Origin: Alphaproteobacteria bacterium
Lineage (GTDB): Bacteria; Pseudomonadota; Alphaproteobacteria; MPNO01; VGEU01
DNA: 62,158 nucleotides
Reading direction: 5' to 3'
NCBI GenBank assembly: GCA_016869145.1
Contig: VGEU01000008.1
Span: 1-62,158, forward strand
In this document: piece by piece, positions 1 to 62,158 of the stretch
Position numbering within the stretch: position 1 is the stretch's first letter
How the letters are laid out: every line of letters starts with the position of its first letter
The notes under the pieces: generated by a model
Told to the model about the DNA's origin: nothing
The model's database searches: none
Seen by the model: only the letters and a program-made list of their open reading frames with translations
Translations under genes and position numbers: made by a program

Positions 1-102
1 CTCAAAGACTGGCGGCGCATCGCAACCAGATACGACAAACTCGCCGCAAACTATCTCAGCGCAGCCTTCCTCGCCGCCGCCCTCATCTACTGGAGCAAAT
101 GA
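1..102 (+). CDS. IS5-family transposase, C-terminal fragment
   Basis: The first 33 codons, read in frame from base 1, contain LKDWRRIATRYDKLA. This is the conserved C-terminal block of IS5-type DDE transposases, just past the catalytic glutamate region. It is followed by a hydrophobic tail and TGA at 100-102. The catalytic DDE residues are not visible because the gene enters from the left edge. Only the C-terminus is present here, so activity cannot be judged. Confidence 0.75.
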   Translation, partial: LKDWRRIATRYDKLAANYLSAAFLAAALIYWSK

Positions 103-111
103 GTCCAGACC
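1..111 (+). mobile_element. 3' end of an IS5-family insertion sequence
   Basis: The window opens inside an insertion sequence: a transposase C-terminus (1-102) followed at once by a terminal sequence, GAGTCCAGACC, at 101-111. The next four bases, CTAG (112-115), fit the YTAR target site typical of IS5-group elements and contain the TAG stop of the neighbouring ArgE-like gene. The rest of the element, including the other inverted repeat, lies outside the window, so the target duplication cannot be confirmed. The subgroup is inferred. Confidence 0.7.
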
Positions 112-1275
112 CTAGCGCACGCAGACCTGGTCGGCGAGCCGCTCCAACATCGCCTCGCAGCGCGCGATCTGCTCGAGGGCGACGAACTCGTCGGGCTTGT
201 GCGCCTGGTCGATGCTGCCGGGGCCGCAGATCACGGTCGGGATTCCGGCGGCATCGAAGAGCCCCGCCTCGGTGCCGAAGCTCACCGCCTCCGTCGCGTT
301 GGCGCCGACGAGCGCCCAGATGAAGCGCACCGCCTCGCCGGTCGGATCGGTGTCGAGCCCCGGGAACCCGCTGCCGGGCTCGAGCGTGATCGCCGCCTCG
401 GGATGGACGCGGCGCATTTCGGGGAGAAGCGTTTCGGTCGCAAACGCCTTCAGCGGCTCGATCGTGGCGGCGATTTCGTGGCCGGGGAGATGGCGCATCT
501 CGAACTCGAAGCGGCAGTCGGCGGGAACGATGTTGAGCGCCGTCCCACCGCGCACCGTGCCGGTGTGGACGGTCGACCACGGCGGGTCGAAACGCGCATC
601 GTGCGGGCCGTCGTCGCGGAACGTGCGTGCGGTGCGGCGGAGGAACGCGATCAGCTCGGCCGCATACTCGACCGCGTTCACGCCCTGGTGCGCGAGCGAG
701 GAATGGCACTCGAACCCGCGCACGTGGCAGGTCCAGCTCTGCTTGCCCTTGTGCTGGGTGACGATCCGCATCTCGGTCGGTTCGCCGACGAGGCAGAGCA
801 TCGGTCGTGCCGGGAGCGCGGCGAGATCGGGCAGTAGCCGCCGGACGCCGACGCACCCCACCTCCTCGTCGTAGGAGAGCGCGTAGTGGATCGGCCGCGC
901 CAGGCCGCGGCGGAGGAATTCCGGCGCGAAGGCGAGCGCGGTCCCGACGAAGCCCTTCATGTCGCAGGTGCCACGGCCGTAGAGACGGCCGTCGCGCAAT
1001 TCGGGCGCGAAGGGATCGGTGGTCCAGTCCTGGCCGTCGACCGGGACGACATCGGTGTGGCCCGACAGGACGACGCCCGGGCGGTCGGCCGGCCCGAGCG
1101 TCGCGACGAGGTTCGCCTTGCGCCGGTCGTCGTCGTAGCTCAACCGGCAGGCAATTCCGAGACCCTCGAGGTATTCGCGCACATAGGCGACGAGCGCGAG
1201 ATTCGAATCGCGGCTGGTCGTGTCGAACGCGACGAGGCGGCGGATCAGCGCGATCGTTTCGGGACGCGGTGCCAC
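112..1275 (-). CDS. argE: Acetylornithine deacetylase (ArgE/DapE family, M20 peptidase)
   Basis: This 387-residue zinc hydrolase of the M20 family probably removes an acetyl or acyl group from N-acetylornithine or a related N-acyl amino acid in the cytoplasm. Metal-site motifs are in the usual order: SGHTDVVPVDG (first His/Asp), YGRGTCDMKGF (bridging Asp), SYDEEVGCVG (catalytic Glu pair) and VGEPTEM. The dimerisation domain follows, then a C-terminal His in SIDQAHKPDEF. Length matches ArgE. The start is GTG, seven bases after the RidA stop, so the two form an operon. The TAG stop lies in the CTAG target of the adjacent IS, so the insertion spared the reading frame. True substrate is uncertain; there are no other arg genes here. 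Confidence 0.85.
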   Translation of the reverse strand: MAPRPETIALIRRLVAFDTTSRDSNLALVAYVREYLEGLGIACRLSYDDDRRKANLVATLGPADRPGVVLSGHTDVVPVDGQDWTTDPFAPELRDGRLYGRGTCDMKGFVGTALAFAPEFLRRGLARPIHYALSYDEEVGCVGVRRLLPDLAALPARPMLCLVGEPTEMRIVTQHKGKQSWTCHVRGFECHSSLAHQGVNAVEYAAELIAFLRRTARTFRDDGPHDARFDPPWSTVHTGTVRGGTALNIVPADCRFEFEMRHLPGHEIAATIEPLKAFATETLLPEMRRVHPEAAITLEPGSGFPGLDTDPTGEAVRFIWALVGANATEAVSFGTEAGLFDAAGIPTVICGPGSIDQAHKPDEFVALEQIARCEAMLERLADQVCVR

Positions 1276-1282
1276 GGCGCGC

Positions 1283-1660
1283 TCAATCGAGGATGGCGAT
1301 GGCCTCGATCTCCATCACGAGCTCGCGTCGGACCATCGCATGCACCACCACGGTCGTCGCGGCCGGGAAGGGCGGGCTGAAATATTGCGGCCGGATCTCG
1401 AGGATCGCCGGGAACTGCGAGCCGTCGGTCAGGAAGACGTTGAGCTTGACGATGTCGTCCATCTTGCCGCCGGCGGCGGTGATGCAGGACCTCAGATACT
1501 TGAAGATGCTGTGGGCCTGCGCATAGGGGTCGAGATTGCCCTTGTCGGCCTCGTTGGGCGCGGTCTGGCCGGAGATGAAGACGAACTTGCCCTTCTTGAC
1601 GACGTGGCTGAACTGGCCCGGCTTCGGAACGTCCGGCACCGGTACGACGTCGAATCCCAT
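1283..1660 (-). CDS. RidA family (YjgF/YER057c/UK114) protein
   Basis: This 125-residue small cytoplasmic protein belongs to the RidA family, which as trimers hydrolyse reactive enamine/imine intermediates from PLP enzymes or act in specific catabolic pathways. Seen: HVVKKGKFVFISGQTA near the N-terminus, NIFxY-like spacing, LRSCITAAGGKMDDIVKLNVFLTD in pieces, and a C-terminal VVVHAMVRRELVMEIEAIA, all in the family order. The key Arg is present in VRREL. The start is backed by GAGGAGG seven bases upstream. It is the first gene of a two-gene operon with the ArgE-like deacylase. The subfamily looks closer to the catabolic RidA groups than to archetypal RidA, but this is not certain. Confidence 0.85.
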   Translation of the reverse strand: MGFDVVPVPDVPKPGQFSHVVKKGKFVFISGQTAPNEADKGNLDPYAQAHSIFKYLRSCITAAGGKMDDIVKLNVFLTDGSQFPAILEIRPQYFSPPFPAATTVVVHAMVRRELVMEIEAIAILD

Positions 1661-1762
1661 GGGAGCCTCCTCGATCGATTGCGGGCACGATTGTGGGCGT
1701 GCTCGGACAGGGCGTCAACGGACGGCGCAGCCGATCGCGCGCGCCCGTGCTAGGATCGCCGC

Positions 1763-2152
1763 GTGAAACGCATCCTCGCGTCGCTTGCCGTCACGCTCGC
1801 GCTCTCCGCCTGCGCGTCCGCGCCGGCGTGCCGCACGCAGACCGCGCTCTTTCTCGGGTCCGCGATCGGCAGTGCCGGCGAGAGCGTGAGCGAAACCGAC
1901 TGGGAGTGCTTTCTCGCCGATGCCGTCGTCGCGCGCTTTCCCGACGGCTTCACCGTCCTCGAGGCGACCGGCGTGTACCGGCAGCGCGCCGACGGCGCAT
2001 TGATCCGCGAGCGGACGCGCATTCTTCTATTCGTCCATCCTGACGACGAGGGAACCGGTGCTGCGATCGCCGCGATCGCCGAGGACTACAAGCGCCGCTT
2101 CCGGCAGGAGTCGGTTCTCAAGGTGGAGCAATGCGCTTCCTTCGCGTTTTGA
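1763..2152 (+). CDS. DUF3574 family lipoprotein
   Basis: This 129-residue secreted protein begins at GTG with a lipoprotein signal: hydrophobic core, then lipobox LSAC (Cys 17). The mature part has the pattern seen in DUF3574: TALFLGS, SETDWECFLADAVVARFPDG, FTVLEATGVYR, ILLFVHPDD and YKRRFRQESVLKVEQ. Function is unknown. There is little room for a leader: a CTAGGAT sequence at 1750-1756 could be a -10 element placing transcription start near the GTG. Its last 22 bases overlap the next gene, suggesting translational coupling. Confidence 0.7.
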   Translation: MKRILASLAVTLALSACASAPACRTQTALFLGSAIGSAGESVSETDWECFLADAVVARFPDGFTVLEATGVYRQRADGALIRERTRILLFVHPDDEGTGAAIAAIAEDYKRRFRQESVLKVEQCASFAF

Positions 2153-3677
2153 TCGCGATCGCCGTGGCGCTCGTCGCGGCCGTCCCGCCCGCCACCGCCC
2201 AGGGCACGGAGGCCACGGCGCTCGCGCTGCCGGGGGGCTGGCGCCACGACGGACGGATCGATGAGTGGCGCGACCGCGCGTCGACATTCGATCTCGTGTC
2301 GCACGGTGCCGGCGGGCGCCGCGGCCGCGTCTGGATCGCGCACGGTGGCGACGGGCTCGTCATCGCCGGCGCGGTCGAGGGCGGTGCGCCGCGGTTCGCG
2401 ACCGATGCCGCATCGATGCCGGCGGGCGATCACGTCGAGCTCTGGGTCTCGCTCGCCGATGCGATCGCGCTGCCGCCGATCGGCTGGGGCCATCAGTTCG
2501 GCCCGATCGCCGTCCCGCGCGCCGCCGACTGCGACGGCAACGTGAACATCCCCGACGAGGCCGCCTGCCGCGCCTGGCGGGCCCGCCAGGTGACCTATCG
2601 CCGCCATCTCGCCCGCCTGTTCGTCCGCCAATGGCAGATCGCGCCCGGAACCGTCGTCGAGACCTTCGCCGAGCCGGCGCTCGCGGCGATGACCAAGGAC
2701 GAGCGCGAGGCGGTCTCGCCGCTGTGGCGTCCGGACGCGCCGACCACCCGGTTCACGACCGGCACGGACGGATATGCGTTCGAGATCGTGCTGCCCTGGG
2801 AAGCGATGCCGGCCGCCGACCGGCTCGACCTCGCCCATGTCCGCATCATGGTCGACGTGTTGTCGCCGGGCGCCGTGCGACGCTACGGTCCGCTCGCCTC
2901 GACCGCGCCCGCGCGCCGCTACGGCGACATGAAGACGGCGAACCGGCTCCTCCTCGATCCGCCGCAGCCTTGGCGTGTCGGCCGATGCGCGGCCACCCTC
3001 GCGGCGGACGACTTCTACGCCGACGACGCGCTCCCGGGCTATTTCCTGCCGCGGCGCGAGGCGGTCCTGGGCGCGTTCTTCGTGCTCGAGAACCGACCGC
3101 AGGGCTACCAGTATTCATCCGAGCGCCCGTCACCCTCGGCCGTTCGTCACAGCCGCTTCGATCGCACGCTCGCACCCGATCTCGTGCTCTGCGGCCCGCC
3201 GCTCGCGGTGCGCCGCGGCGCCGCGGTCGAGGTCCACCCCGATGTCGAGGTCTCGCGCGCGGTCCGCACCACGCGGGTCGCGGGCGGGTTCATCCTGATG
3301 GATGGGCCGGCGACCGGGCTCGCCACGCGGCTCGGCACCGGGGTGTGTGGGGCCTGTCCGCGCATCTCGGTCGCGGCCTATTTCCTGCCCGCGGCGGGCG
3401 GCGCGCCGACGACGCTGTTCGGCGAATCGTGGATCGTCCCGGGCGAGAATATCGACAGCCCGTCCGGATCCATGGCGCGCATCGCGGTCGCCGACGATCT
3501 CCGCACGATCGAGGTCTGGTCGTTTGAAAACTGGGCGGAGGTCAAGTACTCGCGTGTCTGGCGCTATACGCGGCACTGCTACGACGAGGGCGCGCGGCAC
3601 TACGCGGAATGCGCGGCGGAGACCGGCGCCAAACCGCCCGCCGATCTCGCTTGCCGCCCGAGGAGGAGGAGCCCTAG
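2131..3677 (+). CDS. Exported CBM9-like domain protein, frameshifted near its 3' end
   Basis: About 515 residues once repaired. A Sec signal peptide (cleavage near PATAQG) precedes a domain with features of carbohydrate-binding-module-9-like/DOMON folds: HDGRIDEWRD near residue 35, then YAFEIVLPWEAM around residue 210. The C-terminal half has paired cysteines and no family I recognise. The open frame continues to 4533 through antisense sequence of two other genes, which is not credible. Adding one C near 3650 (GCTTGCC to GCCTTGCC) makes the protein end with LPPEEEEP and TAG at 3675-3677, in the gap before the next gene. It overlaps the upstream lipoprotein by 22 bases. Function unknown. Confidence 0.55.
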
Positions 3678-3681
3678 CGGG

Positions 3682-4176
3682 TCAGAAATACGCGATCAGC
3701 CGTCCGCACGCGAAGGCGGCGATCCAAAGGACGAGCGAGGCGAGGCCGGCACGGCGCGCCGAGGCCGGCGCGTCGCCGCCCGCGTGGCCCCAGTCGCCAA
3801 TGCGGCGGAAGGCGCCCGCGTGGAACAGCGCGATATTGCCGAGCGCCGCGGCGATGAGCAGCAGCTTGATCAGGAACACCGGGTTCTCGACGAAGGCGGT
3901 CGCCTCGGTCGAGAACAGGAGGAAGCCCGCCGAAACCGCGACGGCGAACGACGCCTTCGCGACCGGCAGCACGAGCGCGGCGAGGCGCTCGATCGCGATC
4001 GCCCGCACCAGGCCGAGGAGACGCAGATCGAGGATCAGGATCGCGCCGACCAGGATGGCGGCCGACAGGACATGGAGGACGTTCGCCGTCGGATAGAGCC
4101 AGATCGATTCACGCATCACCTGGCCGAGGCCCGAGCGCTCGATCGCGATCGCCCAGGCGGATCCGGAATGCTCCAC
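3682..4176 (-). CDS. DUF6644-like integral membrane protein
   Basis: This 164-residue protein has about four transmembrane helices. The N-terminal part contains the signature IWLYPTANVLHVLSAAILVG followed by GAILILDLRLLGL, typical of DUF6644 (formerly mixed with DUF2214/CopD-like proteins). Two more helices, FAVAVSAGFLLF and LIKLLLIAAALGNIALFH, and a last hydrophobic C-terminus follow. Function unknown, possibly related to copper or respiratory membrane proteins. It lies 12 bases downstream of the DUF6152 gene on the same strand, a pairing I recall from other Alphaproteobacteria. Confidence 0.65.
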   Translation of the reverse strand: MEHSGSAWAIAIERSGLGQVMRESIWLYPTANVLHVLSAAILVGAILILDLRLLGLVRAIAIERLAALVLPVAKASFAVAVSAGFLLFSTEATAFVENPVFLIKLLLIAAALGNIALFHAGAFRRIGDWGHAGGDAPASARRAGLASLVLWIAAFACGRLIAYF

Positions 4177-4188
4177 GCCCTGCGCCGG

Positions 4189-4573
4189 TCAGCGGAGCTC
4201 GGTCGTCTGGCCGGCGACCGTGATGCGCTCGGCGCGGAGCTCGACGGTGTCACTCTTGTGCGGATAGCCCATCACCGTCGCGCTCGTCCCCGGCTTGAGC
4301 AGGGCCTCGGGCAATCCACGGTTCTGCATCCGCGACGGCGGCGACAGGATCACGAGCCAGGTCTTACCCGCCACCTCGAGCCGCAGCGTGCCGTGCGGGT
4401 TGGTGTAGGTCATCTCGCGGATCACGCCGGTCAGCGTGAGCGGCTGGTTGGCGTCGTAGCTGCCCCAGCCGTGATGGGCGAGGGGCGGGCGAGGCGATGC
4501 CGATGCCGATACCGATACCGGCGCCGATGCTGATACCGATGCCGGCGAGCGCGAGACTTCCGATGCTGGTCAC
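4189..4573 (-). pseudogene. DUF6152 periplasmic protein, frameshifted behind its signal peptide
   Basis: The C-terminal 95 or so residues read as a DUF6152 protein: mature start AHHGWGSYDANQPLTLTG, then EMTYTNPHGTL and VILSPPSRMQNRGL. In the other frame, a GTG start at 4573 has a good ribosome site (GAGGAGG, eight bases upstream) and encodes a signal-like stretch of alternating Gly-Ile. The two halves meet near 4480-4490, in a G-rich stretch that includes a run of four Gs, and are joined by inserting two bases or deleting one. The Gly-Ile leader comes from a hexanucleotide repeat (4497-4554). The protein is probably periplasmic with its two histidines at the mature N-terminus. It is either a sequencing indel or a broken gene. 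Confidence 0.55.
4497..4554. repeat. Imperfect hexanucleotide repeat (GATGCC/GATACC)
   Basis: About nine imperfect tandem units of GATGCC, GATACC, GGCGCC or GATGCT. On the minus strand they encode an alternating Gly-Ile/Ser-Ile stretch inside the signal peptide of the DUF6152 gene. Unit length is a multiple of three, so copy-number change would lengthen or shorten the leader without shifting frame. Confidence 0.7.
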
Positions 4574-4733
4574 GGGCCGTCCTCCTCGGTCGATGCCACG
4601 ATGCAACCGTGGCCACGATGCGACCGTGATAGCGCGCGGACGCGGCGACGTCGATGGTTCAATCTCGGATGGTTCAATCCGGCACGCGCATGCACTAGGG
4701 TCTGTCCTTGCGACGACCGCCGGAGATCGACCG

Positions 4734-5594
4734 ATGCACTGGACACCCCGCCGCGAACGCTTCCGCGCCCTCCTGGCCGGCGATGGCTGCTTCCATCCCG
4801 CCTCGGTGTTCGACCCGATCTCTGCCCGGATCGCCGCGGATCTCGGCTTCGAATGCGGCATGTTCGCCGGCTCGACCGCCTCGCTCGCGGTGCTGGGCGC
4901 GCCCGACCTCGTCGTCCTCACGCTCTCCGAGTTCGCCGGCCAGGCGCTTCGTATCAACCGCGCCGCCGGCCTGCCGCTCCTCGTCGATGCCGATCACGGC
5001 TACGGCAACGCGCTCAACGTCCGCCGCACGGTCGAGGAACTGGAGACCGCAGGCGTCGCCGGCCTCACGATCGAGGATACCGAGCTCCCGATCGCCTTCG
5101 GCGCCAAGGGCAAGGCGCGGCTCGTGCCGCTCGACGAGGGGATCGGCAAGATCCGGGCCGCCCTCTCCGGGCGCGAGGACAAGTCGCTCGCCGTGATCGG
5201 GCGCACCAGCGCGCTCGGGATGGCGGGCCTCGACGAGGCGATCCGCCGCGGGCGCGCTTACGAGGCGGCGGGCGTCGATGCGCTCTTCTTCACGGGCCTC
5301 AAGTCCGCCGACGAGCTCGCCGCGCTCTCGGCCTCGCTCCGCCTGCCGCTGATCCTCGGCGGCTCCGGCTCGGTCGGCGACCGCGCCGCGCTCGCCCGCG
5401 CGCGGGTGCGCATCGCGCTCCAGGGCCATCAGCCGTTCATGGCGGCGATCCGCGCCGTCCATGACACGCTGAAGGCGCTCCGCGACGGCACGGCGCCCGC
5501 CACGCTTCCCGGGCTCGCGCCGAAGGCCCTCATGGACCAGGTCACGCGCGAGGCGGATTACCAACGCTGGCTCAAGGATTTCCAGAGCGGTTGA
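4734..5594 (+). CDS. Isocitrate lyase/PEP mutase family enzyme (oxaloacetate decarboxylase-like)
   Basis: This 286-residue cytoplasmic (beta/alpha)8 enzyme belongs to the PEP mutase/isocitrate lyase superfamily, which makes or breaks C-C or P-C bonds in 2-oxo acids with Mg2+. Seen: metal/substrate loop LLVDADHGYGNALNV (family form DADTGYGN), GLTIEDTELP with the Glu of the EDK position, and VIGRTSALGMAGLDEAI. The close relative in Pseudomonas is an oxaloacetate decarboxylase, and this is my best guess. The His after DAD replaces the usual Thr/Gly. A possible CTAGGG -10 element lies at 4696-4701. It is monocistronic. Substrate is not determinable from sequence. Confidence 0.7.
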   Translation: MHWTPRRERFRALLAGDGCFHPASVFDPISARIAADLGFECGMFAGSTASLAVLGAPDLVVLTLSEFAGQALRINRAAGLPLLVDADHGYGNALNVRRTVEELETAGVAGLTIEDTELPIAFGAKGKARLVPLDEGIGKIRAALSGREDKSLAVIGRTSALGMAGLDEAIRRGRAYEAAGVDALFFTGLKSADELAALSASLRLPLILGGSGSVGDRAALARARVRIALQGHQPFMAAIRAVHDTLKALRDGTAPATLPGLAPKALMDQVTREADYQRWLKDFQSG

Positions 5595-5720
5595 ACAAGA
5601 GCGAAAGCCGGACTCGACGGATCGGCCCGGCCGACCCATGTTCTAGGTGGCCGGCCCGGTTGCGTCGCTAGTGCGGTCGCTGCCGGGCGGAACGGCCACA
5701 AAAAGGTTCAGGAGGATGCG

Positions 5721-6262
5721 ATGGGACTGTTGGATGACGTGATCGGCGCGGCAGCGAAATCGATGCTGGGCGGCCAGGGCCAGGGCGGCGCCTCGCCGCT
5801 CGCCGGCATCCTGATGCAGCTCCTCGGCGGCCAGTCCGGCGGCGGCGGTGGCAATCCGCTCGGCGGCCTCCTCGGTGGCGCCGGCGGTGCGCTCGGCGGG
5901 CTTCTCGGCGGTCAGGGCCAGGCCGGAGCGGGCGGGGGTGGTGGCAGTGCGGGGGCGGTGGCTTCGAGGGGCTGATGCGCCAGTTCTCGGGCGCCGGCCT
6001 CGGCGACGTGTTCAAATCCTGGGTCGGCACCGGCCAGAACCAGGCGATCTCGCCGCAGCAGCTCATGGGCGCGCTCGGCCAGGAGCGCGTTCAATCGATG
6101 GCAAGCCAGGCCGGCCTCCCGGTCGATCAGCTTCTGTCCGGGCTGTCGCAGCATCTGCCCTCGATCATCGACGCGATGACGCCCGACGGGAAGGTCCCGG
6201 AGGCCAATTCGATGCAGTCGATGCTCGGCGGCATCCTCGGCCAGCTCGGCGGCCGGCGCTAG
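5721..6262 (+). pseudogene. YidB family (DUF937) protein, frameshifted
   Basis: Two adjacent open frames (5721-5975 and 5975-6262) together make one YidB-like protein of about 180 residues: MGLLDDVIGAAA start, a long Gly-rich linker, then GLGDVFKSWVGTGQNQAIS and LPSIIDAMTPDGKVPE. The second frame continues upstream as GGFEGLMRQFSGAGLGD, so the true join is around 5945-5955 at a run of five Gs. Adding one G restores the frame. The function of YidB proteins is unclear. A strong ribosome site (AGGAGG) precedes the start. I think it is a sequencing error or a recent mutation rather than two genes. Confidence 0.7.
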
Positions 6263-6282
6263 ATCTTGATACGGATGCCGCG

Positions 6283-6948
6283 TTAGCGCTCGAGCACGCG
6301 GTCGGCGACGAACGGGTTGGTGCGCCGTTCGTCGCCGAAGGTCGAGAGCGGTCCGTGGCCGGGAAGGAACACGACCTCATTCCCGAGCGGCCACAGCCGT
6401 TCCCGGATCGAACGGATCAGCGCGGCATGGTCGCCGCGCGGGAAATCCGTCCGCCCGATCGAGCCGCGGAACAACACATCGCCGACCAGCGCAATGTTGT
6501 CGGTCGCATTGAAATAGATGACATGGCCGGGTGTATGGCCCGGGCAGTGATGGACGGCGAACGTCACCGCGCCGACAGTCACGGTGTCACCCTGGTCGAG
6601 CCAGCAGTCCGGCTCGACCGCCTCCGCCGCGATGCCGTACTTCCGGCCCTGATCGGCGAGCACCGACAACAGAAACATGTCCGCGCGATGCGGTCCTTCG
6701 ACCGGAACGGCGTAGCGGCGCGCGAGGAGGGCGGCGGCGCCGGCGTGGTCGATGTGGCCATGCGTCAGCATCACCTTCTCGACCGCGACGCCCTGTTCGT
6801 CGACCGCGGCCGCGATACGCTCCGGCTCGCCGCCCGGATCGACGATCGCGCCGCGGCGCGTCTCGGTGCACCAGACGATCGAGCAGTTCTGCTGGAACGG
6901 CGTGACGGGAACGATGACCGCCTGCATCGACGGCGTGCGGTCAGTCAT
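6283..6948 (-). CDS. Metallo-beta-lactamase-fold hydrolase (glyoxalase II-like)
   Basis: This 221-residue cytoplasmic hydrolase has the di-metal motif THGHIDHAG near residue 62, the third ligand in HHCPGHTPGH, the bridging Asp in ALVGDVLF and a final His in LPGHGP. The compact length resembles YcbL-type glyoxalase II enzymes that hydrolyse S-lactoylglutathione or related thioesters. It overlaps the upstream ThDP-enzyme gene by eight bases, so the two are co-translated. It is the only gene recognised here that ends with TAA. Confidence 0.8.
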   Translation of the reverse strand: MTDRTPSMQAVIVPVTPFQQNCSIVWCTETRRGAIVDPGGEPERIAAAVDEQGVAVEKVMLTHGHIDHAGAAALLARRYAVPVEGPHRADMFLLSVLADQGRKYGIAAEAVEPDCWLDQGDTVTVGAVTFAVHHCPGHTPGHVIYFNATDNIALVGDVLFRGSIGRTDFPRGDHAALIRSIRERLWPLGNEVVFLPGHGPLSTFGDERRTNPFVADRVLER

Positions 6949-8542
6949 AGACGGTCTCTGTGTAATGCGCGGGATCGACGACCGTCTCGATCACGGTGGG
7001 GCCGCTCGCGCGGAGCGCCTTCCTGATCTCGCGGTCGAGCGCCTCTCGCGTCCGTGCGCCGACCGCGGGCACGCCGAAATAATGCGCCGGTGGCTCCTCG
7101 TAGGTCTCGTTGAGGAGGAGCGTGCCATAATGGGCGAACTGGCGACGCTCCTGCTTCACCTTGATCAGGCTGAGCCAGCGGTCGTCGAGGACGACGAACG
7201 GTATCGCGAGGCCGTGCCGCTTGGCGACCGCGAGCTCGCCGCAGGTCATCTGGAAGCAGCCGTCGCCGAGGATGCAGACGACCGGAAGATCGGGCCGCGC
7301 GATCTTGGCCGCGATCGCCGCCGGCAGGCCGAAGCCCATCGACGACCAGCCATTGGTGATCAGGAACGTGCGGGGCGCGTGAGTCGGCCACTGGCTGGCG
7401 ATCTGGTGTGTGTGCGCGCCGACATCGAAGGCGAGGACGCCGTTCGCGGGGAGCGCGTCGCGCACGATGTCGATCGCCTCGTGCGGCGTGAAATGCGGCA
7501 TCGCCGGCCGGAGCGCGCGCTGATAGGCCTCGCGGTGGCTCGCGATCGCGGCCGCCGTCCATTGGTTGGCCGAGGCTGGAAACGCGGCGAGACGCGCGAT
7601 GCTGTGGTCGAGATCGCCGACCAGCTCGTGCGCGATCCTGACACTCGCATCGACATCGGCGTGCTCGATGTCGACATGGAGCACGGGGACCGGGCCGGTC
7701 CATGCCTCGTACTCGACCTCGATCGTGTCGTAGCCGAGCCCGACGATGAGATCGGCGCCCTGGATGAAGGTGCGCTGCACCTTGCGTTTGCTGCGCTCGA
7801 TGCAGCCGATCGAGAGCGGATGATCCTCGTCGATCAGCCCCTTGGCCATGGTCGTGGTGGCGAACGGCATGCGGTGGCGGTCGATGAAGGCGCGAAGCGC
7901 GCCCGGATCACGCATCCGCATGGCGGTGGTGCCGATCACCGCGACGGGCTTCCGCGCGCGGGCGAGAACGGCGGCGGCGGTGTCGATCGCCGCGTCGGAT
8001 GCCATCGGGCGGCGCGCCGGCACCGCGATCGCCGGCACGGCCTCAGTCGCCGGCGCCAGCGCGACGTCCTCGGGCAGATCGAGATGGACCGGGCCCTGCG
8101 GCTCGGTGAGGGCGAGCGTGATCGCCTCGGCGAGCGTCGATGCGACGCGGCCCGGCGTCAGCACGAACGTGCCCTTGGTAATGGGGCGGAAGAGCGTGTG
8201 GTGGTCGATCCACATCTGGATGCGCCGTCCGAGCTGCGCCTGGACGAGCGTGCAGGTGATCGCGATCATCGGCGAGCGGTCGAGAAAGGCATTGCCGACG
8301 CCGGTCGCGAGGTTGGTGGCGCCGGGCCCGAGCGTCGCGATGGCGAGGCCGGGGCGGCCGGTCATTCGCGCCATGACGTCGGCGGCGAAGCCGGCTGAGC
8401 CCTCATGCGCGGTCAGGACAAAATGCAGGCCGCCGAGCCGCATCGCCTCCATCAACGGCAGCACATTCCCGGACGGGACGCCGAACCCGTGGGTGATGCC
8501 CGCGGTCTTGAGCGTCGCGACGATCAGATCGGCATTGTTCAT
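6941..8542 (-). CDS. Thiamine-diphosphate enzyme of the acetolactate synthase/decarboxylase family
   Basis: This 533-residue enzyme has the three ThDP domains in order. The N-terminal catalytic Glu is in LTAHEGSAGF, the central domain contains AVIGTTAMRMR, and the C-terminal cofactor site begins GDGCFQMTCGELA. The second half of that site normally ends in NN or ND; here it is VVLDDRWLSLIKVKQ, an Asp in place of the metal-binding Asn. The family includes benzoylformate decarboxylase, oxalyl-CoA decarboxylase and many unassigned 2-oxo-acid enzymes. There is no acetolactate synthase small subunit nearby, so a biosynthetic role is unlikely. It is co-translated with a glyoxalase II-like hydrolase, which may remove a thioester or aldehyde-derived product. 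Confidence 0.75.
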   Translation of the reverse strand: MNNADLIVATLKTAGITHGFGVPSGNVLPLMEAMRLGGLHFVLTAHEGSAGFAADVMARMTGRPGLAIATLGPGATNLATGVGNAFLDRSPMIAITCTLVQAQLGRRIQMWIDHHTLFRPITKGTFVLTPGRVASTLAEAITLALTEPQGPVHLDLPEDVALAPATEAVPAIAVPARRPMASDAAIDTAAAVLARARKPVAVIGTTAMRMRDPGALRAFIDRHRMPFATTTMAKGLIDEDHPLSIGCIERSKRKVQRTFIQGADLIVGLGYDTIEVEYEAWTGPVPVLHVDIEHADVDASVRIAHELVGDLDHSIARLAAFPASANQWTAAAIASHREAYQRALRPAMPHFTPHEAIDIVRDALPANGVLAFDVGAHTHQIASQWPTHAPRTFLITNGWSSMGFGLPAAIAAKIARPDLPVVCILGDGCFQMTCGELAVAKRHGLAIPFVVLDDRWLSLIKVKQERRQFAHYGTLLLNETYEEPPAHYFGVPAVGARTREALDREIRKALRASGPTVIETVVDPAHYTETVYD

Positions 8543-8649
8543 GGCGGGGTCCCGGTCGAAAGGCCGGGGATGTCATAACCGGCCGCCGCCGCAATTTCCT
8601 CAACTTTCGACGGCCGGCACGCGGCCCGGGCCGATGGCTCGCGCTCGCC

Positions 8650-10254
8650 TCAGCGCGGCAGGGCGGCGGCGGGGCGACGGAAGACGGTGAAGCGGCCGAT
8701 CGGCTCGGCGACCGGATAGGCGGTGTGGATCGCCGTCCACATCGCGCTCGTATAGAAGTCCTCGCGATCGTCTCGGACAACCACGAGATCGAACCAACCG
8801 GATGCGAGCCGGGCGACGAACGGCCGCTCGTCCCAGAGACCGGCTCCCGCCAGCATGGTCATGATCACAGGCTCGATGAGGACCGGCTTCCCCGCCTTCC
8901 GGATCAGCACCATGTCGTCGGCGTAGATCGGCCCGGGCGTCGCCGCCATGGCTGCGAGGACGCGTTGGGCGGCGGCGGTCTTGTCGGGCAAAGGCAGACG
9001 TGTCCAGCGCGCGCCGGCGACGAAGACGTGGACGGTCGCCGCCAGCATCAAGGCCGTCGCCGTCGCGATGGCGACCGATCGAGGGTTCTGCCGCCATGCC
9101 GCGCGGACGAACTCGACGAGGACGGCGGCGCCGAGGCCGAGCGAGACCGCCCAGCCGACGAACCACTCGTTGAAGTAGTTGCCCGCGGCACCCCACTTGC
9201 CGATGCCGAAGCCGGCGACGAGCCCGATCACGAAATGCGCGCCGAGCGCGACGACGGCCGCCGCCCGCGGATCGGCGCCGAGCACCGCCCGGAAGCCGTG
9301 CCCCCTCGTCCACGCCTCCGCGGTGAGCCGGCGCCCGTAGAGGAGAAGTCCGAGCGGGACGAGCGCCAGCGCCGCGAGGTTCATGTCCTCGACCAAATAA
9401 CGGCCGATGTTGGTCACCAGCGCGTCGAGGAGATACGGGTTGGTGTTGTAGAGGAAGAGATGACGCAGGACCTCGCCGTCGGTCGCAGCGACGAGCGCGG
9501 CGAGCGCCGCGGCACCGACGGCGGCGCACAGGGCGGCGACGCGGAGCGTCAGCGCCGGGCGCAGAAGATAAGAGACGAGGAAACATGCGGCGGCCGAGAC
9601 GATGATGCTCTGCTTGGCGTAGATCGCGGCGACGAAGGCGAGACCCGCGAGATAGAAGAGCCGCGGCCGCGTGAGCGAGGCGAAGAAGAGCGCGAGGCCG
9701 AGGCCGGCGAACATGACGGCCATCATGTCGACGCGAAAGTACGTCGACCATTGATAGAGGGGCGCGAATCCGAGCACCATGAGCCCGCCGACCAGGCCGC
9801 CGACGAGACGCGGCAGCGCGCCCGACATCGGCCCCGCGGCGCTCGACGCGGCTAGCCCGGCGAAGACGACGAGGAAGACCGTGCAGACGACCGAGACCGC
9901 GCGACCAGCCGCAAGCGGGTCGCCCCAGAGGGCGGCGATCGCCTTGGTCACGGCGTGGGAGAGCGGGGTGTAGTGGTAGACGATATGGGGAAGATCGTGC
10001 ACCGGGCGATAGAGGAATCCGTCCTGCAGCGCGTCCATCTGCTGCCATACGATCCCCTCGCCGTAATCGAGCTCGTACGGAAAGCCGATCGAGCCGAGCG
10101 CGTAGCGCGCGTAGTAGAAAGCCGTCAGCGCGAGGATCGCGAGGAGTAGTCCTGTCGCCAGCGCGAAGGCCGCGCGCACGGCGCCCGCCGCTACGAGCGA
10201 GCGCCGCCGCGATAGCGTCGCGCCGTCCACCGTCCCGAGCGTGCCCCGGCTCAT
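8650..10254 (-). CDS. Polytopic GT-C-type glycosyltransferase
   Basis: This 534-residue inner-membrane protein has about ten or more transmembrane helices. After the first helix comes the loop motif YELDYGEGIVWQQM (residues near 60-75), placed like the acidic GT-C catalytic loop that binds a polyprenyl-phosphate sugar. Further on are YHYTPLSHA and a long series of hydrophobic segments, then a soluble C-terminal tail. It starts within the stop of the upstream methyltransferase (ATGA), the last gene of an eight-gene run. It probably transfers a sugar from a lipid carrier on the periplasmic side, in this context perhaps arabinofuranose. Acceptor and sugar are inferred only from neighbours. Confidence 0.65.
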   Translation of the reverse strand: MSRGTLGTVDGATLSRRRSLVAAGAVRAAFALATGLLLAILALTAFYYARYALGSIGFPYELDYGEGIVWQQMDALQDGFLYRPVHDLPHIVYHYTPLSHAVTKAIAALWGDPLAAGRAVSVVCTVFLVVFAGLAASSAAGPMSGALPRLVGGLVGGLMVLGFAPLYQWSTYFRVDMMAVMFAGLGLALFFASLTRPRLFYLAGLAFVAAIYAKQSIIVSAAACFLVSYLLRPALTLRVAALCAAVGAAALAALVAATDGEVLRHLFLYNTNPYLLDALVTNIGRYLVEDMNLAALALVPLGLLLYGRRLTAEAWTRGHGFRAVLGADPRAAAVVALGAHFVIGLVAGFGIGKWGAAGNYFNEWFVGWAVSLGLGAAVLVEFVRAAWRQNPRSVAIATATALMLAATVHVFVAGARWTRLPLPDKTAAAQRVLAAMAATPGPIYADDMVLIRKAGKPVLIEPVIMTMLAGAGLWDERPFVARLASGWFDLVVVRDDREDFYTSAMWTAIHTAYPVAEPIGRFTVFRRPAAALPR

Positions 10255-10901
10255 CGTCGCTCACTCCCACGCGCGGGGGCGGCGATCACCAGCATCTGGC
10301 CGGCCAGCGGTCGCCACGGCAGGAGGAGATAGAGGCGGACCAGCGCCCGTGAAACCGGTATCCGCGACTTCATGGACAAGGGCAGGAACCGGGGCTCTAT
10401 CCGTTCGATGCGCCAGCCGTTCACGGCGAGGAAATCGGGCAGGCTCCGGTCGCTCCAGACCGCGACATGGCTGTAGTCGTCGAAATATTCGCGAAAAACG
10501 AGGCGCCAGTTGGGCTGCACGATCGCCAGCCGGCCGCGCGGGGCGAGTTTCGCCGCCAGCGCCGCCAGCGTCGCGGCGAATTCGGCCTTATCCATGTGCT
10601 CGAAGAGATTGCTTGCGAGCGCAAAGTCGACCGATCCATCCTCGATCGCATCGAGCTCGTGTGCGCGCGCGACGATCGCCTCGACCCCGGGTGCGAGATG
10701 CTCGACCATGCCCGGCCAGACGTCGACTGCGATGCGCCGCCGCGCCACCGCGGCGTTGATGAAATGGCCATGGCCCGCGCCGAGCTCGAGGACGCAGCCG
10801 TCCGGCGGCACGTAACGCGCGAACTGGAGGTCCCAGAGCGCCCGCCATACGACGTCGCGCCGGGGATCGTGGACGAAGCGCGTCGCGTGGTAGCCGCTCA
10901 C
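10251..10901 (-). CDS. SAM-dependent methyltransferase (class I)
   Basis: This 216-residue enzyme has a SAM-binding motif VLELGAGHGHFINA near residue 35, an acidic end of strand 2 (AVDVWPG) and motif LASNLFEHMDKAEF typical of type-11/23 methyltransferases. Its GTG start overlaps the GT2 stop (GTGA), and its own stop overlaps the next start (ATGA). Sitting between two glycosyltransferases, it probably methylates a lipid-linked sugar or glycan. The N-terminal residues HDPRRDVVWRALWDLQFARY resemble methyltransferases of polysaccharide clusters. Confidence 0.75.
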   Translation of the reverse strand: MSGYHATRFVHDPRRDVVWRALWDLQFARYVPPDGCVLELGAGHGHFINAAVARRRIAVDVWPGMVEHLAPGVEAIVARAHELDAIEDGSVDFALASNLFEHMDKAEFAATLAALAAKLAPRGRLAIVQPNWRLVFREYFDDYSHVAVWSDRSLPDFLAVNGWRIERIEPRFLPLSMKSRIPVSRALVRLYLLLPWRPLAGQMLVIAAPARGSERR

Positions 10902-11976
10902 GCCCGGCCCTCGCCCCGCCAGCCGAACAGGATGCCGCGGATCATCCTGAGACCGACGGAGAGCGCGCGGCGATTGTTGACATTGCCGCCCTTGCTGAGG
11001 CCGATGCGCTGATGAAACGTGATCGGGCACTCGACGATGTCGAGACCCGAGGCGAGCGCCATGTCGAGAAAGTGGGCGTTGAACTCGAGATTGACCGAAG
11101 GGTCGACGTGAGAGAGGAGGTCGCGCAATGCATCGTTGCGGCAGAGCTTGTAGGTGGTACCGACGTCGGTGAACGTACCGCGACCGAGATGCTTCGCCTC
11201 GAGGAGCTTCCCGACAAAGAGATTGCCGTAATACATGAAGGTCGAGAGCTGGGTCTCATAGGCGCGGAGCTGCTCGGAGATTCGCGTCCCGTTGACGATG
11301 TCGGCATGATCGATATAGGCGAGGAACTTGTCGATATCGTGGGCGCGAAATGTCCGATCGCCCTCGCAGAGGAGGGTCAGGTCGGTGTCGTCGAAGTCGA
11401 CCGCCGCGAGGTAGCAGCGTATGACGCAGCGGCCATAGCCCGGCCGCTCCTCGACCACCACGATCGCTCCGGCCGCCGCGGCACGCGATGCGGTGGCATC
11501 GCGGCTGTTGTTGTCGACGACGACGACGCGCGCGACGCGCGGGTGGCTGATGAAGTCCTTCACCGCCTCGGCGATCGATTCCTCGTCGTTATAGGCCGTG
11601 AGGGCCACGGTGACCTGGCGGTTGACGATCGCGTCGAACCGCACGGTCGAGCCGGCGCGTTTGCGCGGAAGGGGCACGAAGAGATCGATCGCCGCGAGCA
11701 GGATGCCGATCGTCACCGGCACGCCTGAATACCAGACAATCGCCTCGTTGAGGGCGAGGAAATCGCCGCCGAGGCCGAGGAGACGGCGGGGGGCGCCATC
11801 AGGACGCCGAGGACATAGAGCGCCAAACCGAGGAGGATCAGGCAGACGGCGAAATGGAGAAGGCGCAACGGACGCGCCGCGCGGCGGCTCCGCGTTTGCA
11901 GTTCCGACACGGCATCGATCGAGTTCTCGGTTCGGCCGGGAAGGAGATAATCCCGGTCGGCGGGCGGCGTCGGCAT
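10898..11976 (-). pseudogene. GT2-family glycosyltransferase (dolichyl-phosphate-sugar-synthase-like), frameshifted
   Basis: About 359 residues when repaired. The N-terminal piece (11713-11976) holds a membrane helix, LLHFAVCLILLGLALYVLGV. The main piece (10898-11722) is a GT2 catalytic domain with VTVALTAYNDEESI, VVVVDNNSRDAT and the metal-binding CEGDRTF, then GTTYKLCRNDAL. The frames join at a run of six Gs (11788-11793). Adding one G gives continuous sequence through RLLGLGGDFLALNEAIVWYS. It may load a nucleotide sugar onto polyprenyl phosphate or extend a glycan. It is followed by a GTGA overlap with the methyltransferase. All partners in the operon are intact, which favours a sequencing indel. 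Confidence 0.7.
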
Positions 11977-12050
11977 TGGTTCAGCCTATCACGACTGACG
12001 CCGCTTCCAGCGTGACATCTCGGTGGTCTCCGCGGAGAGGTCGGCCCGGT

Positions 12051-12788
12051 TCAGAGCTTCAGGCGCTTGAACACGGGTTCCGGGATCAGTTTGATGATCG
12101 TCATGATCGGCCACCAGAACCAGGGCGCGTAGACGACGTCCGCACCCTTGGTGACGGCGCGATGGATGGCGACGGCGACCGTCTCGGGTGCGGCGTAGAG
12201 GGCGTTCTTGGTCATACCCGCGGTCATCGGCGTGTCGACGAACCCGGGCTTGATCGTGACGACGCGGACGCCGGCGCGGTGGAGGCGATTGCGGAGCCCC
12301 TCGAGGAAGGTCGAGACCGCAGCCTTCGCGGTGCCATAGACATAGTTGCTCTGTCGGCCGCGATCGCCGGCGACCGAGGAGATCACGGCGATCGTCCCGG
12401 CGCGCGCCGCCTCGAACCGGTTGGCGATCGGGGTCAGGAGCGAGACCACGCTCAGGAAGTTGATATCGAGCTCGCGGCGCGCAGTCTCGAAGGCGGCCTG
12501 GCAGGCGAGCTGGTCGGAGAGCGTGCCGTGCGCGATGACGACGGTGTCGAGGCCGCCGAGCCGTTCCGCGGCCTCGTCGATCAGCGCAGCGTGACGATCG
12601 AACGCGGTCGCGTCGAAGACGAGTGTCTCGACCTGCGCGGCGCCACGGACGCGGAGATCGTCGGCGATCGCGGCGAGCCGGTCGGCGTCGCGGGCGAGGA
12701 GCGCGAGGCGATCGCCGTCGGCGGCGAACAGCCGGGCGACATGCTCGGCGATCGCCGATGTGGCACCGACGATCAGGGCCTTTCTCAT
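12051..12788 (-). CDS. DprE2-like short-chain dehydrogenase (decaprenylphosphoryl-2-keto-ribose reductase)
   Basis: This 245-residue Rossmann enzyme has the cofactor loop IVGATSAIAEHVA, AHGTLSDQ, and a catalytic block SSVAGDRGRQSNYVYGTAKA with the Tyr-x3-Lys pair, then VRVVTIKPGFVDTPMT. The stretch SSVAGxRxRxSNxVYGxxKA and the C-terminal APWFWWPIMTIIKLIPEPVF are close to mycobacterial DprE2, which reduces polyprenyl-phosphoryl-2-keto-ribofuranose to arabinofuranose with NADH. It overlaps the DprE1-like gene by an ATGA, matching the adjacent dprE1-dprE2 pair of mycobacteria. It is cytoplasmic or membrane-associated. Confidence 0.8.
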   Translation of the reverse strand: MRKALIVGATSAIAEHVARLFAADGDRLALLARDADRLAAIADDLRVRGAAQVETLVFDATAFDRHAALIDEAAERLGGLDTVVIAHGTLSDQLACQAAFETARRELDINFLSVVSLLTPIANRFEAARAGTIAVISSVAGDRGRQSNYVYGTAKAAVSTFLEGLRNRLHRAGVRVVTIKPGFVDTPMTAGMTKNALYAAPETVAVAIHRAVTKGADVVYAPWFWWPIMTIIKLIPEPVFKRLKL

Positions 12789-14113
12789 GACGGAACCTCC
12801 GCTTCGGCCGTGACACGGCGCCAGAAACTCGACGAGAAACGTGGATCGATGTGACGCGCGAACGTGCGCCAGCGTGGGAAGTAGAGGCGGAAGCTGTCGC
12901 CGCTCATGCGGGCGTCCTTGGCGGGATAGACCGCACCGCCGGCGGTCCTGACCACGTCGTCGAGACGGTCGAGAAGCGCGAAGGTGGAGACGCCGCGGTT
13001 CGGGAAATCGAGCGTGATGGTGAGCCCGGGACGGGGAAACGACATCAGCCCCGGCGAGGGAACGTCGCCGAAGCGTTTCAGGATGGTGAGGAACGAGCCC
13101 TCGCGCGCGGCGGCGACGCGGTCGAGGATCTCGCGCATCGCCTCGTTTCCGCCCGCCTCGGGAACCACGCACTGGTACTGCATGAAGCCCTTGCGGCCGT
13201 AGATCCGGTTCCAGCCGTGTATGGCATCGAGCGGATAGAAGAACGGATCGTAATGCTGGACCGCCTGCCGTCGCGCCGCAGCCTTCCCCCAATAGGTGGC
13301 GTTGAATGCCCGGACCGAGAGCGCGTTGACGACCGGCACCGGCATCTCGATCGGGACCGCGAGCCGACGGCGCGGCGCCGCGGGCCGCTCGCGCGTGGTC
13401 GGGGCCGCGTGATTGCCGCGCATGAAGAGCCCACGGCCGAGTGCCTTGCCGCGCGCCAGGCAATCGACCCAGGCGACCGTGTATTCGTAGTCGCGATCGG
13501 ATTCGGACGACAGCGCGAAGAACGCATCGAGCGAGCCGTAGCGGATCGTCTCGACGGCGAGGTTGGGGCTCGCGACGCGCTTCAGCGTGATTTCGGCGAC
13601 GAGGATCGCGCCGGTGAGGCCGAGGCCGCCGATCGTCGCGGCGAAGAGCTCGGCGTTCTCCGCCGGACTGCACCACAGCCGGATGCCGTCGGAACGGGCG
13701 AGGAGCAGGCGGCGGACATGGCGGCCGAACGTGCCGGCGACGTGATGGTTCTTGCCATGCACGTCATTGGCGATGGCGCCGCCGACGGTGACGAACTTGG
13801 TGCCGGGCGTCACCGGCGGGAACCACCCCTGCGGCAAGGCGAAGTCGATGATCTCGGCGAGGAGTATTCCCGCCTCGCAGCGGAGAATTCCCGTCGCCGG
13901 ATCGAAGCCGAGGAAACGGTCGAGGCCGCGCATGTCGAGAAGCGCGCCGCCGTCATTGAGGCAGCTGTCGCCATAGCTCCGGCCGTTGCCGAACGGGAGA
14001 TAATCGCGCGCCGGCGCGTTCCCGATCGGGAGCGGGTCGCTCCGCCAGGCGATGCGGCTCGCGGTCTGCGTCGCGGCCGGATAGCGGCCCCAGGATTGGT
14101 ACCGGTCCGCCAT
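12785..14113 (-). CDS. DprE1-like FAD-dependent epimerase subunit (polyprenylphosphoryl-ribose 2-oxidase)
   Basis: This 442-residue flavoenzyme (Mycobacterium DprE1 is 461) oxidises C2 of a polyprenyl-phosphoryl ribose. The FAD domain has FGNGRSYGDSCLNDGG near residue 45 and VHGKNHHVAGTFGRHV near 120, both characteristic of DprE1. The substrate domain has YQCVVPEAG, MSFPRPGLTITLDFPN and AVYPAKDARMSGDSF. The Lys in PAKDAR matches the essential DprE1 Lys418. At the position of the benzothiazinone-reactive Cys387 (WNICVDFP in Mycobacterium) this protein has Thr (LTITLDFP). The stop overlaps the DprE2-like start. A sugar-1,4-lactone oxidase is the main alternative, but the neighbours argue against it. 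Confidence 0.8.
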   Translation of the reverse strand: MADRYQSWGRYPAATQTASRIAWRSDPLPIGNAPARDYLPFGNGRSYGDSCLNDGGALLDMRGLDRFLGFDPATGILRCEAGILLAEIIDFALPQGWFPPVTPGTKFVTVGGAIANDVHGKNHHVAGTFGRHVRRLLLARSDGIRLWCSPAENAELFAATIGGLGLTGAILVAEITLKRVASPNLAVETIRYGSLDAFFALSSESDRDYEYTVAWVDCLARGKALGRGLFMRGNHAAPTTRERPAAPRRRLAVPIEMPVPVVNALSVRAFNATYWGKAAARRQAVQHYDPFFYPLDAIHGWNRIYGRKGFMQYQCVVPEAGGNEAMREILDRVAAAREGSFLTILKRFGDVPSPGLMSFPRPGLTITLDFPNRGVSTFALLDRLDDVVRTAGGAVYPAKDARMSGDSFRLYFPRWRTFARHIDPRFSSSFWRRVTAEAEVPS

Positions 14114-14115
14114 GC

Positions 14116-15555
14116 TCACGCGGCGAGCATCAGGATCAGCGCGACGCAGCGGCTCGGCGAATCGCGGAGCGCGAAGAGGACCGGGTCCTCCTGCAGCGTG
14201 CCGCGCCGGGCGGCGAGCCAGACGCGGCTGATCCAGTAGAGAATGAGCGGACAGACGAGCCAGACCGCCTCGGGATGCCGGTAGAGGAGGAGGACCTTCT
14301 CGCTGTTGACATAGAGCGCGAGCACGAGAACCGAGGTGTAGCCGCTCGCCGCGCCGAGCGCGTGCAGCGTCTCGAGATCGCTCACCTGGTAGCCCCGCCC
14401 CGCCGCGACCGTGCCGCCCGCCTCCTGGAGCGCGAGGAGCTCCGAGTATCGCTTCACGAGCGCGAGGCTCAGGAAGAAGAACATCGAGAACGCAAGGAGC
14501 CAGAACGAGAGCGCCACCGACACCGCCATCGCGCCGGCGACGATCCGAAGCGTGTAGAGCCCGGCGAGCACCAGGACATCGACAAGCTCGACGCGCTTCA
14601 GCCAGAAGGAATAGGCTGTGCTGGTGACGTAATAGAGGAAAAGCATGCCGAGGAAGACGAGCGGCAAGGCGCTCGCGATGACGAGCGCGAGCAGAAGGAG
14701 GAGCGGTGCCAGAAGGGCGGCATGCTGCACCGGCACACGGCCTGAGGCGATCGGACGATAGCGCTTGCGCGCATGGCGGCGATCGGCGGCGAGGTCGAGA
14801 AGATCGTTGACGAGATAGACGCTCGAGGCGGTGAGGCCGAAGGCGATGAAGGCGAGGATGACGTCGGCGAGAAGCCCGATCTCTCCCACCCGATGGGCCG
14901 CGAAGAGCGGCACGAGGAGGAGCAGGTTCTTGAGCCACTGATAGGGCTGCAGCGCGCGGAGATAGTCGGCGAGCCGTCCGCCGCCCGCATCGAACACACG
15001 GCCGACGCGGGCGATACGGCGGGCACGGTCGAGGACGCCGCGTCCGGGGCTCACGACGATCGCCTCGCGGGCATGCGGCCAGATCCGGAGATCGGGCGCC
15101 GCATTGCCGGCATAGTCGAATCCGTCGGTGCCGGCGAACGCCTGCATCCGCGCGAGCTTGGCCTCGCCCTTGAGGTTGGTCGCCTCGTCGCTCGCGATCA
15201 CGGCCTCGAAGAGATCGAGATGATCGGCGACGGCCCTGGCATAGCGCTCGTTGGTGGCCGTCGCGAGAACGAGGCGCCGCCCGGCGGCCTTCTCGGCGCG
15301 CAGGTGCTCGACGAGCGCCTCGTTATAGGGAAGCGAGGCGGCATCGATCTCGGCCCGCCGCGCCACCTCGTGCTTGAGGCTCGCCTTGCCGCGCGCGAAC
15401 CAGACCGGGAGCGCGAGCGCGTGGAGGGGGTTGCGCTTCAGGAGCGCGAGGATCGATTCGACCCCGACGTCGGTGCGGACGAGCGTGCCGTCGAGATCGA
15501 CGCAGAGAAGCGCGGCATCGGCGGCGGTCGTCGGGCGGGTCGCTGCACCTTCCAT
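14116..15555 (-). CDS. HAD phosphatase-UbiA prenyltransferase fusion (DPPR synthase-like)
   Basis: This 479-residue fusion has an N-terminal HAD domain with motif CVDLDGTLVRTD (Asp20, Asp22), VLATATNERYA and FDYAGNAAPD. From about residue 205 a UbiA domain has eight or nine helices: PYQWLKNLLLLVPLF, the Asp-rich NDLLDLAADRRHARKRYRP, and second motif FWLKRVELVDVLVLAGLY followed by TLRIVAGA. UbiA of this type transfers 5-phosphoribose from PRPP to polyprenyl phosphate, and the HAD part would then remove the 5'-phosphate. One gene could therefore supply the substrate of the DprE1-like enzyme encoded two bases downstream. It overlaps the upstream flippase-like gene (ATGA). Confidence 0.8.
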   Translation of the reverse strand: MEGAATRPTTAADAALLCVDLDGTLVRTDVGVESILALLKRNPLHALALPVWFARGKASLKHEVARRAEIDAASLPYNEALVEHLRAEKAAGRRLVLATATNERYARAVADHLDLFEAVIASDEATNLKGEAKLARMQAFAGTDGFDYAGNAAPDLRIWPHAREAIVVSPGRGVLDRARRIARVGRVFDAGGGRLADYLRALQPYQWLKNLLLLVPLFAAHRVGEIGLLADVILAFIAFGLTASSVYLVNDLLDLAADRRHARKRYRPIASGRVPVQHAALLAPLLLLLALVIASALPLVFLGMLFLYYVTSTAYSFWLKRVELVDVLVLAGLYTLRIVAGAMAVSVALSFWLLAFSMFFFLSLALVKRYSELLALQEAGGTVAAGRGYQVSDLETLHALGAASGYTSVLVLALYVNSEKVLLLYRHPEAVWLVCPLILYWISRVWLAARRGTLQEDPVLFALRDSPSRCVALILMLAA

Positions 15556-16571
15556 CACGAGGCGACCTCCGCTCGTGCCTTCGTCGACGCACCGGTCGCC
15601 TCGAGCAGAGCGAGCGCGATCATGCCGATCAGGACCGCGAGCCAGAGCGTCGCGAGGCGGCAGATGATCGCGGCGGAAATCGCGGTCATGGTGTCGACGC
15701 CCATCAGGACGAGGAGGAGCGTCATCACCGCCTCGGCGCTCCCGATCCCGCCCGGGATGAACGACATGGCGCCGGCGAGAATGCTGATCGAGTAGATGCC
15801 GATGGCGGTCGGCAGCGCGATGTCGACGGCGAGATAGTCGAGCATGACGTAGAATCCGACGCCCTCGGCGGCCCAGGCGACGAGCCCGATCGCGAGCGCG
15901 CCGTAGAAGATCCGGGCGCAGAGGAGCGTCGCGGCGTCGCGCTGGAAGCGCCTGAGGGCTGCGAGCGCGCGCTTGAGGAAGGCCCAGCCGAGGCCGCGCG
16001 CGATCGCCTCGATCAGGTCGAGCATCCAGGTCCCGCGATAGACTGAGAACAGGACGATCGCGGCGATGGCGGCGAGCGCGAGGAGCCAGCGCGATTCCTC
16101 GAAGTGGAGCGCGGTCAGCGTCGAGAGTGCGAGGATCGCCAGGAGATCCATGTAGCGCTCGATCATGAACGCCGCGAGGCTCGCGCTCATTGGCACGCCA
16201 TAGGGCAGGAGATAGATCGATCGCACCGCTTCGCCGGCCTTGCCCGGGCTGGTGACGAACGCGAATCCGGCGAGATAGATCCAGAAGTCGCGCCAGAACG
16301 GCACGCGCCCGCCGAACACCGTGATGTACCAGTGCCAGCGCAGAAAGCGGAAGAAATAGTTGGCGACCGAGTAGCCGATCAGGACCAGCCAGCCGATGGT
16401 ATCGATCCGGCCCATCGCATCGAAGATGCGCTCGCGGTCGCCGACGAGGACGATCGCGACATAGACCGCGATGCCGCCGGCGACGGAGAGGATCAGCGGC
16501 TGGATCATGCGCGCGAGGAGCGCGCGCGGGGTGCCGATCCGCTTGAGTTCGGCTTCGTCGAGGGCGCTCAC
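15555..16571 (-). CDS. UPF0104/LPG-synthase-TM family membrane protein, candidate lipid flippase
   Basis: This 338-residue polytopic protein has about eight helices and the conserved motifs FRFLRWHWYITVF, GFAFVTSPGKAGEAVRSIYL and the late SFIPGGIGSAEAVMTLLL, all marks of the lysylphosphatidylglycerol-synthase transmembrane family. Its bacterial members lack the synthase domain and are often found with glycosyltransferases, where a flippase role is suspected. The GTG start is inside the stop of the upstream glycosyltransferase and the stop overlaps the HAD-UbiA start. In this cluster it could move a polyprenyl-phosphate sugar across the inner membrane. Confidence 0.75.
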   Translation of the reverse strand: MSALDEAELKRIGTPRALLARMIQPLILSVAGGIAVYVAIVLVGDRERIFDAMGRIDTIGWLVLIGYSVANYFFRFLRWHWYITVFGGRVPFWRDFWIYLAGFAFVTSPGKAGEAVRSIYLLPYGVPMSASLAAFMIERYMDLLAILALSTLTALHFEESRWLLALAAIAAIVLFSVYRGTWMLDLIEAIARGLGWAFLKRALAALRRFQRDAATLLCARIFYGALAIGLVAWAAEGVGFYVMLDYLAVDIALPTAIGIYSISILAGAMSFIPGGIGSAEAVMTLLLVLMGVDTMTAISAAIICRLATLWLAVLIGMIALALLEATGASTKARAEVAS

Positions 16572-17887
16572 AACGTTGCTCCCGACGCAGCCCCCGGCGC
16601 CGCCGGCCGGTGACGCCGCCACATTCGCGCCAGCACCGCGAGCGCCCCGACATAGAGGAAAGGCTCGACCTCGAACCGCATGCGGTTGTTCTCGAACACC
16701 TCGATCGAGACACACACGATCGAGAGATAGAGAAGCGTCGCCCACATGAACAGGAGCATGATCTCCTCGGGCCGGCCGCGGAAGCCGCGGCGGGCGACGG
16801 CGACGAAGAGGCACACGCCGCCGGCGAGCGCCAGCGCGAGTGCGAGGATGACGGTCGGGCTCATTCGGCTCGCCTGTTCGAGCGCCGAATCGCGTTCGAC
16901 GGGCCCGGCGATCGCCTCGAGCACGAACCGGGGGAGCTTGCCGTAGACGGCGAGGTCATAGGCCGTCTCATAGGCCCTGATGCGGTCGCGGTTGGCATCG
17001 AGGAACGCATAGTCGGCGGGCGCGAGGGTGTAGTAGTAGCTCGACTTCATCCATGCCCACGCCATCGCTTTGGGGAAGTGACGGAGCGCGGCGAGGCTGT
17101 CCTGCCACAGCGTGCGCGAGGCCGCGGGATAGATGGCGTGGTTGTAGTTGATGTGGCCGGAGAACTTCCGCCACTGGTCGAGCACGGCGATGCCGGAGGA
17201 AGCGACGGTGCCGAGCACCGCCTCGTAGGCGTCCGGGCGGGCGAACTCGGGCAGGAGCGCGAGCCGCGACAGGACGCCGCGGTCGACGAGATCGGCGCGG
17301 ATCGGATCGGGCACGTGGCCGACGGCGAGCTTGGCGAGGCTGAGACCCATCCATGAGCTCGACCCGAAGGTCGCGAACAACGCGGCGTTCTTCGCGTAGA
17401 GCCCGACCACGAGAAGGAGCGGGATGACGGAAGCGAGCGCGGTCGTCCGCCACGAGACCGGGCGCGCGACGAGGAGGCCGATGACGACCGCCACCATCCA
17501 GGCGAGATGGAAGGCGCTCCGGGTGAGGACGACGGCGACGATGAGGGTGAAGACGGCGAGCCCCCAGCCGAAGCGCTCCGTCGCGGCGAAGCGAAGGATG
17601 GCATAGGCCGCAAGGATCAGGAGCCAGGCGACCGGCCCGGTATAGAAGAGCCAGTTCTCGTAGAGGACCGCGGGTGGCCCGACCATGAACACCGCGGTCG
17701 CCACGATCGCCGCCACCGGCCCGAGGCCGGCCTCGCACGCGATCGGCCAGCCGAGCCGTCCGGCGAGATCGGCAACGGCCGGCCCCGCCGCCACGACGAG
17801 GCCGAGCGCCGCGATGACGATCGTCATCGCCGGCGTCCTTGCCGGCCGGCCTCGCCGCCGCGTCGCTCCGATCGCGGTCCACCCCAT
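16568..17887 (-). CDS. Polytopic glycosyltransferase-like membrane protein
   Basis: This 439-residue protein has about nine hydrophobic segments. Recognisable is GPPAVLYENWLFYTGPVAW (near residue 75), a signature of GT-C-like proteins in polysaccharide clusters, and later KSSYYYTLAPADYAFLD and VFENNRMRFEVEPFL. Relatives usually have a longer N-terminus with an acidic catalytic loop before the YENxxFY motif. Here that part seems missing, so it could be N-terminally truncated or specialised. Start is uncertain: ATG at 17887 is preceded by a purine-rich GGGTGGGGG; ATG 17827 also fits. A minus-strand TATAGAAT at 17919-17926 may be the -10 of the operon promoter. First gene of the eight-gene run. 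Confidence 0.6.
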   Translation of the reverse strand: MGWTAIGATRRRGRPARTPAMTIVIAALGLVVAAGPAVADLAGRLGWPIACEAGLGPVAAIVATAVFMVGPPAVLYENWLFYTGPVAWLLILAAYAILRFAATERFGWGLAVFTLIVAVVLTRSAFHLAWMVAVVIGLLVARPVSWRTTALASVIPLLLVVGLYAKNAALFATFGSSSWMGLSLAKLAVGHVPDPIRADLVDRGVLSRLALLPEFARPDAYEAVLGTVASSGIAVLDQWRKFSGHINYNHAIYPAASRTLWQDSLAALRHFPKAMAWAWMKSSYYYTLAPADYAFLDANRDRIRAYETAYDLAVYGKLPRFVLEAIAGPVERDSALEQASRMSPTVILALALALAGGVCLFVAVARRGFRGRPEEIMLLFMWATLLYLSIVCVSIEVFENNRMRFEVEPFLYVGALAVLARMWRRHRPAAPGAASGATL

Positions 17888-17918
17888 GGCACGCCCCCAC
17901 CCGAAACGTCCGGCCGGC

Positions 17919-17926
17919 ATTCTATA
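17919..17926 (-). promoter_or_regulatory. Candidate -10 element for the 17887-8650 operon
   Basis: On the minus strand the gap before the first glycosyltransferase contains TATAGAAT, close to a sigma-70 -10 hexamer and unusually AT-rich here. No convincing -35 at the right spacing is visible. It is the only promoter-like sequence between the Lon-like gene and this operon. Confidence 0.35.
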
Positions 17927-17974
17927 GGGAACCGTCGCGGGCGCGTGCGCCGAACTCAGCCCGGGCGCTGCCGA

Positions 17975-20338
17975 TCAGGACGGACCGAGGCCGCGTCCGC
18001 GCTCGGCGAGCGCGCGGTCGAAGCGCGCGAGCTCGGCCGCGACGCGCCCATAGACGCTCTCCGCCGGGTAGGTGCCGTCCGGACCCGCGGCCCCGGCCTC
18101 CCGGCCCATGAAGAGCGCGATCGCATCGTCGACGTGGTCGATCGTGTAGACCGCGAAGCGGCCGGCCGCGACCGCCGCGGCGACGTCGTCACGGAGGATG
18201 ATATTCCGCTCATTGGCCTTGGGCACGACGACGCCCTGGCTGCCGGTGAGCGGCCCGGCCCCGACACAGGCGCGGAAGAAGCCCTCGATCTTGTGATGCA
18301 CACCGCCGACCGGCTGGGCGTTGCCGAGCTGGTCGACCGAGCCGGTGATCGCGAGATCCTGACGGAGCGGCAGGCCGGCGAGGTCCGAGAGCACCGCGAG
18401 AAGCTCGGCGAGCGAGGCGCTGTCGCCCTCGACTCCACCGTAACTCTGCTCGAAGGTGATCGAGCAGTTGAACGAGAGCGGGAACCGGCGTGCGAACTTG
18501 CCCGACAGGAAGCCCTGCAGAACCATCACGCCCTTCTGCTGGATCGGGCCGCCCAGCGCGACGTCGCGCTCGACATTGATGACGCCGTGACGCCCGACCG
18601 AGCCGCGCGCGGTCACCCGCGACGGCGCGCCGAACTCGTGGTCGCCGAGATCGCGCACGGTGAGCGCGTTGATCTGGCCGACCGCGGCCCCGTCGGTCGC
18701 GATCGCGATCATGCGGTCGCGGATCGCGTCCTGGATGCGGTCCTCGCTCCGCGCGTTGCGCCGGCGCCGGTTGGCGAGCGCCTGGACGATTTGGGCCTCG
18801 CCGATCATCCGGCCCTCGCCGCCGGCGAGCCGTGCGGCCTCGCTGACGACGTCCTCGATCAGCTCGAAGCGCGCGGTCAGCCGGTCGCGCCGACCCGACC
18901 AGCGCGCCGCAACACCGAGGAGGCGGATGGCCGCCGCGTCCTCGCATCCCGCCTTCGCGTGCGCCTCAGCCATGGCGTGGATCAGGCCGGCATAGGCCGC
19001 GAGGTTCTCCTCGCTCGCCTCCATGTCGGGATCGATGTCGGCCTTGACCTTGACATAGGTCTGAAAGTCCGGGTCCAAGGCGAGGAAGCCGTAATACCAG
19101 CGCGGCGCCGCGACCATCACGAGTTTGAGCTCGAGCGGAATGGCGCGGGGGAACGGCGCGCCCGCGATCGGGAGCGTGTTGGCGCGGTGCGGCTCCTCGA
19201 TCCGGATCTCGCGATCGCGGAGCGCGCCCTTGAGCGATGTCCACACGCCGTCGTCCTCGATGATCGCCTCGGCCCGGACGACGAGAACACCGCCGTTCGC
19301 GCGGTGGAGCGCGCCGGCGCGGATCATGGTGAAGTCGGTGTCGAGGGCGCCTTCGACTTGGCGGTATTCGATCCGGCCGAACAGGTTCTCATTGGTCGGG
19401 TTGGGCTCGACCACGATCAGCGGATGCGGGTCCTCGCCGTGATCGACCAGGAGGTTGACCGCGTAGCGACGCTCCGGTGCGTCGCGCACGGACGTGTGTC
19501 CCTCGTCGTCGGCGGGGCGAAACAGCGCGATGTTCTCGACGATGTCGCTCCGCATCCAGATCAGCCAACGCGTCATGCCGTGATGGCCGCCGAAATCGCG
19601 GATCATCGCCTCGATGTGGGGACCGATCGCGCTGTCGACCGCTTCGTGGCGTAATTCGTCGACGTGACGGTCGAATTCGCCGCGAAGACGCGTGGCCTCG
19701 CGCGCGACGGCGCGGAGACCCTCGCCGATGGCGGCCGAGGCCTCGCCGAGCGCGCGCAGCCGCTCGGGCGGCAGGCTCTCCTGCGCGACCGGCTGGCCGT
19801 CGGCACCGATCGGAAGGATCATCGTGCCCTTCTCGGTCTGGATGATGTCGAGCCCGACACGGCGCGCCTCGGTGCGAAGTGCGTCCATCGCGGCATCGAC
19901 GGCGGCATCCATCTCGCCGCTCTTGGCGCGGAGCCGGGCCTGGAGCCCCTCGTCGCCGAGGGCCGCATGGACGGCCTCGCGAAGCCTCGGGACCAGCGCC
20001 GCCATGTGCCGGGTGAAGTCGCGCCCCACGCCCGGTGGCAGCCGGAAGGGGATCGGGCGGTTCGGATGGCGGAAATTGTTGAGATAGATCCAGTCGGGCG
20101 CAGGCGGCCGCCGGCCGACATGGCTCTCGAGAAAGGCCCGCGTCGCGGTCATCCGACCGGATCGATCCTCGCCGACGACAAAGATGTTGAAGCCGACGTC
20201 CTCGATCGCGAGCCCGAGATCGATCGCCTCGCGTGCCCGCCGGTGGCTCGAGAGGTCGAACACGCTGGCGGCGCGGTCGGCCGTCGGTGTGAAACGGGGC
20301 AGGCCGACCTCGTCGGCGCCGAGACGTCGCGCGGTCAT
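17975..20338 (-). CDS. Lon-like ATP-dependent protease (LonH/YcbZ type, AAA_32)
   Basis: This 787-residue protein has an N-terminal AAA_32-type region and a C-terminal Lon S16 protease domain. The proteolytic dyad is present: Ser640 in YGGVEGDSASLAELL and Lys683 in GVHHKIEGFFRACVG, 43 residues apart as in Lon. The P-loop position reads NIFVVGEDRSGRMTATRAF; it lacks the Lys of a normal Walker A and departs even from the GPPGTGRHT form of this family, so ATP use may be weak or absent. There is no Lon N-domain. Its ATG overlaps the stop of the HpnN-like exporter, so the two are translationally coupled. It may act in membrane-associated quality control. Confidence 0.8.
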   Translation of the reverse strand: MTARRLGADEVGLPRFTPTADRAASVFDLSSHRRAREAIDLGLAIEDVGFNIFVVGEDRSGRMTATRAFLESHVGRRPPAPDWIYLNNFRHPNRPIPFRLPPGVGRDFTRHMAALVPRLREAVHAALGDEGLQARLRAKSGEMDAAVDAAMDALRTEARRVGLDIIQTEKGTMILPIGADGQPVAQESLPPERLRALGEASAAIGEGLRAVAREATRLRGEFDRHVDELRHEAVDSAIGPHIEAMIRDFGGHHGMTRWLIWMRSDIVENIALFRPADDEGHTSVRDAPERRYAVNLLVDHGEDPHPLIVVEPNPTNENLFGRIEYRQVEGALDTDFTMIRAGALHRANGGVLVVRAEAIIEDDGVWTSLKGALRDREIRIEEPHRANTLPIAGAPFPRAIPLELKLVMVAAPRWYYGFLALDPDFQTYVKVKADIDPDMEASEENLAAYAGLIHAMAEAHAKAGCEDAAAIRLLGVAARWSGRRDRLTARFELIEDVVSEAARLAGGEGRMIGEAQIVQALANRRRRNARSEDRIQDAIRDRMIAIATDGAAVGQINALTVRDLGDHEFGAPSRVTARGSVGRHGVINVERDVALGGPIQQKGVMVLQGFLSGKFARRFPLSFNCSITFEQSYGGVEGDSASLAELLAVLSDLAGLPLRQDLAITGSVDQLGNAQPVGGVHHKIEGFFRACVGAGPLTGSQGVVVPKANERNIILRDDVAAAVAAGRFAVYTIDHVDDAIALFMGREAGAAGPDGTYPAESVYGRVAAELARFDRALAERGRGLGPS

Positions 20339-22977
20339 GAACGGATCTCCTGTCCCGGCGGCGATTGCCGCCCGTTGCTCCGCATCGTCAGCGACAGCAT
20401 CGCCGGCAGGACGATCAGCGCGCAGGCGAGCTTCACCGTGATCGAGATGGTGAGAAGCTCGCCGAGGCTCGCCGTCCCCTGGTGCGGCGAAATCGCGAGC
20501 GTCCCGAACGAGCCGATCGTCGTCAGCGCGCTGAACATCACGCCGCGCGGCGTCGAGGTTCCGAGCAATGCCCCGGGGCCGTGGTGGCGGGCGCGGAAGA
20601 CGAGCTGGATCCCGCTCTCGACGCCGATCCCGATCAGCAACGGGAGCACGATGATGTTGGCGAAGTTGAACGGCTTGTCGAAGAGGACGACGATCGCGAT
20701 GGTGATGATCGCCGCGAGAACGACCGGAAGAAGGACCAGGAACACGTACCACGCGTTCCTGAGCAACAGGAACAGGAGAAGCGAGATACAGATGAGCGCG
20801 ATCAGCGAGGCGTCGAGAAAGGCGCCGAGGACCGCCTCGCCGGCGGCGAGGAAGATCACCGGCGCGTCCGTCGCGTTCGGCGCCACTGCGGTCACGTCGG
20901 CGACGAAGCGGCGGACCGCAGCCTCGTTGCCCTTGATCCGTTCCTTTGGATAGACCTCGATCCGCGCCCTGCCGTCGTCGGCGAGCATCCGCTTGCGGAG
21001 CTCCGCCGGCAGATTGCCGAAGCGCACCTCGGCCGCCTCGAGCGCCAGCCTGAGGCCCTCGATCCGCTGCGGCAGCGTGCCGACGAGGCGGGCCTCGACG
21101 GGCGCGAGATCGCCATTCCGGGCGAGGAGGCGATCGAGGCCGGCGCCCAGCCGTTCGAGCGTCGGCGCGAGATCGCGCGCCTGGCCGGAGGCGAGGGCGT
21201 TCCGGATGCGGTCGCGGAACTGGACGAGGCTCGCCCGCCGCGCCGCCTGGTCGGGCGGGGCAGCCGCCGTCGTGTCGCCGAGGACGGGGCCGAGGAAGAT
21301 CGCGAGATCCTCGATGAGCGCGAGCTTCTCCTTCTGGTCGCCGGGGACGAGCCGCGTCGCGGTGACGGCGCGCTCGACGGTCGGCAACGCCTCGAGCCGG
21401 CGCGCCAGGGTATCGGCGGTCGCGAGATCGGGCTGCAGGATCGAGATCGTGTAGCGGGCGACCTGCGGATCGGCGATGAGGTCGCGGAGCGTCTGAACGG
21501 ACTCGCGCGAGGGGTCCTTGAGCTCGAGCGGATCATGGCTGAACTTGATCTGGCCGAGAAAGGGGAGCCCGGCCAGCCCGATGACGACACCGATCACCGC
21601 GATCGGCACGCGGTGGCGGAATACCCAGTTGTCGATCTCGTCGGGCTCGGGCGGGCGATTCGGTACGCGCGGCGCGGGGTAGGGCAGAACCTGGTGCAGC
21701 GCCGGCAACAGCGTCAGGTTCATGAACAGCGCGATCAGCATGCCGACGCCCGCGATCAGCCCGAGCTCGGCGACGCCGTGATAAGGGGTCGGCAGGAACG
21801 AGAAGAAGGCGATGGTCGAGGCGAGCGCCGACAGCGTCAGCGCGCCGCCGCAGCCCGAGGCCGCGTCGCGGAGCGCGGCCCCGTGCGAGAGGCCGCGGTC
21901 GACGGCCTCGCCGTAGCGGAGCGAATAGTAGATGCCGAGATCGACCGCGAGGCCGATGAAGAGGACGGCGAAGGAGACCGAGATCAGGTTGAGCTCGCCG
22001 ACCGCAACCGCGGCGAAGCCGGCCGTCCACAGGAGGCCCAGCACGAGCGTCACCGTGACCGCGAAGGCGAGGCGCCAGGACTTGAGGCCGATCGCGAGGA
22101 GCACGATGACGAGGACGACCGAGGCGATCGACGCCACGCTCGCCCCGTGCTCGACGGATTCGAGCTCCTCGGCATCGAGCGCAGCGCCGCCGGTGAGCCG
22201 CACGGTGACGCCATTCTCCGGCGTCAAGGCGAGTTCCGCCGCCGTTGCGCGCACCGCGCGCATCGCCGCGGCCGCCGGTTTCAGCTTGGTGAAGTCGAGC
22301 CGCGGTCGGGTGACGATGATCTGGCGTTTGCCGTCGCCGTCGCGGCTCGCGCCCATCAAATTCGACCACGACACGCCGGGCGCACGGTCGTCGAGCACAT
22401 CGGCGATCGCCGCGAGCGCGGGTTGCAGCCGCTCCGCGCCCTCCGCTCCCTTGGCGATCTCGTCGAGGGCGAGGCCGAGCACCTCGGAGAGGCCACGGAG
22501 CGAGGGGTCCTGGGCGAGCGTGCCGATCAAAGGCTGCGCCGTGGCGAGGCTCTCGACGAGGGCGGAGAGGCGTTCGCCGCTCAGATAGAGAAGGCCGTTG
22601 CGGCGAAAGAACGGATCGCCCGCGCCATAGAAGACGCCGTCGATGACGTCGGTGCGCGCCGCGAGCCGCTCCGCCAGGCGCCGCGCCGCGTCCTGGGCAA
22701 GGTCGGCGTTGGTCCCGTTGACGACGACGACCAGCGTGTCGGAGAGGTTCGGGAAGGCGCGCTTGTACTCGAGATAGTTCTTCCGGAACGGCAGGTCCTC
22801 GGACAACATCCCGGTCGTATCCGTATTGATGCGGAGGTGGTTGACCGTGTAGCCGTAGAGCGCGGCCGCGACGCCGATCGAGATGGCGATGACGATCCAG
22901 GCATTGCGCCGCGCGAGGTCGACCCACGCGGCGCAGGCTTCGCAAAACCAGATCGCGCCGCGCTCCATCGAACCCAT
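20335..22977 (-). CDS. RND/MMPL family exporter, HpnN-like
   Basis: This 880-residue inner-membrane protein has two RND repeats, each with one N-terminal helix, a large periplasmic domain and a five-helix bundle. Motif examples are FAVLFIGLAVDLGIYYSLRY in repeat 1 and LPLLIGIGVESGIQLVFRAR in repeat 2, the Asp/Glu positions expected of proton-driven MMPL proteins. The pattern NTDTTGMLSEDLPFRKNYLE near residue 50 is characteristic of HpnN, which moves hopanoids to the outer membrane in Alphaproteobacteria. No other hpn genes are in the window. Its stop overlaps the Lon-like gene start. Confidence 0.75.
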   Translation of the reverse strand: MGSMERGAIWFCEACAAWVDLARRNAWIVIAISIGVAAALYGYTVNHLRINTDTTGMLSEDLPFRKNYLEYKRAFPNLSDTLVVVVNGTNADLAQDAARRLAERLAARTDVIDGVFYGAGDPFFRRNGLLYLSGERLSALVESLATAQPLIGTLAQDPSLRGLSEVLGLALDEIAKGAEGAERLQPALAAIADVLDDRAPGVSWSNLMGASRDGDGKRQIIVTRPRLDFTKLKPAAAAMRAVRATAAELALTPENGVTVRLTGGAALDAEELESVEHGASVASIASVVLVIVLLAIGLKSWRLAFAVTVTLVLGLLWTAGFAAVAVGELNLISVSFAVLFIGLAVDLGIYYSLRYGEAVDRGLSHGAALRDAASGCGGALTLSALASTIAFFSFLPTPYHGVAELGLIAGVGMLIALFMNLTLLPALHQVLPYPAPRVPNRPPEPDEIDNWVFRHRVPIAVIGVVIGLAGLPFLGQIKFSHDPLELKDPSRESVQTLRDLIADPQVARYTISILQPDLATADTLARRLEALPTVERAVTATRLVPGDQKEKLALIEDLAIFLGPVLGDTTAAAPPDQAARRASLVQFRDRIRNALASGQARDLAPTLERLGAGLDRLLARNGDLAPVEARLVGTLPQRIEGLRLALEAAEVRFGNLPAELRKRMLADDGRARIEVYPKERIKGNEAAVRRFVADVTAVAPNATDAPVIFLAAGEAVLGAFLDASLIALICISLLLFLLLRNAWYVFLVLLPVVLAAIITIAIVVLFDKPFNFANIIVLPLLIGIGVESGIQLVFRARHHGPGALLGTSTPRGVMFSALTTIGSFGTLAISPHQGTASLGELLTISITVKLACALIVLPAMLSLTMRSNGRQSPPGQEIRS

Positions 22978-23074
22978 CCGGGAGACCTCTGCCCACCGTC
23001 GTGGCCCGAGGGTCTAACCCAAATCGGTCCGGCTGGATACCCTCGGCCGACCGTCCGGCGACCGCGCCCGCGCC

Positions 23075-24907
23075 TCAGGCGGTCGCCCGCGGCCGCTCGG
23101 CGAGCGGCGGCTCCAAGGGCGGCAGATCCTCGCGCGTCAGCGTCTCCTTTTCGAGAAGGAGACGGGCCCCGGTATCGAGCTGACGACGGTTGGTCGCGAG
23201 GATCGCCCGCGCCCGCGCAAAGGCCTCGTCGATGAGCGTCTTTACCGCGAGATCGATCTCGCTCGCCGTCGCCTCGCTGTACTCCCGCTCGAGAAATCCG
23301 GCGCGCGCCTGATCGCCGAGGAAGAAAGGGCGGCGGCTGTCATAGGCGGCCTGCCCGAGCGTCTCGTTCATGCCGAACCGGGTCACCAGATTGCGTGCGA
23401 TCTCGGAGGCCTTGCTGAGATCGTCGGCGGCGCCGGTCGACACCTCGTCGAAGGCGAGCGCCTCGGCCGCGCGCCCGCCGAGGAGGACAGCCATCCGGTC
23501 CTTGAGCTCGCGCCGCGTCATCAGGAATCGATCTTCGGTCGGCCGCTGCAGCGTGTAGCCGAGGGCGCCGACGCCGCGCGGGATGATCGAGATCTTGTGC
23601 ACCGGGTCCATACCGGGCAGCGCGGTCGCGACGATGGTGTGGCCCATCTCGTGATAGGCGACGACCGAGCGCTCGTGCGGCGACAGGACCCGGCTCCGCT
23701 TTTCGAGCCCGGCGACGATGCGCTCGATCGCGGCGGTGAAGTGATCCATTGTGACCGTGTCGGCGCCGGCGCGCGTGGCGAGGAGCGCCGCCTCGTTGAC
23801 GAGGTTGGCGAGATCGGCGCCCGTGAAGCCCGGGGTGAGCGCGGCGACCTGCGAAAGGTCAACCGTCTTCGCCGCCGCGATCTTCTTGATGTGCACCTCG
23901 AGGATCTGCACGCGGCCAATCTTGTCGGGCCGATCGACGAGCACTTGGCGGTCGAAGCGGCCGGCGCGGAGCAGCGCCTGGTCGAGGATCTCTGGCCGAT
24001 TGGTCGCGCCGAGGATGACGACGTCTTTGCGCGGATCGAAGCCGTCGAGCTCGACCAGGAGCTGGTTCAGCGTCTGCTCCTTCTAGTCGTGGCCGCCGAA
24101 ACCGCCCGCCATGCGGGCGCGGCCGACCGCGTCGAGCTCGTCGATGAAGATGATGCAGGGCGCGACCTTCTGCGCCTGGGCGAAGAGATCGCGCACGCGC
24201 GCGGCGCCGACGCCGACGAACATCTCTACGAAGTCCGAGGCCGAGATCGACAGGAACGCGACGTCCGCCTCGCCGGCGACCGCGCGGGCGAGGAGCGTCT
24301 TGCCGGTGCCCGCCGGGCCGACCAGGAGTATCCCCTTCGGGATGTGCGCGCCGAGGCGGCCGTATTCCTTCGGGTTCCGGAGGAAGGCGACGATCTCCTG
24401 GAGCTCGGCCTTGGCCTCGTCGACGCCGGCGACGTCGGCGAAGGTCACCTTGGTATCGCTCTCCATGTAGACCTTGGCCTTGCTCTTGCCGATCGACATC
24501 AGCCCGCCCATTCCCTGCTTCTCGGCGATGTTGCGGAAGAGGAACATCCAGATGCCGAAGAAGAGGAGGACCGGAAGGACCCAGGACAGGAGGTCGCGGA
24601 AGAACGTGTTCTCGATCACGCCGGTGTAGCGGACGCCGTATTTGCTCAGCATCTCGGCGAGCTCGGGGTCGACCCGGTTGGTGATGAACGCGCTCTCGCC
24701 GCCGGGCAGCGGCTCGCGCAGCCTGCCCTGGATCTTGTTCTCGCGGATCGCGAGCTCCTCGATCTTGCCGGCCTTGAGGAGCTCCTCGAACTGACTGTAG
24801 GGGATCGGCGCGACCCGGCTCTACTGGCTCCACCAGCCCTGGAACAGGAGGATCACACCGAGCGCGATCATCACGTACCAGAGCTTGAACTGCGCCTTCT
24901 TGTCCAT
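23075..24907 (-). pseudogene. ftsH: FtsH-type AAA zinc metalloprotease with two in-frame TAG codons
   Basis: Read through, this is a 610-codon FtsH: one N-terminal helix (FKLWYVMIALGVILLF), a periplasmic domain with [17 protein letters not shown], a second helix, then AAA motifs [22 protein letters not shown] and [20 protein letters not shown], and zinc motif AYHEMGHTIVA with the distal Asp in STGAADDLSKAS. Codon 29 (24821-24823) and codon 275 (24083-24085) are TAG. The second lies in GGFGGHD-x-KEQTLNQ, where FtsH normally has Glu. Everything else is intact and well conserved. It is isolated from tilS/glmM, so it may be a second, dispensable FtsH. Sequencing error, decay or readthrough are all possible. 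Confidence 0.85.
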
Positions 24908-25045
24908 GGCGGTGTCCTCGGGCGATCCGGCGTGCGGTCCACCCTGATGTGGGCGCGGGCGCACGCGCTGTCCAGGGCGCGCCCTCCACGCGGGCCTTGC
25001 GCGGTGCTAGGCTCGGTCCGGAGCCGCGTTCACAAGGAGCCGTCC

Positions 25046-25990
25046 ATGCCGCTCGATCCCGAGATGCAGGCCATCGTCGACCGCGCCGCGGCGGCGGCGA
25101 AGACCGTCGTCGATCCGTTCGATCTCGCCGTCGCGCGCGATCTCTACGCCAAGGCAAGCGTGCCGAACGCACCGGTCCCGCCCGCCATGCGCGCGGTCGA
25201 TGATCGTGTGGTGCCGGGGCCGGGCGGACCGATCCCGGTCCGCGTCTATACGCCCGAGACCGGCCGGTCAGGCGCGCTGCCGGGCCTTCTCTACTTCCAC
25301 GGCGGCGGCTGGCTTCTCGGCTCGATCGCGACACACGACGTCTTCTCGCGCTCGCTCGCCGCCGCCGCCGGTGCCGTCGTCGTCTCGGTCGACTACCGGC
25401 TCGCGCCCGAGCACAAGTTTCCGGCCGCGGTCGAGGACGCCTGGGCGGCGATCCGGTGGATCGCGCGCGACGGTGCCGCGATCGGTGTCGATCCGGCGCG
25501 GATCGCGGTCGCGGGCGATTCCGCGGGCGGCAATCTCGCCGCCGTCATATGCCAGTTGGCGCGCGACCAGGACGGCCCGGCGCTCGCCTTCCAGCTTCTT
25601 CTCTATCCGACGCTCGATCTCACCGCCGACACCGACTCGATGCGGGCATTCGCGACCGGGTTCCTGCTCACCCGCGCGGCGATGGACTGGTTCGCGCGCG
25701 AATATCTCGCCGATCCGGCGCAGAAGACCGATCCGCGCGCTTCGCCCGGCCGGGCGATCGATCTTTCTCGGCTCGCGCCGGCGCTCGTCGTAGCGGCGGA
25801 ATGCGACGTTCTCCGTGACGAGGCGAGGGCCTATGCGGAGCGGCTTCGCTCGGCCGGCGGGCGCGCCGACTATCGTGCGATCCCGGGTGTGACTCACGGC
25901 TTCATCCGGATGGGCGGCACGCTCGCCGTCGCCAACCGCGTGCTGGCCGACCTCGGCGAGGCGATGCGCGCGCTCTATGCCGGGCGCTGA
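25046..25990 (+). CDS. Alpha/beta hydrolase of the hormone-sensitive lipase family
   Basis: This 314-residue cytoplasmic esterase has the oxyanion motif LLYFHGGGWLLGS, SVDYRLAPEHKFPAAVEDAW, nucleophile GDSAGGNLAAV (Ser about 160), AECDVLRDEA and the catalytic His in GVTHGFIRMGG. These define family IV (HSL) esterases acting on short acyl esters. The ATG was chosen because AAGGAG lies six bases upstream and the longer open frame is antisense to ftsH. It is divergent from ftsH, and its 3' end overlaps the convergent reductase gene by 16 bases. Confidence 0.85.
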   Translation: MPLDPEMQAIVDRAAAAAKTVVDPFDLAVARDLYAKASVPNAPVPPAMRAVDDRVVPGPGGPIPVRVYTPETGRSGALPGLLYFHGGGWLLGSIATHDVFSRSLAAAAGAVVVSVDYRLAPEHKFPAAVEDAWAAIRWIARDGAAIGVDPARIAVAGDSAGGNLAAVICQLARDQDGPALAFQLLLYPTLDLTADTDSMRAFATGFLLTRAAMDWFAREYLADPAQKTDPRASPGRAIDLSRLAPALVVAAECDVLRDEARAYAERLRSAGGRADYRAIPGVTHGFIRMGGTLAVANRVLADLGEAMRALYAGR

Positions 25991-26589
25991 GCGAGGAGCG
26001 CGATCGCGTCGTCGACCGCGCCGGCGCAATCGTCGAGCCAGGCGCGCCGTATCTCCGGCGTCGATCGCGCCATCGGGCCATAGACGCGGCGGACCACGTC
26101 GGCGATCCCGGAGAACCCGAACACGCCCTTGCCCCAGATCCTCTCGAGCGGGTCGCCGAACACATCGCGCTCGCGGTCGGGGACGGTGTTGGACGTGTTG
26201 AAGACGAGCGCGCGGCGCGCCTTCAGAAGACCGACCGGAACGCCCGCGGCATCGACCCCGGCCGGATAGTCGTAGGCGACACCGGGGCGGATCACGCGGT
26301 CGATCCAGCCCTTGAGGATCGCCGGCGGCATGCCCCACCAGTTCGGATGGCAGACCGCGACGAGATCGGCCGCGACGAGATCGGCGCAGTGCCGCTCGAC
26401 GAGGGGATCGCCCGAGCTGCGATTGTCGCGCTCGCCGGTCGCGAGCACGGGGTCGAATCCTTCCGCGTAGAGGTCGTGGAACGCGATCGCGAGGCCGGCC
26501 TTGGCCGCGCGCTCGCGAACGGTCGCGCCGAGCGCGTGGGCGAAGCTCGCGGGATTCGGGTTGGCGACGAGGATGTCGATCCGCGCCAC
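25975..26589 (-). CDS. NAD(P)H-dependent flavodoxin-fold oxidoreductase (NQO/MdaB-like)
   Basis: This 204-residue protein has a flavodoxin-like fold: IDILVANPNPASFAHALG binds the flavin phosphate, followed by FHDLYAEGFDPVL and the quinone-reductase signature VCHPNWWGMPPAILKGWID, then RPGVAYDY. Members reduce quinones or free flavins with NAD(P)H. GTG start, seven bases after the LLM monooxygenase stop, so it may supply that enzyme with reduced flavin. It is the last gene of the 30542-25975 operon. The TAG stop lies inside the convergent esterase gene. Confidence 0.8.
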   Translation of the reverse strand: MARIDILVANPNPASFAHALGATVRERAAKAGLAIAFHDLYAEGFDPVLATGERDNRSSGDPLVERHCADLVAADLVAVCHPNWWGMPPAILKGWIDRVIRPGVAYDYPAGVDAAGVPVGLLKARRALVFNTSNTVPDRERDVFGDPLERIWGKGVFGFSGIADVVRRVYGPMARSTPEIRRAWLDDCAGAVDDAIALLAQRPA

Positions 26590-26596
26590 GCGCGGC

Positions 26597-27841
26597 CTAC
26601 TCGGCGGCACTCGCCCGCGGCGTCTCCGCGAGCCAGGGATACTCGCGGGCGAATAGCTTTTCCGATTCGGCGCGGAGATAGGGCGCCACCTCGGTCGCGA
26701 ACAACCGCGCGCTCTTGCGCGCATGCTCGGGCTTCATGTTGCCGAAGTGGAACTGGATCAGGAGATTGCCCGCGCCCGCCATCTCGATGAGCTGCCAGAG
26801 CTTCCGCCGCACCGTCTCGGGGCTCCCGACGATGATCGAGGCCGCACGCTCGAGCTCCGCCCAGTCACGCACGTCGCCCAGCATGTCGGCCGAGGGGTCG
26901 CTGGTCCGGAGATAGGCCTCCCACGACTTGACCGAGGTGTTGGGAACGCCCGGTCCGAAGGTCAGGCTCCGGCCCTTTTTCCGGAGATGGCCCTTGAGAC
27001 AGTATTTGAGGAAGTACCAGATCCCCTCCTGCGATTCCCGGCGCGCGATCTCGTCGGTCTCGCCGATATAGACCGAGAGCAGGATGCCGAAGCGGAACGG
27101 GTGGTAGCGGCCGCCGAACTGCCCGATCACCTGCGCGAACTCGAGCGAGGCGCGACGCGTCGCATCGCCGTGGGTGCGCGAGGACAGGAAATAGTCGAAG
27201 CCGCGCCGCGCGGCCTCGACCATCGTCTCGCGGCTGCGTCCGCCCGGGATCCAGACCGGCGGATGCGGCATCTGGCGCGGCCGCGGCCACAGGTTGACGT
27301 AGCGGAGCGGAAAACGCGGCCCCTCGTGCTCGAACGGACCGTCGCGCGTCCACGAGGCGACGACGAGGTCGATCGCCTCCCACAGCCCGTCGCGCGCCTG
27401 AGGCTGAGGCACGTCGTAGTTCCACGCCTCCGGCCCCGAGCCGAGCGCGAAGCCTGCGATGAGGCGTCCGTTCGACATCGAATCGATCATCGCATACTCC
27501 TCCGCGACCCGAAGTGGGTTGAGGTGGAGCGGCAGGAGATTGCCGAGGACGACGAGCTTTGCCTTCTTGGTGCGCTGGGTGAGCGCCGCGGCGATGATGT
27601 TGGGCGAGGGCATCAGCCCGTAGATGTTCTGGTGATGCTCGTTGAGCACGAGGCCGTCGAAGCCGAGCTCCTCGCCGTAGACGAGCTGGTCGATATATTC
27701 CTGGTATAGCCCGTCGGTCTTCTCGCGGTCCCACAGCGTGTTCGGAACGGTGACCCAGCCCGATTCGTACTTCTCGTCGAAATCGGCGGGAAGATACGGG
27801 TAGGCCATGAAGTGCCAGCAGAAGAGTTGCACCGGGCGCAT
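26597..27841 (-). CDS. LLM class (luciferase-like) flavin-dependent monooxygenase
   Basis: This 414-residue TIM-barrel enzyme of the bacterial luciferase family uses FMNH2 (or F420H2) and usually O2. Seen: LGFDGLVLNEHHQNIYGLMP, a typical substrate/flavin His motif, IDSMSNGRLIAGFALGSGPE, WPRPRQMPHPPVWIPGG and IIVGSPETVRRKLWQL. It is closely similar in layout to the LLM protein at 35053-36240. It lies between a TctC-type receptor (44 bases upstream) and a flavodoxin-fold reductase (seven bases downstream), which fits a two-component monooxygenase for an imported small molecule. Substrate unknown. Confidence 0.8.
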   Translation of the reverse strand: MRPVQLFCWHFMAYPYLPADFDEKYESGWVTVPNTLWDREKTDGLYQEYIDQLVYGEELGFDGLVLNEHHQNIYGLMPSPNIIAAALTQRTKKAKLVVLGNLLPLHLNPLRVAEEYAMIDSMSNGRLIAGFALGSGPEAWNYDVPQPQARDGLWEAIDLVVASWTRDGPFEHEGPRFPLRYVNLWPRPRQMPHPPVWIPGGRSRETMVEAARRGFDYFLSSRTHGDATRRASLEFAQVIGQFGGRYHPFRFGILLSVYIGETDEIARRESQEGIWYFLKYCLKGHLRKKGRSLTFGPGVPNTSVKSWEAYLRTSDPSADMLGDVRDWAELERAASIIVGSPETVRRKLWQLIEMAGAGNLLIQFHFGNMKPEHARKSARLFATEVAPYLRAESEKLFAREYPWLAETPRASAAE

Positions 27842-27885
27842 GGGATCGCTCCTCGTTCGTGCAGTCGGTGGGCGGCCTGCGCGGC

Positions 27886-28917
27886 TCAGCTCTTGCCGTC
27901 GTCGACGCCCATGATGGTGCGGGCCCGGTTGACGATGTCATCGTCGGTGTCGACGACCGCCGTGGCGGCCTTCTGCAGCATGTCCCACGACACCGGATCC
28001 CATTCGAGGTTGCGCTCGCGCGCGGCCTTGATGGTCTCGGGATCGTTGAGAGCCTTCCAGAACGTGTCGCGGAGCGCCTTGAGCCGGTCGGCCGGCACGC
28101 CGGGCGGCGCCACCCATGCGCGGCCGAGAATGCCGGAGCCGAAGATGAACTCGAGCACCCTGCGGTCCTTCGGGTCCGCCACCATCGAGGTGATCAGCGG
28201 CACGCCCGGGAGGTCGGCGATCGGCTCGAGATCGGCGACGCCGAGATGGACCATCTGGTCGAGCAGGTGGCCCTTGTTCTGGCGGAGCGAGGCCCACACG
28301 CCGGCGCGGCCGTGGATCTCCTTGTTCTCGAGCGCCTGGTCGACCGCACCCATCCCGGGATAGCCGGTGATGATCTTGAACTTGGTGCCCATGATGGCGT
28401 TGACGGCGGCGGGGATGGTGTAGGTCTGCGAGCCCTTGCCGCTGGAGCCGAGGACGATCTCCTTGGTCCGCGCCTCGGCGAGCGTCGAGACGCCGGCCGA
28501 CTTGTAGACCGAGATCACGCTCTGCGCCTTGGTCGCGCCGCCGAGATAGTGGAACTCCTTGGGCTCGTACTTCACGCCGGTGAGCTTGAGCCGGTAGGCC
28601 ATCGGCATGTCGGACAGCATGATGCCGATATGGGTGCCGTCGCGTGGGCTCCGGTTGTAGAGATAGTTCGCCGCGCGCGTGCCGCCGGCGCCGCCCTCGT
28701 TCTGGATGATGAAGGTCGGATTGCCCGGCATCATCCGCTCGATCGTGTTGGAGAGGAACTGCGAGTAGAGGCTGTGGCTGCCGCCGGCGTTGGAGGCAAC
28801 GATGATGGTGACGACCTTGCCGCGGTAGAAGTCGGCGACCGGATCGGCCTTGGCGGGGAGCGCCGGCAGCGCGACCAGCGCGCCGAGCGCGACGGCGAAC
28901 GGAAGGCGACGGAGCAT
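27886..28917 (-). CDS. Tripartite tricarboxylate transporter (TctC/Bug) substrate-binding protein
   Basis: This 343-residue periplasmic protein has a signal peptide (cleavage near LPAKADP) and the Bug-family pattern: YRGKVVTIIVASNAGGSHSL, then the conserved FIIQNEGGAGGTRAANYLY segment, then ILGRAWVAPPGVPADRLKAL near the C-terminus. An ATG at 28941 also exists, but 28917 gives a normal signal peptide. TctA and TctB membrane partners are absent from the window, so the receptor may serve a transporter elsewhere or act as a sensor. It is the second gene of the operon starting with the amidohydrolase. Confidence 0.85.
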   Translation of the reverse strand: MLRRLPFAVALGALVALPALPAKADPVADFYRGKVVTIIVASNAGGSHSLYSQFLSNTIERMMPGNPTFIIQNEGGAGGTRAANYLYNRSPRDGTHIGIMLSDMPMAYRLKLTGVKYEPKEFHYLGGATKAQSVISVYKSAGVSTLAEARTKEIVLGSSGKGSQTYTIPAAVNAIMGTKFKIITGYPGMGAVDQALENKEIHGRAGVWASLRQNKGHLLDQMVHLGVADLEPIADLPGVPLITSMVADPKDRRVLEFIFGSGILGRAWVAPPGVPADRLKALRDTFWKALNDPETIKAARERNLEWDPVSWDMLQKAATAVVDTDDDIVNRARTIMGVDDGKS

Positions 28918-29024
28918 CGGTTGTCTCCTGGAAGAGGGCAAGGGTAGAGCCTATCACGGTCCCCCCAGGTCGCGGCAAGCCGGGTGCCGCGCGGGCGCCG
29001 GCGGCGCCTCGCGATCGCGCTCGG

Positions 29025-30542
29025 CTACCCGAACGTCCGCGGGAACCCGGCGTAGCGGTCGAAGCCGACGTCGGCGGCCCAGATGCGCCGGTGCGCCTCG
29101 CGCACATAGGGAAGCGCCGGCTCGACCGCCTTGGCCATCGTATCGAGATCGCGGCGGAACTGCGGCAGATAGGCTGCGACCTCGCGGTGGAGCGCCTCGA
29201 CATCGACCGTCGTCACGCGCCGATCGCGAACGACGATGCGGCCGTCGACGATCACTGTTTCGACGCTGCGCCCGGTCTCGCTGTAGACGAGCTGGCGCGC
29301 CACGCTGTTGAGCGGCAGGAACGTCGGATCGGCGAGGTCGAGGATCGCGAGATCGGCCTTGCGGCCCGGCCGGATCGCGCCGATCTCGTTCTCGAGCCGC
29401 GCCGTCCGCGCGCCGCCGAGCGTCGCGAGCCGGAGCGCCTCGGGTGCCCGGAGCGAGGTCTGCGCCGGGTCCGACACCGCGTTCAGCATCGCGTAGAGCT
29501 TCATCGCCTGGAAGATGTTCTGGGTGTCCGAGCACGAGCAGTTGTCCGAGCCGAGCGCGAGCCGGACGCCGGCCCTGCGCAAAGTCGGGATCGGCGCGAT
29601 GCCGCTCTTGAGCCGGAGATTGCTCATGAAGTTCATCACCAGGCCGACATCGCGCTCGGCCATCATCGCGATGTCCTCGGGCGCGAGCCAGACGCCGTGC
29701 GCGATGGTGACGCGGGGCCCGAGCATGCCGAGCCGGTCGAGATAGCGGAGATAGGTGCCGCCATCCTCGCCAAAGGCCTGGCGCGCGTAGAGGGCCTGGG
29801 CCTTGGTCTCGTAGACATGGGTGTAGATCGGCAGATCGTGGCGCTCGGCGAGATCGACGACGGCCTCGATCATCGCCGGGGTGCAGCGCTGCGGTCCCGA
29901 CGGGCCGAGCGCCCAGGTGCCGCGCGGGCCCGGCGTCGGGCGGCGGCGGATCTGGGCGGCGACGAAATTGGTGATCGGGCGCGGGTCGACGTTCTCGTTT
30001 CCGACCAGCGCCTGGAGCGCCGGCGGCAGCACCTCCTTCCAGAACGGCACCGTCGTCACGTTCGAAAGGTCGCGGATCTGCACCGCATAGACGACGCGGA
30101 TGCCGGCCTCCTCATAGGCCGCGAGGATGGTGTCGACCACGTCGTCGCGGAACGGCGCGAAGGTGCTCATGTCCTGGACTGTCGTGATGCCGTTCCGGAG
30201 CGCCTCGACGGCGCCGGCGAGCGTGCGGAGCCGCACCTCCTCGAGGCTCCGCGCACCGCCGAGGGGGCCGGTCATGAGGATCCACATCTCGAGCGGCAGT
30301 TCCTCGACCAGGCCCTTGGCGAGGACGTCGTGGGAGTGGTAGTGCGCATTGACGAGGCCGGGGATGACGAGCTTGCCGCGCGCCTCGATGACCGTCGCGC
30401 CGCCCGCCGGAAGACCGGTGCCAACCGCGGCGATGCGATCGCCTGCGATCAGGACATCGGCCGTCGCCGGCTCGTGCACGTCGCCGTCGTGGTCATAGAC
30501 GCGCCCGCCGCGGATCAGGATCGTCGGGGTCGGTTCGGTCAT
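29025..30542 (-). CDS. Amidohydrolase of the TRZ/ATZ (AtzA/SsnA-like) family
   Basis: This 505-residue metal-dependent deaminase or chlorohydrolase has a single-metal site: GLVNAHYHSHDVL (His-x-His), IYTHVYETKAQA (His), IAHGVWLAPEDIAMM (His), and LGSDNCSCSDTQ (Asp). Family members act on triazines, guanine, adenosine or other N-heterocycles. Length is slightly above the usual 450-470. The start MTEPTPTILIRGG was preferred over an ATG 15 codons upstream. It is the first gene of a four-gene catabolic operon, divergent from the ABC ATPase. The actual substrate cannot be told from sequence. Confidence 0.8.
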   Translation of the reverse strand: MTEPTPTILIRGGRVYDHDGDVHEPATADVLIAGDRIAAVGTGLPAGGATVIEARGKLVIPGLVNAHYHSHDVLAKGLVEELPLEMWILMTGPLGGARSLEEVRLRTLAGAVEALRNGITTVQDMSTFAPFRDDVVDTILAAYEEAGIRVVYAVQIRDLSNVTTVPFWKEVLPPALQALVGNENVDPRPITNFVAAQIRRRPTPGPRGTWALGPSGPQRCTPAMIEAVVDLAERHDLPIYTHVYETKAQALYARQAFGEDGGTYLRYLDRLGMLGPRVTIAHGVWLAPEDIAMMAERDVGLVMNFMSNLRLKSGIAPIPTLRRAGVRLALGSDNCSCSDTQNIFQAMKLYAMLNAVSDPAQTSLRAPEALRLATLGGARTARLENEIGAIRPGRKADLAILDLADPTFLPLNSVARQLVYSETGRSVETVIVDGRIVVRDRRVTTVDVEALHREVAAYLPQFRRDLDTMAKAVEPALPYVREAHRRIWAADVGFDRYAGFPRTFG

Positions 30543-30617
30543 GGCGCGGCCAATCGATGTGTCGGGATCGGTGCGCAATGTCATCATGGCGGGCGCATGC
30601 CGGCAAGCGGTCGTCCG

Positions 30618-30676
30618 CCGGTGCCCGACGACCGGTGCCCGACGCGGCTTGACGGAACCGGTGCGCGGTCCACAAT
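30618..30676 (+). promoter_or_regulatory. Candidate promoter with direct repeats for the ABC ATPase gene
   Basis: Two copies of CCGGTGCCCGACG lie at 30618-30630 and 30632-30644, and a looser third copy follows from about 30658. Right after copy 2 is TTGACG (30649-30654), then 16 bases and CACAAT (30671-30676), a fair sigma-70 promoter pointing to the ABC gene. The repeats overlap the upstream side of the -35, a common place for an activator to bind. The 208-base gap has no gene. Confidence 0.45.
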
Positions 30677-30750
30677 GGCCCCCCGCCCGCCGGTCGATCG
30701 GGCGTTCCGCCGCAGGCTACCTCGTGCCCAGGGATCCCATCTTGCCCGTG

Positions 30751-31479
30751 ATGATCGAGATGCACAAGGTCGGCAAGCGCTTCGGCGACTTCCGCGCGCT
30801 GCGCGCGGTCGACCTCAGCGTGCAGCTCGGCCAGAAGGTCGTGGTGTGCGGACCGTCGGGCTCCGGCAAGTCGACCCTGATCCGCTGCATCAACCGGCTC
30901 GAAGTGCATGACGAGGGCAGCATCGTCGTCGACGGCATCGAGCTCACCGACGACACCCGCAACATCAACGCCATCCGGCGCGAGGTCGGCATGGTGTTTC
31001 AGCAGTTCAACCTGTTCCCGCATTTGACCGTGCTGCAGAACCTGACGCTCGCGCCGATGCGCGTGCGCGGCATGAGCCGGGTCGAGGCCGAGGACCTCGC
31101 GATGCTCTATCTCGAGCGGGTGCGCATCCAGGACCAGGCGCGCAAGTTCCCGAGCCAGCTCTCGGGCGGCCAGCAGCAGCGCGTCGCGATCGCGCGGAGC
31201 CTGTGCATGAAGCCGCGCGTGATGTTGTTCGACGAGCCGACCTCGGCGCTCGATCCCGAGATGATCAAGGAGGTGCTCGATGTGATCGTCGAGCTCGCGG
31301 CCGAGGGCATGACGATGGTGTGCGTCACACATGAGATGGGCTTCGCCCGCCGCGTCGCCGACCTGATGGTGTTCATGGACAAGGGCGAGATCGTCGAGAC
31401 CGCGCCGCCCGATCGGTTCTTCTCGCATCCCGCGAGTGAGCGGACGCGCCTCTTCCTGAGCCAGATCCTCTCGCACTGA
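30751..31479 (+). CDS. ATP-binding protein of a polar amino-acid ABC transporter (GlnQ-like)
   Basis: This 242-residue ABC ATPase has Walker [11 protein letters not shown] (near residue 35), Q-loop [16 protein letters not shown], signature [15 protein letters not shown], Walker [15 protein letters not shown] and H-loop THEMGFAR. The close match to GlnQ/HisP/ArtP suggests polar amino acid uptake. No permease or binding protein of that type is adjacent. A GTG at 30724 could also start it, but ATG 30751 gives the usual [14 protein letters not shown] beginning. It is followed by an MFS gene 12 bases after the stop. Confidence 0.85.
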
Positions 31480-31491
31480 GGTCCGGCCGCG

Positions 31492-32730
31492 ATGGGGGGG
31501 CCGTCCGGCTTTGGCGCCATCCGGCGCGCGCTGTCGCACCGCGAGTTCGCGCTCTATACCGGCTTCTCGATCCCGTCTCTGGTCGGCACCTGGATCCAGC
31601 GCGTCGCGGTCGGCTGGCTGATGTGGGAGCTGACCGGGTCCGGCGCCTGGCTCGGCCTCCTCGCCTTCGCCGACTTCTTCCCGGTCATCGTGTTCAGCAT
31701 GTTCGCGGGCGTCATCGCCGACCGCTTCGAGCGGGTCTGGGTCGCGATCGTGACCCAGGCCGGGCAGATGGTCTGCTCGATCCTCCTTCTCGTCCTCGCC
31801 GTGACCGGCTCGGCGACGCCCGAATGGCTGGTCGCGATCACCGCGCTCCAGGGGACGGCGTCGGCATTCCACCAGCCGGTGCGCCAGGCGATCGTGGCGC
31901 GGATCGTGCCGCGCGCCGATCTCGCGGCCGCGATCGGCATCAACTCGGCGGCGTGGCACGGCTCGCGCTTCGTCGGCCCGGCGATCGCCGGGCTAATGAT
32001 CGTCGCCTGGGGTGTGGCGCCGGCCTTCGCTGTCAACGCCTTCAGCTATCTCGGCTTCCTCTGGGCGTTGACGCGGCTCACCCGGATGCCGCCGACACCG
32101 CGCCGGCGCACGCTCGGCGCGATCCCGGCCGAGATCGTCGAGGGCTGGCGCTATGCCGTAGGCCACCCAGGGATCGCCCCGGCGTTCGTGATACTGACCG
32201 TGGGCTCGGTGTTCGCCCGCCCGGTCGCCGAGCTCCTGCCCGGCTTCGCCGCCGATGTGTTCGGCCGTGGCGCCGACGGGCTCGCGCTCCTCACCTCCGC
32301 CGGCGGGCTCGGCGCGATGATCGGCGGGCTCTGGCTCGCGCAGCGCGGCCGCGTCGACGGGCTCACCGCGCTCGTCGTCGCGAGCCTGATCGGCGTCGCC
32401 GGCGCACTCGTGGCCTTCACCGCGACCGCGATCCTGTGGCTCGCCTTGCCGGCGATCGCGCTCATCGGCTTCGGGCTCACGGTCTCGGGCAGCGCGATCC
32501 AGACCCTGGTCCAGAACGCGGTCGAGGATTCGGTCCAGGGCCGCGTCCTCGGCATCTACGGCTTTCTCTGGCTCGGCGGCCCCGCGGTCGGCTCGCTGGT
32601 GATGGGCGTCGCGTCGGAATGGGTCGGGCTCCGCCTCCCCGTGTTCGCGGGGGCGATCGTGTGCGCACTCGCCTGGATCTGGGCGGTCGGCCGGACCAAG
32701 GCGATGGCGCGCGAGCTCGAGGGCGACTGA
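31492..32730 (+). CDS. MFS transporter (MFS_3/EntS-like exporter)
   Basis: This 412-residue inner-membrane protein has about 12 helices. The N-terminus [20 protein letters not shown] with [20 protein letters not shown], then [14 protein letters not shown] (motif A) and [19 protein letters not shown], are typical of the MFS_3 group that contains the enterobactin exporter EntS. Export of a siderophore or drug is possible but no biosynthetic genes are near. It is separated by 12 bases from the ABC ATPase, so probably co-transcribed. Confidence 0.8.
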
Positions 32731-32753
32731 CGGCCGAGAGCCGGTGGCCGCGA

Positions 32754-32782
32754 TTGTTTTCGCCCTCGCTTCGGGCTATTCA
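32754..32782 (+). promoter_or_regulatory. Candidate sigma-70 promoter of ispG
   Basis: TTGTTT (32754-32759), a 17-base spacer and TATTCA (32777-32782) lie about 70 bases ahead of the ispG ATG. The spacer contains the inverted repeat GCCC-N7-GGGC. The layout closely resembles that before the molybdenum hydroxylase gene (44501-44529). Confidence 0.45.
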
Positions 32783-32852
32783 CTTGGCATCCCGATGCAC
32801 CAGATTCCGCGATGCGGATCGCCGCCTCCGGGCCAGCCACGAGGATTGCCGC

Positions 32853-34088
<1,236 letters not shown>

Positions 34089-34181
34089 CGACCCTTCGTC
34101 CACGGGTGAACCGGGGCGCCGGCGCGAACCCGCCGCCTGCCCCCACTGCCTGCCCCAGGCACCTGGCCCAGGCTCCTAGCA

Positions 34182-34211
34182 TTGACTCGGATGCGGCCGG
34201 GGCCGGATGAT
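34182..34211 (+). promoter_or_regulatory. Candidate promoter of the hydrolase-LLM-TRAP operon
   Basis: TTGACT (34182-34187), 18 bases and GATGAT (34206-34211) form a fair sigma-70 promoter. The predicted start of transcription falls inside the inverted repeat at 34214-34242. Confidence 0.45.
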
Positions 34212-34213
34212 CA

Positions 34214-34242
34214 CGACCAGAACAAAAGTTTCATTCTGGTCG
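34214..34242. promoter_or_regulatory. Nine-base-pair inverted repeat, candidate operator (or ispG terminator)
   Basis: CGACCAGAA and its exact complement TTCTGGTCG are separated by 11 bases (CAAAAGTTTCA). The element is AT-rich compared with its surroundings and sits just after the candidate promoter and 29 bases before the hydrolase ATG. A repressor such as the TetR protein of the same operon could bind here. It follows ispG by 125 bases and is trailed by GGGGGCTTT rather than a T-run, so a terminator is less likely. Confidence 0.55.
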
Positions 34243-34270
34243 GGGGCTTTGGGTTCGGGACGAGGCCGCG

Positions 34271-35056
34271 ATGGCGGGTCAGACGCATGATTTCGTGACG
34301 ATATCGGGTACCCGGCTGGAGCTCCGCCGCGGCGGCGAGGGCCCCCCGGTCCTGTTCCTGCACGGCGGCGCCGGGAACGCCGACTGGATGCCGTTCATGA
34401 ACCGGCTCGCGCAGCGCTTCGACGTCATCGCGCCGAGCCATCCCGGTTTCGACCGGTCGGACACGCCGGACTGGCTCGATTCGATGTCGGATCTCGCTTA
34501 CTTCTATCTCGATCTCCTCGAGGCGCTGGACCTCGACGGCGTACACGTGATCGGCCATTCGCTCGGCGGCTGGCTGGCGGCCGAGATCGCGGTGCGGTCG
34601 AGCGCTCGGCTCGCGACGTTGACGCTGGTCGGTGCGGCCGGCATCCATGTCCCCGACGTCAAGAAGGGCGATCCGTTCCTGTGGACGCCCGAGACGCTGG
34701 TGCGCAAGCTCTTCTTCGACCAGAAGCGGGCCGAGGCACTCCTCGCCCAGGCGACGAGCGCCGAGGCGGCCGACATCGCAATCAAGAACCGGTTCACGAC
34801 CGCGAAGCTCGCCTGGCACCCGCGCTTCTACAACCCGGACCTCCGGAAGTGGCTGCACCGCATCCGACTGCCGACGCTCGTCGTCTGGGGCGCGGAGGAT
34901 CAGATCTTTCCGCCGGCCTATGGCGAGGCGTGGCGCGGTCTCGTGGCGGGCGCCACCTTGACCGTTTTCCCGGCGTGCGGCCACCTGCCGCATGTCGAGA
35001 AGCTCGATGAATTCACCGCCGCGTTTGCGGCGTTCATCAACGGAGCGGCACAATGA
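34271..35056 (+). CDS. Alpha/beta hydrolase
   Basis: This 261-residue protein has oxyanion/loop motif VLFLHGGAGNADWM, nucleophile VIGHSLGGWLAAE (Ser about 100), an Asp in VVWGAEDQIFPP and catalytic His in ACGHLPHVEKL. It could be an esterase, lactonase or C-C hydrolase. Its stop overlaps the ATG of the LLM monooxygenase (ATGA), as in several clusters where a luciferase-like oxygenase forms an ester or lactone that the hydrolase then opens. First gene of a five-gene operon. Confidence 0.8.
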   Translation: MAGQTHDFVTISGTRLELRRGGEGPPVLFLHGGAGNADWMPFMNRLAQRFDVIAPSHPGFDRSDTPDWLDSMSDLAYFYLDLLEALDLDGVHVIGHSLGGWLAAEIAVRSSARLATLTLVGAAGIHVPDVKKGDPFLWTPETLVRKLFFDQKRAEALLAQATSAEAADIAIKNRFTTAKLAWHPRFYNPDLRKWLHRIRLPTLVVWGAEDQIFPPAYGEAWRGLVAGATLTVFPACGHLPHVEKLDEFTAAFAAFINGAAQ

Positions 35057-36240
35057 GATTCTTCTGCTTCCATCTCATGCCCTATGGCGCGCTCGACCTC
35101 AGCTGGACCGACGAGCATGAATCGGCCTGGGTCACGCTGCCCAATCGCTACTACGACCCGAAGAAGGGCTTCGAGCTCTACAACCGCTATCTCGACGAGC
35201 TGATCTACGCCGACACGCTCGGCTTCGACGGCATATGCGTCAACGAGCACCACCAGACCGCCTACGGCATGATGCCGGCCCCGAACGTCCTCGCGGGTGC
35301 GCTCGTCCGCCAGACCAGGAACGTGCGCATCTGCGTTCTCGGTCGCGCGCTGCCGCTCGTGAACAACCCGATCTACATCGCCGAGGAGTTCGCGATGCTC
35401 GACAACCTGTCGGGAGGACGCCTCATCGCGGGTTTCGTGCGCGGCATCGGTTGCGAATACCACGCCAGCATGGCGAACCCCGGCCAGTCGCACGAGCGCT
35501 TCCACGAGGCGCATGATCTCATCGTCCAGGCGTGGACGCGGCCCGGACCGTTCGAGTTCGCCGGCAAACATTTCCACATCCAGTACGTAAACCTGTGGCC
35601 GCGCCCCTACCAGGAGCCGCACCCGCCGATCTGGATTCCCTCGCAAGGAAGCCGCGAAACGATCGAGTGGGCCTCGCACCCCGACCGTCGCTACACCTAT
35701 CTGCAGACCTTCAGCCCGATCGATTCGGTCGCGAAATACATGCAGCAATACCGCGACACCGCGGTCGCCTACGGCTACCAGCCGACGACCGATCAGCTCG
35801 GCTGGGCGGTTCCGGTCTATGTCGCCGAGACCGACGAGAAGGCGCTCCGCGAGGCCAAGCCGCACGCCGAGAACTTCTACGCCAAGTTCATCAAGTCGCC
35901 GCTCGAGTACCGGCTGCCGCCCGGCTACACCTCGATGTCATCGATGAAGGCGATGATCGAATCGAAGTTCAAGTACAGCCTCGCCTCGCCCGACATGGAC
36001 GCGCTCGTCTCGCGCGGCATGATCATCTGCGGCAGCCCGTCGACCGTGGTCGAGAAGCTCGAGGCCTATCAGGCCCGGCTCGGCTTCCGCAACCTCATCA
36101 GCATGATGCAGTTCGCGACGCTGCCGCACGAGCTTACGATGAAGAGCATGGCGATGTTCGCGGCGGAGGTGATGCCGCGTTTGCGTTCGGTCGGCGAGCC
36201 GACGGGCCGCCCGGTTCGGTCGATGGCGGCGGCGAAATAG
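35053..36240 (+). CDS. LLM class flavin-dependent monooxygenase
   Basis: This 395-residue luciferase-family enzyme has FDGICVNEHHQTAYGMMP, FAMLDNLSGGRLIAGFVRG, WPRPYQEPHPPIWIPSQGS and MIICGSPSTVVEKLEAY. The start overlaps the preceding hydrolase stop and the stop lies one base before the next ATG, so the three are tightly coupled. It shares the opening FCxHxMxY and the NEHHQ motif with the protein at 26597-27841, so the two operons have related oxygenases. Cofactor FMN is likely; F420 cannot be excluded. Confidence 0.8.
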   Translation: MRFFCFHLMPYGALDLSWTDEHESAWVTLPNRYYDPKKGFELYNRYLDELIYADTLGFDGICVNEHHQTAYGMMPAPNVLAGALVRQTRNVRICVLGRALPLVNNPIYIAEEFAMLDNLSGGRLIAGFVRGIGCEYHASMANPGQSHERFHEAHDLIVQAWTRPGPFEFAGKHFHIQYVNLWPRPYQEPHPPIWIPSQGSRETIEWASHPDRRYTYLQTFSPIDSVAKYMQQYRDTAVAYGYQPTTDQLGWAVPVYVAETDEKALREAKPHAENFYAKFIKSPLEYRLPPGYTSMSSMKAMIESKFKYSLASPDMDALVSRGMIICGSPSTVVEKLEAYQARLGFRNLISMMQFATLPHELTMKSMAMFAAEVMPRLRSVGEPTGRPVRSMAAAK

Positions 36241-36241
36241 A

Positions 36242-37234
36242 ATGCGTGCCGGCCTCGCTGCGCTCTGTCTTCTCGCCGCGCTCGCGCCGATCGCGTCGGC
36301 GCGCGCCGAGGAGGTGGTCCTCAAGGCCGTCGTCGCCTCGCCGCCGACGCCCGGGCTCGCGGGGCCCTATGCGCGCGCTTATCTCGGCTGGATCGATCGG
36401 GTCAACGCGACGCTCCGCGGCAAGCTCAAGATCAAGCTCCTTCAGGGCCCCGAGGTGCCGCTGCCCAACAAGGCCGCCGCGGCGCTGTCGCGCGGGACGA
36501 TCGACGTCCTCCATTCGCCGACGCGCTATTACAACGCATCGGTGCCGGAGGGCGAGGCGCTCAGCGGTTGCGATCTGCCGCTGAGCGAGGTGCGGCGGAA
36601 CGGTACGTTCGACCTCCTCAACCAGATCTGGCATGACAAGCTCAACGCCCACGTGCTCGGGTGGTTCGAGTTCGGTGTCTCCTACGCCGTCTATACGACC
36701 CGTCGCCCGGCCATGTCCGACGGCCGGCTCCAGCTCGCCGGCCTCAGCCTCCGCTCGACGTCGACGCTCCGCGACTTCGTGTCGGCGCTCGGCGCACGGC
36801 CGGTCGCGATCAACGCCGATGAGATCGCCGCCGCACTCGATCGCGGTCAGATCCAGGGCCTGTCGTTCCAGACCGTGGCGCTCGCGAGCGTCGTCCCCCT
36901 GACGGCGGTGCGGTACCGCATCGAGCCCACCGTCCTCCGCGGCGCGAACCTGCTCCTGATCAATCTCGATACCTGGAACGGGCTGACGCCGGCCCTCCGG
37001 GAGGCCTTGCAGCGGCTCGCCCGCGAGGGCGAGGAGGAATCGATCCGGGTGATCGCGGACGAGGCCACGCGCGAACGGGCGGCGCTGATCGGGGCCGGGG
37101 TCGAGATCGTCGCCCTCGAAGGTGCGGCGGCGCGCGATTATGTCGGCCGGGCATCGGAAGCGGTCTGGGCTCGCGTCGCCGATCGATCGCCGGATCATGT
37201 TCAGGCGCTGCGGCTCCAGCTCGCCGGACGGTAG
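36242..37234 (+). CDS. TRAP transporter substrate-binding protein (DctP family)
   Basis: This 330-residue periplasmic protein has a signal peptide (LAPIASARAEE) and the DctP pattern: VPLPNKAAAALSRGTIDVLH, YNASVPEGEA, a central VSYAVYTTRRP and LRSTSTLRDFVSALGARPVA, and a late LLINLDTWNGLTPALREAL. The membrane subunits DctQ and DctM are missing. It begins one base after the LLM stop. It probably captures the substrate or a precursor of the hydrolase/LLM pathway. Confidence 0.75.
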   Translation: MRAGLAALCLLAALAPIASARAEEVVLKAVVASPPTPGLAGPYARAYLGWIDRVNATLRGKLKIKLLQGPEVPLPNKAAAALSRGTIDVLHSPTRYYNASVPEGEALSGCDLPLSEVRRNGTFDLLNQIWHDKLNAHVLGWFEFGVSYAVYTTRRPAMSDGRLQLAGLSLRSTSTLRDFVSALGARPVAINADEIAAALDRGQIQGLSFQTVALASVVPLTAVRYRIEPTVLRGANLLLINLDTWNGLTPALREALQRLAREGEEESIRVIADEATRERAALIGAGVEIVALEGAAARDYVGRASEAVWARVADRSPDHVQALRLQLAGR

Positions 37235-37247
37235 CGGAGACCCGATA

Positions 37248-37955
37248 TTGGACGAGCAGGCGGAACGACAGCCCGCGGACTCGGTCGAGATCGCCGTCGC
37301 GTTCGGGCGCGCCCCGCAACAGCAACGGAGCCGGTGCACGATGCAGCGCATCGTCCTCGCGGCGGAAACGCTGTTCGGCGCCAACGGCTACGAGCACACC
37401 TCGGTCGCCGAGATCGTGGCCCGCGCCCGGTCGTCGGTCGGGGCGTTCTATTCGCGGTTCAAGGACAAGGAGGGGCTCTTCTTTCATCTTCACGCGCGCC
37501 AGTGCCACCTTCTCATCGAGCGCATCAATGCGCTCGCCGACGAGAAACGATGGCGGAACGCGACGCTCGCGGAGATGATCGCCGGCATCGTCTCCGGCCA
37601 GTTCGCTTTCGTGCAGGAGCGGCGCGCAATGAGCCGGGTGTTCATCCAGCGGAGCGCGACCGATCCGGCGTTCCATGAACGCTACGCCCGCGCCTGGCGC
37701 GAGGTCGCGGACACGCTGCAGGCGCTCTTGATGACGCGCCGACACGAGATGCGTCATCCCGAGCCGGCGCGGGCGGTCGACATGGTGCTCGAGTTGCTGC
37801 ACAGCATATGGGCGAACGACGTCCTGCACCATGGCGCCCCGGACATCACCGGACGGTTCGATCTCAAGACCCGCGAGCGCGAGGTAATCGCGGCCTTCCT
37901 CGCCTATCTCGGCGCCGACGCGGGCGAGCCGGAACGATCGCGGTCCGATCGTTGA
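37248..37955 (+). CDS. TetR/AcrR family transcriptional regulator
   Basis: This 235-residue DNA-binding protein has a TetR helix-turn-helix: RIVLAAETLFGANGYEHTSV, then AEIVARARSSVGAFYSRFKD and KEGLFFHL, followed by a helical ligand domain. A TTG start (37248) is proposed because GCGGAGA lies about ten bases upstream and the only upstream ATG codons are in the preceding gene. A shorter start at ATG 37341 is possible. It lies 13 bases after the TRAP receptor, so it is co-expressed and could autoregulate through the inverted repeat at 34214-34242. Confidence 0.8.
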   Translation: MDEQAERQPADSVEIAVAFGRAPQQQRSRCTMQRIVLAAETLFGANGYEHTSVAEIVARARSSVGAFYSRFKDKEGLFFHLHARQCHLLIERINALADEKRWRNATLAEMIAGIVSGQFAFVQERRAMSRVFIQRSATDPAFHERYARAWREVADTLQALLMTRRHEMRHPEPARAVDMVLELLHSIWANDVLHHGAPDITGRFDLKTREREVIAAFLAYLGADAGEPERSRSDR

Positions 37956-38031
37956 CTGGCCGCCCGCTCGACGTCCGGCCGACGCGCAACCGATCACCGC
38001 GGCCATCGAACACTGTGCCAACCCGGAGACG

Positions 38032-39114
38032 ATGATGGAATTCGGCTATTTCACGCTCAGCGACAACCGCTATCCCGACAACCCGCGGACGCCGGAGCAG
38101 TTCGTGCGCGACATCTATGCCGAGGCGCTTCATGCCGAGACGGTCGGCATGAACTCGGCCTGGATCGGCGAGCACCACTTCAACCTGCTCGGCGTCAATT
38201 CATCGCCGAGCATTCTCCTCGCCAAGCTCGCCGGCGCGACGCGACGGATCCGGCTCGCGCCCGCGGTCGTCCTTCTCCCCGTCCACCATCCCCTGCTCGT
38301 CGCCGAGGAATGGGCGACGCTCGATCTCCTGACCGACGGCCGCGTCGACTTCGCCGCCGGTCGCGGCTACGACGCGATGGAGTACGCACCTTTCGGGGCG
38401 CCATTCACCGATTCGGCCGCAATCTTCCAGGAGGGGTTCGAGATCCTGTGGCGGGCATGGACCGAGCCCGGGCGCTGGTCGCATGAGGGGAAGTACTACC
38501 GCTTCGAAGACATCGAGGTCCGCCCGCGCCCGCACCAGAAGCCGTTCCTCCCCTTCGTCGCCTGCTTCTCGCGTCCCTCGATGCAGCTCGCCGCGCGCAA
38601 CGGCTGGAACATCATTTTCGCGCCGTTCGCGGCCTCGCTCGTCTATGGCAGCCTCGCGGGCGCGGTGCGCGAATATCGCGAGGAATGCGCCCGTCCCGGC
38701 CGGTCGCCGCAGCGCGCCAGTTGCAGCTATTTCGTCCATATCGCGAAAACGCCGGCGGAGGACGCCTATGGTCGCGAGAGGCTGCTCCGCTATTTCAAGG
38801 ATGCGCTGATCGACGCCTTTCCCGGCGATCCCAAGACCGCACCGCCGACGCTCGCCTATTTCGTCCAGATCGTCGAGATGCTGCGGACCATGCAGGCGGC
38901 CGATCTTTCCGCACGCTCGGTCCTCGTGGGCTCGCCGGCCAAGATCATCGCCGACCTCAAGGACATCGAGGCGGCGGGGATCGACGAGGTGATCCTCTAT
39001 TTCAACTACGGTCTGAAGCCGCACGCGATGGTCAAGGACCAGATGCAGTTGTTCATGGAGGAGATCGCCCCCGCCTTCGCCGGCAACCACCGGCGTCTGG
39101 CGGCGCGGCGCTGA
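38032..39114 (+). CDS. LLM class flavin-dependent oxidoreductase
   Basis: This 360-residue luciferase-family protein has MNSAWIGEHHFNLLG, ILLAKLAGATRRIRLAPAVV, TDGRVDFAAGRGYDAMEY, SVLVGSPAKIIADLKDI and YGLKPHAMVKDQM. It is more distant from the other two LLM proteins in the window. It follows the TetR gene by 76 bases. Two ATGs (38032 and 38035) are equally usable. Its stop lies in a 13-base direct repeat. Confidence 0.8.
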   Translation: MMEFGYFTLSDNRYPDNPRTPEQFVRDIYAEALHAETVGMNSAWIGEHHFNLLGVNSSPSILLAKLAGATRRIRLAPAVVLLPVHHPLLVAEEWATLDLLTDGRVDFAAGRGYDAMEYAPFGAPFTDSAAIFQEGFEILWRAWTEPGRWSHEGKYYRFEDIEVRPRPHQKPFLPFVACFSRPSMQLAARNGWNIIFAPFAASLVYGSLAGAVREYREECARPGRSPQRASCSYFVHIAKTPAEDAYGRERLLRYFKDALIDAFPGDPKTAPPTLAYFVQIVEMLRTMQAADLSARSVLVGSPAKIIADLKDIEAAGIDEVILYFNYGLKPHAMVKDQMQLFMEEIAPAFAGNHRRLAARR

Positions 39115-39133
39115 GACGGGGCGCTGAGACGGG
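39108..39133. repeat. 13-base tandem duplication over a stop codon
   Basis: GCGCTGAGACGGG occurs twice in direct succession (39108-39120 and 39121-39133). The first copy contains the TGA of the LLM gene; the second lies in the gap to the convergent histidine kinase. It looks like a slippage duplication. Confidence 0.8.
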
Positions 39134-39138
39134 GCGCC

Positions 39139-42100
39139 TCAGGCGACGGCGGCGGCGGCGAGGCCGCGATCGGGAATGCGCGTCGCGATCGCGGCGACGG
39201 CGCGGACGAGGCCGATCGGGTCGATCGGTTTCGCGATGTAGTCGTCCATCCCGGCCTTGCGGCATCGTTCGCGATCCTCGGCCATCGCGTTCGCGGTCAG
39301 GGCGATGATCGGGATCGAGGCGAGGGGCGCTGCCATCGCGCGAATGCGCCGCGTGGCCTCGAGACCGTCCATCTCCGGCATGTGCATGTCCATCAGCACG
39401 AGGTCGTAGGGGCGTGACTGCACGGCCGCAACCGCCTCGACACCATCGGCGACGACATCGACGCGATGGCCCACCTTGGTCAGGATGATCGTCGCAAGGT
39501 TCTGATTGATGGCGTTGTCCTCGGCGACGAGGATGCAGAGCGACCGCCCGCTCGCGATGCGGGCCGGCCCCTCCGGACGTCCCGGTTGGGATGCGGACGT
39601 CGGTGCCACGCCCGCGTCTCCGGCGAGGATGCGGCGAAGCGCGGCGAACAGCGTGTCGGGGCGCGCCGGCGCGGGGATCACGGCATCGGCATGGTCCGGC
39701 GTGTCGCCCCGCGGCAACGTCGCGCGGCCGATCAGGATGATCGGCGGCGGCGACGGTGCCATCTCCTCCTTCACGCGGCGGCGCAGGAAGTCTGCGACCT
39801 CGGGTGTTCCGCCTTCGTCGATGACGATCGCCCGGTAGGGCTGTCTCGCCCGCGACGCGTCGCGCACCTGGCGCAATGCCGCCGGCGCGCTCGCCGCCTC
39901 GTCGACCGCCGCACCCCAGACCTGTATCTGGCGAGCCAGGAAGTGCCGGCAGAACTCGGTATTGTGGACGACGAGGACGCGCGGCGCGCCGACCAGAAGC
40001 GGCCGCGGTGCGTCGTCGGCGATCCGGCCGAGGCGGACCGTCACATCGAACCGGCTGCCGGCGCCCGGGCTCGACTCGACCTCGATCATGCCGTCCATGC
40101 GCTGAGCCAGCTCGCGGCAGATCGCGAGCCCGAGACCGGTGCCGCCGAATCTCCGCGCCGTCGACGTATCGGCCTGGGAGAAGCGGTCGAACAGCGTGGG
40201 TCGGTGCTCCGGTGCGATGCCGATACCGGTATCGGCGATGCTGATCCTGAGCGTCGCCGCGTCGTCGGCGAGCGCGACGACGTCGACCGATGCCGAAATG
40301 CCGCCGGTCGGCGTGAACTTGATCGCGTTGCCGATCAGATAGAGCAGGATCTGGCGGATACAGCCGGGATCGTCGACGAGGACGGCCGGAACGTCGGGCG
40401 CGACGAACGTCGCGAGCGAGAGCCCCTCGCCGAAGGCCCGGGGCGACAGGATCTGCATGACGCTCCCGACGATCTGGTCGATGTCGAACTCGACCGATTC
40501 GAGCTTGAGACGGCCGGCCTCGAGCTTCGAGTAGTCGAGAATGTCGTTGATGATGGTGAGAAGTGCCTCGGCCGACTCGCGCACGGTCTCGGCGAATTGT
40601 CGCTGCTCCTTGTCGAGCTCGGTGTCGAGCAGAAGCCCGGTCATGCCGATAATCCCGTTCATCGGCGTCCGGATCTCGTGGCTCATGGTCGCGAGGAAGC
40701 CGGACTTGGCGCGGTTGGCCGCTTCGGCGGCGTCGCGCGCATCGGCGAGCGCTGCGGCGTTCTCGATCAGGGTGCGGCTCTGCGTCTCGAGAAGCGCGCG
40801 CGTGTCCTCGAGCTCGGCGAGATTGCGTTGGAGCTCCACTTGACCGTTGGCGAGCGCGGCTTCCGTCGCGACGCGATCGGTGATCTCGATCGAGAGCGCG
40901 TCCCATAGCATCGATCCGTCGTCGAGGGGACGCCACTGCGCGGTCGTGCGGACCCAACGATCCCCGCCGTCGTGGCCGTGAAGCCGGAGGTCGATGCTGA
41001 GCGGGTGAAGGCTCGCGTGCGAATCGGCGAGCGCGGCGACGAGGCGGCCGGATTCGATCGCATCGAGCGCGCCGCCCAGTGTCGCCGGCGCGGCCATCGC
41101 CGCGTCGGGCTCGATACCAGATAGATTGCGGATGCCTTCGTGGACATAGGGAACCGTCAGCGTGCCGTCGGCGCTCATGCGCCACTGGCTGACGATGCCC
41201 GGAACGCCGGCCGCGAGGCTCTGAATGCGCTCGTCCCGCTCGCGAATCGCATCGTCGAGCTCTTTGCGCTCCGTGACGTCGTGAAGGATCACGAGCGCGC
41301 CTGGCCGCCCCTTCCAGACGATCGACGCGGCGACCGATTCGACCCAGATCGTCCGGCCGTCCAGCCGCACGCGCTTCTCTTCGGCGCGCGCGACAACACC
41401 GCCGAGCTCGATGACGTCGCGGCGACGGGCGAACACCTGGGCGTGACTGTCCGGGTGCACCAGCGACAGCGCGTCGCGGCCGATCATGTGCTCTTTGGTG
41501 GCGGCGCCGAACAGTCGCCATCCCGCCTCGTTGATCATGACGATGCGGTTATCGCTCTGGACATAGATGGTGTCGGGCGAGAGGTCGGTGATCTTGAGAT
41601 AGCGCGCATGGGTCTCGCGGAGCGCCTGCATCTGTTCGGCGAGCGTCCGGCCGGTGCGGCGTTGCGCGCGCAAGAGGGCGACGACGTGTGCGGCGAAGCC
41701 GACGAACAAGAGGACCAGGACGATGAGGAAAGTGTCCTGGACGTCGATCACGGAACCGAGCGCAGTGCGCTGCGCCTCGAGTGCGGCGCGTTCCTCGGCG
41801 TGGGCGAACCGCTGCAGCTCATCGAGGTCGGATCGTACCGAACGATACCAATAGGCCAGGCGAACGACATGCCGACGGCGCTCGCCGTCGTCGATGGCGC
41901 GTTCCTCCGCTTCGACCGCCGCGATCGCGCGACCGACCAAGTCGAGATGATCGCCGAGCCGTTCGATCAACGATTGCCCGTGCTCGCGCCGATCGATCTC
42001 GAGATCGGGCAGCATCCGCGCGAGCGTCTCGCGCGAGCGCTGGCGGACGACATCGAGGGCGATCGCGTGTCCGGACACGGCGTCGTGCGTGACTTTGCCG

Positions 42101-42342
42101 TCGAACAGGGCCGGCGATGGTTCGATCGCGTCGACGAAACGCTCGATGGCGATGAACGCGAGGCGCGCCGCCGCCCAGCGCTCGCCCTCGGCGATGGCCG
42201 CCTCGGTGGTCGACACGCTGCGGCTCTTGGACATCAGACCGTCGTAGAGCGCGAGGAGGCAGACGAGGCCGGCGGCCAGATAAAGGAGGGGCCAGCGCGG
42301 CGACGACGGCCGTTGGCGCGAGGCGGGAGACACGGGTTCCAT
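39139..42342 (-). CDS. Hybrid sensor histidine kinase with PAS, pseudo-receiver and receiver domains
   Basis: This 1067-residue membrane kinase begins with a helix near residues 17-37, has a periplasmic helical region to about 200, and a second helix [20 protein letters not shown]. Then follow a PAS domain ([20 protein letters not shown]), a second PAS-like region, a HisKA domain with phospho-His555 ([11 protein letters not shown]), and an HATPase with [18 protein letters not shown] degenerate receiver, [17 protein letters not shown], lacks the acidic pair. The last receiver has [10 protein letters not shown] and phospho-acceptor Asp985 in [11 protein letters not shown]. No response regulator gene is adjacent. 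The 72-base upstream gap is AT-rich. Confidence 0.9.
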
Positions 42343-42366
42343 GCGGGAAAAGCCGTATGACAGTAC

Positions 42367-42383
42367 ATATACGACGTGTATAT
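42367..42383. promoter_or_regulatory. Palindrome upstream of the hybrid kinase
   Basis: ATATAC-GACGT-GTATAT, a perfect six-base inverted repeat, lies 24 bases before the kinase ATG within an AT-rich island that contrasts with the G+C-rich flanks. It may be an operator or part of the kinase promoter. Confidence 0.4.
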
Positions 42384-42414
42384 CGCGGCCTGGATTATCG
42401 GCTGATTAACGGCC

Positions 42415-44457
42415 TCACCCGGTGGCGGGGAGCACGAGCGCATCGAGGGCGACGAGGCCGTCCGTGCCGGCGCGGAGCGGGTTGATCTCGATCTCGGCGA
42501 TCTCGGGGTGGGCCGCGATAAGGTCGCCGAGCCGAACCAGGACCTGGGCGAGGGACGTTCGGTCGACCGGCGCAAGGCCGCGGAAACCGTCGAGGACGGC
42601 CTGGGCCCTGAGCCGGCCGATCGTCTCGGCGGTGGTCGCCGGGCCGAGCGGCGCGAGCGCGACGGCGGTGTCGCGGAGGGTCTCGGCGAAGATGCCGCCG
42701 AGACCGACCATCACGATCGGGCCATGGGCCGGATCGTTGCGCGCGCCGACGATCAGCTCGATGCCGGGGGGTGCCATCGGCTCGATCAGATAGCGGTGTC
42801 GCCCGTCGCCGATCGCGTCGATCCGCGTGAGCGCCGCGGCGAGATCCGCGGGCGTCGCGATGTCGAGATGAACGCCGCCGACCTCCGTCTTGTGGTGGAT
42901 CGAGGCGTCGAGGACCTTGACCGCGACGGGGCCGCCGAAAGCGGCGAGCGCGGCGTTCGCCTCGGCATGGTCGCGCGCGATCCGATGCGGAGGCACCGCG
43001 ATCCCCGCCGCGGCGATCACGGCCTTTGCCGCCGCCTCGTCGATCGGCCCGGCAATCGGGGCGGCGGGGGCGGGCATCGCGCGATCCGGCTCGACCGCGC
43101 GGCGCGCCGCGGCGCGGGCATCGCGGCAGAGGGCGGCGACCGCCCGCGCGGCGCGATCCGGCGTGTCGAAACAGGCGATCCCGGACCGACGCATCGCGGC
43201 GATGACGGGATCGACCGCGGCCGCGATGCCGGCGGTGCCGTAGACGACGGCGCTCGGCCATCGCGTGGCGTGCGCGCCGAACTGCGCCACGGGGTCCATG
43301 GCATCGGGTTCGAGGATGGCATAGGCGAGGACGACATCGATCGCGGGATCGTGGGCGACCGCCTCGACGATCGCCCCGAAGCTTTCGGCCGGCCGGCCGG
43401 TGTCGACGGGATTGCCGATATAGGTCAAGGGCGGCAGTCGCTCGGCGATCGCGCGCGCGGTGCCGTCCGCGAGCGGCGGGATCGTCTCGCCCGCGCCGAG
43501 GAGGGCATCGGCGATCAGGAGCCCGGGACCGGCCTGTCCGGTGACGACCCCGACACCGATCCGCGGTTTCGCCGCGAGCCGACGCATCGACAACGCGTGT
43601 GCCGCATCGAGAAGCTCATCGAGCGTCTCGACCACGACCGCACCGGCCTGCATGAGCGATGCGGCGGTCGCGGCATGGCTGCCCATCAGGTTCCCGGTAT
43701 GCGACCGCGCGAAGCGCGCGATGTCGGCACGCCCGACCGGCAGCGCGGCGACGGGCTTTGCCGCGGCGGCCCGCGCGACCGCCGCATAGAGGAGACGTCC
43801 GTCCGGGACGCCCTCGAGATGGAGCGCGATCGCGCGGGTCTCGGGATCGACGGCGAGATAGTCGATCGCCGCGGCGAGGTCGACGTCGGGCGCGTTGCCG
43901 AGCCCGACCGCGAGGCTGACGCCGAGGCCGGCGGCGTGCGCGGCGAGCGCAGCGGCGAGATTGATTCCGCCCGATTGCGCGACGATGCCGATCGATCCGG
44001 CGCGAACGTCCTGGATTCCCGGAACGAAAGTCGCGAACAGCCCGCGCGACGGCCGCACGAATCCGGACGTGTTCGGTCCGAGAAGCCGGATGCCGCCGGC
44101 GCGGCAGGCGTCGAGGACCTCGGCCTGGAGCGCAGCACCCGCGGCGCCGGTCTCGGCGAAGCCGCCGCTGATCATCAGCGCCGCGCCCGCGCCTGAGGTG
44201 GCGGCCTCGCGGAGGATCGCGGGCGAGAATTGCGGCGGCACTGCCAGGACGACGAGGTCGATCGGACCGGGTGCGGCCGCGAGCGTTGGGAAGGCCTCGA
44301 AGCCGTGGATCGTGCCGCCGCGCGGGTTGATCGGCAGCACGCGTCCCGGGAAGCCCGCGATCGAGGCGAGGAACTGATAGCCCGCCTTCTCCGGCGCGGC
44401 CGAGGCGCCGATCACGGCGATCGAACGGGGATCGAACAGGCGGTCGAGGGTGCTCAT
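42415..44457 (-). CDS. Acyl-CoA synthetase, ADP-forming (acetyl-CoA/pimeloyl-CoA synthetase family)
   Basis: This 680-residue single-chain enzyme has a CoA-binding domain (PRSIAVIGASAAPEKAGYQF), a ligase-CoA domain with GPNTSGFVRP and GIVAQSGGINL, the phospho-His loop FARSHTGNLMGS, and from about residue 470 an ATP-grasp domain with PVAVKVLDASIHHKTEVGGV. It joins an organic acid to CoA with ATP giving ADP and phosphate. In soil Alphaproteobacteria such genes sit with catabolic genes; here the neighbours are a kinase and a molybdenum hydroxylase. It is divergent from the latter across 97 bases. Substrate unknown. Confidence 0.85.
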   Translation of the reverse strand: MSTLDRLFDPRSIAVIGASAAPEKAGYQFLASIAGFPGRVLPINPRGGTIHGFEAFPTLAAAPGPIDLVVLAVPPQFSPAILREAATSGAGAALMISGGFAETGAAGAALQAEVLDACRAGGIRLLGPNTSGFVRPSRGLFATFVPGIQDVRAGSIGIVAQSGGINLAAALAAHAAGLGVSLAVGLGNAPDVDLAAAIDYLAVDPETRAIALHLEGVPDGRLLYAAVARAAAAKPVAALPVGRADIARFARSHTGNLMGSHAATAASLMQAGAVVVETLDELLDAAHALSMRRLAAKPRIGVGVVTGQAGPGLLIADALLGAGETIPPLADGTARAIAERLPPLTYIGNPVDTGRPAESFGAIVEAVAHDPAIDVVLAYAILEPDAMDPVAQFGAHATRWPSAVVYGTAGIAAAVDPVIAAMRRSGIACFDTPDRAARAVAALCRDARAAARRAVEPDRAMPAPAAPIAGPIDEAAAKAVIAAAGIAVPPHRIARDHAEANAALAAFGGPVAVKVLDASIHHKTEVGGVHLDIATPADLAAALTRIDAIGDGRHRYLIEPMAPPGIELIVGARNDPAHGPIVMVGLGGIFAETLRDTAVALAPLGPATTAETIGRLRAQAVLDGFRGLAPVDRTSLAQVLVRLGDLIAAHPEIAEIEINPLRAGTDGLVALDALVLPATG

Positions 44458-44500
44458 CGCGGCGGAGGCTAGTGTATTGCAGGCTTCGGGGGAACCGGGG

Positions 44501-44529
44501 TTGTTCGCGCCCTCGCCCGAGGGCTAAAT
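44501..44529 (+). promoter_or_regulatory. Candidate promoter of the molybdenum hydroxylase gene
   Basis: TTGTTC (44501-44506), 17 bases and CTAAAT (44524-44529). The spacer and the start of the -10 form the palindrome GCCCTCG-CC-CGAGGGC. It resembles the ispG promoter candidate at 32754-32782 in both -35 and spacer sequence. Confidence 0.4.
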
Positions 44530-44554
44530 GCGCCGTCGCGATGGGGGAGGAGAG

Positions 44555-46909
44555 ATGAACGCGGGCTATGTCGGCCGGCGCGTGATCCGCAAGGAGGATG
44601 CGCGGCTCCTGACAGGCCGAGGCCGCTTCGTCGCGGACGTGGTCCTGCCCGACGAGTGCCACGGCGTCGTCCTGCGTTCGCCGCATGCCCACGCCGAGCT
44701 CGGGTCCATCGACATAGGTCCCGCGCTCGCGGTGCCGGGCGTGCTCGCGGTCCTGACCGGCGGCGATTGCCGCGCCGACGGGCTGGGCGCGATTGCCTGG
44801 GAGATCCGCCCGCCGACGCCGCCCGACCGGCCCGCGCTCGCGCGCGTCGCGCTCGGCGATCCCGCCGTCGCTCCGCCGCAGCCGATCCTCGCCCTCGAAC
44901 GCGTCCGCTATGTCGGCGAGCCCGTCGCCTTCGTCGTCGCCGAGACGCTCGAGGCCGCACGCGACGGCGCCGAGGTGGTCGTGGTCGTCTATGAGCCGCT
45001 CCCCGTCGTCACGGCGACGGCGGATGCGGTGGTTCCATCGGCGCCGTGCCTCTGGCCGCAGTTTCCCGGCAATGTCTGCTTCACCCTCGACCAGGGCGAC
45101 GGCGCGGCGACGGCGGCGGCGTTCGCGGCGGCGGCGCATGTCGTGCGGGTGCGTCTCGTCAACAACCGCCTGGTCCAGAACCCGATCGAGACGCGGGGCT
45201 ATGTCGGCGCCTACGACGCGGCGACCGGGCGCTACACGCTCCGCATGGCAGGCGGCAAGCCGCAAGTCATCGGTCGCCAGCTCGCGCGCGACATCTTTCG
45301 CCTGCCGATCGAGCGCGTCCGCGCCATCGCCGAAGACGTCGGCGGTGGCTTCGGCGCGAAGAACGTGATCTACGCGGAGGAGGTGCTGGTCGCCTGGGCC
45401 GCGCGGAAACTCGGGCGGCCGGTGCGCTGGATCGCCGAGCGGAGCGAAGGCTTCGCGAGCGATCACCAGGCGCGCGACCAGGTCACCGAGGCGGCGCTCG
45501 CGCTCGATGAAGACGGCCGGTTCCTCGCGCTCCGGGTCGACACCATCGCCGGCCTCGGGGCCTATCTCGCGCCGCGCGGTGTGACACCGCCGACCGCCGG
45601 CGCGCGCATGGTGACCGGCGTCTATCACGTGCCGACGCACCATTACCGCGTCCGCGCCGTTCACACCAACACCGTGCCGACCGCGCCCTATCGCGGCGCC
45701 GGACAGCCCGAGGCGACCTACATCATGGAGCGCCTGATCGACATCGCGGCGCGCCGGACCGGGATCGACCCGGTCGCGCTCCGGCGTCGCAACCTGATCC
45801 CGCCTGAGGCGATGCCCTACACGACGCTCCTCGGGACAACGATCGACAGCGGTGAGTTCGCGGCCAACATGGACGCGGCACTTCGCCTCGCCGACCGCGA
45901 CGGGTTCGCCCGGCGCCGGACCGAGGCCGCGCGGCGCGGCCGGCTCCGCGGGCTCGGGATCGCGAACGTGCTCGAGGCCTGCGGCCACGGCGTCGACGAG
46001 ACGGCGGCGGTCGATGTCAGCGCCGACGGCACCGCCCGGATACGCATCGGCACCATGTCGAACGGCCAGAGCCACGAGACCGTGTTCGCGCAGCTTTGTG
46101 CCGATGCGCTCGGCATCGACATCGCGGCGGTGACGCTGGTCCAAGGCGACAGCGACGCGGTGCCCTGGGGCAACGGCACCGGGGCCTCGCGCTCGCTCAC
46201 CGTGGGCGGTGCCGCCATCGTGCGCGCCGCCGAACGCGTGATCGAGAAGGGGCGCACTATCGCCGCCCACATCCTCGAGACCGCCGGCGAGGACATCGTC
46301 TTCGCCGACGGCCGCTACACGGTGGTCGGGACCGATCGGTCGATCACGCTCGGTGCGGTCGCCGCCGCCGCCGCCGATCCGGTGCGTCTTCCGTCCGGCC
46401 TGCCGCCCGGCCTCGCCGAGACGCTCCGCTACGATCCGGTCAACTACACGTTTCCGAACGGCTGCCACGCGGCGGAGGTCGAGATCGACCCCGAGACCGG
46501 TGCCGTCACCCTCGAGCGCTACGTCGCCGTCCACGATGTCGGTCGCGCCGTCAATCCTTCTGTGGTCGAGGGCCAGCTCGTTGGCGGCATCGTCCAGGGG
46601 ATTGGCCAGGCGCTGGTCGAGGACACGGTCTACGATCCGGTGAGCGGCCAGCTTCTCGCCGGCTCCTTCATGGACTACGCGATGCCGCGCGCCGATCTGA
46701 TCCCCGACATCAGGACCGAGATCCGCGAGGTGCCGTGCCGCCACACGCCGCTCGGCGTCAAGTCGGCGGGCGAGGCCGGGCCGACGAGCGCGCCCCCGAC
46801 CATCGTCAACGCGGTCGTCGATGCGCTCGCGGCATTCGGCATCGAGCATGTCGACATGCCCGCGACGCCCGAGCGCATCCGGGCGGCGATCGCGGCGCGC
46901 TCGCGCTAG
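44555..46909 (+). CDS. Molybdenum hydroxylase large subunit (xanthine dehydrogenase/CO dehydrogenase CoxL family)
   Basis: This 784-residue subunit of the xanthine oxidase family binds the molybdopterin-cytosine cofactor. Seen: GRRVIRKEDARLLTGRGRFV at the N-terminus, DVGGGFGAKNVIYAEE, active-site loop APYRGAGQPEATYIMERL, a second cofactor stretch GTMSNGQSHETVFAQL, and the catalytic Glu in KSAGEAGPTSAPP. The loop is the AYRGAGR-like form of type II enzymes, not the AYxCSFR of true CO dehydrogenase. FAD and Fe-S subunits are not in the window. The start was set at ATG 44555 with a GGGGGAGGAGAG ribosome site. It ends in TAG four bases before the MscS stop. Confidence 0.85.
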   Translation: MNAGYVGRRVIRKEDARLLTGRGRFVADVVLPDECHGVVLRSPHAHAELGSIDIGPALAVPGVLAVLTGGDCRADGLGAIAWEIRPPTPPDRPALARVALGDPAVAPPQPILALERVRYVGEPVAFVVAETLEAARDGAEVVVVVYEPLPVVTATADAVVPSAPCLWPQFPGNVCFTLDQGDGAATAAAFAAAAHVVRVRLVNNRLVQNPIETRGYVGAYDAATGRYTLRMAGGKPQVIGRQLARDIFRLPIERVRAIAEDVGGGFGAKNVIYAEEVLVAWAARKLGRPVRWIAERSEGFASDHQARDQVTEAALALDEDGRFLALRVDTIAGLGAYLAPRGVTPPTAGARMVTGVYHVPTHHYRVRAVHTNTVPTAPYRGAGQPEATYIMERLIDIAARRTGIDPVALRRRNLIPPEAMPYTTLLGTTIDSGEFAANMDAALRLADRDGFARRRTEAARRGRLRGLGIANVLEACGHGVDETAAVDVSADGTARIRIGTMSNGQSHETVFAQLCADALGIDIAAVTLVQGDSDAVPWGNGTGASRSLTVGGAAIVRAAERVIEKGRTIAAHILETAGEDIVFADGRYTVVGTDRSITLGAVAAAAADPVRLPSGLPPGLAETLRYDPVNYTFPNGCHAAEVEIDPETGAVTLERYVAVHDVGRAVNPSVVEGQLVGGIVQGIGQALVEDTVYDPVSGQLLAGSFMDYAMPRADLIPDIRTEIREVPCRHTPLGVKSAGEAGPTSAPPTIVNAVVDALAAFGIEHVDMPATPERIRAAIAARSR

Positions 46910-46913
46910 GCGG

Positions 46914-49103
46914 TCAATCGCGCGACCGGCCGTCGGCCGAATCGTCCCGTCGGCCCCGCGCCGGCGGGCTGTCCGTGACGATCTGGAGCCGCTGCTGCGG
47001 CGAGACGTGCTCGATCCCGAGTTCGTCGAAGCGCCGCTTGAGGAGCCGGTTGAACTCGCGCCCGACCGCGAACTGGCGACCCGGCAGCGTCTTGATCCGC
47101 GCGCGGATGACCACCGCTGTCTCGGTCAGCGCCTCGACGCCGAGGACCTCGATCGGCTCGAGGATCATCGACGCGAATCTCGCATCCTCCCGCAGCGCGC
47201 CGCCGATCACGTGCAGCTCGGCGATGACCCTGTCGACGTCCTCGGCATAGGCCACCCGGACATCGAGTACGGCATAGGCGAACTCCTTGGACCGGTTTTC
47301 GACCGTGGTGATCTCGCCGAACGGAATCATGTGGACATTGCCGGCGAGGTCGCGGAGCCGGACCGCGCGGATCGACATCGATTCGACGACACCGCTCCGG
47401 CTCGCCACCGTCACGATATCGCCGATCGCGATCTGGTCCTCCATCAGGATGAAGAACCCGGTGATGACGTCCTTGACCAGCGCCTGGGCGCCGAAGCCGA
47501 TCGCGAGCCCGACGACGCCCGCACCGGCGAGGAGCGGCGTGATGTTGATCCCGAGCGTCGAGAGCGCGATCAGGCCGACCATGACCACCAGCACCACCTT
47601 GATCGTGACGCGCAGCAGCGGGAGCACCGTTCGACCGCGCGTGCCGACGCGGCCGCGTTCGATCAGCTGGTCGATGAGAGCGCTCGCCGCCTCCCAAACG
47701 ACGATCGCGATGACGGCGACGAGAACGAGCGAGAAGACGGCGCCGACGACGCGCTGGCCGAGTGCGGAGCCGAGCAACTCGATCGAGCGGAGCCCCCACG
47801 CCTCGAGCAGGAAGAATGTCGCCAGCACGTAGATGAAGACGCGAAGCGCAACGTCGAGGATGGCGCGATAGAGGCTGGCCCGGGCCTCGAGGTCGGGATA
47901 GCGCGCCGCGAGGTCGGGCGCGATGTGGAACAGGCGATCGACGAAGCGGATCGCGAGCCGGGTCGCAAAGCGCGTCGCGACCAGGATCGCGACCGTCGCC
48001 AGCGAGGCGGTCGCCGCATAGCCGAACCCGCCGCGCAAATGGAGGGCCCAGATCGCGTAGATCGCACCCAGATAGACCAGCGCGAGCACATGCCAGAGAT
48101 CGGCGAGCCGGACGCGGACTCCCGAGATACCGCCGCCACGATCGATGTCGCCCCGGATCCAGGCGGCGACCGCCTGGCGGTTCTGCAGGATCAGGATTGC
48201 GACCATCGCGACGAGCGCGAGCCCGATCAGCCGGATGAGGAGCTCGTGCGCGCCTTTGGGGACACCGAGGAGGACTGCCGCCTCGGCGATGAAATATCCG
48301 TAGCCCGCGACCGCCGCGAGCCGCCTCGCCCAGACGAAGAGATAGTTCGCCGTGTCGTCGCTCATCGGAACGACGCGTAGCGTCGGGACATCGGGCTCGG
48401 TCAGGAGACGCGCGACCGCCGTCGCGACGCCGACCGCCGCCGCCGACGTGATGAGGAGTAGAGCGAGGAGCCGCACCACGTCGATCGGAGCGGCGAGGAC
48501 AACGATGCCGTAGCCGATCGCGGCCGCGATGGCGACGGGCACGAGATCGAGCACGAGCCGGCCGATCGCGAGTGCCGCGCGCGTCGCCACCGTCATCGTC
48601 GTCCGTGCCTCGACGATGCGGCGCGGCCGCGCGAGGGCGATCCGGGTGAGGCGGAACCCGAAATAACCGGCGACACAGACGCCGATCAGGGTCGCGAGGC
48701 CGCGAAGCCATGCCTCGCGCACGGCCTCCTCGGCGAGCGCGACGCGCGCGCGGGCGAGAGCGCGCGGGGCTTCGGCCATCAGATCGATCGTCGCGACGAA
48801 ATCGCGGCTCGCCGTCTGGATGCCGGTGGAGAGCGTTGCGAGGATTCCGGCATCCTCGGGCGCGCGCTTGTCCTTGGGCGCGCTCGCGGTGGCGAGCGCG
48901 CGCAGCCGGGCGAGGAGGTCGGCGCGCGTCCGATCGTCCTCGATGGTCCGGATCAGGGTCTCGATCTCGCTCGCCGTCGGCGTCGCCGGCGTTTCCGCCG
49001 CACGCGTCGGCGCGATACCGAGAAAGAGGAGGAGAACGAGGAGGAAAGACCGCAGGATGGCGCTCCGATGTGGCCGGCCAGGTGACGGCGGGAATACACT
49101 CAT
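46914..49103 (-). CDS. MscS family mechanosensitive channel, large YbdG/YnaI-like type
   Basis: This 729-residue protein has a signal-like first helix, a periplasmic helical stretch, about ten helices and a C-terminal MscS domain: the pore helix region LLAGAGVVGLAIGFGAQALV, then KDVITGFFILMEDQIAIGD and VVESMSIRAVRLRDLAGNVH. It gates under membrane tension to release solutes. The start is ATG 49103, overlapping the stop of the enoyl-CoA hydratase gene (ATGA). The same frame stays open upstream only because the hydratase gene is frameshifted. It closes a catabolic operon, an uncommon place for such a channel. Confidence 0.85.
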   Translation of the reverse strand: MSVFPPSPGRPHRSAILRSFLLVLLLFLGIAPTRAAETPATPTASEIETLIRTIEDDRTRADLLARLRALATASAPKDKRAPEDAGILATLSTGIQTASRDFVATIDLMAEAPRALARARVALAEEAVREAWLRGLATLIGVCVAGYFGFRLTRIALARPRRIVEARTTMTVATRAALAIGRLVLDLVPVAIAAAIGYGIVVLAAPIDVVRLLALLLITSAAAVGVATAVARLLTEPDVPTLRVVPMSDDTANYLFVWARRLAAVAGYGYFIAEAAVLLGVPKGAHELLIRLIGLALVAMVAILILQNRQAVAAWIRGDIDRGGGISGVRVRLADLWHVLALVYLGAIYAIWALHLRGGFGYAATASLATVAILVATRFATRLAIRFVDRLFHIAPDLAARYPDLEARASLYRAILDVALRVFIYVLATFFLLEAWGLRSIELLGSALGQRVVGAVFSLVLVAVIAIVVWEAASALIDQLIERGRVGTRGRTVLPLLRVTIKVVLVVMVGLIALSTLGINITPLLAGAGVVGLAIGFGAQALVKDVITGFFILMEDQIAIGDIVTVASRSGVVESMSIRAVRLRDLAGNVHMIPFGEITTVENRSKEFAYAVLDVRVAYAEDVDRVIAELHVIGGALREDARFASMILEPIEVLGVEALTETAVVIRARIKTLPGRQFAVGREFNRLLKRRFDELGIEHVSPQQRLQIVTDSPPARGRRDDSADGRSRD

Positions 49104-49952
49104 TGGGCCGCAACGAGGCGATAGCGGCCGTCGTCGTCGCGCTCGATCCGGCCGTCGGTGCGCAGTTGCTCGAGCGCGCGGACGATCTCGCGCCCGTCGT
49201 CGCTGCCGGTCGCCTCCATCAGCGCGCGGAAGCTCTGCGGCCCGTCTGCGAGCGCGGCGACGAGCGTGCGGCGCGCGCTCGGCGAGCGTGCGGGCGAAGG
49301 CGAGCGTGCCGGCGCGCAGCTCGGCCGCGGGAAAGACGCGGTTGGCGAGACCGATGCGCCAGGCCTCGGTGCCGTCGATCGGCTGCGCGGTCATCACGAG
49401 CTCCTTCACCCGCCCGATGCCGATCATCTGGATCATGCGCGAGGACGCGCCCGATGCGGGGATGACGCCGAGGTTGTTCTCGGTGAGGATGAACTGCGCC
49501 TCCGCCGCAGCGGTGCGGAAATCGCACGAGATCGCGATCTCGACGCCGCCGCCCGCGCACACGCCGTTGACCATGGCGATCACCGGCTTCTCGATCTGCT
49601 CCAGGTCGTCGAGCATCTCGTGGTTGGCCCGCACATAGGCGCGATATTGCGGCGAGGGGAGGTTGTTCTCGTAGCCGAGACCCTGGATGTCGCGACCCGA
49701 GCAGAAGCCGCGGCCCTCGCCGGTGACGACGAGAACGCGCACCGCTTCGTCGAAGGCGACCTGCCACAGGACGTGGCGGATCTCGCGGATCATCTGCTCG
49801 TCAAACGCGTTGAGCCGCGACGGCCGCGCGAGCGTCAGGAGGCCGATTCCGGGCTCCCACATCTCGTAACGCACCGTCGAGAACGCTTCCTGCGGCGCGA
49901 GGAAGCCGAGCGGTCTTCCCGCCGCGTCCACCCGCACGACCGGTTCGTCCAT
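49100..49952 (-). pseudogene. Enoyl-CoA hydratase/isomerase with C-terminal winged-helix domain, frameshifted
   Basis: The first 220 or so residues are a crotonase: LLTLARPSRLNAFDEQMIRE, GRGFCSGRDIQG (first oxyanion loop), VNGVCAGGGVEIAISCDFRT (second), then LTENNLGVIPASG and AQPIDGTEAWRIGLANRVFP. After RTLAERA the frame changes near 49270-49280 in a CGCGCG tract. Adding two bases or removing one gives LVAALADGPQSFRALMEATG, then IVRALEQLRTDGRIERDDD and GRYRLVAAQ with TGA at 49100-49102. This tail reads as a winged helix-turn-helix and replaces the usual C-terminal helices of crotonases. It lies 12 bases after the acyl-CoA ligase and overlaps the MscS start. Confidence 0.65.
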
Positions 49953-49964
49953 GGCAATCTCCCG

Positions 49965-51491
49965 TCAGTTCCTGGTCACGAGCCGCGCCCGGAGCTCGGC
50001 CTTCGCGATCTTGCCCGATCCCGTGCGCGGCAGCGCGTCGACGACGTGGAGCGCGCGCGGCACCTTGTAGCCCGCGATGCGCGCCCGGGCGAAGGCGCGA
50101 AGCGTCTCGAGGTCGGTGCGCGCGCCCGGCCGCAGCCGGATGAAGGCGACGACGGTTTCTCCCCATGCCGGATCCGGCGCGCCGACGACCGCGGCCTCGA
50201 GGATCGCGTCATGGCTCTCGAGCACGAGCTCGACCTCGCGCGCGTAGATGTTTTCGCCGCTCGAGATGATCATGTCCTTCTTCCGGTCGACGAGGACGAG
50301 ACCGCCGCCCTAGTGCCGGCGTCCGAGATCGCCGGTCCGCATCGTCCGGCCGTCGAGGACGGAAGCGGTCTCGTCCGGCCGTCGCCAGTATCCCATCATG
50401 ACCGAGGGCGCGGCGACCACGACCTCGCCGACGGCGCCGTCGGCGACCAGTGCGCCGTCGTCGTCGACGAGGGCGAGATCGACGAGCGGCGCCTCGCGCC
50501 CGACATAGCCGCTTTCGGCCGCAACCAGCGCATCGCCGGGATAGCCCGTCGTGATCACGCCCGAGGTCTCGGTCATGCCATAGGTCGGAACGAGCGCGCA
50601 GTCGAAGGCGGCGCGCGCCTTGTCGAGGATCGGCTGCGGCATCGGCGCACCGCCATAGAGGAGCGCCGCGAGGCCGTCGAGCCGTGTCGCTCCGGCATGC
50701 GCCGCATCGGCGAGACGCTCGATCGCGGTCGGCACGATCAACGTATGGGTGATGCGCTCGCTCTCGATCAGGCGGATTGCGGCGTCGGCCTCGAACCGCA
50801 TGGTGACGTGACGGCCGCCGAGCCAGGCGAGCGCCCAGATCGCGAAGGCGTCGGCGAGGTGGAACATCGGCCCGGCATGGAGCCAGGTGTGGCCGCCGTG
50901 GAGGCCCATGCCGGATGCGGCGGCGAGCGTGCCGGAGAGCACATTGGCGTGGCTCAGCATCACGCCCTTGGGCCGGCCGGTCGTGCCTGACGTGTGGTAC
51001 ATGTAGCCGAGCGCCGCGGCGTCGCCGTCGGCCGGAAGCGTATCGTTGCCGCGGGCGAGGATCGTCTCGATGCGGAGATCGCCGAGCGGCGTCGCGAGGC
51101 CGACGACGACGGCGTCGGTTCCCGCCGCGGCCGCGGCGGCGCGTTCCTCGTGGCCGGGGCCCGCGATCAGGGCGGCGGTGCCCGAATCCTCGAGGATGTA
51201 GCGGAGCTCGGGCGCGGCGAGGCGTGTGTTGAGCGGCACGAGCACCAGCCCGGCCGCCGGGATCCCGAGATAGGCGGCGAGAAAGTCGGCGCCGTTGTCG
51301 CCGAGGAAGGCGACGCGCGCGCCGTCCAGGATCGCGGCGGCGCGCAAGCCGCTCGCGAGGCGCGCGGCGCCCGTCGTCAGCGCGCGGTAGTCGAGCCGCT
51401 CGGCACCGTCGACCACGGCCTCGCGGCCCGCGAATTGGCGCCGGGCATGGGCGAGAAGCGCCCCGATCGACGGCCAGCCGCCGGTCGTCAT
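49965..51491 (-). pseudogene. AMP-forming acyl-CoA synthetase with an in-frame TAG
   Basis: With codon 394 (50310-50312) read through, this is a 508-codon ANL ligase: AMP-binding loop YHTSGTTGRPKGVMLSHANV, VPTYGMTETSGV, then TGDLGRRH-TAG-GGGLVLVDRKK, DMIISSGENIYAREVE and a C-terminal GYKVPRALHVVDALPRTGSG with the catalytic Lys in GKIAK. The stop falls in the hinge, where relatives have Glu, Asp or another polar residue. It would attach CoA to a fatty, dicarboxylic or aromatic acid. ATGA overlap with the FAH gene upstream; the hydratase follows by 12 bases. Without readthrough the C-terminal lid domain, needed for thioester formation, is lost. Confidence 0.8.
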
Positions 51492-52480
51492 GCCGGCGGC
51501 GTGTAGCGGATGACCTCCTGCTCGATCGCGCCGAACATCGGCCCGCCGTCGGGGCCGCGCATCTCGATGCGCACGCGGTCACCGAAGCGGAGAAAGGGCG
51601 TCGCCGGCTTGCCCTTCTCGATCGTCTCGATGGTGCGCTTCTCGGCGAGGCAGGACGATCCGCGCCCGGGCGCGCGGTTGGAGACGGTGCCCGAGCCGAC
51701 GATCGTGCCCGCACCGAGGTCGCGCGTCTTCGCGGCATGGGCGATCAGCGTCGGGAAGTCGAAATTCATGTCCTCGCCCGCGTTGGGCTGGCCGAAGATG
51801 AGGCCGTTGAGATGGGTGACCAGCGGCAGGTGCACCTTGCCGCCGCGCCAGGCGGCACCGAGCTCGTCCGGCGTGACGACGACCGGTGCGAACGCCGTTG
51901 CGGGCTTCGACTGGACGAAGCCGAAGCCCTTGCCGAGCTCGGCCGGGACGAGGTTGCGGAGCGACACGTCGTTGAGGATGCCGATCAGCCTGATGTGGCC
52001 CGCCGCGGCCGTCGCCGAGGATCCCATCGGCACGTCGTCGGTGATGACGCAGACCTCTGATTCGAAGTCGATGCCCCACGCCTCGTCGGCCATGCGGATC
52101 GGATCGCGTGGGCCCATCATGGTGTCGGAGGCGCCCTGATACATCAACGGATCGGCGAGGAGGTCCGGCGGCAACGCGGCGCCCCGCGCCTTGCGCACGA
52201 GCTCGACGTGATAGAGGTAGGCGCTGCCGTCGACCCATTGATAGGCGCGCGGCAAGGGCGCCCGGCACATCGCCGGATCGAACGGCACCGAATCGGCGAT
52301 CGAGCCGCGGTTGAGGAGATCGTAGATCATCGCGAGCTTGGCGCCGATCCGGCCCCAGTCGTCGAGCGCCGCCTGGAGCGTGGGCGCCACGCTCGGAATG
52401 GCGGCGGCGCGCGTCAGCCCCTTGTCGACGATGACGAGGGTTCCGTCACGCCCTCCTTGCCGGTATGTCGCGAGCTTCAC
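51488..52480 (-). CDS. Fumarylacetoacetate hydrolase (FAH) family protein
   Basis: This 330-residue hydrolase has the FAH pattern of the longer, two-domain subgroup: LMYQGASDTMMGPRDPI, the metal-binding Glu/Asp in WGIDFESEVCVITDDVP, IRLIGILNDVSLRNLVPAEL, FGFVQSKPATAFAPVVVTPD, and GTIVGSGTVSNRAPGRGSS. Members cleave or hydrate 2,4-diketo or 2-keto-4-enoate acids at the end of tyrosine or aromatic degradation. It is the first gene of the operon FAH, acyl-CoA ligase, hydratase, MscS. Confidence 0.85.
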   Translation of the reverse strand: MKLATYRQGGRDGTLVIVDKGLTRAAAIPSVAPTLQAALDDWGRIGAKLAMIYDLLNRGSIADSVPFDPAMCRAPLPRAYQWVDGSAYLYHVELVRKARGAALPPDLLADPLMYQGASDTMMGPRDPIRMADEAWGIDFESEVCVITDDVPMGSSATAAAGHIRLIGILNDVSLRNLVPAELGKGFGFVQSKPATAFAPVVVTPDELGAAWRGGKVHLPLVTHLNGLIFGQPNAGEDMNFDFPTLIAHAAKTRDLGAGTIVGSGTVSNRAPGRGSSCLAEKRTIETIEKGKPATPFLRFGDRVRIEMRGPDGGPMFGAIEQEVIRYTPPA

Positions 52481-52628
52481 TGGAACACCCCGATCCTGCC
52501 CGCCGGGAGCTTAGAGCATGATTGGGCCGGATTGAACCGATTGCGGATGATGCGGCCGGTCGCGATCCTTGCCGATCGTTCAGGGCATGATCAGACTGGC
52601 GTCAAAGACCGAATCGGAGAGCAGCGTC

Positions 52629-54179
52629 ATGCCGGCCGTCGAAGCGCGCTTCGCCGCGTGGATGATTTCACCAGTCGTTCTCGCGGTCGGCGCGCTGTTC
52701 GTGGCCTACGGGTGGATAGGCTATATCGGATCGGACGATGTCGCGTGGTATTACGCCGGCGCCCGCGGCTGGATCGACTCGTTCCCGTATGTCGGCGGCC
52801 ATGGCACGATCCGAACGCCCTTGACGATCCCGATGGCGCTCGCGGTCGTCGCGCTCGGTCTCGGAATCGCCGCGCTGGTCCTGCCCGGTCTGGTTTACGG
52901 CGCCGTCATGGTCGGCGCGCTCGGCGTCTGGCTGGGTCGCGCCGTGTCGCCGGCGGTTGGGCTCGCCGCGGGTCTGGCGATCGTGACGATGCCGCTGGTC
53001 GCCGTGCAGGCCTCGATCGCCAACATCGACATCGTCGAAGGATCGGCGGTCATGCTCGCCGTCGTCCTCCTCGCCGCGGCGGTGCGCGGCCGGCCGTCGG
53101 TCGAGCTGTTCTTCGGCGCGGGCGTACTTCTCGGGATCGCCTTTCTCGCCCGTGAGACGGCCGTGTTCGCCGTCGTCGCGGTGATCGCGGCCTTCATCAT
53201 CGGCTTCGGTGTCGCGCGCTGGCGCTACTTTCTGTCCGGCGCCGGATTTCTCGCCGTATGGCTGGTCGAGCTCGTCTACCTCGCGATCATGACGGGCGAT
53301 CCTCTCTACCGGCTCGCCCTCGCGCGGAATCACGATCCGTCTCAGTCCAGGGCCGCCAATCTGGAGGGGAACCTCCTGGTCCACCCGGCGCTGGATCCGC
53401 TGGTCGTCCTGCTCGTGAACCAGGAATTCGCGCTCTTGTTCTGGATCTCGATCCCTCTCGGCATCTGGCTTTGCGTCGGCACCGCGCTGGCACCGTCCGA
53501 ACGCCGGATCGCCCGGCTTTTCGCCCTGTTCGGTCTCGTCTGGGCGCTGGGCGTCGCGGCGCTCGACGGGGCGCTCGTCCTCAACCCGCGTTACTTCCTG
53601 GTGAGTGCGTTGGTCGCCGCGGTGCTCGTCGGCTGGTCACTCGTCGTTCTGTGGCGGCGCGGCCGGCATCGCCTCGTCGCCGTTCTCGGACTCGGTCTCC
53701 TCGCCGGCAACATCGCGGGGACCGCGATCGAGAACAGGGATTTCAGCTTCGGCGAGTTCGCCTTGCGTGATCTCGCGCGGGCCCGTCCCGGTGAGATCAT
53801 CGCGACCGACCATGAAACGTGGCGCCGCGCCGAGACGCTCCTCGCCTTCGAGGGGCTCGACCGGCGCATCGAGCCCGAGGCGCCCGTCGCGGGGCGGCTC
53901 TATCTCGTCAACCGGCCGCGCGTCGCGGCGCTCACGCCGGAAATGGCCCAGCGCTGCTTCGGCGCCTTCGCAAGCTGGGAGCGGATCGCCGAGGCGGTGC
54001 CGGAACGTCGCTTTCCTTTCGGAATTCTCGCCGCACTCGGCGTCGACCGGCTGATGCCGGAACGCTGGTGGCGCCGTCTCGCGACGCCGCACGAGGGCGT
54101 CGTCCTCTACCGCGTTACCGCGACCGGGAGCGACCGAGCTTGTACGATCGGCGACCGACCGGTGCGTGCGCGGCCGTGA
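52629..54179 (+). CDS. Polytopic glycosyltransferase-like membrane protein (PMT/ArnT-like)
   Basis: This 516-residue protein has about ten helices. The first loop has YIGSDDVAWYYAGARGWID with an acidic pair in the place of the GT-C catalytic motif; TPLTIPMA and FLARETAVFAVVAVI follow. The C-terminal soluble part starts near FEGLDRRIEPEAP. This resembles GT39/PMT-type transferases using polyprenyl-phosphate sugars, but I see no family-specific signature. Starts at 52569, 52587 or 52629 are possible. Monocistronic; 64 bases before the next gene. Confidence 0.6.
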   Translation: MPAVEARFAAWMISPVVLAVGALFVAYGWIGYIGSDDVAWYYAGARGWIDSFPYVGGHGTIRTPLTIPMALAVVALGLGIAALVLPGLVYGAVMVGALGVWLGRAVSPAVGLAAGLAIVTMPLVAVQASIANIDIVEGSAVMLAVVLLAAAVRGRPSVELFFGAGVLLGIAFLARETAVFAVVAVIAAFIIGFGVARWRYFLSGAGFLAVWLVELVYLAIMTGDPLYRLALARNHDPSQSRAANLEGNLLVHPALDPLVVLLVNQEFALLFWISIPLGIWLCVGTALAPSERRIARLFALFGLVWALGVAALDGALVLNPRYFLVSALVAAVLVGWSLVVLWRRGRHRLVAVLGLGLLAGNIAGTAIENRDFSFGEFALRDLARARPGEIIATDHETWRRAETLLAFEGLDRRIEPEAPVAGRLYLVNRPRVAALTPEMAQRCFGAFASWERIAEAVPERRFPFGILAALGVDRLMPERWWRRLATPHEGVVLYRVTATGSDRACTIGDRPVRARP

Positions 54180-54243
54180 TCTCTCCGATCGGCACGCTTG
54201 CCGGCGCTCGCGGGGCGGCCGACAATCGGCGCGGGAGGTGGCC

Positions 54244-55077
54244 ATGAACACGTCTTCGAACCCCGAGCTCGGCCGGTCGGTCGTCGCCGCCGGCATCGCC
54301 ACCAACTACCACGACCACGGCACGGGCGCGCCGGTCATCCTGATCCACGGATCGGGGCCCGGCGTCACGGCGTGGGCGAACTGGCGGCTCGTGCTGCCGA
54401 TCCTCGCGCGCGACCGGCGGGTGCTGGCGCCCGACATGGTCGGCTTCGGCTATACCGAGCGGCCGGCCGCGATGCGCTACGATCTCGATCTCTGGGTGCG
54501 GCACGCGATCGGCTTCCTCGATGCGCTCGGGCTCGACCGCGTCTCGCTCGTCGGCAACTCGTTCGGCGGCGGCCTCGCGCTCGCGCTCGCGCTCCGCCAT
54601 CCGGCGCGGGTCAAGAGGCTCGTCCTGATGGGCTCGTGCGGGATCGAGTTTCCGATCACGCCGGGGCTCGAGGCGGTGTGGGGCTACACACCGTCGCCCG
54701 AGGCGATGCGGGCCCTCGTGTCGCTCTTCGCCTATGACCAGAAGATCGTGACCGACGATCTCGTCCGGCTGCGCTACGAGGCGAGCATCCGGCCGGGCTT
54801 TCACGAGGCCTATGCGGCGATGTTCCCGGCGCCCCGCCAACGCCACGTCGCGGCGCTGGCGAGCCCCGAGCACGCGATCAAGGCGCTCGAGCGCGACGTC
54901 CTGATCGTGCACGGGCGCGAGGACCGCATCATCCCGGTCGAGGCGAGCATCCGGCTCCACCAGCTCATCCGGAGCGCCGATCTCCATGTCTTCGGCCGCT
55001 GTGGACACTGGACACAGATCGAGCATACGGCGCGGTTCTGCCGCCTCGTCGCCGATTTCCTCGGCGAGCGCCCCTAG
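54244..55077 (+). CDS. Alpha/beta hydrolase, meta-cleavage-product (BphD-like) type
   Basis: This 277-residue C-C hydrolase-like enzyme has the marker HGSGPGVTAWANWRLVLP, the loop APDMVGFGYTERP, nucleophile LVGNSFGGGLALAL (Ser about 103), Asp in VHGREDRIIPVE and His in FGRCGHWTQIEH. These patterns match enzymes that split 2-hydroxy-6-oxo-dienoates from aromatic ring cleavage. No dioxygenase is nearby. Its TAG stop shares the palindrome CTAG (55074-55077) with the convergent quinone oxidoreductase. Confidence 0.8.
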   Translation: MNTSSNPELGRSVVAAGIATNYHDHGTGAPVILIHGSGPGVTAWANWRLVLPILARDRRVLAPDMVGFGYTERPAAMRYDLDLWVRHAIGFLDALGLDRVSLVGNSFGGGLALALALRHPARVKRLVLMGSCGIEFPITPGLEAVWGYTPSPEAMRALVSLFAYDQKIVTDDLVRLRYEASIRPGFHEAYAAMFPAPRQRHVAALASPEHAIKALERDVLIVHGREDRIIPVEASIRLHQLIRSADLHVFGRCGHWTQIEHTARFCRLVADFLGERP

Positions 55078-56039
55078 GGGATCAGGACCGTCGAGCCGGT
55101 CGTCTTCCGCGCCTCGATCGCGCGATGGGCGTCTGCCGCATCGGTGAACGCGAAAGTCTGGTTGACCTCGATCTTCACCGTGCCGCGCGCAACGAGGTCG
55201 ATCAGCCGGTTCGCGCCGGTGTTGAGCATGTCCTTGGTCGCGGTGTGGTCGCCGAGACCCGGCTTGGTGAAGAACTTCGAGCCGCGGAGAAGATCGGTGT
55301 CGAGCTGCGGCAGCGGGCCCGAGGCCTGGCCGAACGAGACGATCGTGCCGCGCGGGCGGGTGCAGGCGATCGACTTCACGATCGTGTCCTTGCCGATCGA
55401 ATCATAGACCGCGTGCGCGCCGACGCCGCCGGTGAGCGCCATCACGCGCGCGGCGAAGTCCTCGCGCGTGTAGACGATCGGATGATCGCAGCCATAGCGG
55501 CGCGCGATCGCCGCCTTGTCGTCGCTGCCGACGGTGCCGATCACGGTCGCCCCGAGCGTCTTCGCCCACTGGCAGAAGATCAGCCCGACGCCACCGGCCG
55601 CGGCGTGGATCACGACAATGTCGCCCGGCTTGACCGCATAGGACCAGTAGAGGAGGTAATGGACGGTGAGACCCTTCAGCATCATCGCCGCCGCGGTCTG
55701 GTCGGAGATCGCCGCCGGCAGCTTGACGAGCTGGCTCGCGGCGACGAGACGCTCCTCGCAATAGCTCCCGAGCGGGCCGCCATAGGCGACGCGGTCGCCG
55801 GGCACGAGCGCACCGACGCCCGGGCCGACCGCGAGGACGGTGCCGGCGCCTTCGGAGCCGACGATCAGCGGCAGCCCGGTGCGGTAGATGCCCTTGCGCC
55901 GGTAGATGTCGGAGAAGTTGAGCCCGATCGCGGTGTGGCGGATGCGGACCTGACCCGGGCCCGGCGTCTCGGCGGGACGCTCCTCGAGCCGCATCACCTC
56001 GGGTCCGCCATAGCTATGGACGACGAGCGCCTTGGGCAT
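55074..56039 (-). CDS. NADPH:quinone oxidoreductase (QOR, zeta-crystallin-like MDR)
   Basis: This 321-residue medium-chain dehydrogenase has no structural-zinc cysteines. Seen: HSYGGPEVMRLEERPAETPG, GLNFSDIYRRKGIYRTGLP, VGSEGAGTVLAVGPGV, and the NADPH loop VIHAAAGGVGLIFCQWAKTL with a Tyr-Gly-Cys-Asp-His after the second strand. It reduces quinones or alpha,beta-unsaturated carbonyls. It lies 20 bases after the carboxymuconolactone-decarboxylase-like gene on the same strand, a likely two-gene operon. Confidence 0.85.
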   Translation of the reverse strand: MPKALVVHSYGGPEVMRLEERPAETPGPGQVRIRHTAIGLNFSDIYRRKGIYRTGLPLIVGSEGAGTVLAVGPGVGALVPGDRVAYGGPLGSYCEERLVAASQLVKLPAAISDQTAAAMMLKGLTVHYLLYWSYAVKPGDIVVIHAAAGGVGLIFCQWAKTLGATVIGTVGSDDKAAIARRYGCDHPIVYTREDFAARVMALTGGVGAHAVYDSIGKDTIVKSIACTRPRGTIVSFGQASGPLPQLDTDLLRGSKFFTKPGLGDHTATKDMLNTGANRLIDLVARGTVKIEVNQTFAFTDAADAHRAIEARKTTGSTVLIP

Positions 56040-56059
56040 GGTCTTTCCTCTCCGACGCC

Positions 56060-56605
56060 TCAGACGAACGGCGATTTGCCTTCGGGCGAGGGGATCTGGA
56101 ACGTGTTGAGGGTGAGCGCGATCATCGTGTAGTAGCCGACCAGCGCGACGAGATCGACGCAGCCCTGCTCGCCGATCCGGATCAGGACGGCGCGGTAGAC
56201 ATTGTCCGGAACGTTCCGCTTGTCGAGGAGCTCGCGGACGAAGTTGTAGACCGCCGTTTCCGAGCCGTCGATGAAGTCGGGGCGGCGACGCTCGCGGATC
56301 GCGATGATGATGCCGGGATCGATGCCCGCCTTCTCGGCGAGCGGCGCGTGCGCTGTCCACTCGAAATTGGCGTTCCAGTGCCGGGCGGTGATCAGGATCG
56401 CGAGCTCCCGGAGCCGCGCCGGCAGCGAGGTCTCGAAGCGGAGATAGGCGCCGAGCTTCTGCACCCGGTCGCAGAGCTCCGGGCTCCGAAGAAGCGCGAG
56501 AAACGGCCCGACGACGGCACCGCGCGGTCCGGCGGCGATCTCATCGGCCACCTTGCGCTGGGCCGCTGTCATCGTTTCGCGTTTGAGCTCGGTCAGGCGC
56601 GACAT
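56060..56605 (-). CDS. Carboxymuconolactone decarboxylase (AhpD-fold) family protein
   Basis: This 181-residue all-helical protein has the AhpD/CMD arrangement: LRFETSLPARLRELAILITA, RHWNANFEWTAHAPLAEKAG, IDPGIIIAIRE and YNFVRELLDKRNVPD. The peroxidase Cys-x-x-Cys of AhpD is absent; the WxxH-type segment is like CMD proteins of aromatic catabolism. It is transcribed into the quinone oxidoreductase gene. An AT-rich spot near 56680-56695 could hold the promoter. Reaction not certain. Confidence 0.8.
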   Translation of the reverse strand: MSRLTELKRETMTAAQRKVADEIAAGPRGAVVGPFLALLRSPELCDRVQKLGAYLRFETSLPARLRELAILITARHWNANFEWTAHAPLAEKAGIDPGIIIAIRERRRPDFIDGSETAVYNFVRELLDKRNVPDNVYRAVLIRIGEQGCVDLVALVGYYTMIALTLNTFQIPSPEGKSPFV

Positions 56606-56812
56606 GGCGCGATGCGTTCCCGTATGCGTCCGGACGGTCGGCCCCGGTGCCGGCCCGCGCAGCGATCGCAACGACAGTGCCAATAATTGATAGGGGGTGC
56701 AACAGGGCAGGGGTGCCTCCGGACGGTCCCGATTCGCTTGCGCCCGGACGGTTTCGGCGCTCCAATCACGCGCCGCCGGCCGCCGTCGGCGCTCCGCCGA
56801 CCGGCTCGCCGC

Positions 56813-57658
56813 ATGGATTCCCCGACCCTCGCCGTCGTCTTCATCCTCGGCTCCGCGGTGCTGCACGCGCTGTGGAACGCGCTGGTCAAGGCGGGCGGCG
56901 ACCGTCTGTCGGAACTCATCTTCGTGTTCGGCTTCGGCGCGCTGTCCGGGCTCGTCGTCGCACCCTTCGTGCCGTTCCCAGACGCCGGCGCCTGGCCGTT
57001 CATCGTGGCCTCGGCGCTGATCCATGTCGGCTACATGTTCTTCCTGGCCGAGGCCTACCGGTTCGGCGATCTGAGCCGGGTGTACCCGCTCGCCCGCGGC
57101 ATGGTCCCGCTCGTCGTCGCGGGCGCGGCGCCGGCCTTCGCGGGCGAGACGCTCGGACCCTTCCAGTTCGCCGGCATCGCGCTGATTTCGATCGGGATCG
57201 CGAGCCTTGCCTTCGAGCGCCGCACCTTCGACGACCCGCGCTCGGTCGGGCTCGCGATCGCGACCGGGCTCATCGTCGGCACGCTCACGCTCAATGACGG
57301 GATCGGCGTGCGCCAGACCGAGGACGCGCTCAGCTACATGGCGTGGGTGTTCATGATCGACGGGCCGATCATGGCGACGGTCGCCTGGCTCGCGCGCGGG
57401 CGTCTCTTCCTCGTTTACCTGCGCAGTCGCTGGCGCGTGATGATCGGCGCGGGCGTCGTCTCGACGGCGTCCTACGGGCTCGCGATCGCCGCCTTCAAGC
57501 TCGGCGCGCTCGCCCCGGTCGCGGCGCTCCGCGAGACCTCGGTCATCATCGCCGCCCTGATCGGCACGCTGTTCATGGGCGAGCCGTTCGGCCGGCGCCG
57601 ATTGATCGCGGCGACCATCGTCGTCGCCGGCACGGTAGTGATGAACCTCCGCGGCTGA
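56813..57658 (+). CDS. EamA/DMT family transporter
   Basis: This 281-residue inner-membrane protein has ten predicted helices in two EamA repeats: AVLHALWNALVKAGGDRL with FLAEAYRFGDLSRVYPLARG in repeat 1, and ASYGLAIAAFKLGALAPVAA, LRETSVIIAALIGTLFMGEP in repeat 2. It probably exports metabolites or amino acids. The start was chosen at the first ATG after the GC-rich gap. The gap 56606-56812 holds no gene that I can support. Confidence 0.8.
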   Translation: MDSPTLAVVFILGSAVLHALWNALVKAGGDRLSELIFVFGFGALSGLVVAPFVPFPDAGAWPFIVASALIHVGYMFFLAEAYRFGDLSRVYPLARGMVPLVVAGAAPAFAGETLGPFQFAGIALISIGIASLAFERRTFDDPRSVGLAIATGLIVGTLTLNDGIGVRQTEDALSYMAWVFMIDGPIMATVAWLARGRLFLVYLRSRWRVMIGAGVVSTASYGLAIAAFKLGALAPVAALRETSVIIAALIGTLFMGEPFGRRRLIAATIVVAGTVVMNLRG

Positions 57659-57719
57659 GCCGGTTGCGGCTGCCGGCCGCGACCGATACGGTGGCGCGCG
57701 ACGAGGCGGGGAGCACGAC

Positions 57720-58982
57720 ATGGACGGCGGCGATCCGGTGCGGGACGTCACGGTGATCGGCGCCGGGACGGTCGGCGTGTGCACGGCGCTCTGGCTCCAG
57801 CGCGACGGCCACCGGGTGACGCTCGTCGACCGCTGCGGGCCGGGCGAGGCGACCTCGTTCGGCAATGCCGGGCTGATCCAGACCGGCGCCGTCGTCCCGA
57901 TCGCGACGCCGGGCGTGCTGCGCCAGGTGCCGAGGATGCTGACCGACCCGAAGGGGCCGCTGGTCATCCGCTGGCAGTACTTGCCGCGCCTCGCGCCGTG
58001 GCTCCTCCGCTTCATCGCCGCGGCGCGGCCCGACCGGGTGGAAGAGATCTCGATCGCGCTTGCCGCCCTCCTCGGCGAGGCGAAGGACGGCTACCGCCCG
58101 CTGATCGAGGCCGCCGCGGCGGAGGACCTGGTCCGCCCGCTCGGCGAGCTCTATGTCTATCGCCGCGAATCCTCCTACCTGGCGCACGCGCCCTACCATG
58201 CGCTCCGGCGCCGGCGCGGCATCAACGTCGTCGATCTCGGCCCGGACGAGCTCCGCCAGGTGGAGCCCGCGCTCGGCCCCGGCTTCCACCGCGGCGTGCT
58301 CCTTCCCGACAGTCTCGGCACCGCGAACCCGTACCGGCTGACGAGCCAGCTCGCGCGCCACTTCGTCGCCAACGGCGGCGCGATCCGGCGCGAGACCGTG
58401 ACCGACATCGAGGTCGGACCCGACGGGCCGCGCGCCCTCGTGACCGAGTCCGGGCGCAGTCCGGTCGACCACCTCGTCGTCGCCGCCGGCGCGTGGTCGA
58501 AGCCGCTCGCGCGCCGGCTCGGCCATCCGGTGCCGCTCGAGACCGAGCGCGGCTATCACATGATGCTGCCTGATCCCGGCGTCTCGCTCCGCGTCGCGCT
58601 CCTCTCGGGTGATCACCGCTTCGCGATCACGCCGATGGTCGACGGGGTGCGGCTCGCCGGCACAGCCGAGCTCGCCAGCCTCGATGCCGCGCCCAACTAC
58701 GCCCGCGCCGAGATGCTGGTGCCGATGGCGCAGGCGATCGTGCCGGCGCTCAACACCGCGGGCGGCGTACGCTGGATGGGTCACCGCCCGTCGGTGCCGG
58801 ATAGCCTGCCGGTGATCGGCCGTTCGTCGCTCCATGCGCGGGTGTTCTTCGCATTCGGCCACGGCCATCTCGGGCTGACGCTCGCCGGCATCACCGGGCG
58901 GCTGGTCGCCGATGCGCTCGCCGGGCGCACGCCGCGCGTCGATCTCGCGCCCTTCCGCATCGAGCGCTTCGCCGGCCGATGA
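57720..58982 (+). CDS. FAD-dependent D-amino-acid dehydrogenase-like oxidoreductase (DadA family)
   Basis: This 420-residue flavoenzyme has dinucleotide motif VTVIGAGTVGVCTALWLQRD with the acidic LVDRCGPGEATSFGNAGLIQ typical of DadA, then ETERGYHMMLP and SLPVIGRSS followed by FAFGHGHLGLTLAGITGRLV at the FAD-binding C-terminus. It likely oxidises a D-amino acid or related amine, passing electrons to quinone at the membrane. It sits 61 bases after the EamA gene on the same strand. Confidence 0.8.
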   Translation: MDGGDPVRDVTVIGAGTVGVCTALWLQRDGHRVTLVDRCGPGEATSFGNAGLIQTGAVVPIATPGVLRQVPRMLTDPKGPLVIRWQYLPRLAPWLLRFIAAARPDRVEEISIALAALLGEAKDGYRPLIEAAAAEDLVRPLGELYVYRRESSYLAHAPYHALRRRRGINVVDLGPDELRQVEPALGPGFHRGVLLPDSLGTANPYRLTSQLARHFVANGGAIRRETVTDIEVGPDGPRALVTESGRSPVDHLVVAAGAWSKPLARRLGHPVPLETERGYHMMLPDPGVSLRVALLSGDHRFAITPMVDGVRLAGTAELASLDAAPNYARAEMLVPMAQAIVPALNTAGGVRWMGHRPSVPDSLPVIGRSSLHARVFFAFGHGHLGLTLAGITGRLVADALAGRTPRVDLAPFRIERFAGR

Positions 58983-59028
58983 CCGGAAATCGTTGGCGCG
59001 ACCGGATCCGCGGCCCGTGGCGGGGTCG

Positions 59029-59466
59029 CTAGCGCGACGGCTCGACGATCAGAAGCGAGCCGTCGGCATCGACGATGCGGACATGCGCGCCGGCGGCGAG
59101 ATCGGGCTGTCCCGGCCGGAGCGCCACCGTCCACGCGCTGTCGCCGATCCGCGCGCGGCCGCGACCGTCGACGGTCGCGGTCTCGAGGATCGCACTTCGC
59201 CCGATCTGGCGCCGCGCCCCCTGGTTGAGGTCGAGGTGATCTTCGGCGACGTCGTGGCGACGCGCGAAGCGCCGGCCGCCATAGACGATGGCGAGCCCGA
59301 GCGCGGCGAAGATCAGGAACTGGATCTCGAGCGAGAGCCCCGGCGCGGCGAGGACGATGAACCCGGTCACCGCCGCGGCGATGCCGAGCCAGAGGAACAC
59401 GACGCCGGGCACGAAAATCTCGAGGACGGCGATCAGTGCCCCGGCGGCGAGCCAATACCAGAACAT
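59029..59466 (-). CDS. NfeD family membrane protein
   Basis: This 145-residue protein has an N-terminal hydrophobic part of about three helices (FWYWLAAGALIAVLEIFVPG, then VTGFIVLAAPGLSLEIQF) and a C-terminal OB-fold domain with GRSAILETATVDGRGRARIG. It is the short NfeD type that works with SPFH proteins in membrane microdomains. It follows the QmcA-like gene by 17 bases, the standard qmcA-nfeD operon. Confidence 0.85.
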   Translation of the reverse strand: MFWYWLAAGALIAVLEIFVPGVVFLWLGIAAAVTGFIVLAAPGLSLEIQFLIFAALGLAIVYGGRRFARRHDVAEDHLDLNQGARRQIGRSAILETATVDGRGRARIGDSAWTVALRPGQPDLAAGAHVRIVDADGSLLIVEPSR

Positions 59467-59483
59467 CGGCGTGGCCCCGCGGA

Positions 59484-60506
59484 TCAGGGATTGCCGGCCC
59501 AGGGCCCGGTGACCGGAACGCTCGTCGGCGCCGGCCGCTGAGGACCCGGCCGCCCGCCGCCGCCGCCGCTGCCGTCGGGCGCGGGGCCTCCGAATGCATC
59601 GCGCGCGATCTCGGCGATGCCGGCGATCGCGCCAATGACATTGGTCGCCTCGAGCGGGAGGAGCACGAGCTTCTGGTTGTTGGCGGTCGCGATCGCCTGC
59701 AACGCGCCGACATATTTCTGCGCCACGAAGTAGTTGATCGCCTGCACATTGCCGCTGCCGATCGCCTGCGAGACCAGCGTCGTCGCCTTGGCCTCGGCCT
59801 CGGCCTCGCGCTCGCGCGCCTCGGCATCGCGGAACGCCGCCTCGCGGCGGCCTTCGGCCTCCAGGATCGTCGACTGCTTCTCGCCCTCGGCCTTGAGGAT
59901 CTGCGACTGGCGCAGGCCCTCCGCCTCGAGCACGAGCGCGCGCTTCTCGCGCTCGGCCTTCATCTGGCGCGCCATCGCGTCCACGAGCTCGACCGGCGGC
60001 GAAATGTCCTTGATCTCGATGCGGGTGATCTTGACGCCCCACGGCATCGTCGCTTCGTCGACGACCTTGAGGAGCTGGAGATTGATTCGGTCGCGCTGCG
60101 ACAGGAGCTCGTCGAGATCCATCGAGCCCATGACGGTGCGGACATTGGTCATGACGAGGTTGAGGATCGCGAACTCGAGCTGGCGCACCTCGTAGGCCGC
60201 CTTCACCGAATCGAGGATCTGGAAGAAGACCACGCCGTCGACGGTGACCATCGCGTTGTCGCGGGTGATGACCTGCTGCGAGGGCACGTCCATCACCTGC
60301 TCCATCATGTTGAGCTTGGCGCCGATGCGGTCGAACACCGGGACGATCAGGTTGAGCCCGGGGCGGAGCGTCTTGGTGTACTTGCCGAAGCGCTCGACGG
60401 TGTATTCCGAGCCCTGCGGCACCGTCTTCACGCCCATCAGGATGAGCGCCACCGCGAGGACGAGGATGACGATGACGAACAGCGTGAACGGCTCGATCGG
60501 GCTCAT
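59484..60506 (-). CDS. SPFH/stomatin family protein (QmcA/YbbK-like)
   Basis: This 340-residue protein has one N-terminal membrane anchor, the SPFH domain ([20 protein letters not shown] and [14 protein letters not shown]), [35 protein letters not shown] and a long charged coiled coil rich in Glu-Ala-Arg. The tail is Gly/Pro-rich. It assembles large membrane complexes linked to protease quality control. ATG 60506 was chosen because it gives the usual [17 protein letters not shown] start. It is paired with NfeD. Confidence 0.9.
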
Positions 60507-60549
60507 GACGGGGTTCCTCGCGGGCAAAGGATGGGGACCGATGACGGCA

Positions 60550-61182
60550 TCAGGATTCGAGACGGCGCGCCTCGACGACGTAGAGGGGGTCGGTCTCGCC
60601 GGGCGCGGGCGAGAGATCGATCGTGCGCGCCGGCGCGAAGCGGCCGGCGTCGCGGATATAGAGCGAGACGAGCTGGGCGTGACGATCGTTGTCGAGCATG
60701 TGCCAGATGGCGACCGCCTTGGTCGGGAAGCAGCGGTTGGAGAACGACACCGCGACGAGGCCACCCGGGCGGAGGACGCGGGCGATCTCGGCGAACACCT
60801 CGATCGGACGGGTGAGATATTGCACCGAGACGGCGATCAGGCAGGCATCGAAGGCGCGATCGGGAAAGGGGAGCACGGGATCGTTGTTGAGATCGTGCAC
60901 GATCCGGGTGTCGAGGCGCGCGTTGGCGTCGAGCTCGACCTGGTTCATGCCGAGGCCGGTGACGGAGCGGTAGGCGACATCGACCGGGAGATGCGACACG
61001 CAGCTCGACATCAGGTCGAGGAGATCAGCGCCCGGTGCGAGCGTGGCCTCGTAGTAGCGCGCGAGCGCCTCGCACGCCTCGTCGTCGATATGGCGGACGA
61101 TGCGCGGTGGTGCGTAGAAGATGGCGTCGTCGGTCTCGTCCACGCGTTGGAAATGCTCGGGCATAAACCGGCCTCCGCTCAT
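60550..61182 (-). CDS. SAM-dependent methyltransferase (type 11)
   Basis: This 210-residue protein begins [20 protein letters not shown] and has [16 protein letters not shown] in the SAM-binding position, [14 protein letters not shown] at strand 2, [20 protein letters not shown], and [18 protein letters not shown]. Motif I is unusual (DLMSSCVSH rather than a Gly-rich loop), as in a group of short proteobacterial methyltransferases. The start overlaps the HIT gene stop (ATGA). Substrate unknown. Confidence 0.7.
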
Positions 61183-61589
61183 CGCCCGCCCCCGAGCGCG
61201 GCGCCGAGCGCCGCCGTCACGCGCGCGAGCGCCTCCGGCGGATAGTCGCGACGCGGCACGGCCCCCCACACCGGGTTGGGCCAGGCCGGGTCGGCGCGGA
61301 ATCGCGCGATGACGTGGACGTGGAGCTGCTCGACCACGTTGCCGAGCGCGGCGACGTTGATCTTGTCGGGCGCGACGGCCGCCACCAGCGCATCGGAGGC
61401 GCGTGCGATTTCCTCGATCAGGAGGACGCGCTCGCCGGCCGCCACGTCGTGGAGGTCGCGAAGACCGGGCCGCGCCGGCACGAGAATGAGCCACGGATAG
61501 CTCGCATCGCGCATCAGGCGCACCTCTGAGAGCGGCCAGCGCGCGAGGGCGATCGTGTCGGCGGCGAGCGTCGGGTGAAGCTGGAACAT
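61179..61589 (-). CDS. HIT domain protein
   Basis: This 136-residue HIT-superfamily nucleotide hydrolase or transferase has catalytic triad QLHVHVIARF near residue 90, with an upstream LMRDASYPWLILVPARPG typical of the small alphaproteobacterial HIT group. ATG 61589 (MFQLHPTLA) was chosen over 61643 because it matches the usual N-terminus. Co-translated with a methyltransferase. Confidence 0.85.
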   Translation of the reverse strand: MFQLHPTLAADTIALARWPLSEVRLMRDASYPWLILVPARPGLRDLHDVAAGERVLLIEEIARASDALVAAVAPDKINVAALGNVVEQLHVHVIARFRADPAWPNPVWGAVPRRDYPPEALARVTAALGAALGGGR

Positions 61590-61696
61590 CGTCTCGGGCC
61601 CCCGGAGCCCGCGATCCTCGCATGCCCGGCCGGCCACGGCCACGATTCCGTTGTGGTCGCCCGGGGCGCTGCTATCGTCGCCGGCGGGAGGCCGGC

Positions 61697-62035
61697 GTGA
61701 CCGAACCGAGGCTCGTGACGTCTCTGTGGGTGGCGGCGCAGATCCGGGTCTGCGACCTCAACCTGATGCCGGCCGTGGTGCGCCGGAAGGGCGACGGCGA
61801 CGCGGGCGCGGTCATCCTCAAGCTCAACCGGCTCGACGGCACCGCCTTAGTCCTCGCCCAGACCCGCGACGCCGAGGGGCGGCGGGCGTGGATGCAGGCG
61901 ACTGGCGCCATTCCGGTGCCCGACGCCGAGGCCGAGACCTATATCGCGCGCGCGATCGGGCGCGATCCCGATCTCTGGGTGGTCGAGATCGAGGACCGGC
62001 ACGGCCGCTACGCGCCCGACGGCCGGATTCTCTAG
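61697..62035 (+). CDS. DUF1491 family protein
   Basis: This 112-residue protein has RLVTSLWVAAQIRVCDLNLM, AVVRRKGDGDAGAVILKLNR and a late DPDLWVVEIEDRHGRY, characteristic of DUF1491, a family restricted mainly to Alphaproteobacteria; function unknown. GTG start at 61697. The ribosome site GGGAG sits in the loop of a possible hairpin (61679-61697). TTGTGG-N16-TATCGT at 61651-61678 is a weak promoter candidate. The stop is at once followed by an IS end. Confidence 0.8.
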   Translation: MTEPRLVTSLWVAAQIRVCDLNLMPAVVRRKGDGDAGAVILKLNRLDGTALVLAQTRDAEGRRAWMQATGAIPVPDAEAETYIARAIGRDPDLWVVEIEDRHGRYAPDGRIL

Positions 62036-62158
62036 CAGGCTGCTGAAAAATGCTCGTCTTGGGGGTTTTGGAATGATTCTCTAAGCGCGGGTTGCGCGAG
62101 GAGTATCGGGATTCGAGGCGAGGATCGAGACAGTGGGTCGCTGTTTTCCTACGTGAGC
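62036..62158 (+). mobile_element. Left end of an insertion sequence, incomplete
   Basis: One base after the DUF1491 stop the sequence becomes CAGGCTGCTGAAAAATG, which resembles IS termini (TGCTGAAAAA-type ends). Sequence after it is less G+C-rich than the rest of the window, and a transposase start lies at 62111. The element continues beyond the window, so family and target duplication are not determined. Confidence 0.55.
62111..62158 (+). CDS. Transposase, N-terminal fragment with a non-standard ATT start
   Basis: The last 16 codons, from ATT at 62111, read (M)RGEDRDSGSLFSYVS. This matches the beginning of DDE transposases that start MRGxDExxGSLFSYVxLE. GAGGAG lies at 62097-62102, a proper distance before ATT, and no ATG, GTG or TTG is available in frame. 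ATT is a rare but known start codon; a mutated ATG is the alternative. The gene runs off the right edge. Confidence 0.5.
   Translation, partial: MRGEDRDSGSLFSYVS

Follow-up and report, generated by a model that had tools for sequence, protein, structure and literature searches.

The minus strand of the window analyzed here, a 62,158-nucleotide stretch of an alphaproteobacterial genome (contig VGEU01000008.1), carries between positions 17920 and 8650 what is probably a Gram-negative pathway for making a lipid-linked D-arabinofuranose donor, adjoining a separate sugar transfer module. In the proposed pathway, a HAD-UbiA fusion protein would transfer phosphoribose from PRPP to polyprenyl phosphate (presumably undecaprenyl phosphate) and then remove the 5-phosphate, after which DprE1 would oxidize and DprE2 would reduce C2 of the lipid-linked ribose to give polyprenyl-phospho-D-arabinofuranose. 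A PF03706 protein would flip this lipid across the membrane, and in the periplasm a GT-C transferase would attach the arabinofuranose to a glycan or protein acceptor. Joined here to the donor module would be a second one, GT2-MT-GT-C2, made up of a lipid-phosphate-sugar synthase, a methyltransferase, and a GT-C. These reactions in this organism, the flipping step, the transferase, and the acceptor are what we infer from the evidence set out below. The kinship of the genome with alphaproteobacteria is based on its IspG protein, whose best seven plasmid matches listed were 73 to 75% identical and come from genera that we take to be of Rhizobiales type.

Organization of the locus

An earlier note on this DNA had described eight consecutive minus-strand genes of named families, and eight open frames in a row, of these families, are indeed present:

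16568..17920, minus strand: GT-C1, a GT-C-like membrane glycosyltransferase, N-terminally truncated (three homologues, 25 to 26% identical)
15555..16571, minus strand: PF03706/UPF0104 membrane protein, candidate polyprenyl-phospho-arabinofuranose flippase (PF03706, 3.9e-36; TIGR00374, 1.2e-25)
14116..15555, minus strand: HAD-UbiA fusion, predicted polyprenyl-phosphate phosphoribosyltransferase plus 5-phosphatase (NF006088, 4.2e-189)
12785..14113, minus strand: DprE1-like FAD oxidase (NF053785, 1.3e-113; PDB 4aut, 7.2e-73)
12051..12788, minus strand: DprE2-like SDR reductase (NF005489, 2.2e-101; PDB 21gq_C, 9.2e-30)
10898..11976, open frame from 11722, minus strand: GT2 glycosyltransferase, polyprenyl-phosphate-sugar-synthase-like (PF00535, 4.3e-8; TIGR04182, 2.4e-17)
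10251..10901, minus strand: SAM-dependent methyltransferase (MT) of the GT2-MT-GT-C2 trio (PF13489, 2.2e-10)
8650..10254, minus strand: GT-C2, a GT-C/GT39-like transferase with an invariant LDYxEG after the first helix (plasmid relatives 31 to 32% identical)

From the coordinates, GT-C1/flippase, DprE1/DprE2, GT2/MT, and MT/GT-C2 overlap by 4 bases and flippase/HAD-UbiA share 1 base; HAD-UbiA and DprE1 are separated by 2 bases, and DprE2 and GT2 do not overlap. The cluster looks like two modules, one running from GT-C1 through the flippase, HAD-UbiA, and DprE1 to DprE2 and the other comprising GT2-MT-GT-C2.

The donor enzymes

The enzyme families and catalytic motifs of HAD-UbiA, DprE1, and DprE2 are apparent at the sequence level. 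HAD-UbiA scored above the cutoff of NF006088 and under that of NF008978, the decaprenyl-phosphate phosphoribosyltransferase model (4.3e-47), and its best solved relative was the mycobacterial phosphoribosyltransferase (PDB 8j8j, 1e-29). Its motif residues D20, N250, D251, D254, D258, R369, and E372 are present, and the last six correspond, at a constant offset of +3, to the tested active-site residues N247, D248, D251, D255, R366, and E369 of Citrobacter ORF15 (PMC11127046). The DprE1-like protein reached 380.6 bits against NF053785 (equivalog cutoff, 500), had mycobacterial DprE1 as its best solved relative, and carries the motifs HGKNHH at 119 and AKD at 398. In the mycobacterial CVDFP motif, the position aligned with Thr367 of this protein is a cysteine, presumably the residue bound by covalent inhibitors. 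The top profile score of the DprE2-like protein, which has a YGTAK motif at 151, was with the unnamed SDR model NF005489, above its cutoff; against the DprE2 model NF053786 it scored 193.7 bits (4.1e-57; equivalog cutoff, 250), and its best PDB match was DprE2. These profile and PDB matches upheld the earlier placement of the three proteins in the DPPR/DPA families, and the homogentisate prenyltransferases and sugar-lactone oxidases that had been named as the contrary outcome were not borne out, a sugar-lactone oxidase or other UbiA function being rejected on the profile scores. With their catalytic motifs intact, the three predicted enzymes match a route from polyprenyl-phospho-ribose to polyprenyl-phospho-arabinofuranose.

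A single scan yielded 581 DprE1-encoding stretches, and we surveyed the best 80 by DprE1 score, some of them on short contigs, so that the shares given here are not natural frequencies. Near DprE1, a DprE2 match was found in 71/80 loci and UbiA in 58/80 (HAD fused in 49). DprE1 relatives also occurred on 64 plasmid records (34 from Rhizobium) and in 19/191 genomes of other relatives (18 of these 19 further loci were used in the survey; G090, on a 3.2-kb contig, was left out), and a phage search with DprE1 gave no match at E ≤ 1e-20. The earlier note had suggested an arabinofuranosylated surface glycan or lipid not yet described in this lineage, a novelty that is not supported in view of these plasmid and genome relatives and of the published enzyme set: HAD-UbiA/DprE pentofuranose systems in Gram-negative bacteria were described by Kelly et al. 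2024 (PMC11127046), and rhizobia use noeCHOP (PMC5080398). The kind of pathway is not new, and the locus is a further example of gene sets already known in other bacteria.

A candidate flippase of the PF03706 family

The protein in the flippase position scored 125.5 bits against PF03706 (curated cutoff, 33.4), and its gene adjoins HAD-UbiA, in agreement with the earlier suggestion of a flippase candidate beside the core. PF03706 genes were present in 26/80 DprE1 loci, lying ≤300 bp from a core gene in 24/80, and 54/80 stretches were without one. In the L095 locus (Pseudomonas fluorescens HK44), the PF03706 gene stands behind DprE2. In 39 stretches, we observed 16 compared with ~0.36 expected by chance (mean, 2.59 copies per genome), a figure calculated with 21.3 kb per stretch, rounded genome sizes, and Poisson counts, relatedness being ignored. 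The 39 genomes were hand-picked from the 80 loci, chiefly for long flanks; 37 of the stretches were ≥21 kb, the shorter ones being L047 (18.9 kb) and L061 (16.2 kb), and long loci outside the 39 include L041, L056, L089, L108, L116, and L119, the last of which carries PF03706. In some loci GtrA genes occupy equivalent places (behind DprE2 in L041 and before HAD-UbiA in L061), and they were counted in at least 17 of the 80 loci and at least 3 of the 18, which are lower bounds because the count missed the L061 gene. None of the eight genes of the cluster matched a MATE/SMR or GtrA family, and both GT-C frames matched no family.

On the basis of this gene neighborhood, the PF03706 protein is a candidate lipid-arabinose flippase. 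More generally, we lean slightly toward the view that PF03706/UPF0104 proteins, which are related to the flippase domain of MprF, serve as dedicated polyprenyl-phospho-D-arabinofuranose flippases in many Gram-negative bacteria, beside the GtrA type and the MATE/SMR type, the latter being the flippase proposed in the published pentofuranose systems (PMC11127046).

Truncation of GT-C1 and an apparent frameshift in GT2

GT-C1 had matches at E ≤ 0.1 in 22 other genomes, of which the five below 1e-4 were examined. The three homologues come from one genus of another class, and each is ~100 residues longer near the N terminus, the additional part including the first membrane helix and the next loop. 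Only 54 bases lie between the first ATG of GT-C1 and the stop codon of the upstream lonB gene, the product of which is alignable with its relatives to residue 781 to 783 of 787. Frames in two other genomes (G579 and G576) were dropped as homologues because phmmer did not keep them; we take their beginnings to resemble a chloride channel. Neither GT-C1 nor GT-C2 had a Pfam match even at a loose limit, and GT-C1 had none in NCBIfam; PDB sequence searches with both returned only unrelated proteins (E ≥ 0.04), and a plasmid search with GT-C1 gave no match. The GT-C fold of the two proteins stays putative, as both single-sequence AlphaFold models (mean pLDDT, 43.5 and 45.7, respectively) were too poor to use.

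The GT2 open frame begins at 11722, 328 bases past the DprE2 stop codon. Comparison with three plasmid GT2s, which are 63 to 65% identical and have their N-terminal part in frame, showed that the N-terminal membrane part continues upstream in a different frame to an ATG at 11976. This ruled out a 328-base intergenic gap, leaving a DprE2-GT2 gap of ~74 bases and an apparent frameshift.

The notion of two working GT-C transferases is not supported, as GT-C1 is without the N-terminal part of its homologues, and "complete-looking" was too strong a term in view of this truncation, the apparent frameshift in GT2, and two TAG codons that interrupt the frame of a nearby ftsH copy. Because the head GT-C1 is truncated, arabinosyl transfer would fall to GT-C2 or to a GT-C encoded elsewhere, unless the last step is being lost. 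Decay of the locus, with the donor genes remaining and transfer lost or going, would account for the truncation, the frameshift, and the interrupted second ftsH (an intact ftsH lies on another contig). However, the donor enzymes retain their catalytic motifs, the frames of the flippase and GT-C2 are unbroken, the genome has other GT-C genes (4 PMT_2 matches, 3 above the cutoff), and the assembly is in 247 contigs, so that errors of assembly may explain the frameshift and stops. We consider decay unlikely.

The GT2-MT-GT-C2 trio

On Sphingomonadales plasmids, GT2-MT-GT-C2 occurs without DprE1 in 3/3 stretches examined, the methyltransferase being 50 to 53% identical to its relatives there, and in one of the three a GtrA gene lies next to the trio. 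GT-C2 has LDYGEG at 62, with D63 and E66 invariant in 4/4 sequences, and one of its three plasmid relatives passed the PMT_2 cutoff (27.9 versus 26.1 bits). The match of GT2 to the AglJ model TIGR04182 was under the cutoff, and a class-wide GT2 search found distant relatives only, in 9/288 other genomes at E ≤ 1e-15 (best, 1.2e-29, 31% identity). No frame resembling GT-C1, GT-C2, or GT2 was found in 98 DprE1 loci (phmmer, E ≤ 1). In 4/80 loci, including L041, the closest DprE1 relative among the loci surveyed, the arabinose core has a related methyltransferase (32 to 38% identical) nearby.

All eight genes had been read as one arabinose pathway, in which GT2 and the methyltransferase would act on the arabinofuranosylated glycan and both GT-Cs would transfer arabinose. 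The common strand, the mostly overlapping stops and starts, and the methyltransferase of those four loci are consistent with this. Against it stand the three plasmid stretches that have the trio but not DprE1 (63 to 65, 50 to 53, and ~32% identity), the GT2, GT-C1, and GT-C2 matches in 0/80 loci, and the lack of the N-terminal loop in GT-C1, and we regard it as improbable. Least probable by far is a different substrate for the FAD and SDR enzymes, which would then catalyze sugar lactone oxidation or form another pentofuranose epimer instead of arabinofuranose: although both score under the curated equivalog cutoffs and the SDR scores best with an unnamed model, FAD-linked and lactone oxidase models gave the DprE1-like protein far lower scores (30.8 and 29.8 bits versus 380.6), UbiA recurs near DprE1, and in published systems DprE1/E2 homologues accompany Araf whereas the ORF13-type SDR accompanies Xylf (PMC11127046).

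As for the donor pathway beside a separate module, the points that we counted against it were the sub-equivalog scores of DprE1 and DprE2, the GT-C1 truncation, the 54 loci without PF03706, the lack of GT-C1, GT-C2, or GT2 likeness in the 98 loci, and the poor structural models of the two GT-C proteins.

Comparison with known systems

The locus shares with the three-component pentofuranose systems of Citrobacter youngae O1/O2 a HAD(PRP)-UbiA fusion, in which the active-site residues agree, an epimerase beside HAD-UbiA (DprE1/E2 homologues in the candidate Araf systems, as here), and a proposed flippase and GT-C (PMC11127046). It differs in its flippase candidate, PF03706 rather than the MATE/SMR-type ORF14 (PMC11127046), in its truncated head GT-C, and in the extra GT2-MT-GT-C trio, and no O-antigen locus was recognized among the scanned window genes. 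In three-component GT-Cs, the first helix is followed by an extracytoplasmic catalytic loop, which GT-C1 is without; GT-C2 has the LDYGEG motif but belongs to the other module.

The mycobacterial decaprenylphosphoryl-arabinose pathway comprises Rv3806c, Rv3807c, DprE1, DprE2, and Rv3789, and its phosphoribosyltransferase, DprE1, and DprE2 are homologous to the present proteins. Here, however, the phosphatase is a fused HAD domain rather than a separate Rv3807c type, PF03706 takes the place of the Rv3789-type transporter, the CVDFP cysteine position is a threonine, and neither GT-C frame matches Pfam.

Nod-factor arabinosylation by noeC(N)HOP of Azorhizobium/Rhizobium (PMC5080398, PMC2443382) is also alphaproteobacterial D-arabinofuranosylation with homologues of the mycobacterial DPA enzymes, with a separate NoeN phosphatase instead of the fused one here. 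No nod genes were met among the scanned genes of the window, and a NodA search of the genome gave no match; control genomes likewise gave none, so this is no proof of absence. Pilin arabinosylation in Pseudomonas paraeruginosa (PSPA7_6245-6251, TfpW) likewise involves a Gram-negative D-Araf donor pathway (PMC12369383); TfpW/pilin genes were not met among the scanned window genes. The trio, for its part, resembles GtrB plus GT-C of the Gtr-type hexose transfer modules (GtrA, GtrB, and Gtr), but adds a methyltransferase, and GtrA is absent from the cluster.

Implications

The enzyme set with which the tuberculosis bacillus makes membrane-anchored D-arabinose, a rare sugar, is carried by an unrelated bacterium. 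That DprE1 relatives are common beyond mycobacteria is relevant to how selective DprE1 inhibitors are, the present protein having Thr in place of the mycobacterial Cys. The recurring, little-studied part of these gene sets is the probable transporter, and because PF03706 genes accompany the arabinose core in more than one gene order, such a flippase may be tested in a genetically simple setting and in non-pathogenic hosts.

The cluster and its donor enzymes

The window is the whole of one contig of a 3.93-Mb genome in 247 contigs, rated 99.18% complete. The earlier note had claimed eight consecutive minus-strand genes here, and we indeed found eight frames in succession from 17920 to 8650; family searches matched all of them except GT-C1 and GT-C2, the GT-C-like membrane transferase frames at the two ends.

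Frames of the cluster, in transcription order
16568-17920, minus strand, GT-C1, no Pfam match
15555-16571, minus strand, PF03706 membrane protein (3.9e-36)
14116-15555, minus strand, HAD-UbiA (UbiA 1.4e-22, HAD 2.8e-9)
12785-14113, minus strand, DprE1 (FAD_binding_4 3.4e-18)
12051-12788, minus strand, DprE2 (adh_short 8e-37)
10898-11722 as open frame, minus strand, GT2 (Glycos_transf_2 4.3e-8)
10251-10901, minus strand, methyltransferase (Methyltransf_23 2.2e-10)
8650-10254, minus strand, GT-C2, no family match

Directly upstream on the same strand lie a LonB-like protease (17975-20338), with relatives in 16 of 30 other relatives' genomes, and hpnN (20335-22968; hopanoid transporter family, 2.3e-285). 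A GT39/PMT_2-type transferase (4.9e-6) is encoded outside the cluster on the plus strand (52629-54179), and the genome holds three further PMT_2 matches, one of them under the cut-off.

Among solved proteins, the best relatives of the donor enzymes were the mycobacterial phosphoribosyltransferase (8j8j, 1e-29, for HAD-UbiA), DprE1 (nine distinct sequences at 7.2e-73 to 4e-70; next protein 4.8e-8) and DprE2 (9.2e-30; next match 6.8e-20). HAD-UbiA scored over the cut-off of model NF006088 (4.2e-189) and under that of the decaprenyl-phosphate phosphoribosyltransferase model (4.3e-47), and DprE1 matched its equivalog model at 1.3e-113 (380.6 bits, under the cut-off of 500); the models for FAD-linked oxidases and lactone oxidases reached 1.4e-7 and 2.9e-7. 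HAD-UbiA carries the HAD motif at D20 as well as NDLLDLAAD at 250 and KRYSE at 368, which place the UbiA residues at N250, D251, D254, D258, R369 and E372; the residues changed in Citrobacter ORF15 by Kelly et al. recur in it at a constant shift of 3. DprE1 has HGKNHH and AKD, and DprE2 the SDR motif YGTAK. The cysteine of the mycobacterial DprE1 motif CVDFP aligns with Thr367 of the window's DprE1.

Judged by sequence, the donor pathway is real, and it is known in kind: Kelly et al. (2024; PMC11127046) report that HAD-UbiA makes lipid-phospho-ribose and that candidate Araf systems carry DprE1/E2 homologues. Further precedents are Rhizobium IRBG74 noeCNHOP and Azorhizobium noeCHOP (PMC5080398, PMC2443382) and pilin arabinosylation in Pseudomonas paraeruginosa (PMC12369383). 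The description of the product as not yet described was too strong, as was "complete-looking" for the pathway as a whole.

Neighborhood and ancestry of the core

Among named genomes, at least 581 stretches encode a DprE1 relative, and the best 80 served as our locus sample. The synteny survey that the earlier note had asked for, run on them by tblastn with the window proteins, gave DprE2 in 71/80 and UbiA in 58/80 (with HAD fused in 49), and no locus matched GT-C1, GT-C2 or GT2; on these three, phmmer on the frames of 98 loci agreed. A methyltransferase was found in four. The 18 loci from the window's own class gave UbiA in 15, DprE2 in 17, PF03706 in 4 and the remaining cluster proteins in none. 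Around the core of five DprE1 loci (L041, L055, L074, L119 and L061), genes that by resemblance are GtrA-like, NAD-epimerase-like and FAD-oxidoreductase-like recur, with a gene resembling a methyltransferase in four of them; the window cluster lacks the first three.

Of 191 genomes of other relatives, 19 encode a DprE1 relative (E<=1e-30). Such proteins are also encoded on 64 plasmid records, with Rhizobium accounting for 34, and no phage record searched gave a match. The closest among the matches listed was a Methylococcaceae protein (66% identical), and in a tree of 99 rows, three of them very long, gammaproteobacterial and acidobacterial rows stood nearest the window's, which lay inside no starred branch. 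These neighbors would fit horizontal transfer, short of proof, and the argument is weakened because named alphaproteobacterial loci reach 58% identity (Mesorhizobium L070, Bosea L084); the 18 loci sampled from the window's class reached 52% by tblastn.

A probable second module and apparently damaged frames

None of 115 genomes of other relatives matched GT-C2 at E<=1e-5; five matches lay on plasmids (Polymorphobacter 2, Sphingobium 3), all typed non-mobilizable. In the three plasmid relatives examined, the order GT2, methyltransferase, GT-C2 was kept (63-65%, 50-53% and ~32% identity to the window, respectively), and no protein of the GT-C1-to-DprE2 module matched in those stretches of ~19 kb each. 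From this order and absence, the trio appears to be a separate unit, independent and plasmid borne elsewhere. We infer that it likely encodes a lipid-phosphate-sugar synthase and the transferase that goes with it. The fixed positions of PYxLDYxEG, after the first helix, are invariant in all four GT-C2 proteins, and one of the three plasmid relatives passed the PMT_2 cut-off. Sphingobium plasmid locus L133 also carries, at 7222-15609, two glycosyltransferase-methyltransferase pairs side by side with large unnamed proteins, which suggests a plasmid-borne glycan cassette.

A search of 384 further genomes of the class with GT-C1 (E<=1e-3) came back empty, as did one of plasmids; a phylum-wide sample of 299 genomes yielded clear homologues in three genomes of one genus in another class. 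All three have ~100 extra residues near the N terminus, with the first helix and a loop that bears acidic side chains and either QAPGFN or QPPLYN. GT-C1 lacks this part, and the upstream lonB, whose alignments with the five relatives that match it best extend to residue 781-783 of 787, lies too close to accommodate it. The GT2 N terminus shows an apparent frameshift, and a second ftsH upstream (23075-24900, minus strand) has in-frame TAG codons at 24821-24823 and 24083-24085, an intact copy being present on another contig (C23). The damage to all three may reflect decay or assembly errors.

The candidate flippase

PF03706 was found in 25 of the 80 loci by tblastn and in 26 by profile. In 24 of these 26 it lies no more than 300 bp from a core gene, and its place varies: it may precede HAD-UbiA, separate UbiA from DprE1 or follow DprE2. 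In the genomes of 39 of the 80 loci, hand-picked mainly for long flanks, copy numbers range from 1 to 7 and average 2.59. With relatedness ignored, this predicts 0.36 in the 39 stretches, taken as 21.3 kb each, whereas one was present in 16 of them. GtrA genes were present in at least 17 of the 80 and 3 of the 18 loci, in some directly adjoining the core, and alongside PF03706 in at least 6 of the 80. In locus L099, a 652-residue frame with a weaker PF03706 match (1082-3037; 4.3e-44) immediately precedes HAD-UbiA and may be a flippase fused to another protein part.

Evidence from archaea and from MprF underlies the published prediction that the family consists of flippases (PMC5898192). The systems of Kelly et al. 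are described with MATE/SMR-type proteins, whereas the window cluster has PF03706; the terms PF03706, UPF0104 and alphaproteobacteria did not turn up in the main text of that paper, whose candidate loci are shown in the supplement, and we met no published link between PF03706 and arabinose among the open-access papers surveyed, mostly at the level of listings. It is this recurring PF03706 neighbor of the arabinose core that deserves an experiment.

Follow-up and report, generated by a model that had tools for sequence, protein, structure and literature searches.

Described systems related to the locus

Luciferase-like monooxygenase (LLM) enzymes with several roles have been described. The type II Baeyer–Villiger monooxygenases (BVMOs) of the CAM plasmid (2,5- and 3,6-diketocamphane monooxygenase) have the luciferase-superfamily fold, a reductase that is encoded apart and an esterase or hydrolase as the logical next step; to our knowledge, the CAM system has neither a conserved adjacent hydrolase family nor an orphan TctC receptor. 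The lactones formed by type II BVMOs undergo ring opening either spontaneously or through an esterase (PMC5395668), and an LLM of the superfamily carries out the Baeyer–Villiger oxidation of progesterone to testosterone acetate (PMC12239570). Large LLM families are found in SAR202, where the FMN/F420 monooxygenases are predicted to oxidize recalcitrant organic matter (PMC5395668). The Rut pathway (RutA-RutF) unites an LLM with an alpha/beta-hydrolase (RutD) and a flavin reductase. Related to the other genes considered here are the orphan receptors of the Bug/TctC family (BugD, Bug27, TphC and TBP), a family with the canonical loop motif PFxAGGxxD (PMC8556258), and the TRZ/ATZ amidohydrolases (AtzA, TrzN and the 8-oxoguanine and 5'-deoxyadenosine deaminases).

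Relatives of these families meet in a four-gene unit of an alphaproteobacterial contig (VGEU01000008.1, assembly GCA_016869145.1; the window, i.e., the whole 62,158-nucleotide stretch that was analysed and to which the positions below refer). Similarly to the CAM system, the reductase would be encoded apart and a hydrolase would act next; the window LLM is only about 22% identical over the fold to the type II BVMOs, and its Baeyer–Villiger activity is putative. As in SAR202, a large LLM paralog family is present in an uncultured bacterium with a presumptive role in the oxidation of recalcitrant compounds, yet SAR202 belongs to another phylum, and the window genome instead has LLM-alpha/beta-hydrolase pairs (seven, and one that is split). 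What is new at the locus is the combination of known families, and the useful lead is the LLM–hydrolase pair. With moderate confidence, we favour the reading that the four-gene combination is lineage-specific and not a conserved pathway operon, that an orphan Bug-type receptor and an LLM make up its core, and that the hydrolase acts in trans.

Organization of the four-gene unit

The four genes are on the minus strand in the order amidohydrolase (29025–30542; ATG to TAG, 505 aa), TctC-like receptor (27886–28917; ATG to TGA, 343 aa), LLM (26597–27841; ATG to TAG, 414 aa) and flavodoxin-fold NAD(P)H enzyme (25975–26589; GTG to TAG, 204 aa). The spacers are 107 bases (amidohydrolase/TctC-like), 44 bases (TctC-like/LLM) and 7 bases (LLM/flavodoxin-fold), the GTG of the last gene lying 7 bases past the LLM stop. 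Open reading frames, coordinates and families were re-derived and agree with the initial annotation, which had placed four minus-strand genes at these gaps. All four reading frames show a G+C content by codon position typical of real genes and have orthologs in other genomes, with best identities of 76% (LLM), 58% (amidohydrolase), 58% (flavodoxin-fold enzyme) and 52% (TctC).

The four genes run in one direction as a bounded unit. Its 5' end is closed by a divergent ABC ATPase gene that starts near 30751, and its 3' end by a convergent HSL-family esterase outside the unit (25115–25990, plus strand; Abhydrolase_3, with NCBIfam LipP1 marginally above cut-off), which overlaps the flavodoxin-fold gene by 16 bases (25975–25990). 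Co-transcription of the four genes is plausible from this layout, and the 208-base divergent spacer between the amidohydrolase and the ABC ATPase (30543–30750) is the likely promoter region. A consensus scan of this spacer gave nothing beyond a weak consensus site on the plus strand; the same type of scan, which is weak evidence, detected nothing resembling a promoter or terminator on the minus strand within the unit, and the 107-base spacer may have its own promoter. The related genomes used for comparison are a sample from outside the genus and family of the window genome, several being metagenome bins, and genes in the related loci were called with a simple codon-position script.

The recurring LLM–hydrolase pair and its receptor

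The LLM matches Pfam Bac_luciferase (4.5e-36; 125 bits vs a threshold of 27.9), and orthologs of 65–74% identity are present in most genomes of the order. Named genomes were also scanned, and the 80 best loci were taken (55–76% identity; Alphaproteobacteria and Candidatus Binatia). One particular alpha/beta-hydrolase directly adjoins the LLM in 70 of them, and among the families tested in these loci strong recurrence is seen solely for this hydrolase and TctC. FMN_red and flavin reductase genes are absent out to about 7 kb from the 80 orthologs, and no window-type amidohydrolase was detected in their loci at E 1e-10. The window genome has an ortholog of the partner hydrolase (59% identity) on another contig, C14 (23819–24595, mid-contig); thus, the window LLM and its customary partner have become separated. 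Of the remaining alpha/beta-hydrolase matches in this genome, the seven best each adjoin an LLM paralog.

In 15 of the 80 loci, a TctC-like gene on the same strand immediately adjoins the LLM–hydrolase pair. TctC occupies 19 flank positions, compared to an estimate of about 2.7 based on how densely TctC genes occur in the same loci; the 15 loci are from related Rhizobiales-type genomes and are not independent events. These gene neighbourhoods argue for a real, recurring association of LLM and receptor, in line with the initial annotation, which had linked a capture protein to the LLM. A literature search for TctC together with LLM returned nothing relevant.

The receptor itself is predicted to be a divergent TctC/Bug-type solute-binding protein of a subclade with its own loop. 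Its Pfam TctC score (17.2 bits) is below the gathering score of 27, while the protein closest by sequence is a terephthalate-binding protein, and the best 17 PDB matches of the AlphaFold model (pLDDT 90.4) in Foldseek are all TctC/Bug proteins (TM 0.60–0.69 by query length), an assignment made from their titles or, in the case of 2dvz, from sequence similarity. The N terminus is signal peptide-like. Where PFxAGGxxD stands in TctC/Bug proteins, the receptor has the loop ASNAGGSHSLYS, reading ASNAGGSHS; orthologs of 45–52% identity likewise lack the P, F and D, the loop type of the subclade being AGPGGxHxxYS. The receptor thus shares the fold and overall family of the orphan receptors but differs in its sub-threshold Pfam score and subclade loop, and no permease genes adjoin it. 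Its 45–52% orthologs adjoin UbiD/amidohydrolase-2 genes or sit in a ubiE–ubiB–coaBC locus.

The amidohydrolase and the flavodoxin-fold enzyme

The first gene product matches Pfam Amidohydro_1 (4.4e-57), and the motifs H-x-H, H-x-x-E, H and D are intact (HYH, HVYE, AHG and GSD, by alignment against one solved amidohydrolase and in part AtzA). Its closest solved relatives are AtzA (4v1x) and deaminases, which act on triazines or nucleosides. The enzyme is predicted to be a member of the TRZ/ATZ-deaminase clade, with which it shares active-site motifs and clade-level similarity; it differs in falling below every named equivalog cut-off (best 241.7 vs 609 bits, NCBIfam deaminase/chlorohydrolase models) and in forming its own orthologous group (46–58% identity) with varied neighbours. 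At 20 ortholog loci of this identity range, sampled at order and class level, neither a TctC gene nor a close LLM relative nor a flavodoxin-fold gene was found, and two further loci in one genome (G182) gave the same negative result. In four of the loci the amidohydrolase does lie beside an LLM (genomes G002, G005, G011 and G022, three of them from one genus); these cases were set aside as the LLMs, which score about 68–101 bits against the profile, are of a different subfamily. A literature search for clusters of pyridine-cleaving LLM and amidohydrolase gave nothing useful.

The fourth protein matches Flavodoxin_2 (105 bits vs a threshold of 27; 5.5e-30) and FMN_red (35.6 bits), with no other family matched, and its closest solved relatives are NAD(P)H:quinone oxidoreductases. 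It is assigned by sequence to the flavodoxin-fold NAD(P)H enzymes of the NQO/KefF/azoreductase type. The earlier description of the protein as flavin reductase-like holds for the flavodoxin fold and the NAD(P)H enzyme, not for membership of the flavin-reductase domain family (PF01613). Orthologs at E 1e-30 are absent from the sampled genomes of the order and sparse elsewhere in the class (best 58%), and the five best have no LLM, TctC or amidohydrolase nearby. A conserved role as LLM reductase was rejected, since the 45–58% orthologs stand among unrelated genes (in one genome, G091, methionyl-tRNA synthetase and complex I genes). Among the loci compared, the NQO/KefF-type enzyme adjoins the LLM in the window genome only. 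The 7-base spacer to the LLM points to translational coupling of the two genes and so to a common role, a point that counts against the reading we favour.

The four-gene operon of the initial annotation would call for neighbours that are conserved together. The four-gene set was not found as such in the sampled genomes, and when the pairs are taken singly, solely TctC beside LLM recurs, in Rhizobiales-type loci. The amidohydrolase and the flavodoxin-fold enzyme are, from these neighbourhoods, local additions to the receptor–LLM core, and their functional tie to it is putative. The four-gene version may possibly be conserved in a close relative beyond the sample.

Proposed function and alternatives

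In the mechanism proposed for a lineage-specific assembly, the receptor would import an organic substrate, probably a ketone or acid, into which the LLM would insert one oxygen atom. The alpha/beta-hydrolase encoded on C14 would then hydrolyse or open the LLM product in trans. The flavodoxin-fold enzyme may supply reduced flavin, or may be a quinone/nitro-reductase that merely landed there. The amidohydrolase most likely catalyses a separate hydrolytic deamination or C-N/C-X hydrolysis, sharing the transcript but not the pathway.

A broader view can be offered tentatively, namely that the LLM orthologs and the hydrolase constitute a widespread undescribed module, repeatedly coupled to orphan TctC receptors, that opens a class of common recalcitrant ring or ketone compounds, and that in the window genome this module was split and its oxygenase brought together with an amidohydrolase and a quinone-reductase-like protein, which would extend it to nitrogen-containing compounds. 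Should the pair of LLM and hydrolase turn out to be a type II Baeyer–Villiger/esterase module supplied by orphan receptors, a testable function would be at hand for a large uncharacterised LLM family of uncultured bacteria.

A single dedicated catabolic operon for an N-heterocycle appears unlikely. According to this alternative, the receptor captures a nitrogen-ring compound, the amidohydrolase deaminates or opens it and the LLM oxidizes it, the fourth protein supplying the reduced flavin. The bounded, co-directional layout with its short spacers, the intact amidohydrolase motifs and the triazine and nucleoside substrates of the closest solved relatives are all consistent with such an operon, as is the occurrence of amidohydrolase homologs (about 40%) in a BMP-type ABC transporter-nucleoside hydrolase cluster of Ensifer and Sinorhizobium. 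In addition, some Bug proteins bind pyridine carboxylates (PMC11452294), and a Bradyrhizobium plasmid carries, within 13 kb, an LLM, a hydrolase, a receptor, an FMN_red-type reductase and an amidohydrolase homolog that is interrupted and unannotated. By contrast, the set is not conserved and each gene has other neighbours elsewhere, the conserved partner hydrolase of the LLM is missing from the locus, the fourth protein is of the NQO/KefF type and has no ortholog at E 1e-30 in the sampled genomes of the order, and the 80 LLM orthologs are not accompanied by an FMN_red or flavin reductase.

Simple shuffling of genes, with no functional link among the four, is likewise doubtful. The window genome is rich in paralogs (34 LLM-family matches and 31 TctC candidates), and the lack of conservation of the set would follow naturally; however, TctC is found beside the LLM–hydrolase pair several times above the density-based expectation, and the spacers of 44 and 7 bases also speak against it. 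The lineage-specific reading retains the receptor–LLM association and carries a caution, in that what looks like a tidy operon in a single genome may have been assembled locally, with the true partner gene elsewhere.

Chemistry and cofactor of the LLM

Among the matches listed, the closest folds to the predicted structure of the LLM (mean pLDDT 82.7; TM 0.67 normalised to query) are RslO1 (Foldseek E 2.7e-20), Agrobacterium 2I7G and the type II Baeyer–Villiger enzyme 3,6-diketocamphane monooxygenase. The fold by itself does not decide the reaction, since F420 enzymes, luciferases and sulfonate monooxygenases follow at little more distance. A Baeyer–Villiger-like or ring-opening oxidation is the probable chemistry proposed for the LLM.

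In cultured bacteria, too, distant LLM relatives (33–39% identity) are paired with an alpha/beta-hydrolase; a reductase is often present and SDR genes frequently so, and distant versions of the pair extend to actinobacteria and haloarchaea. The reductase is of the FMN_red type in Neorhizobium, Mesorhizobium and Bradyrhizobium and of the flavin-reductase type in Rhodococcus, Mycobacterium and Caballeronia, while riboflavin-synthesis genes lie by the pairs of Mycobacterium and Haladaptatus. The gene logic of these distant pairs would be the conversion of an alcohol to a ketone, Baeyer–Villiger insertion and ester hydrolysis. That the fourth protein could feed the LLM, as had been proposed, is reasonable in principle given the NAD(P)H-dependent FMN_red and flavin reductases of some distant pairs, but finds no counterpart near the 80 orthologs.

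The LLM is probably FMNH2-dependent, as the closest solved structures by sequence and by fold are FMN enzymes and the distant members adjoin flavin reductase, riboflavin-synthesis or FMN_red genes. These same observations make it improbable that the LLM is instead an F420-dependent oxidoreductase with an unrelated flavodoxin-fold gene beside it. The window genome does carry an F420 biosynthesis gene (CofH/FbiC-like, above the family cut-off), so that the LLM could use F420 in place of FMNH2; the LLM weakly matches F420 LLM subfamilies (TIGR03619, 71 bits), and the 80 orthologs without an adjacent FMN_red or flavin reductase fit such a cofactor. The RutA-like pyrimidine pathway, to which the initial annotation had compared the locus in its logic, was rejected after family tests: RutA is absent from the 17 NCBIfam models with a match at E 0.001, the listed PDB sequence matches and the 50 listed fold matches, the hydrolase scores 61.5 bits vs the RutD cut-off of 238.5, and the locus has no RutF-type reductase (PF01613).

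The C14 hydrolase gene adjoins a molybdenum hydroxylase subunit gene. An XDH-type molybdenum hydroxylase was considered as a conserved partner of the LLM and rejected as a general rule, its density in the 80 LLM loci being not above that in control loci. Such genes are also observed near the distant LLM pairs in Neorhizobium.

Homologs of the amidohydrolase and LLM genes

The TRZ/ATZ-type amidohydrolase (29025-30542, minus strand) has plasmid-borne homologs. In Ensifer and Sinorhizobium (loci L281 and L282), the homolog (39-40%) is the last gene of a row that encodes a BMP-type ABC transporter, a VOC protein and a nucleoside hydrolase; this gene content suggests a nucleobase-type substrate for the L281/L282 branch of the amidohydrolase. 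A further homolog (37-39%) is found on a plasmid of Bradyrhizobium sp. 186 (L278, 21922-23420), where it is unannotated, has an interrupted frame and lies ~10 kb away from an LLM-hydrolase-receptor-reductase array.

The genome that contains the window has 34 matches to the luciferase-like monooxygenase (LLM) family and seven adjacent LLM-alpha/beta-hydrolase pairs (contigs C1, C2, C3, C8, C11, C31 and C35). The window itself includes a second LLM cassette (34271-39114, plus strand), composed of an alpha/beta-hydrolase, an LLM, a DctP-type receptor, a TetR regulator and another LLM; its hydrolase and first LLM are 52% and 64% identical, respectively, to a hydrolase-LLM pair on a plasmid of Neorhizobium petrolearium. 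A fused CofG/CofH (FbiC-like) F420 biosynthesis gene is also present in this alphaproteobacterial genome (contig C53, 19351-21600).

Other genes of the window

A polar-amino-acid-type ABC ATPase is encoded at 30751-31479 (plus strand), with permease and receptor genes absent from the adjacent positions. In the ftsH gene (23075-24877, minus strand), in-frame TAG codons at 24821-24823 and 24083-24085 are the only two interruptions of an otherwise open reading frame. Because the neighbouring genes use TAG as an ordinary stop and another contig encodes a second FtsH (49% identity) whose frame has no internal stops, the window ftsH looks like a decaying paralog or a copy with sequence errors.
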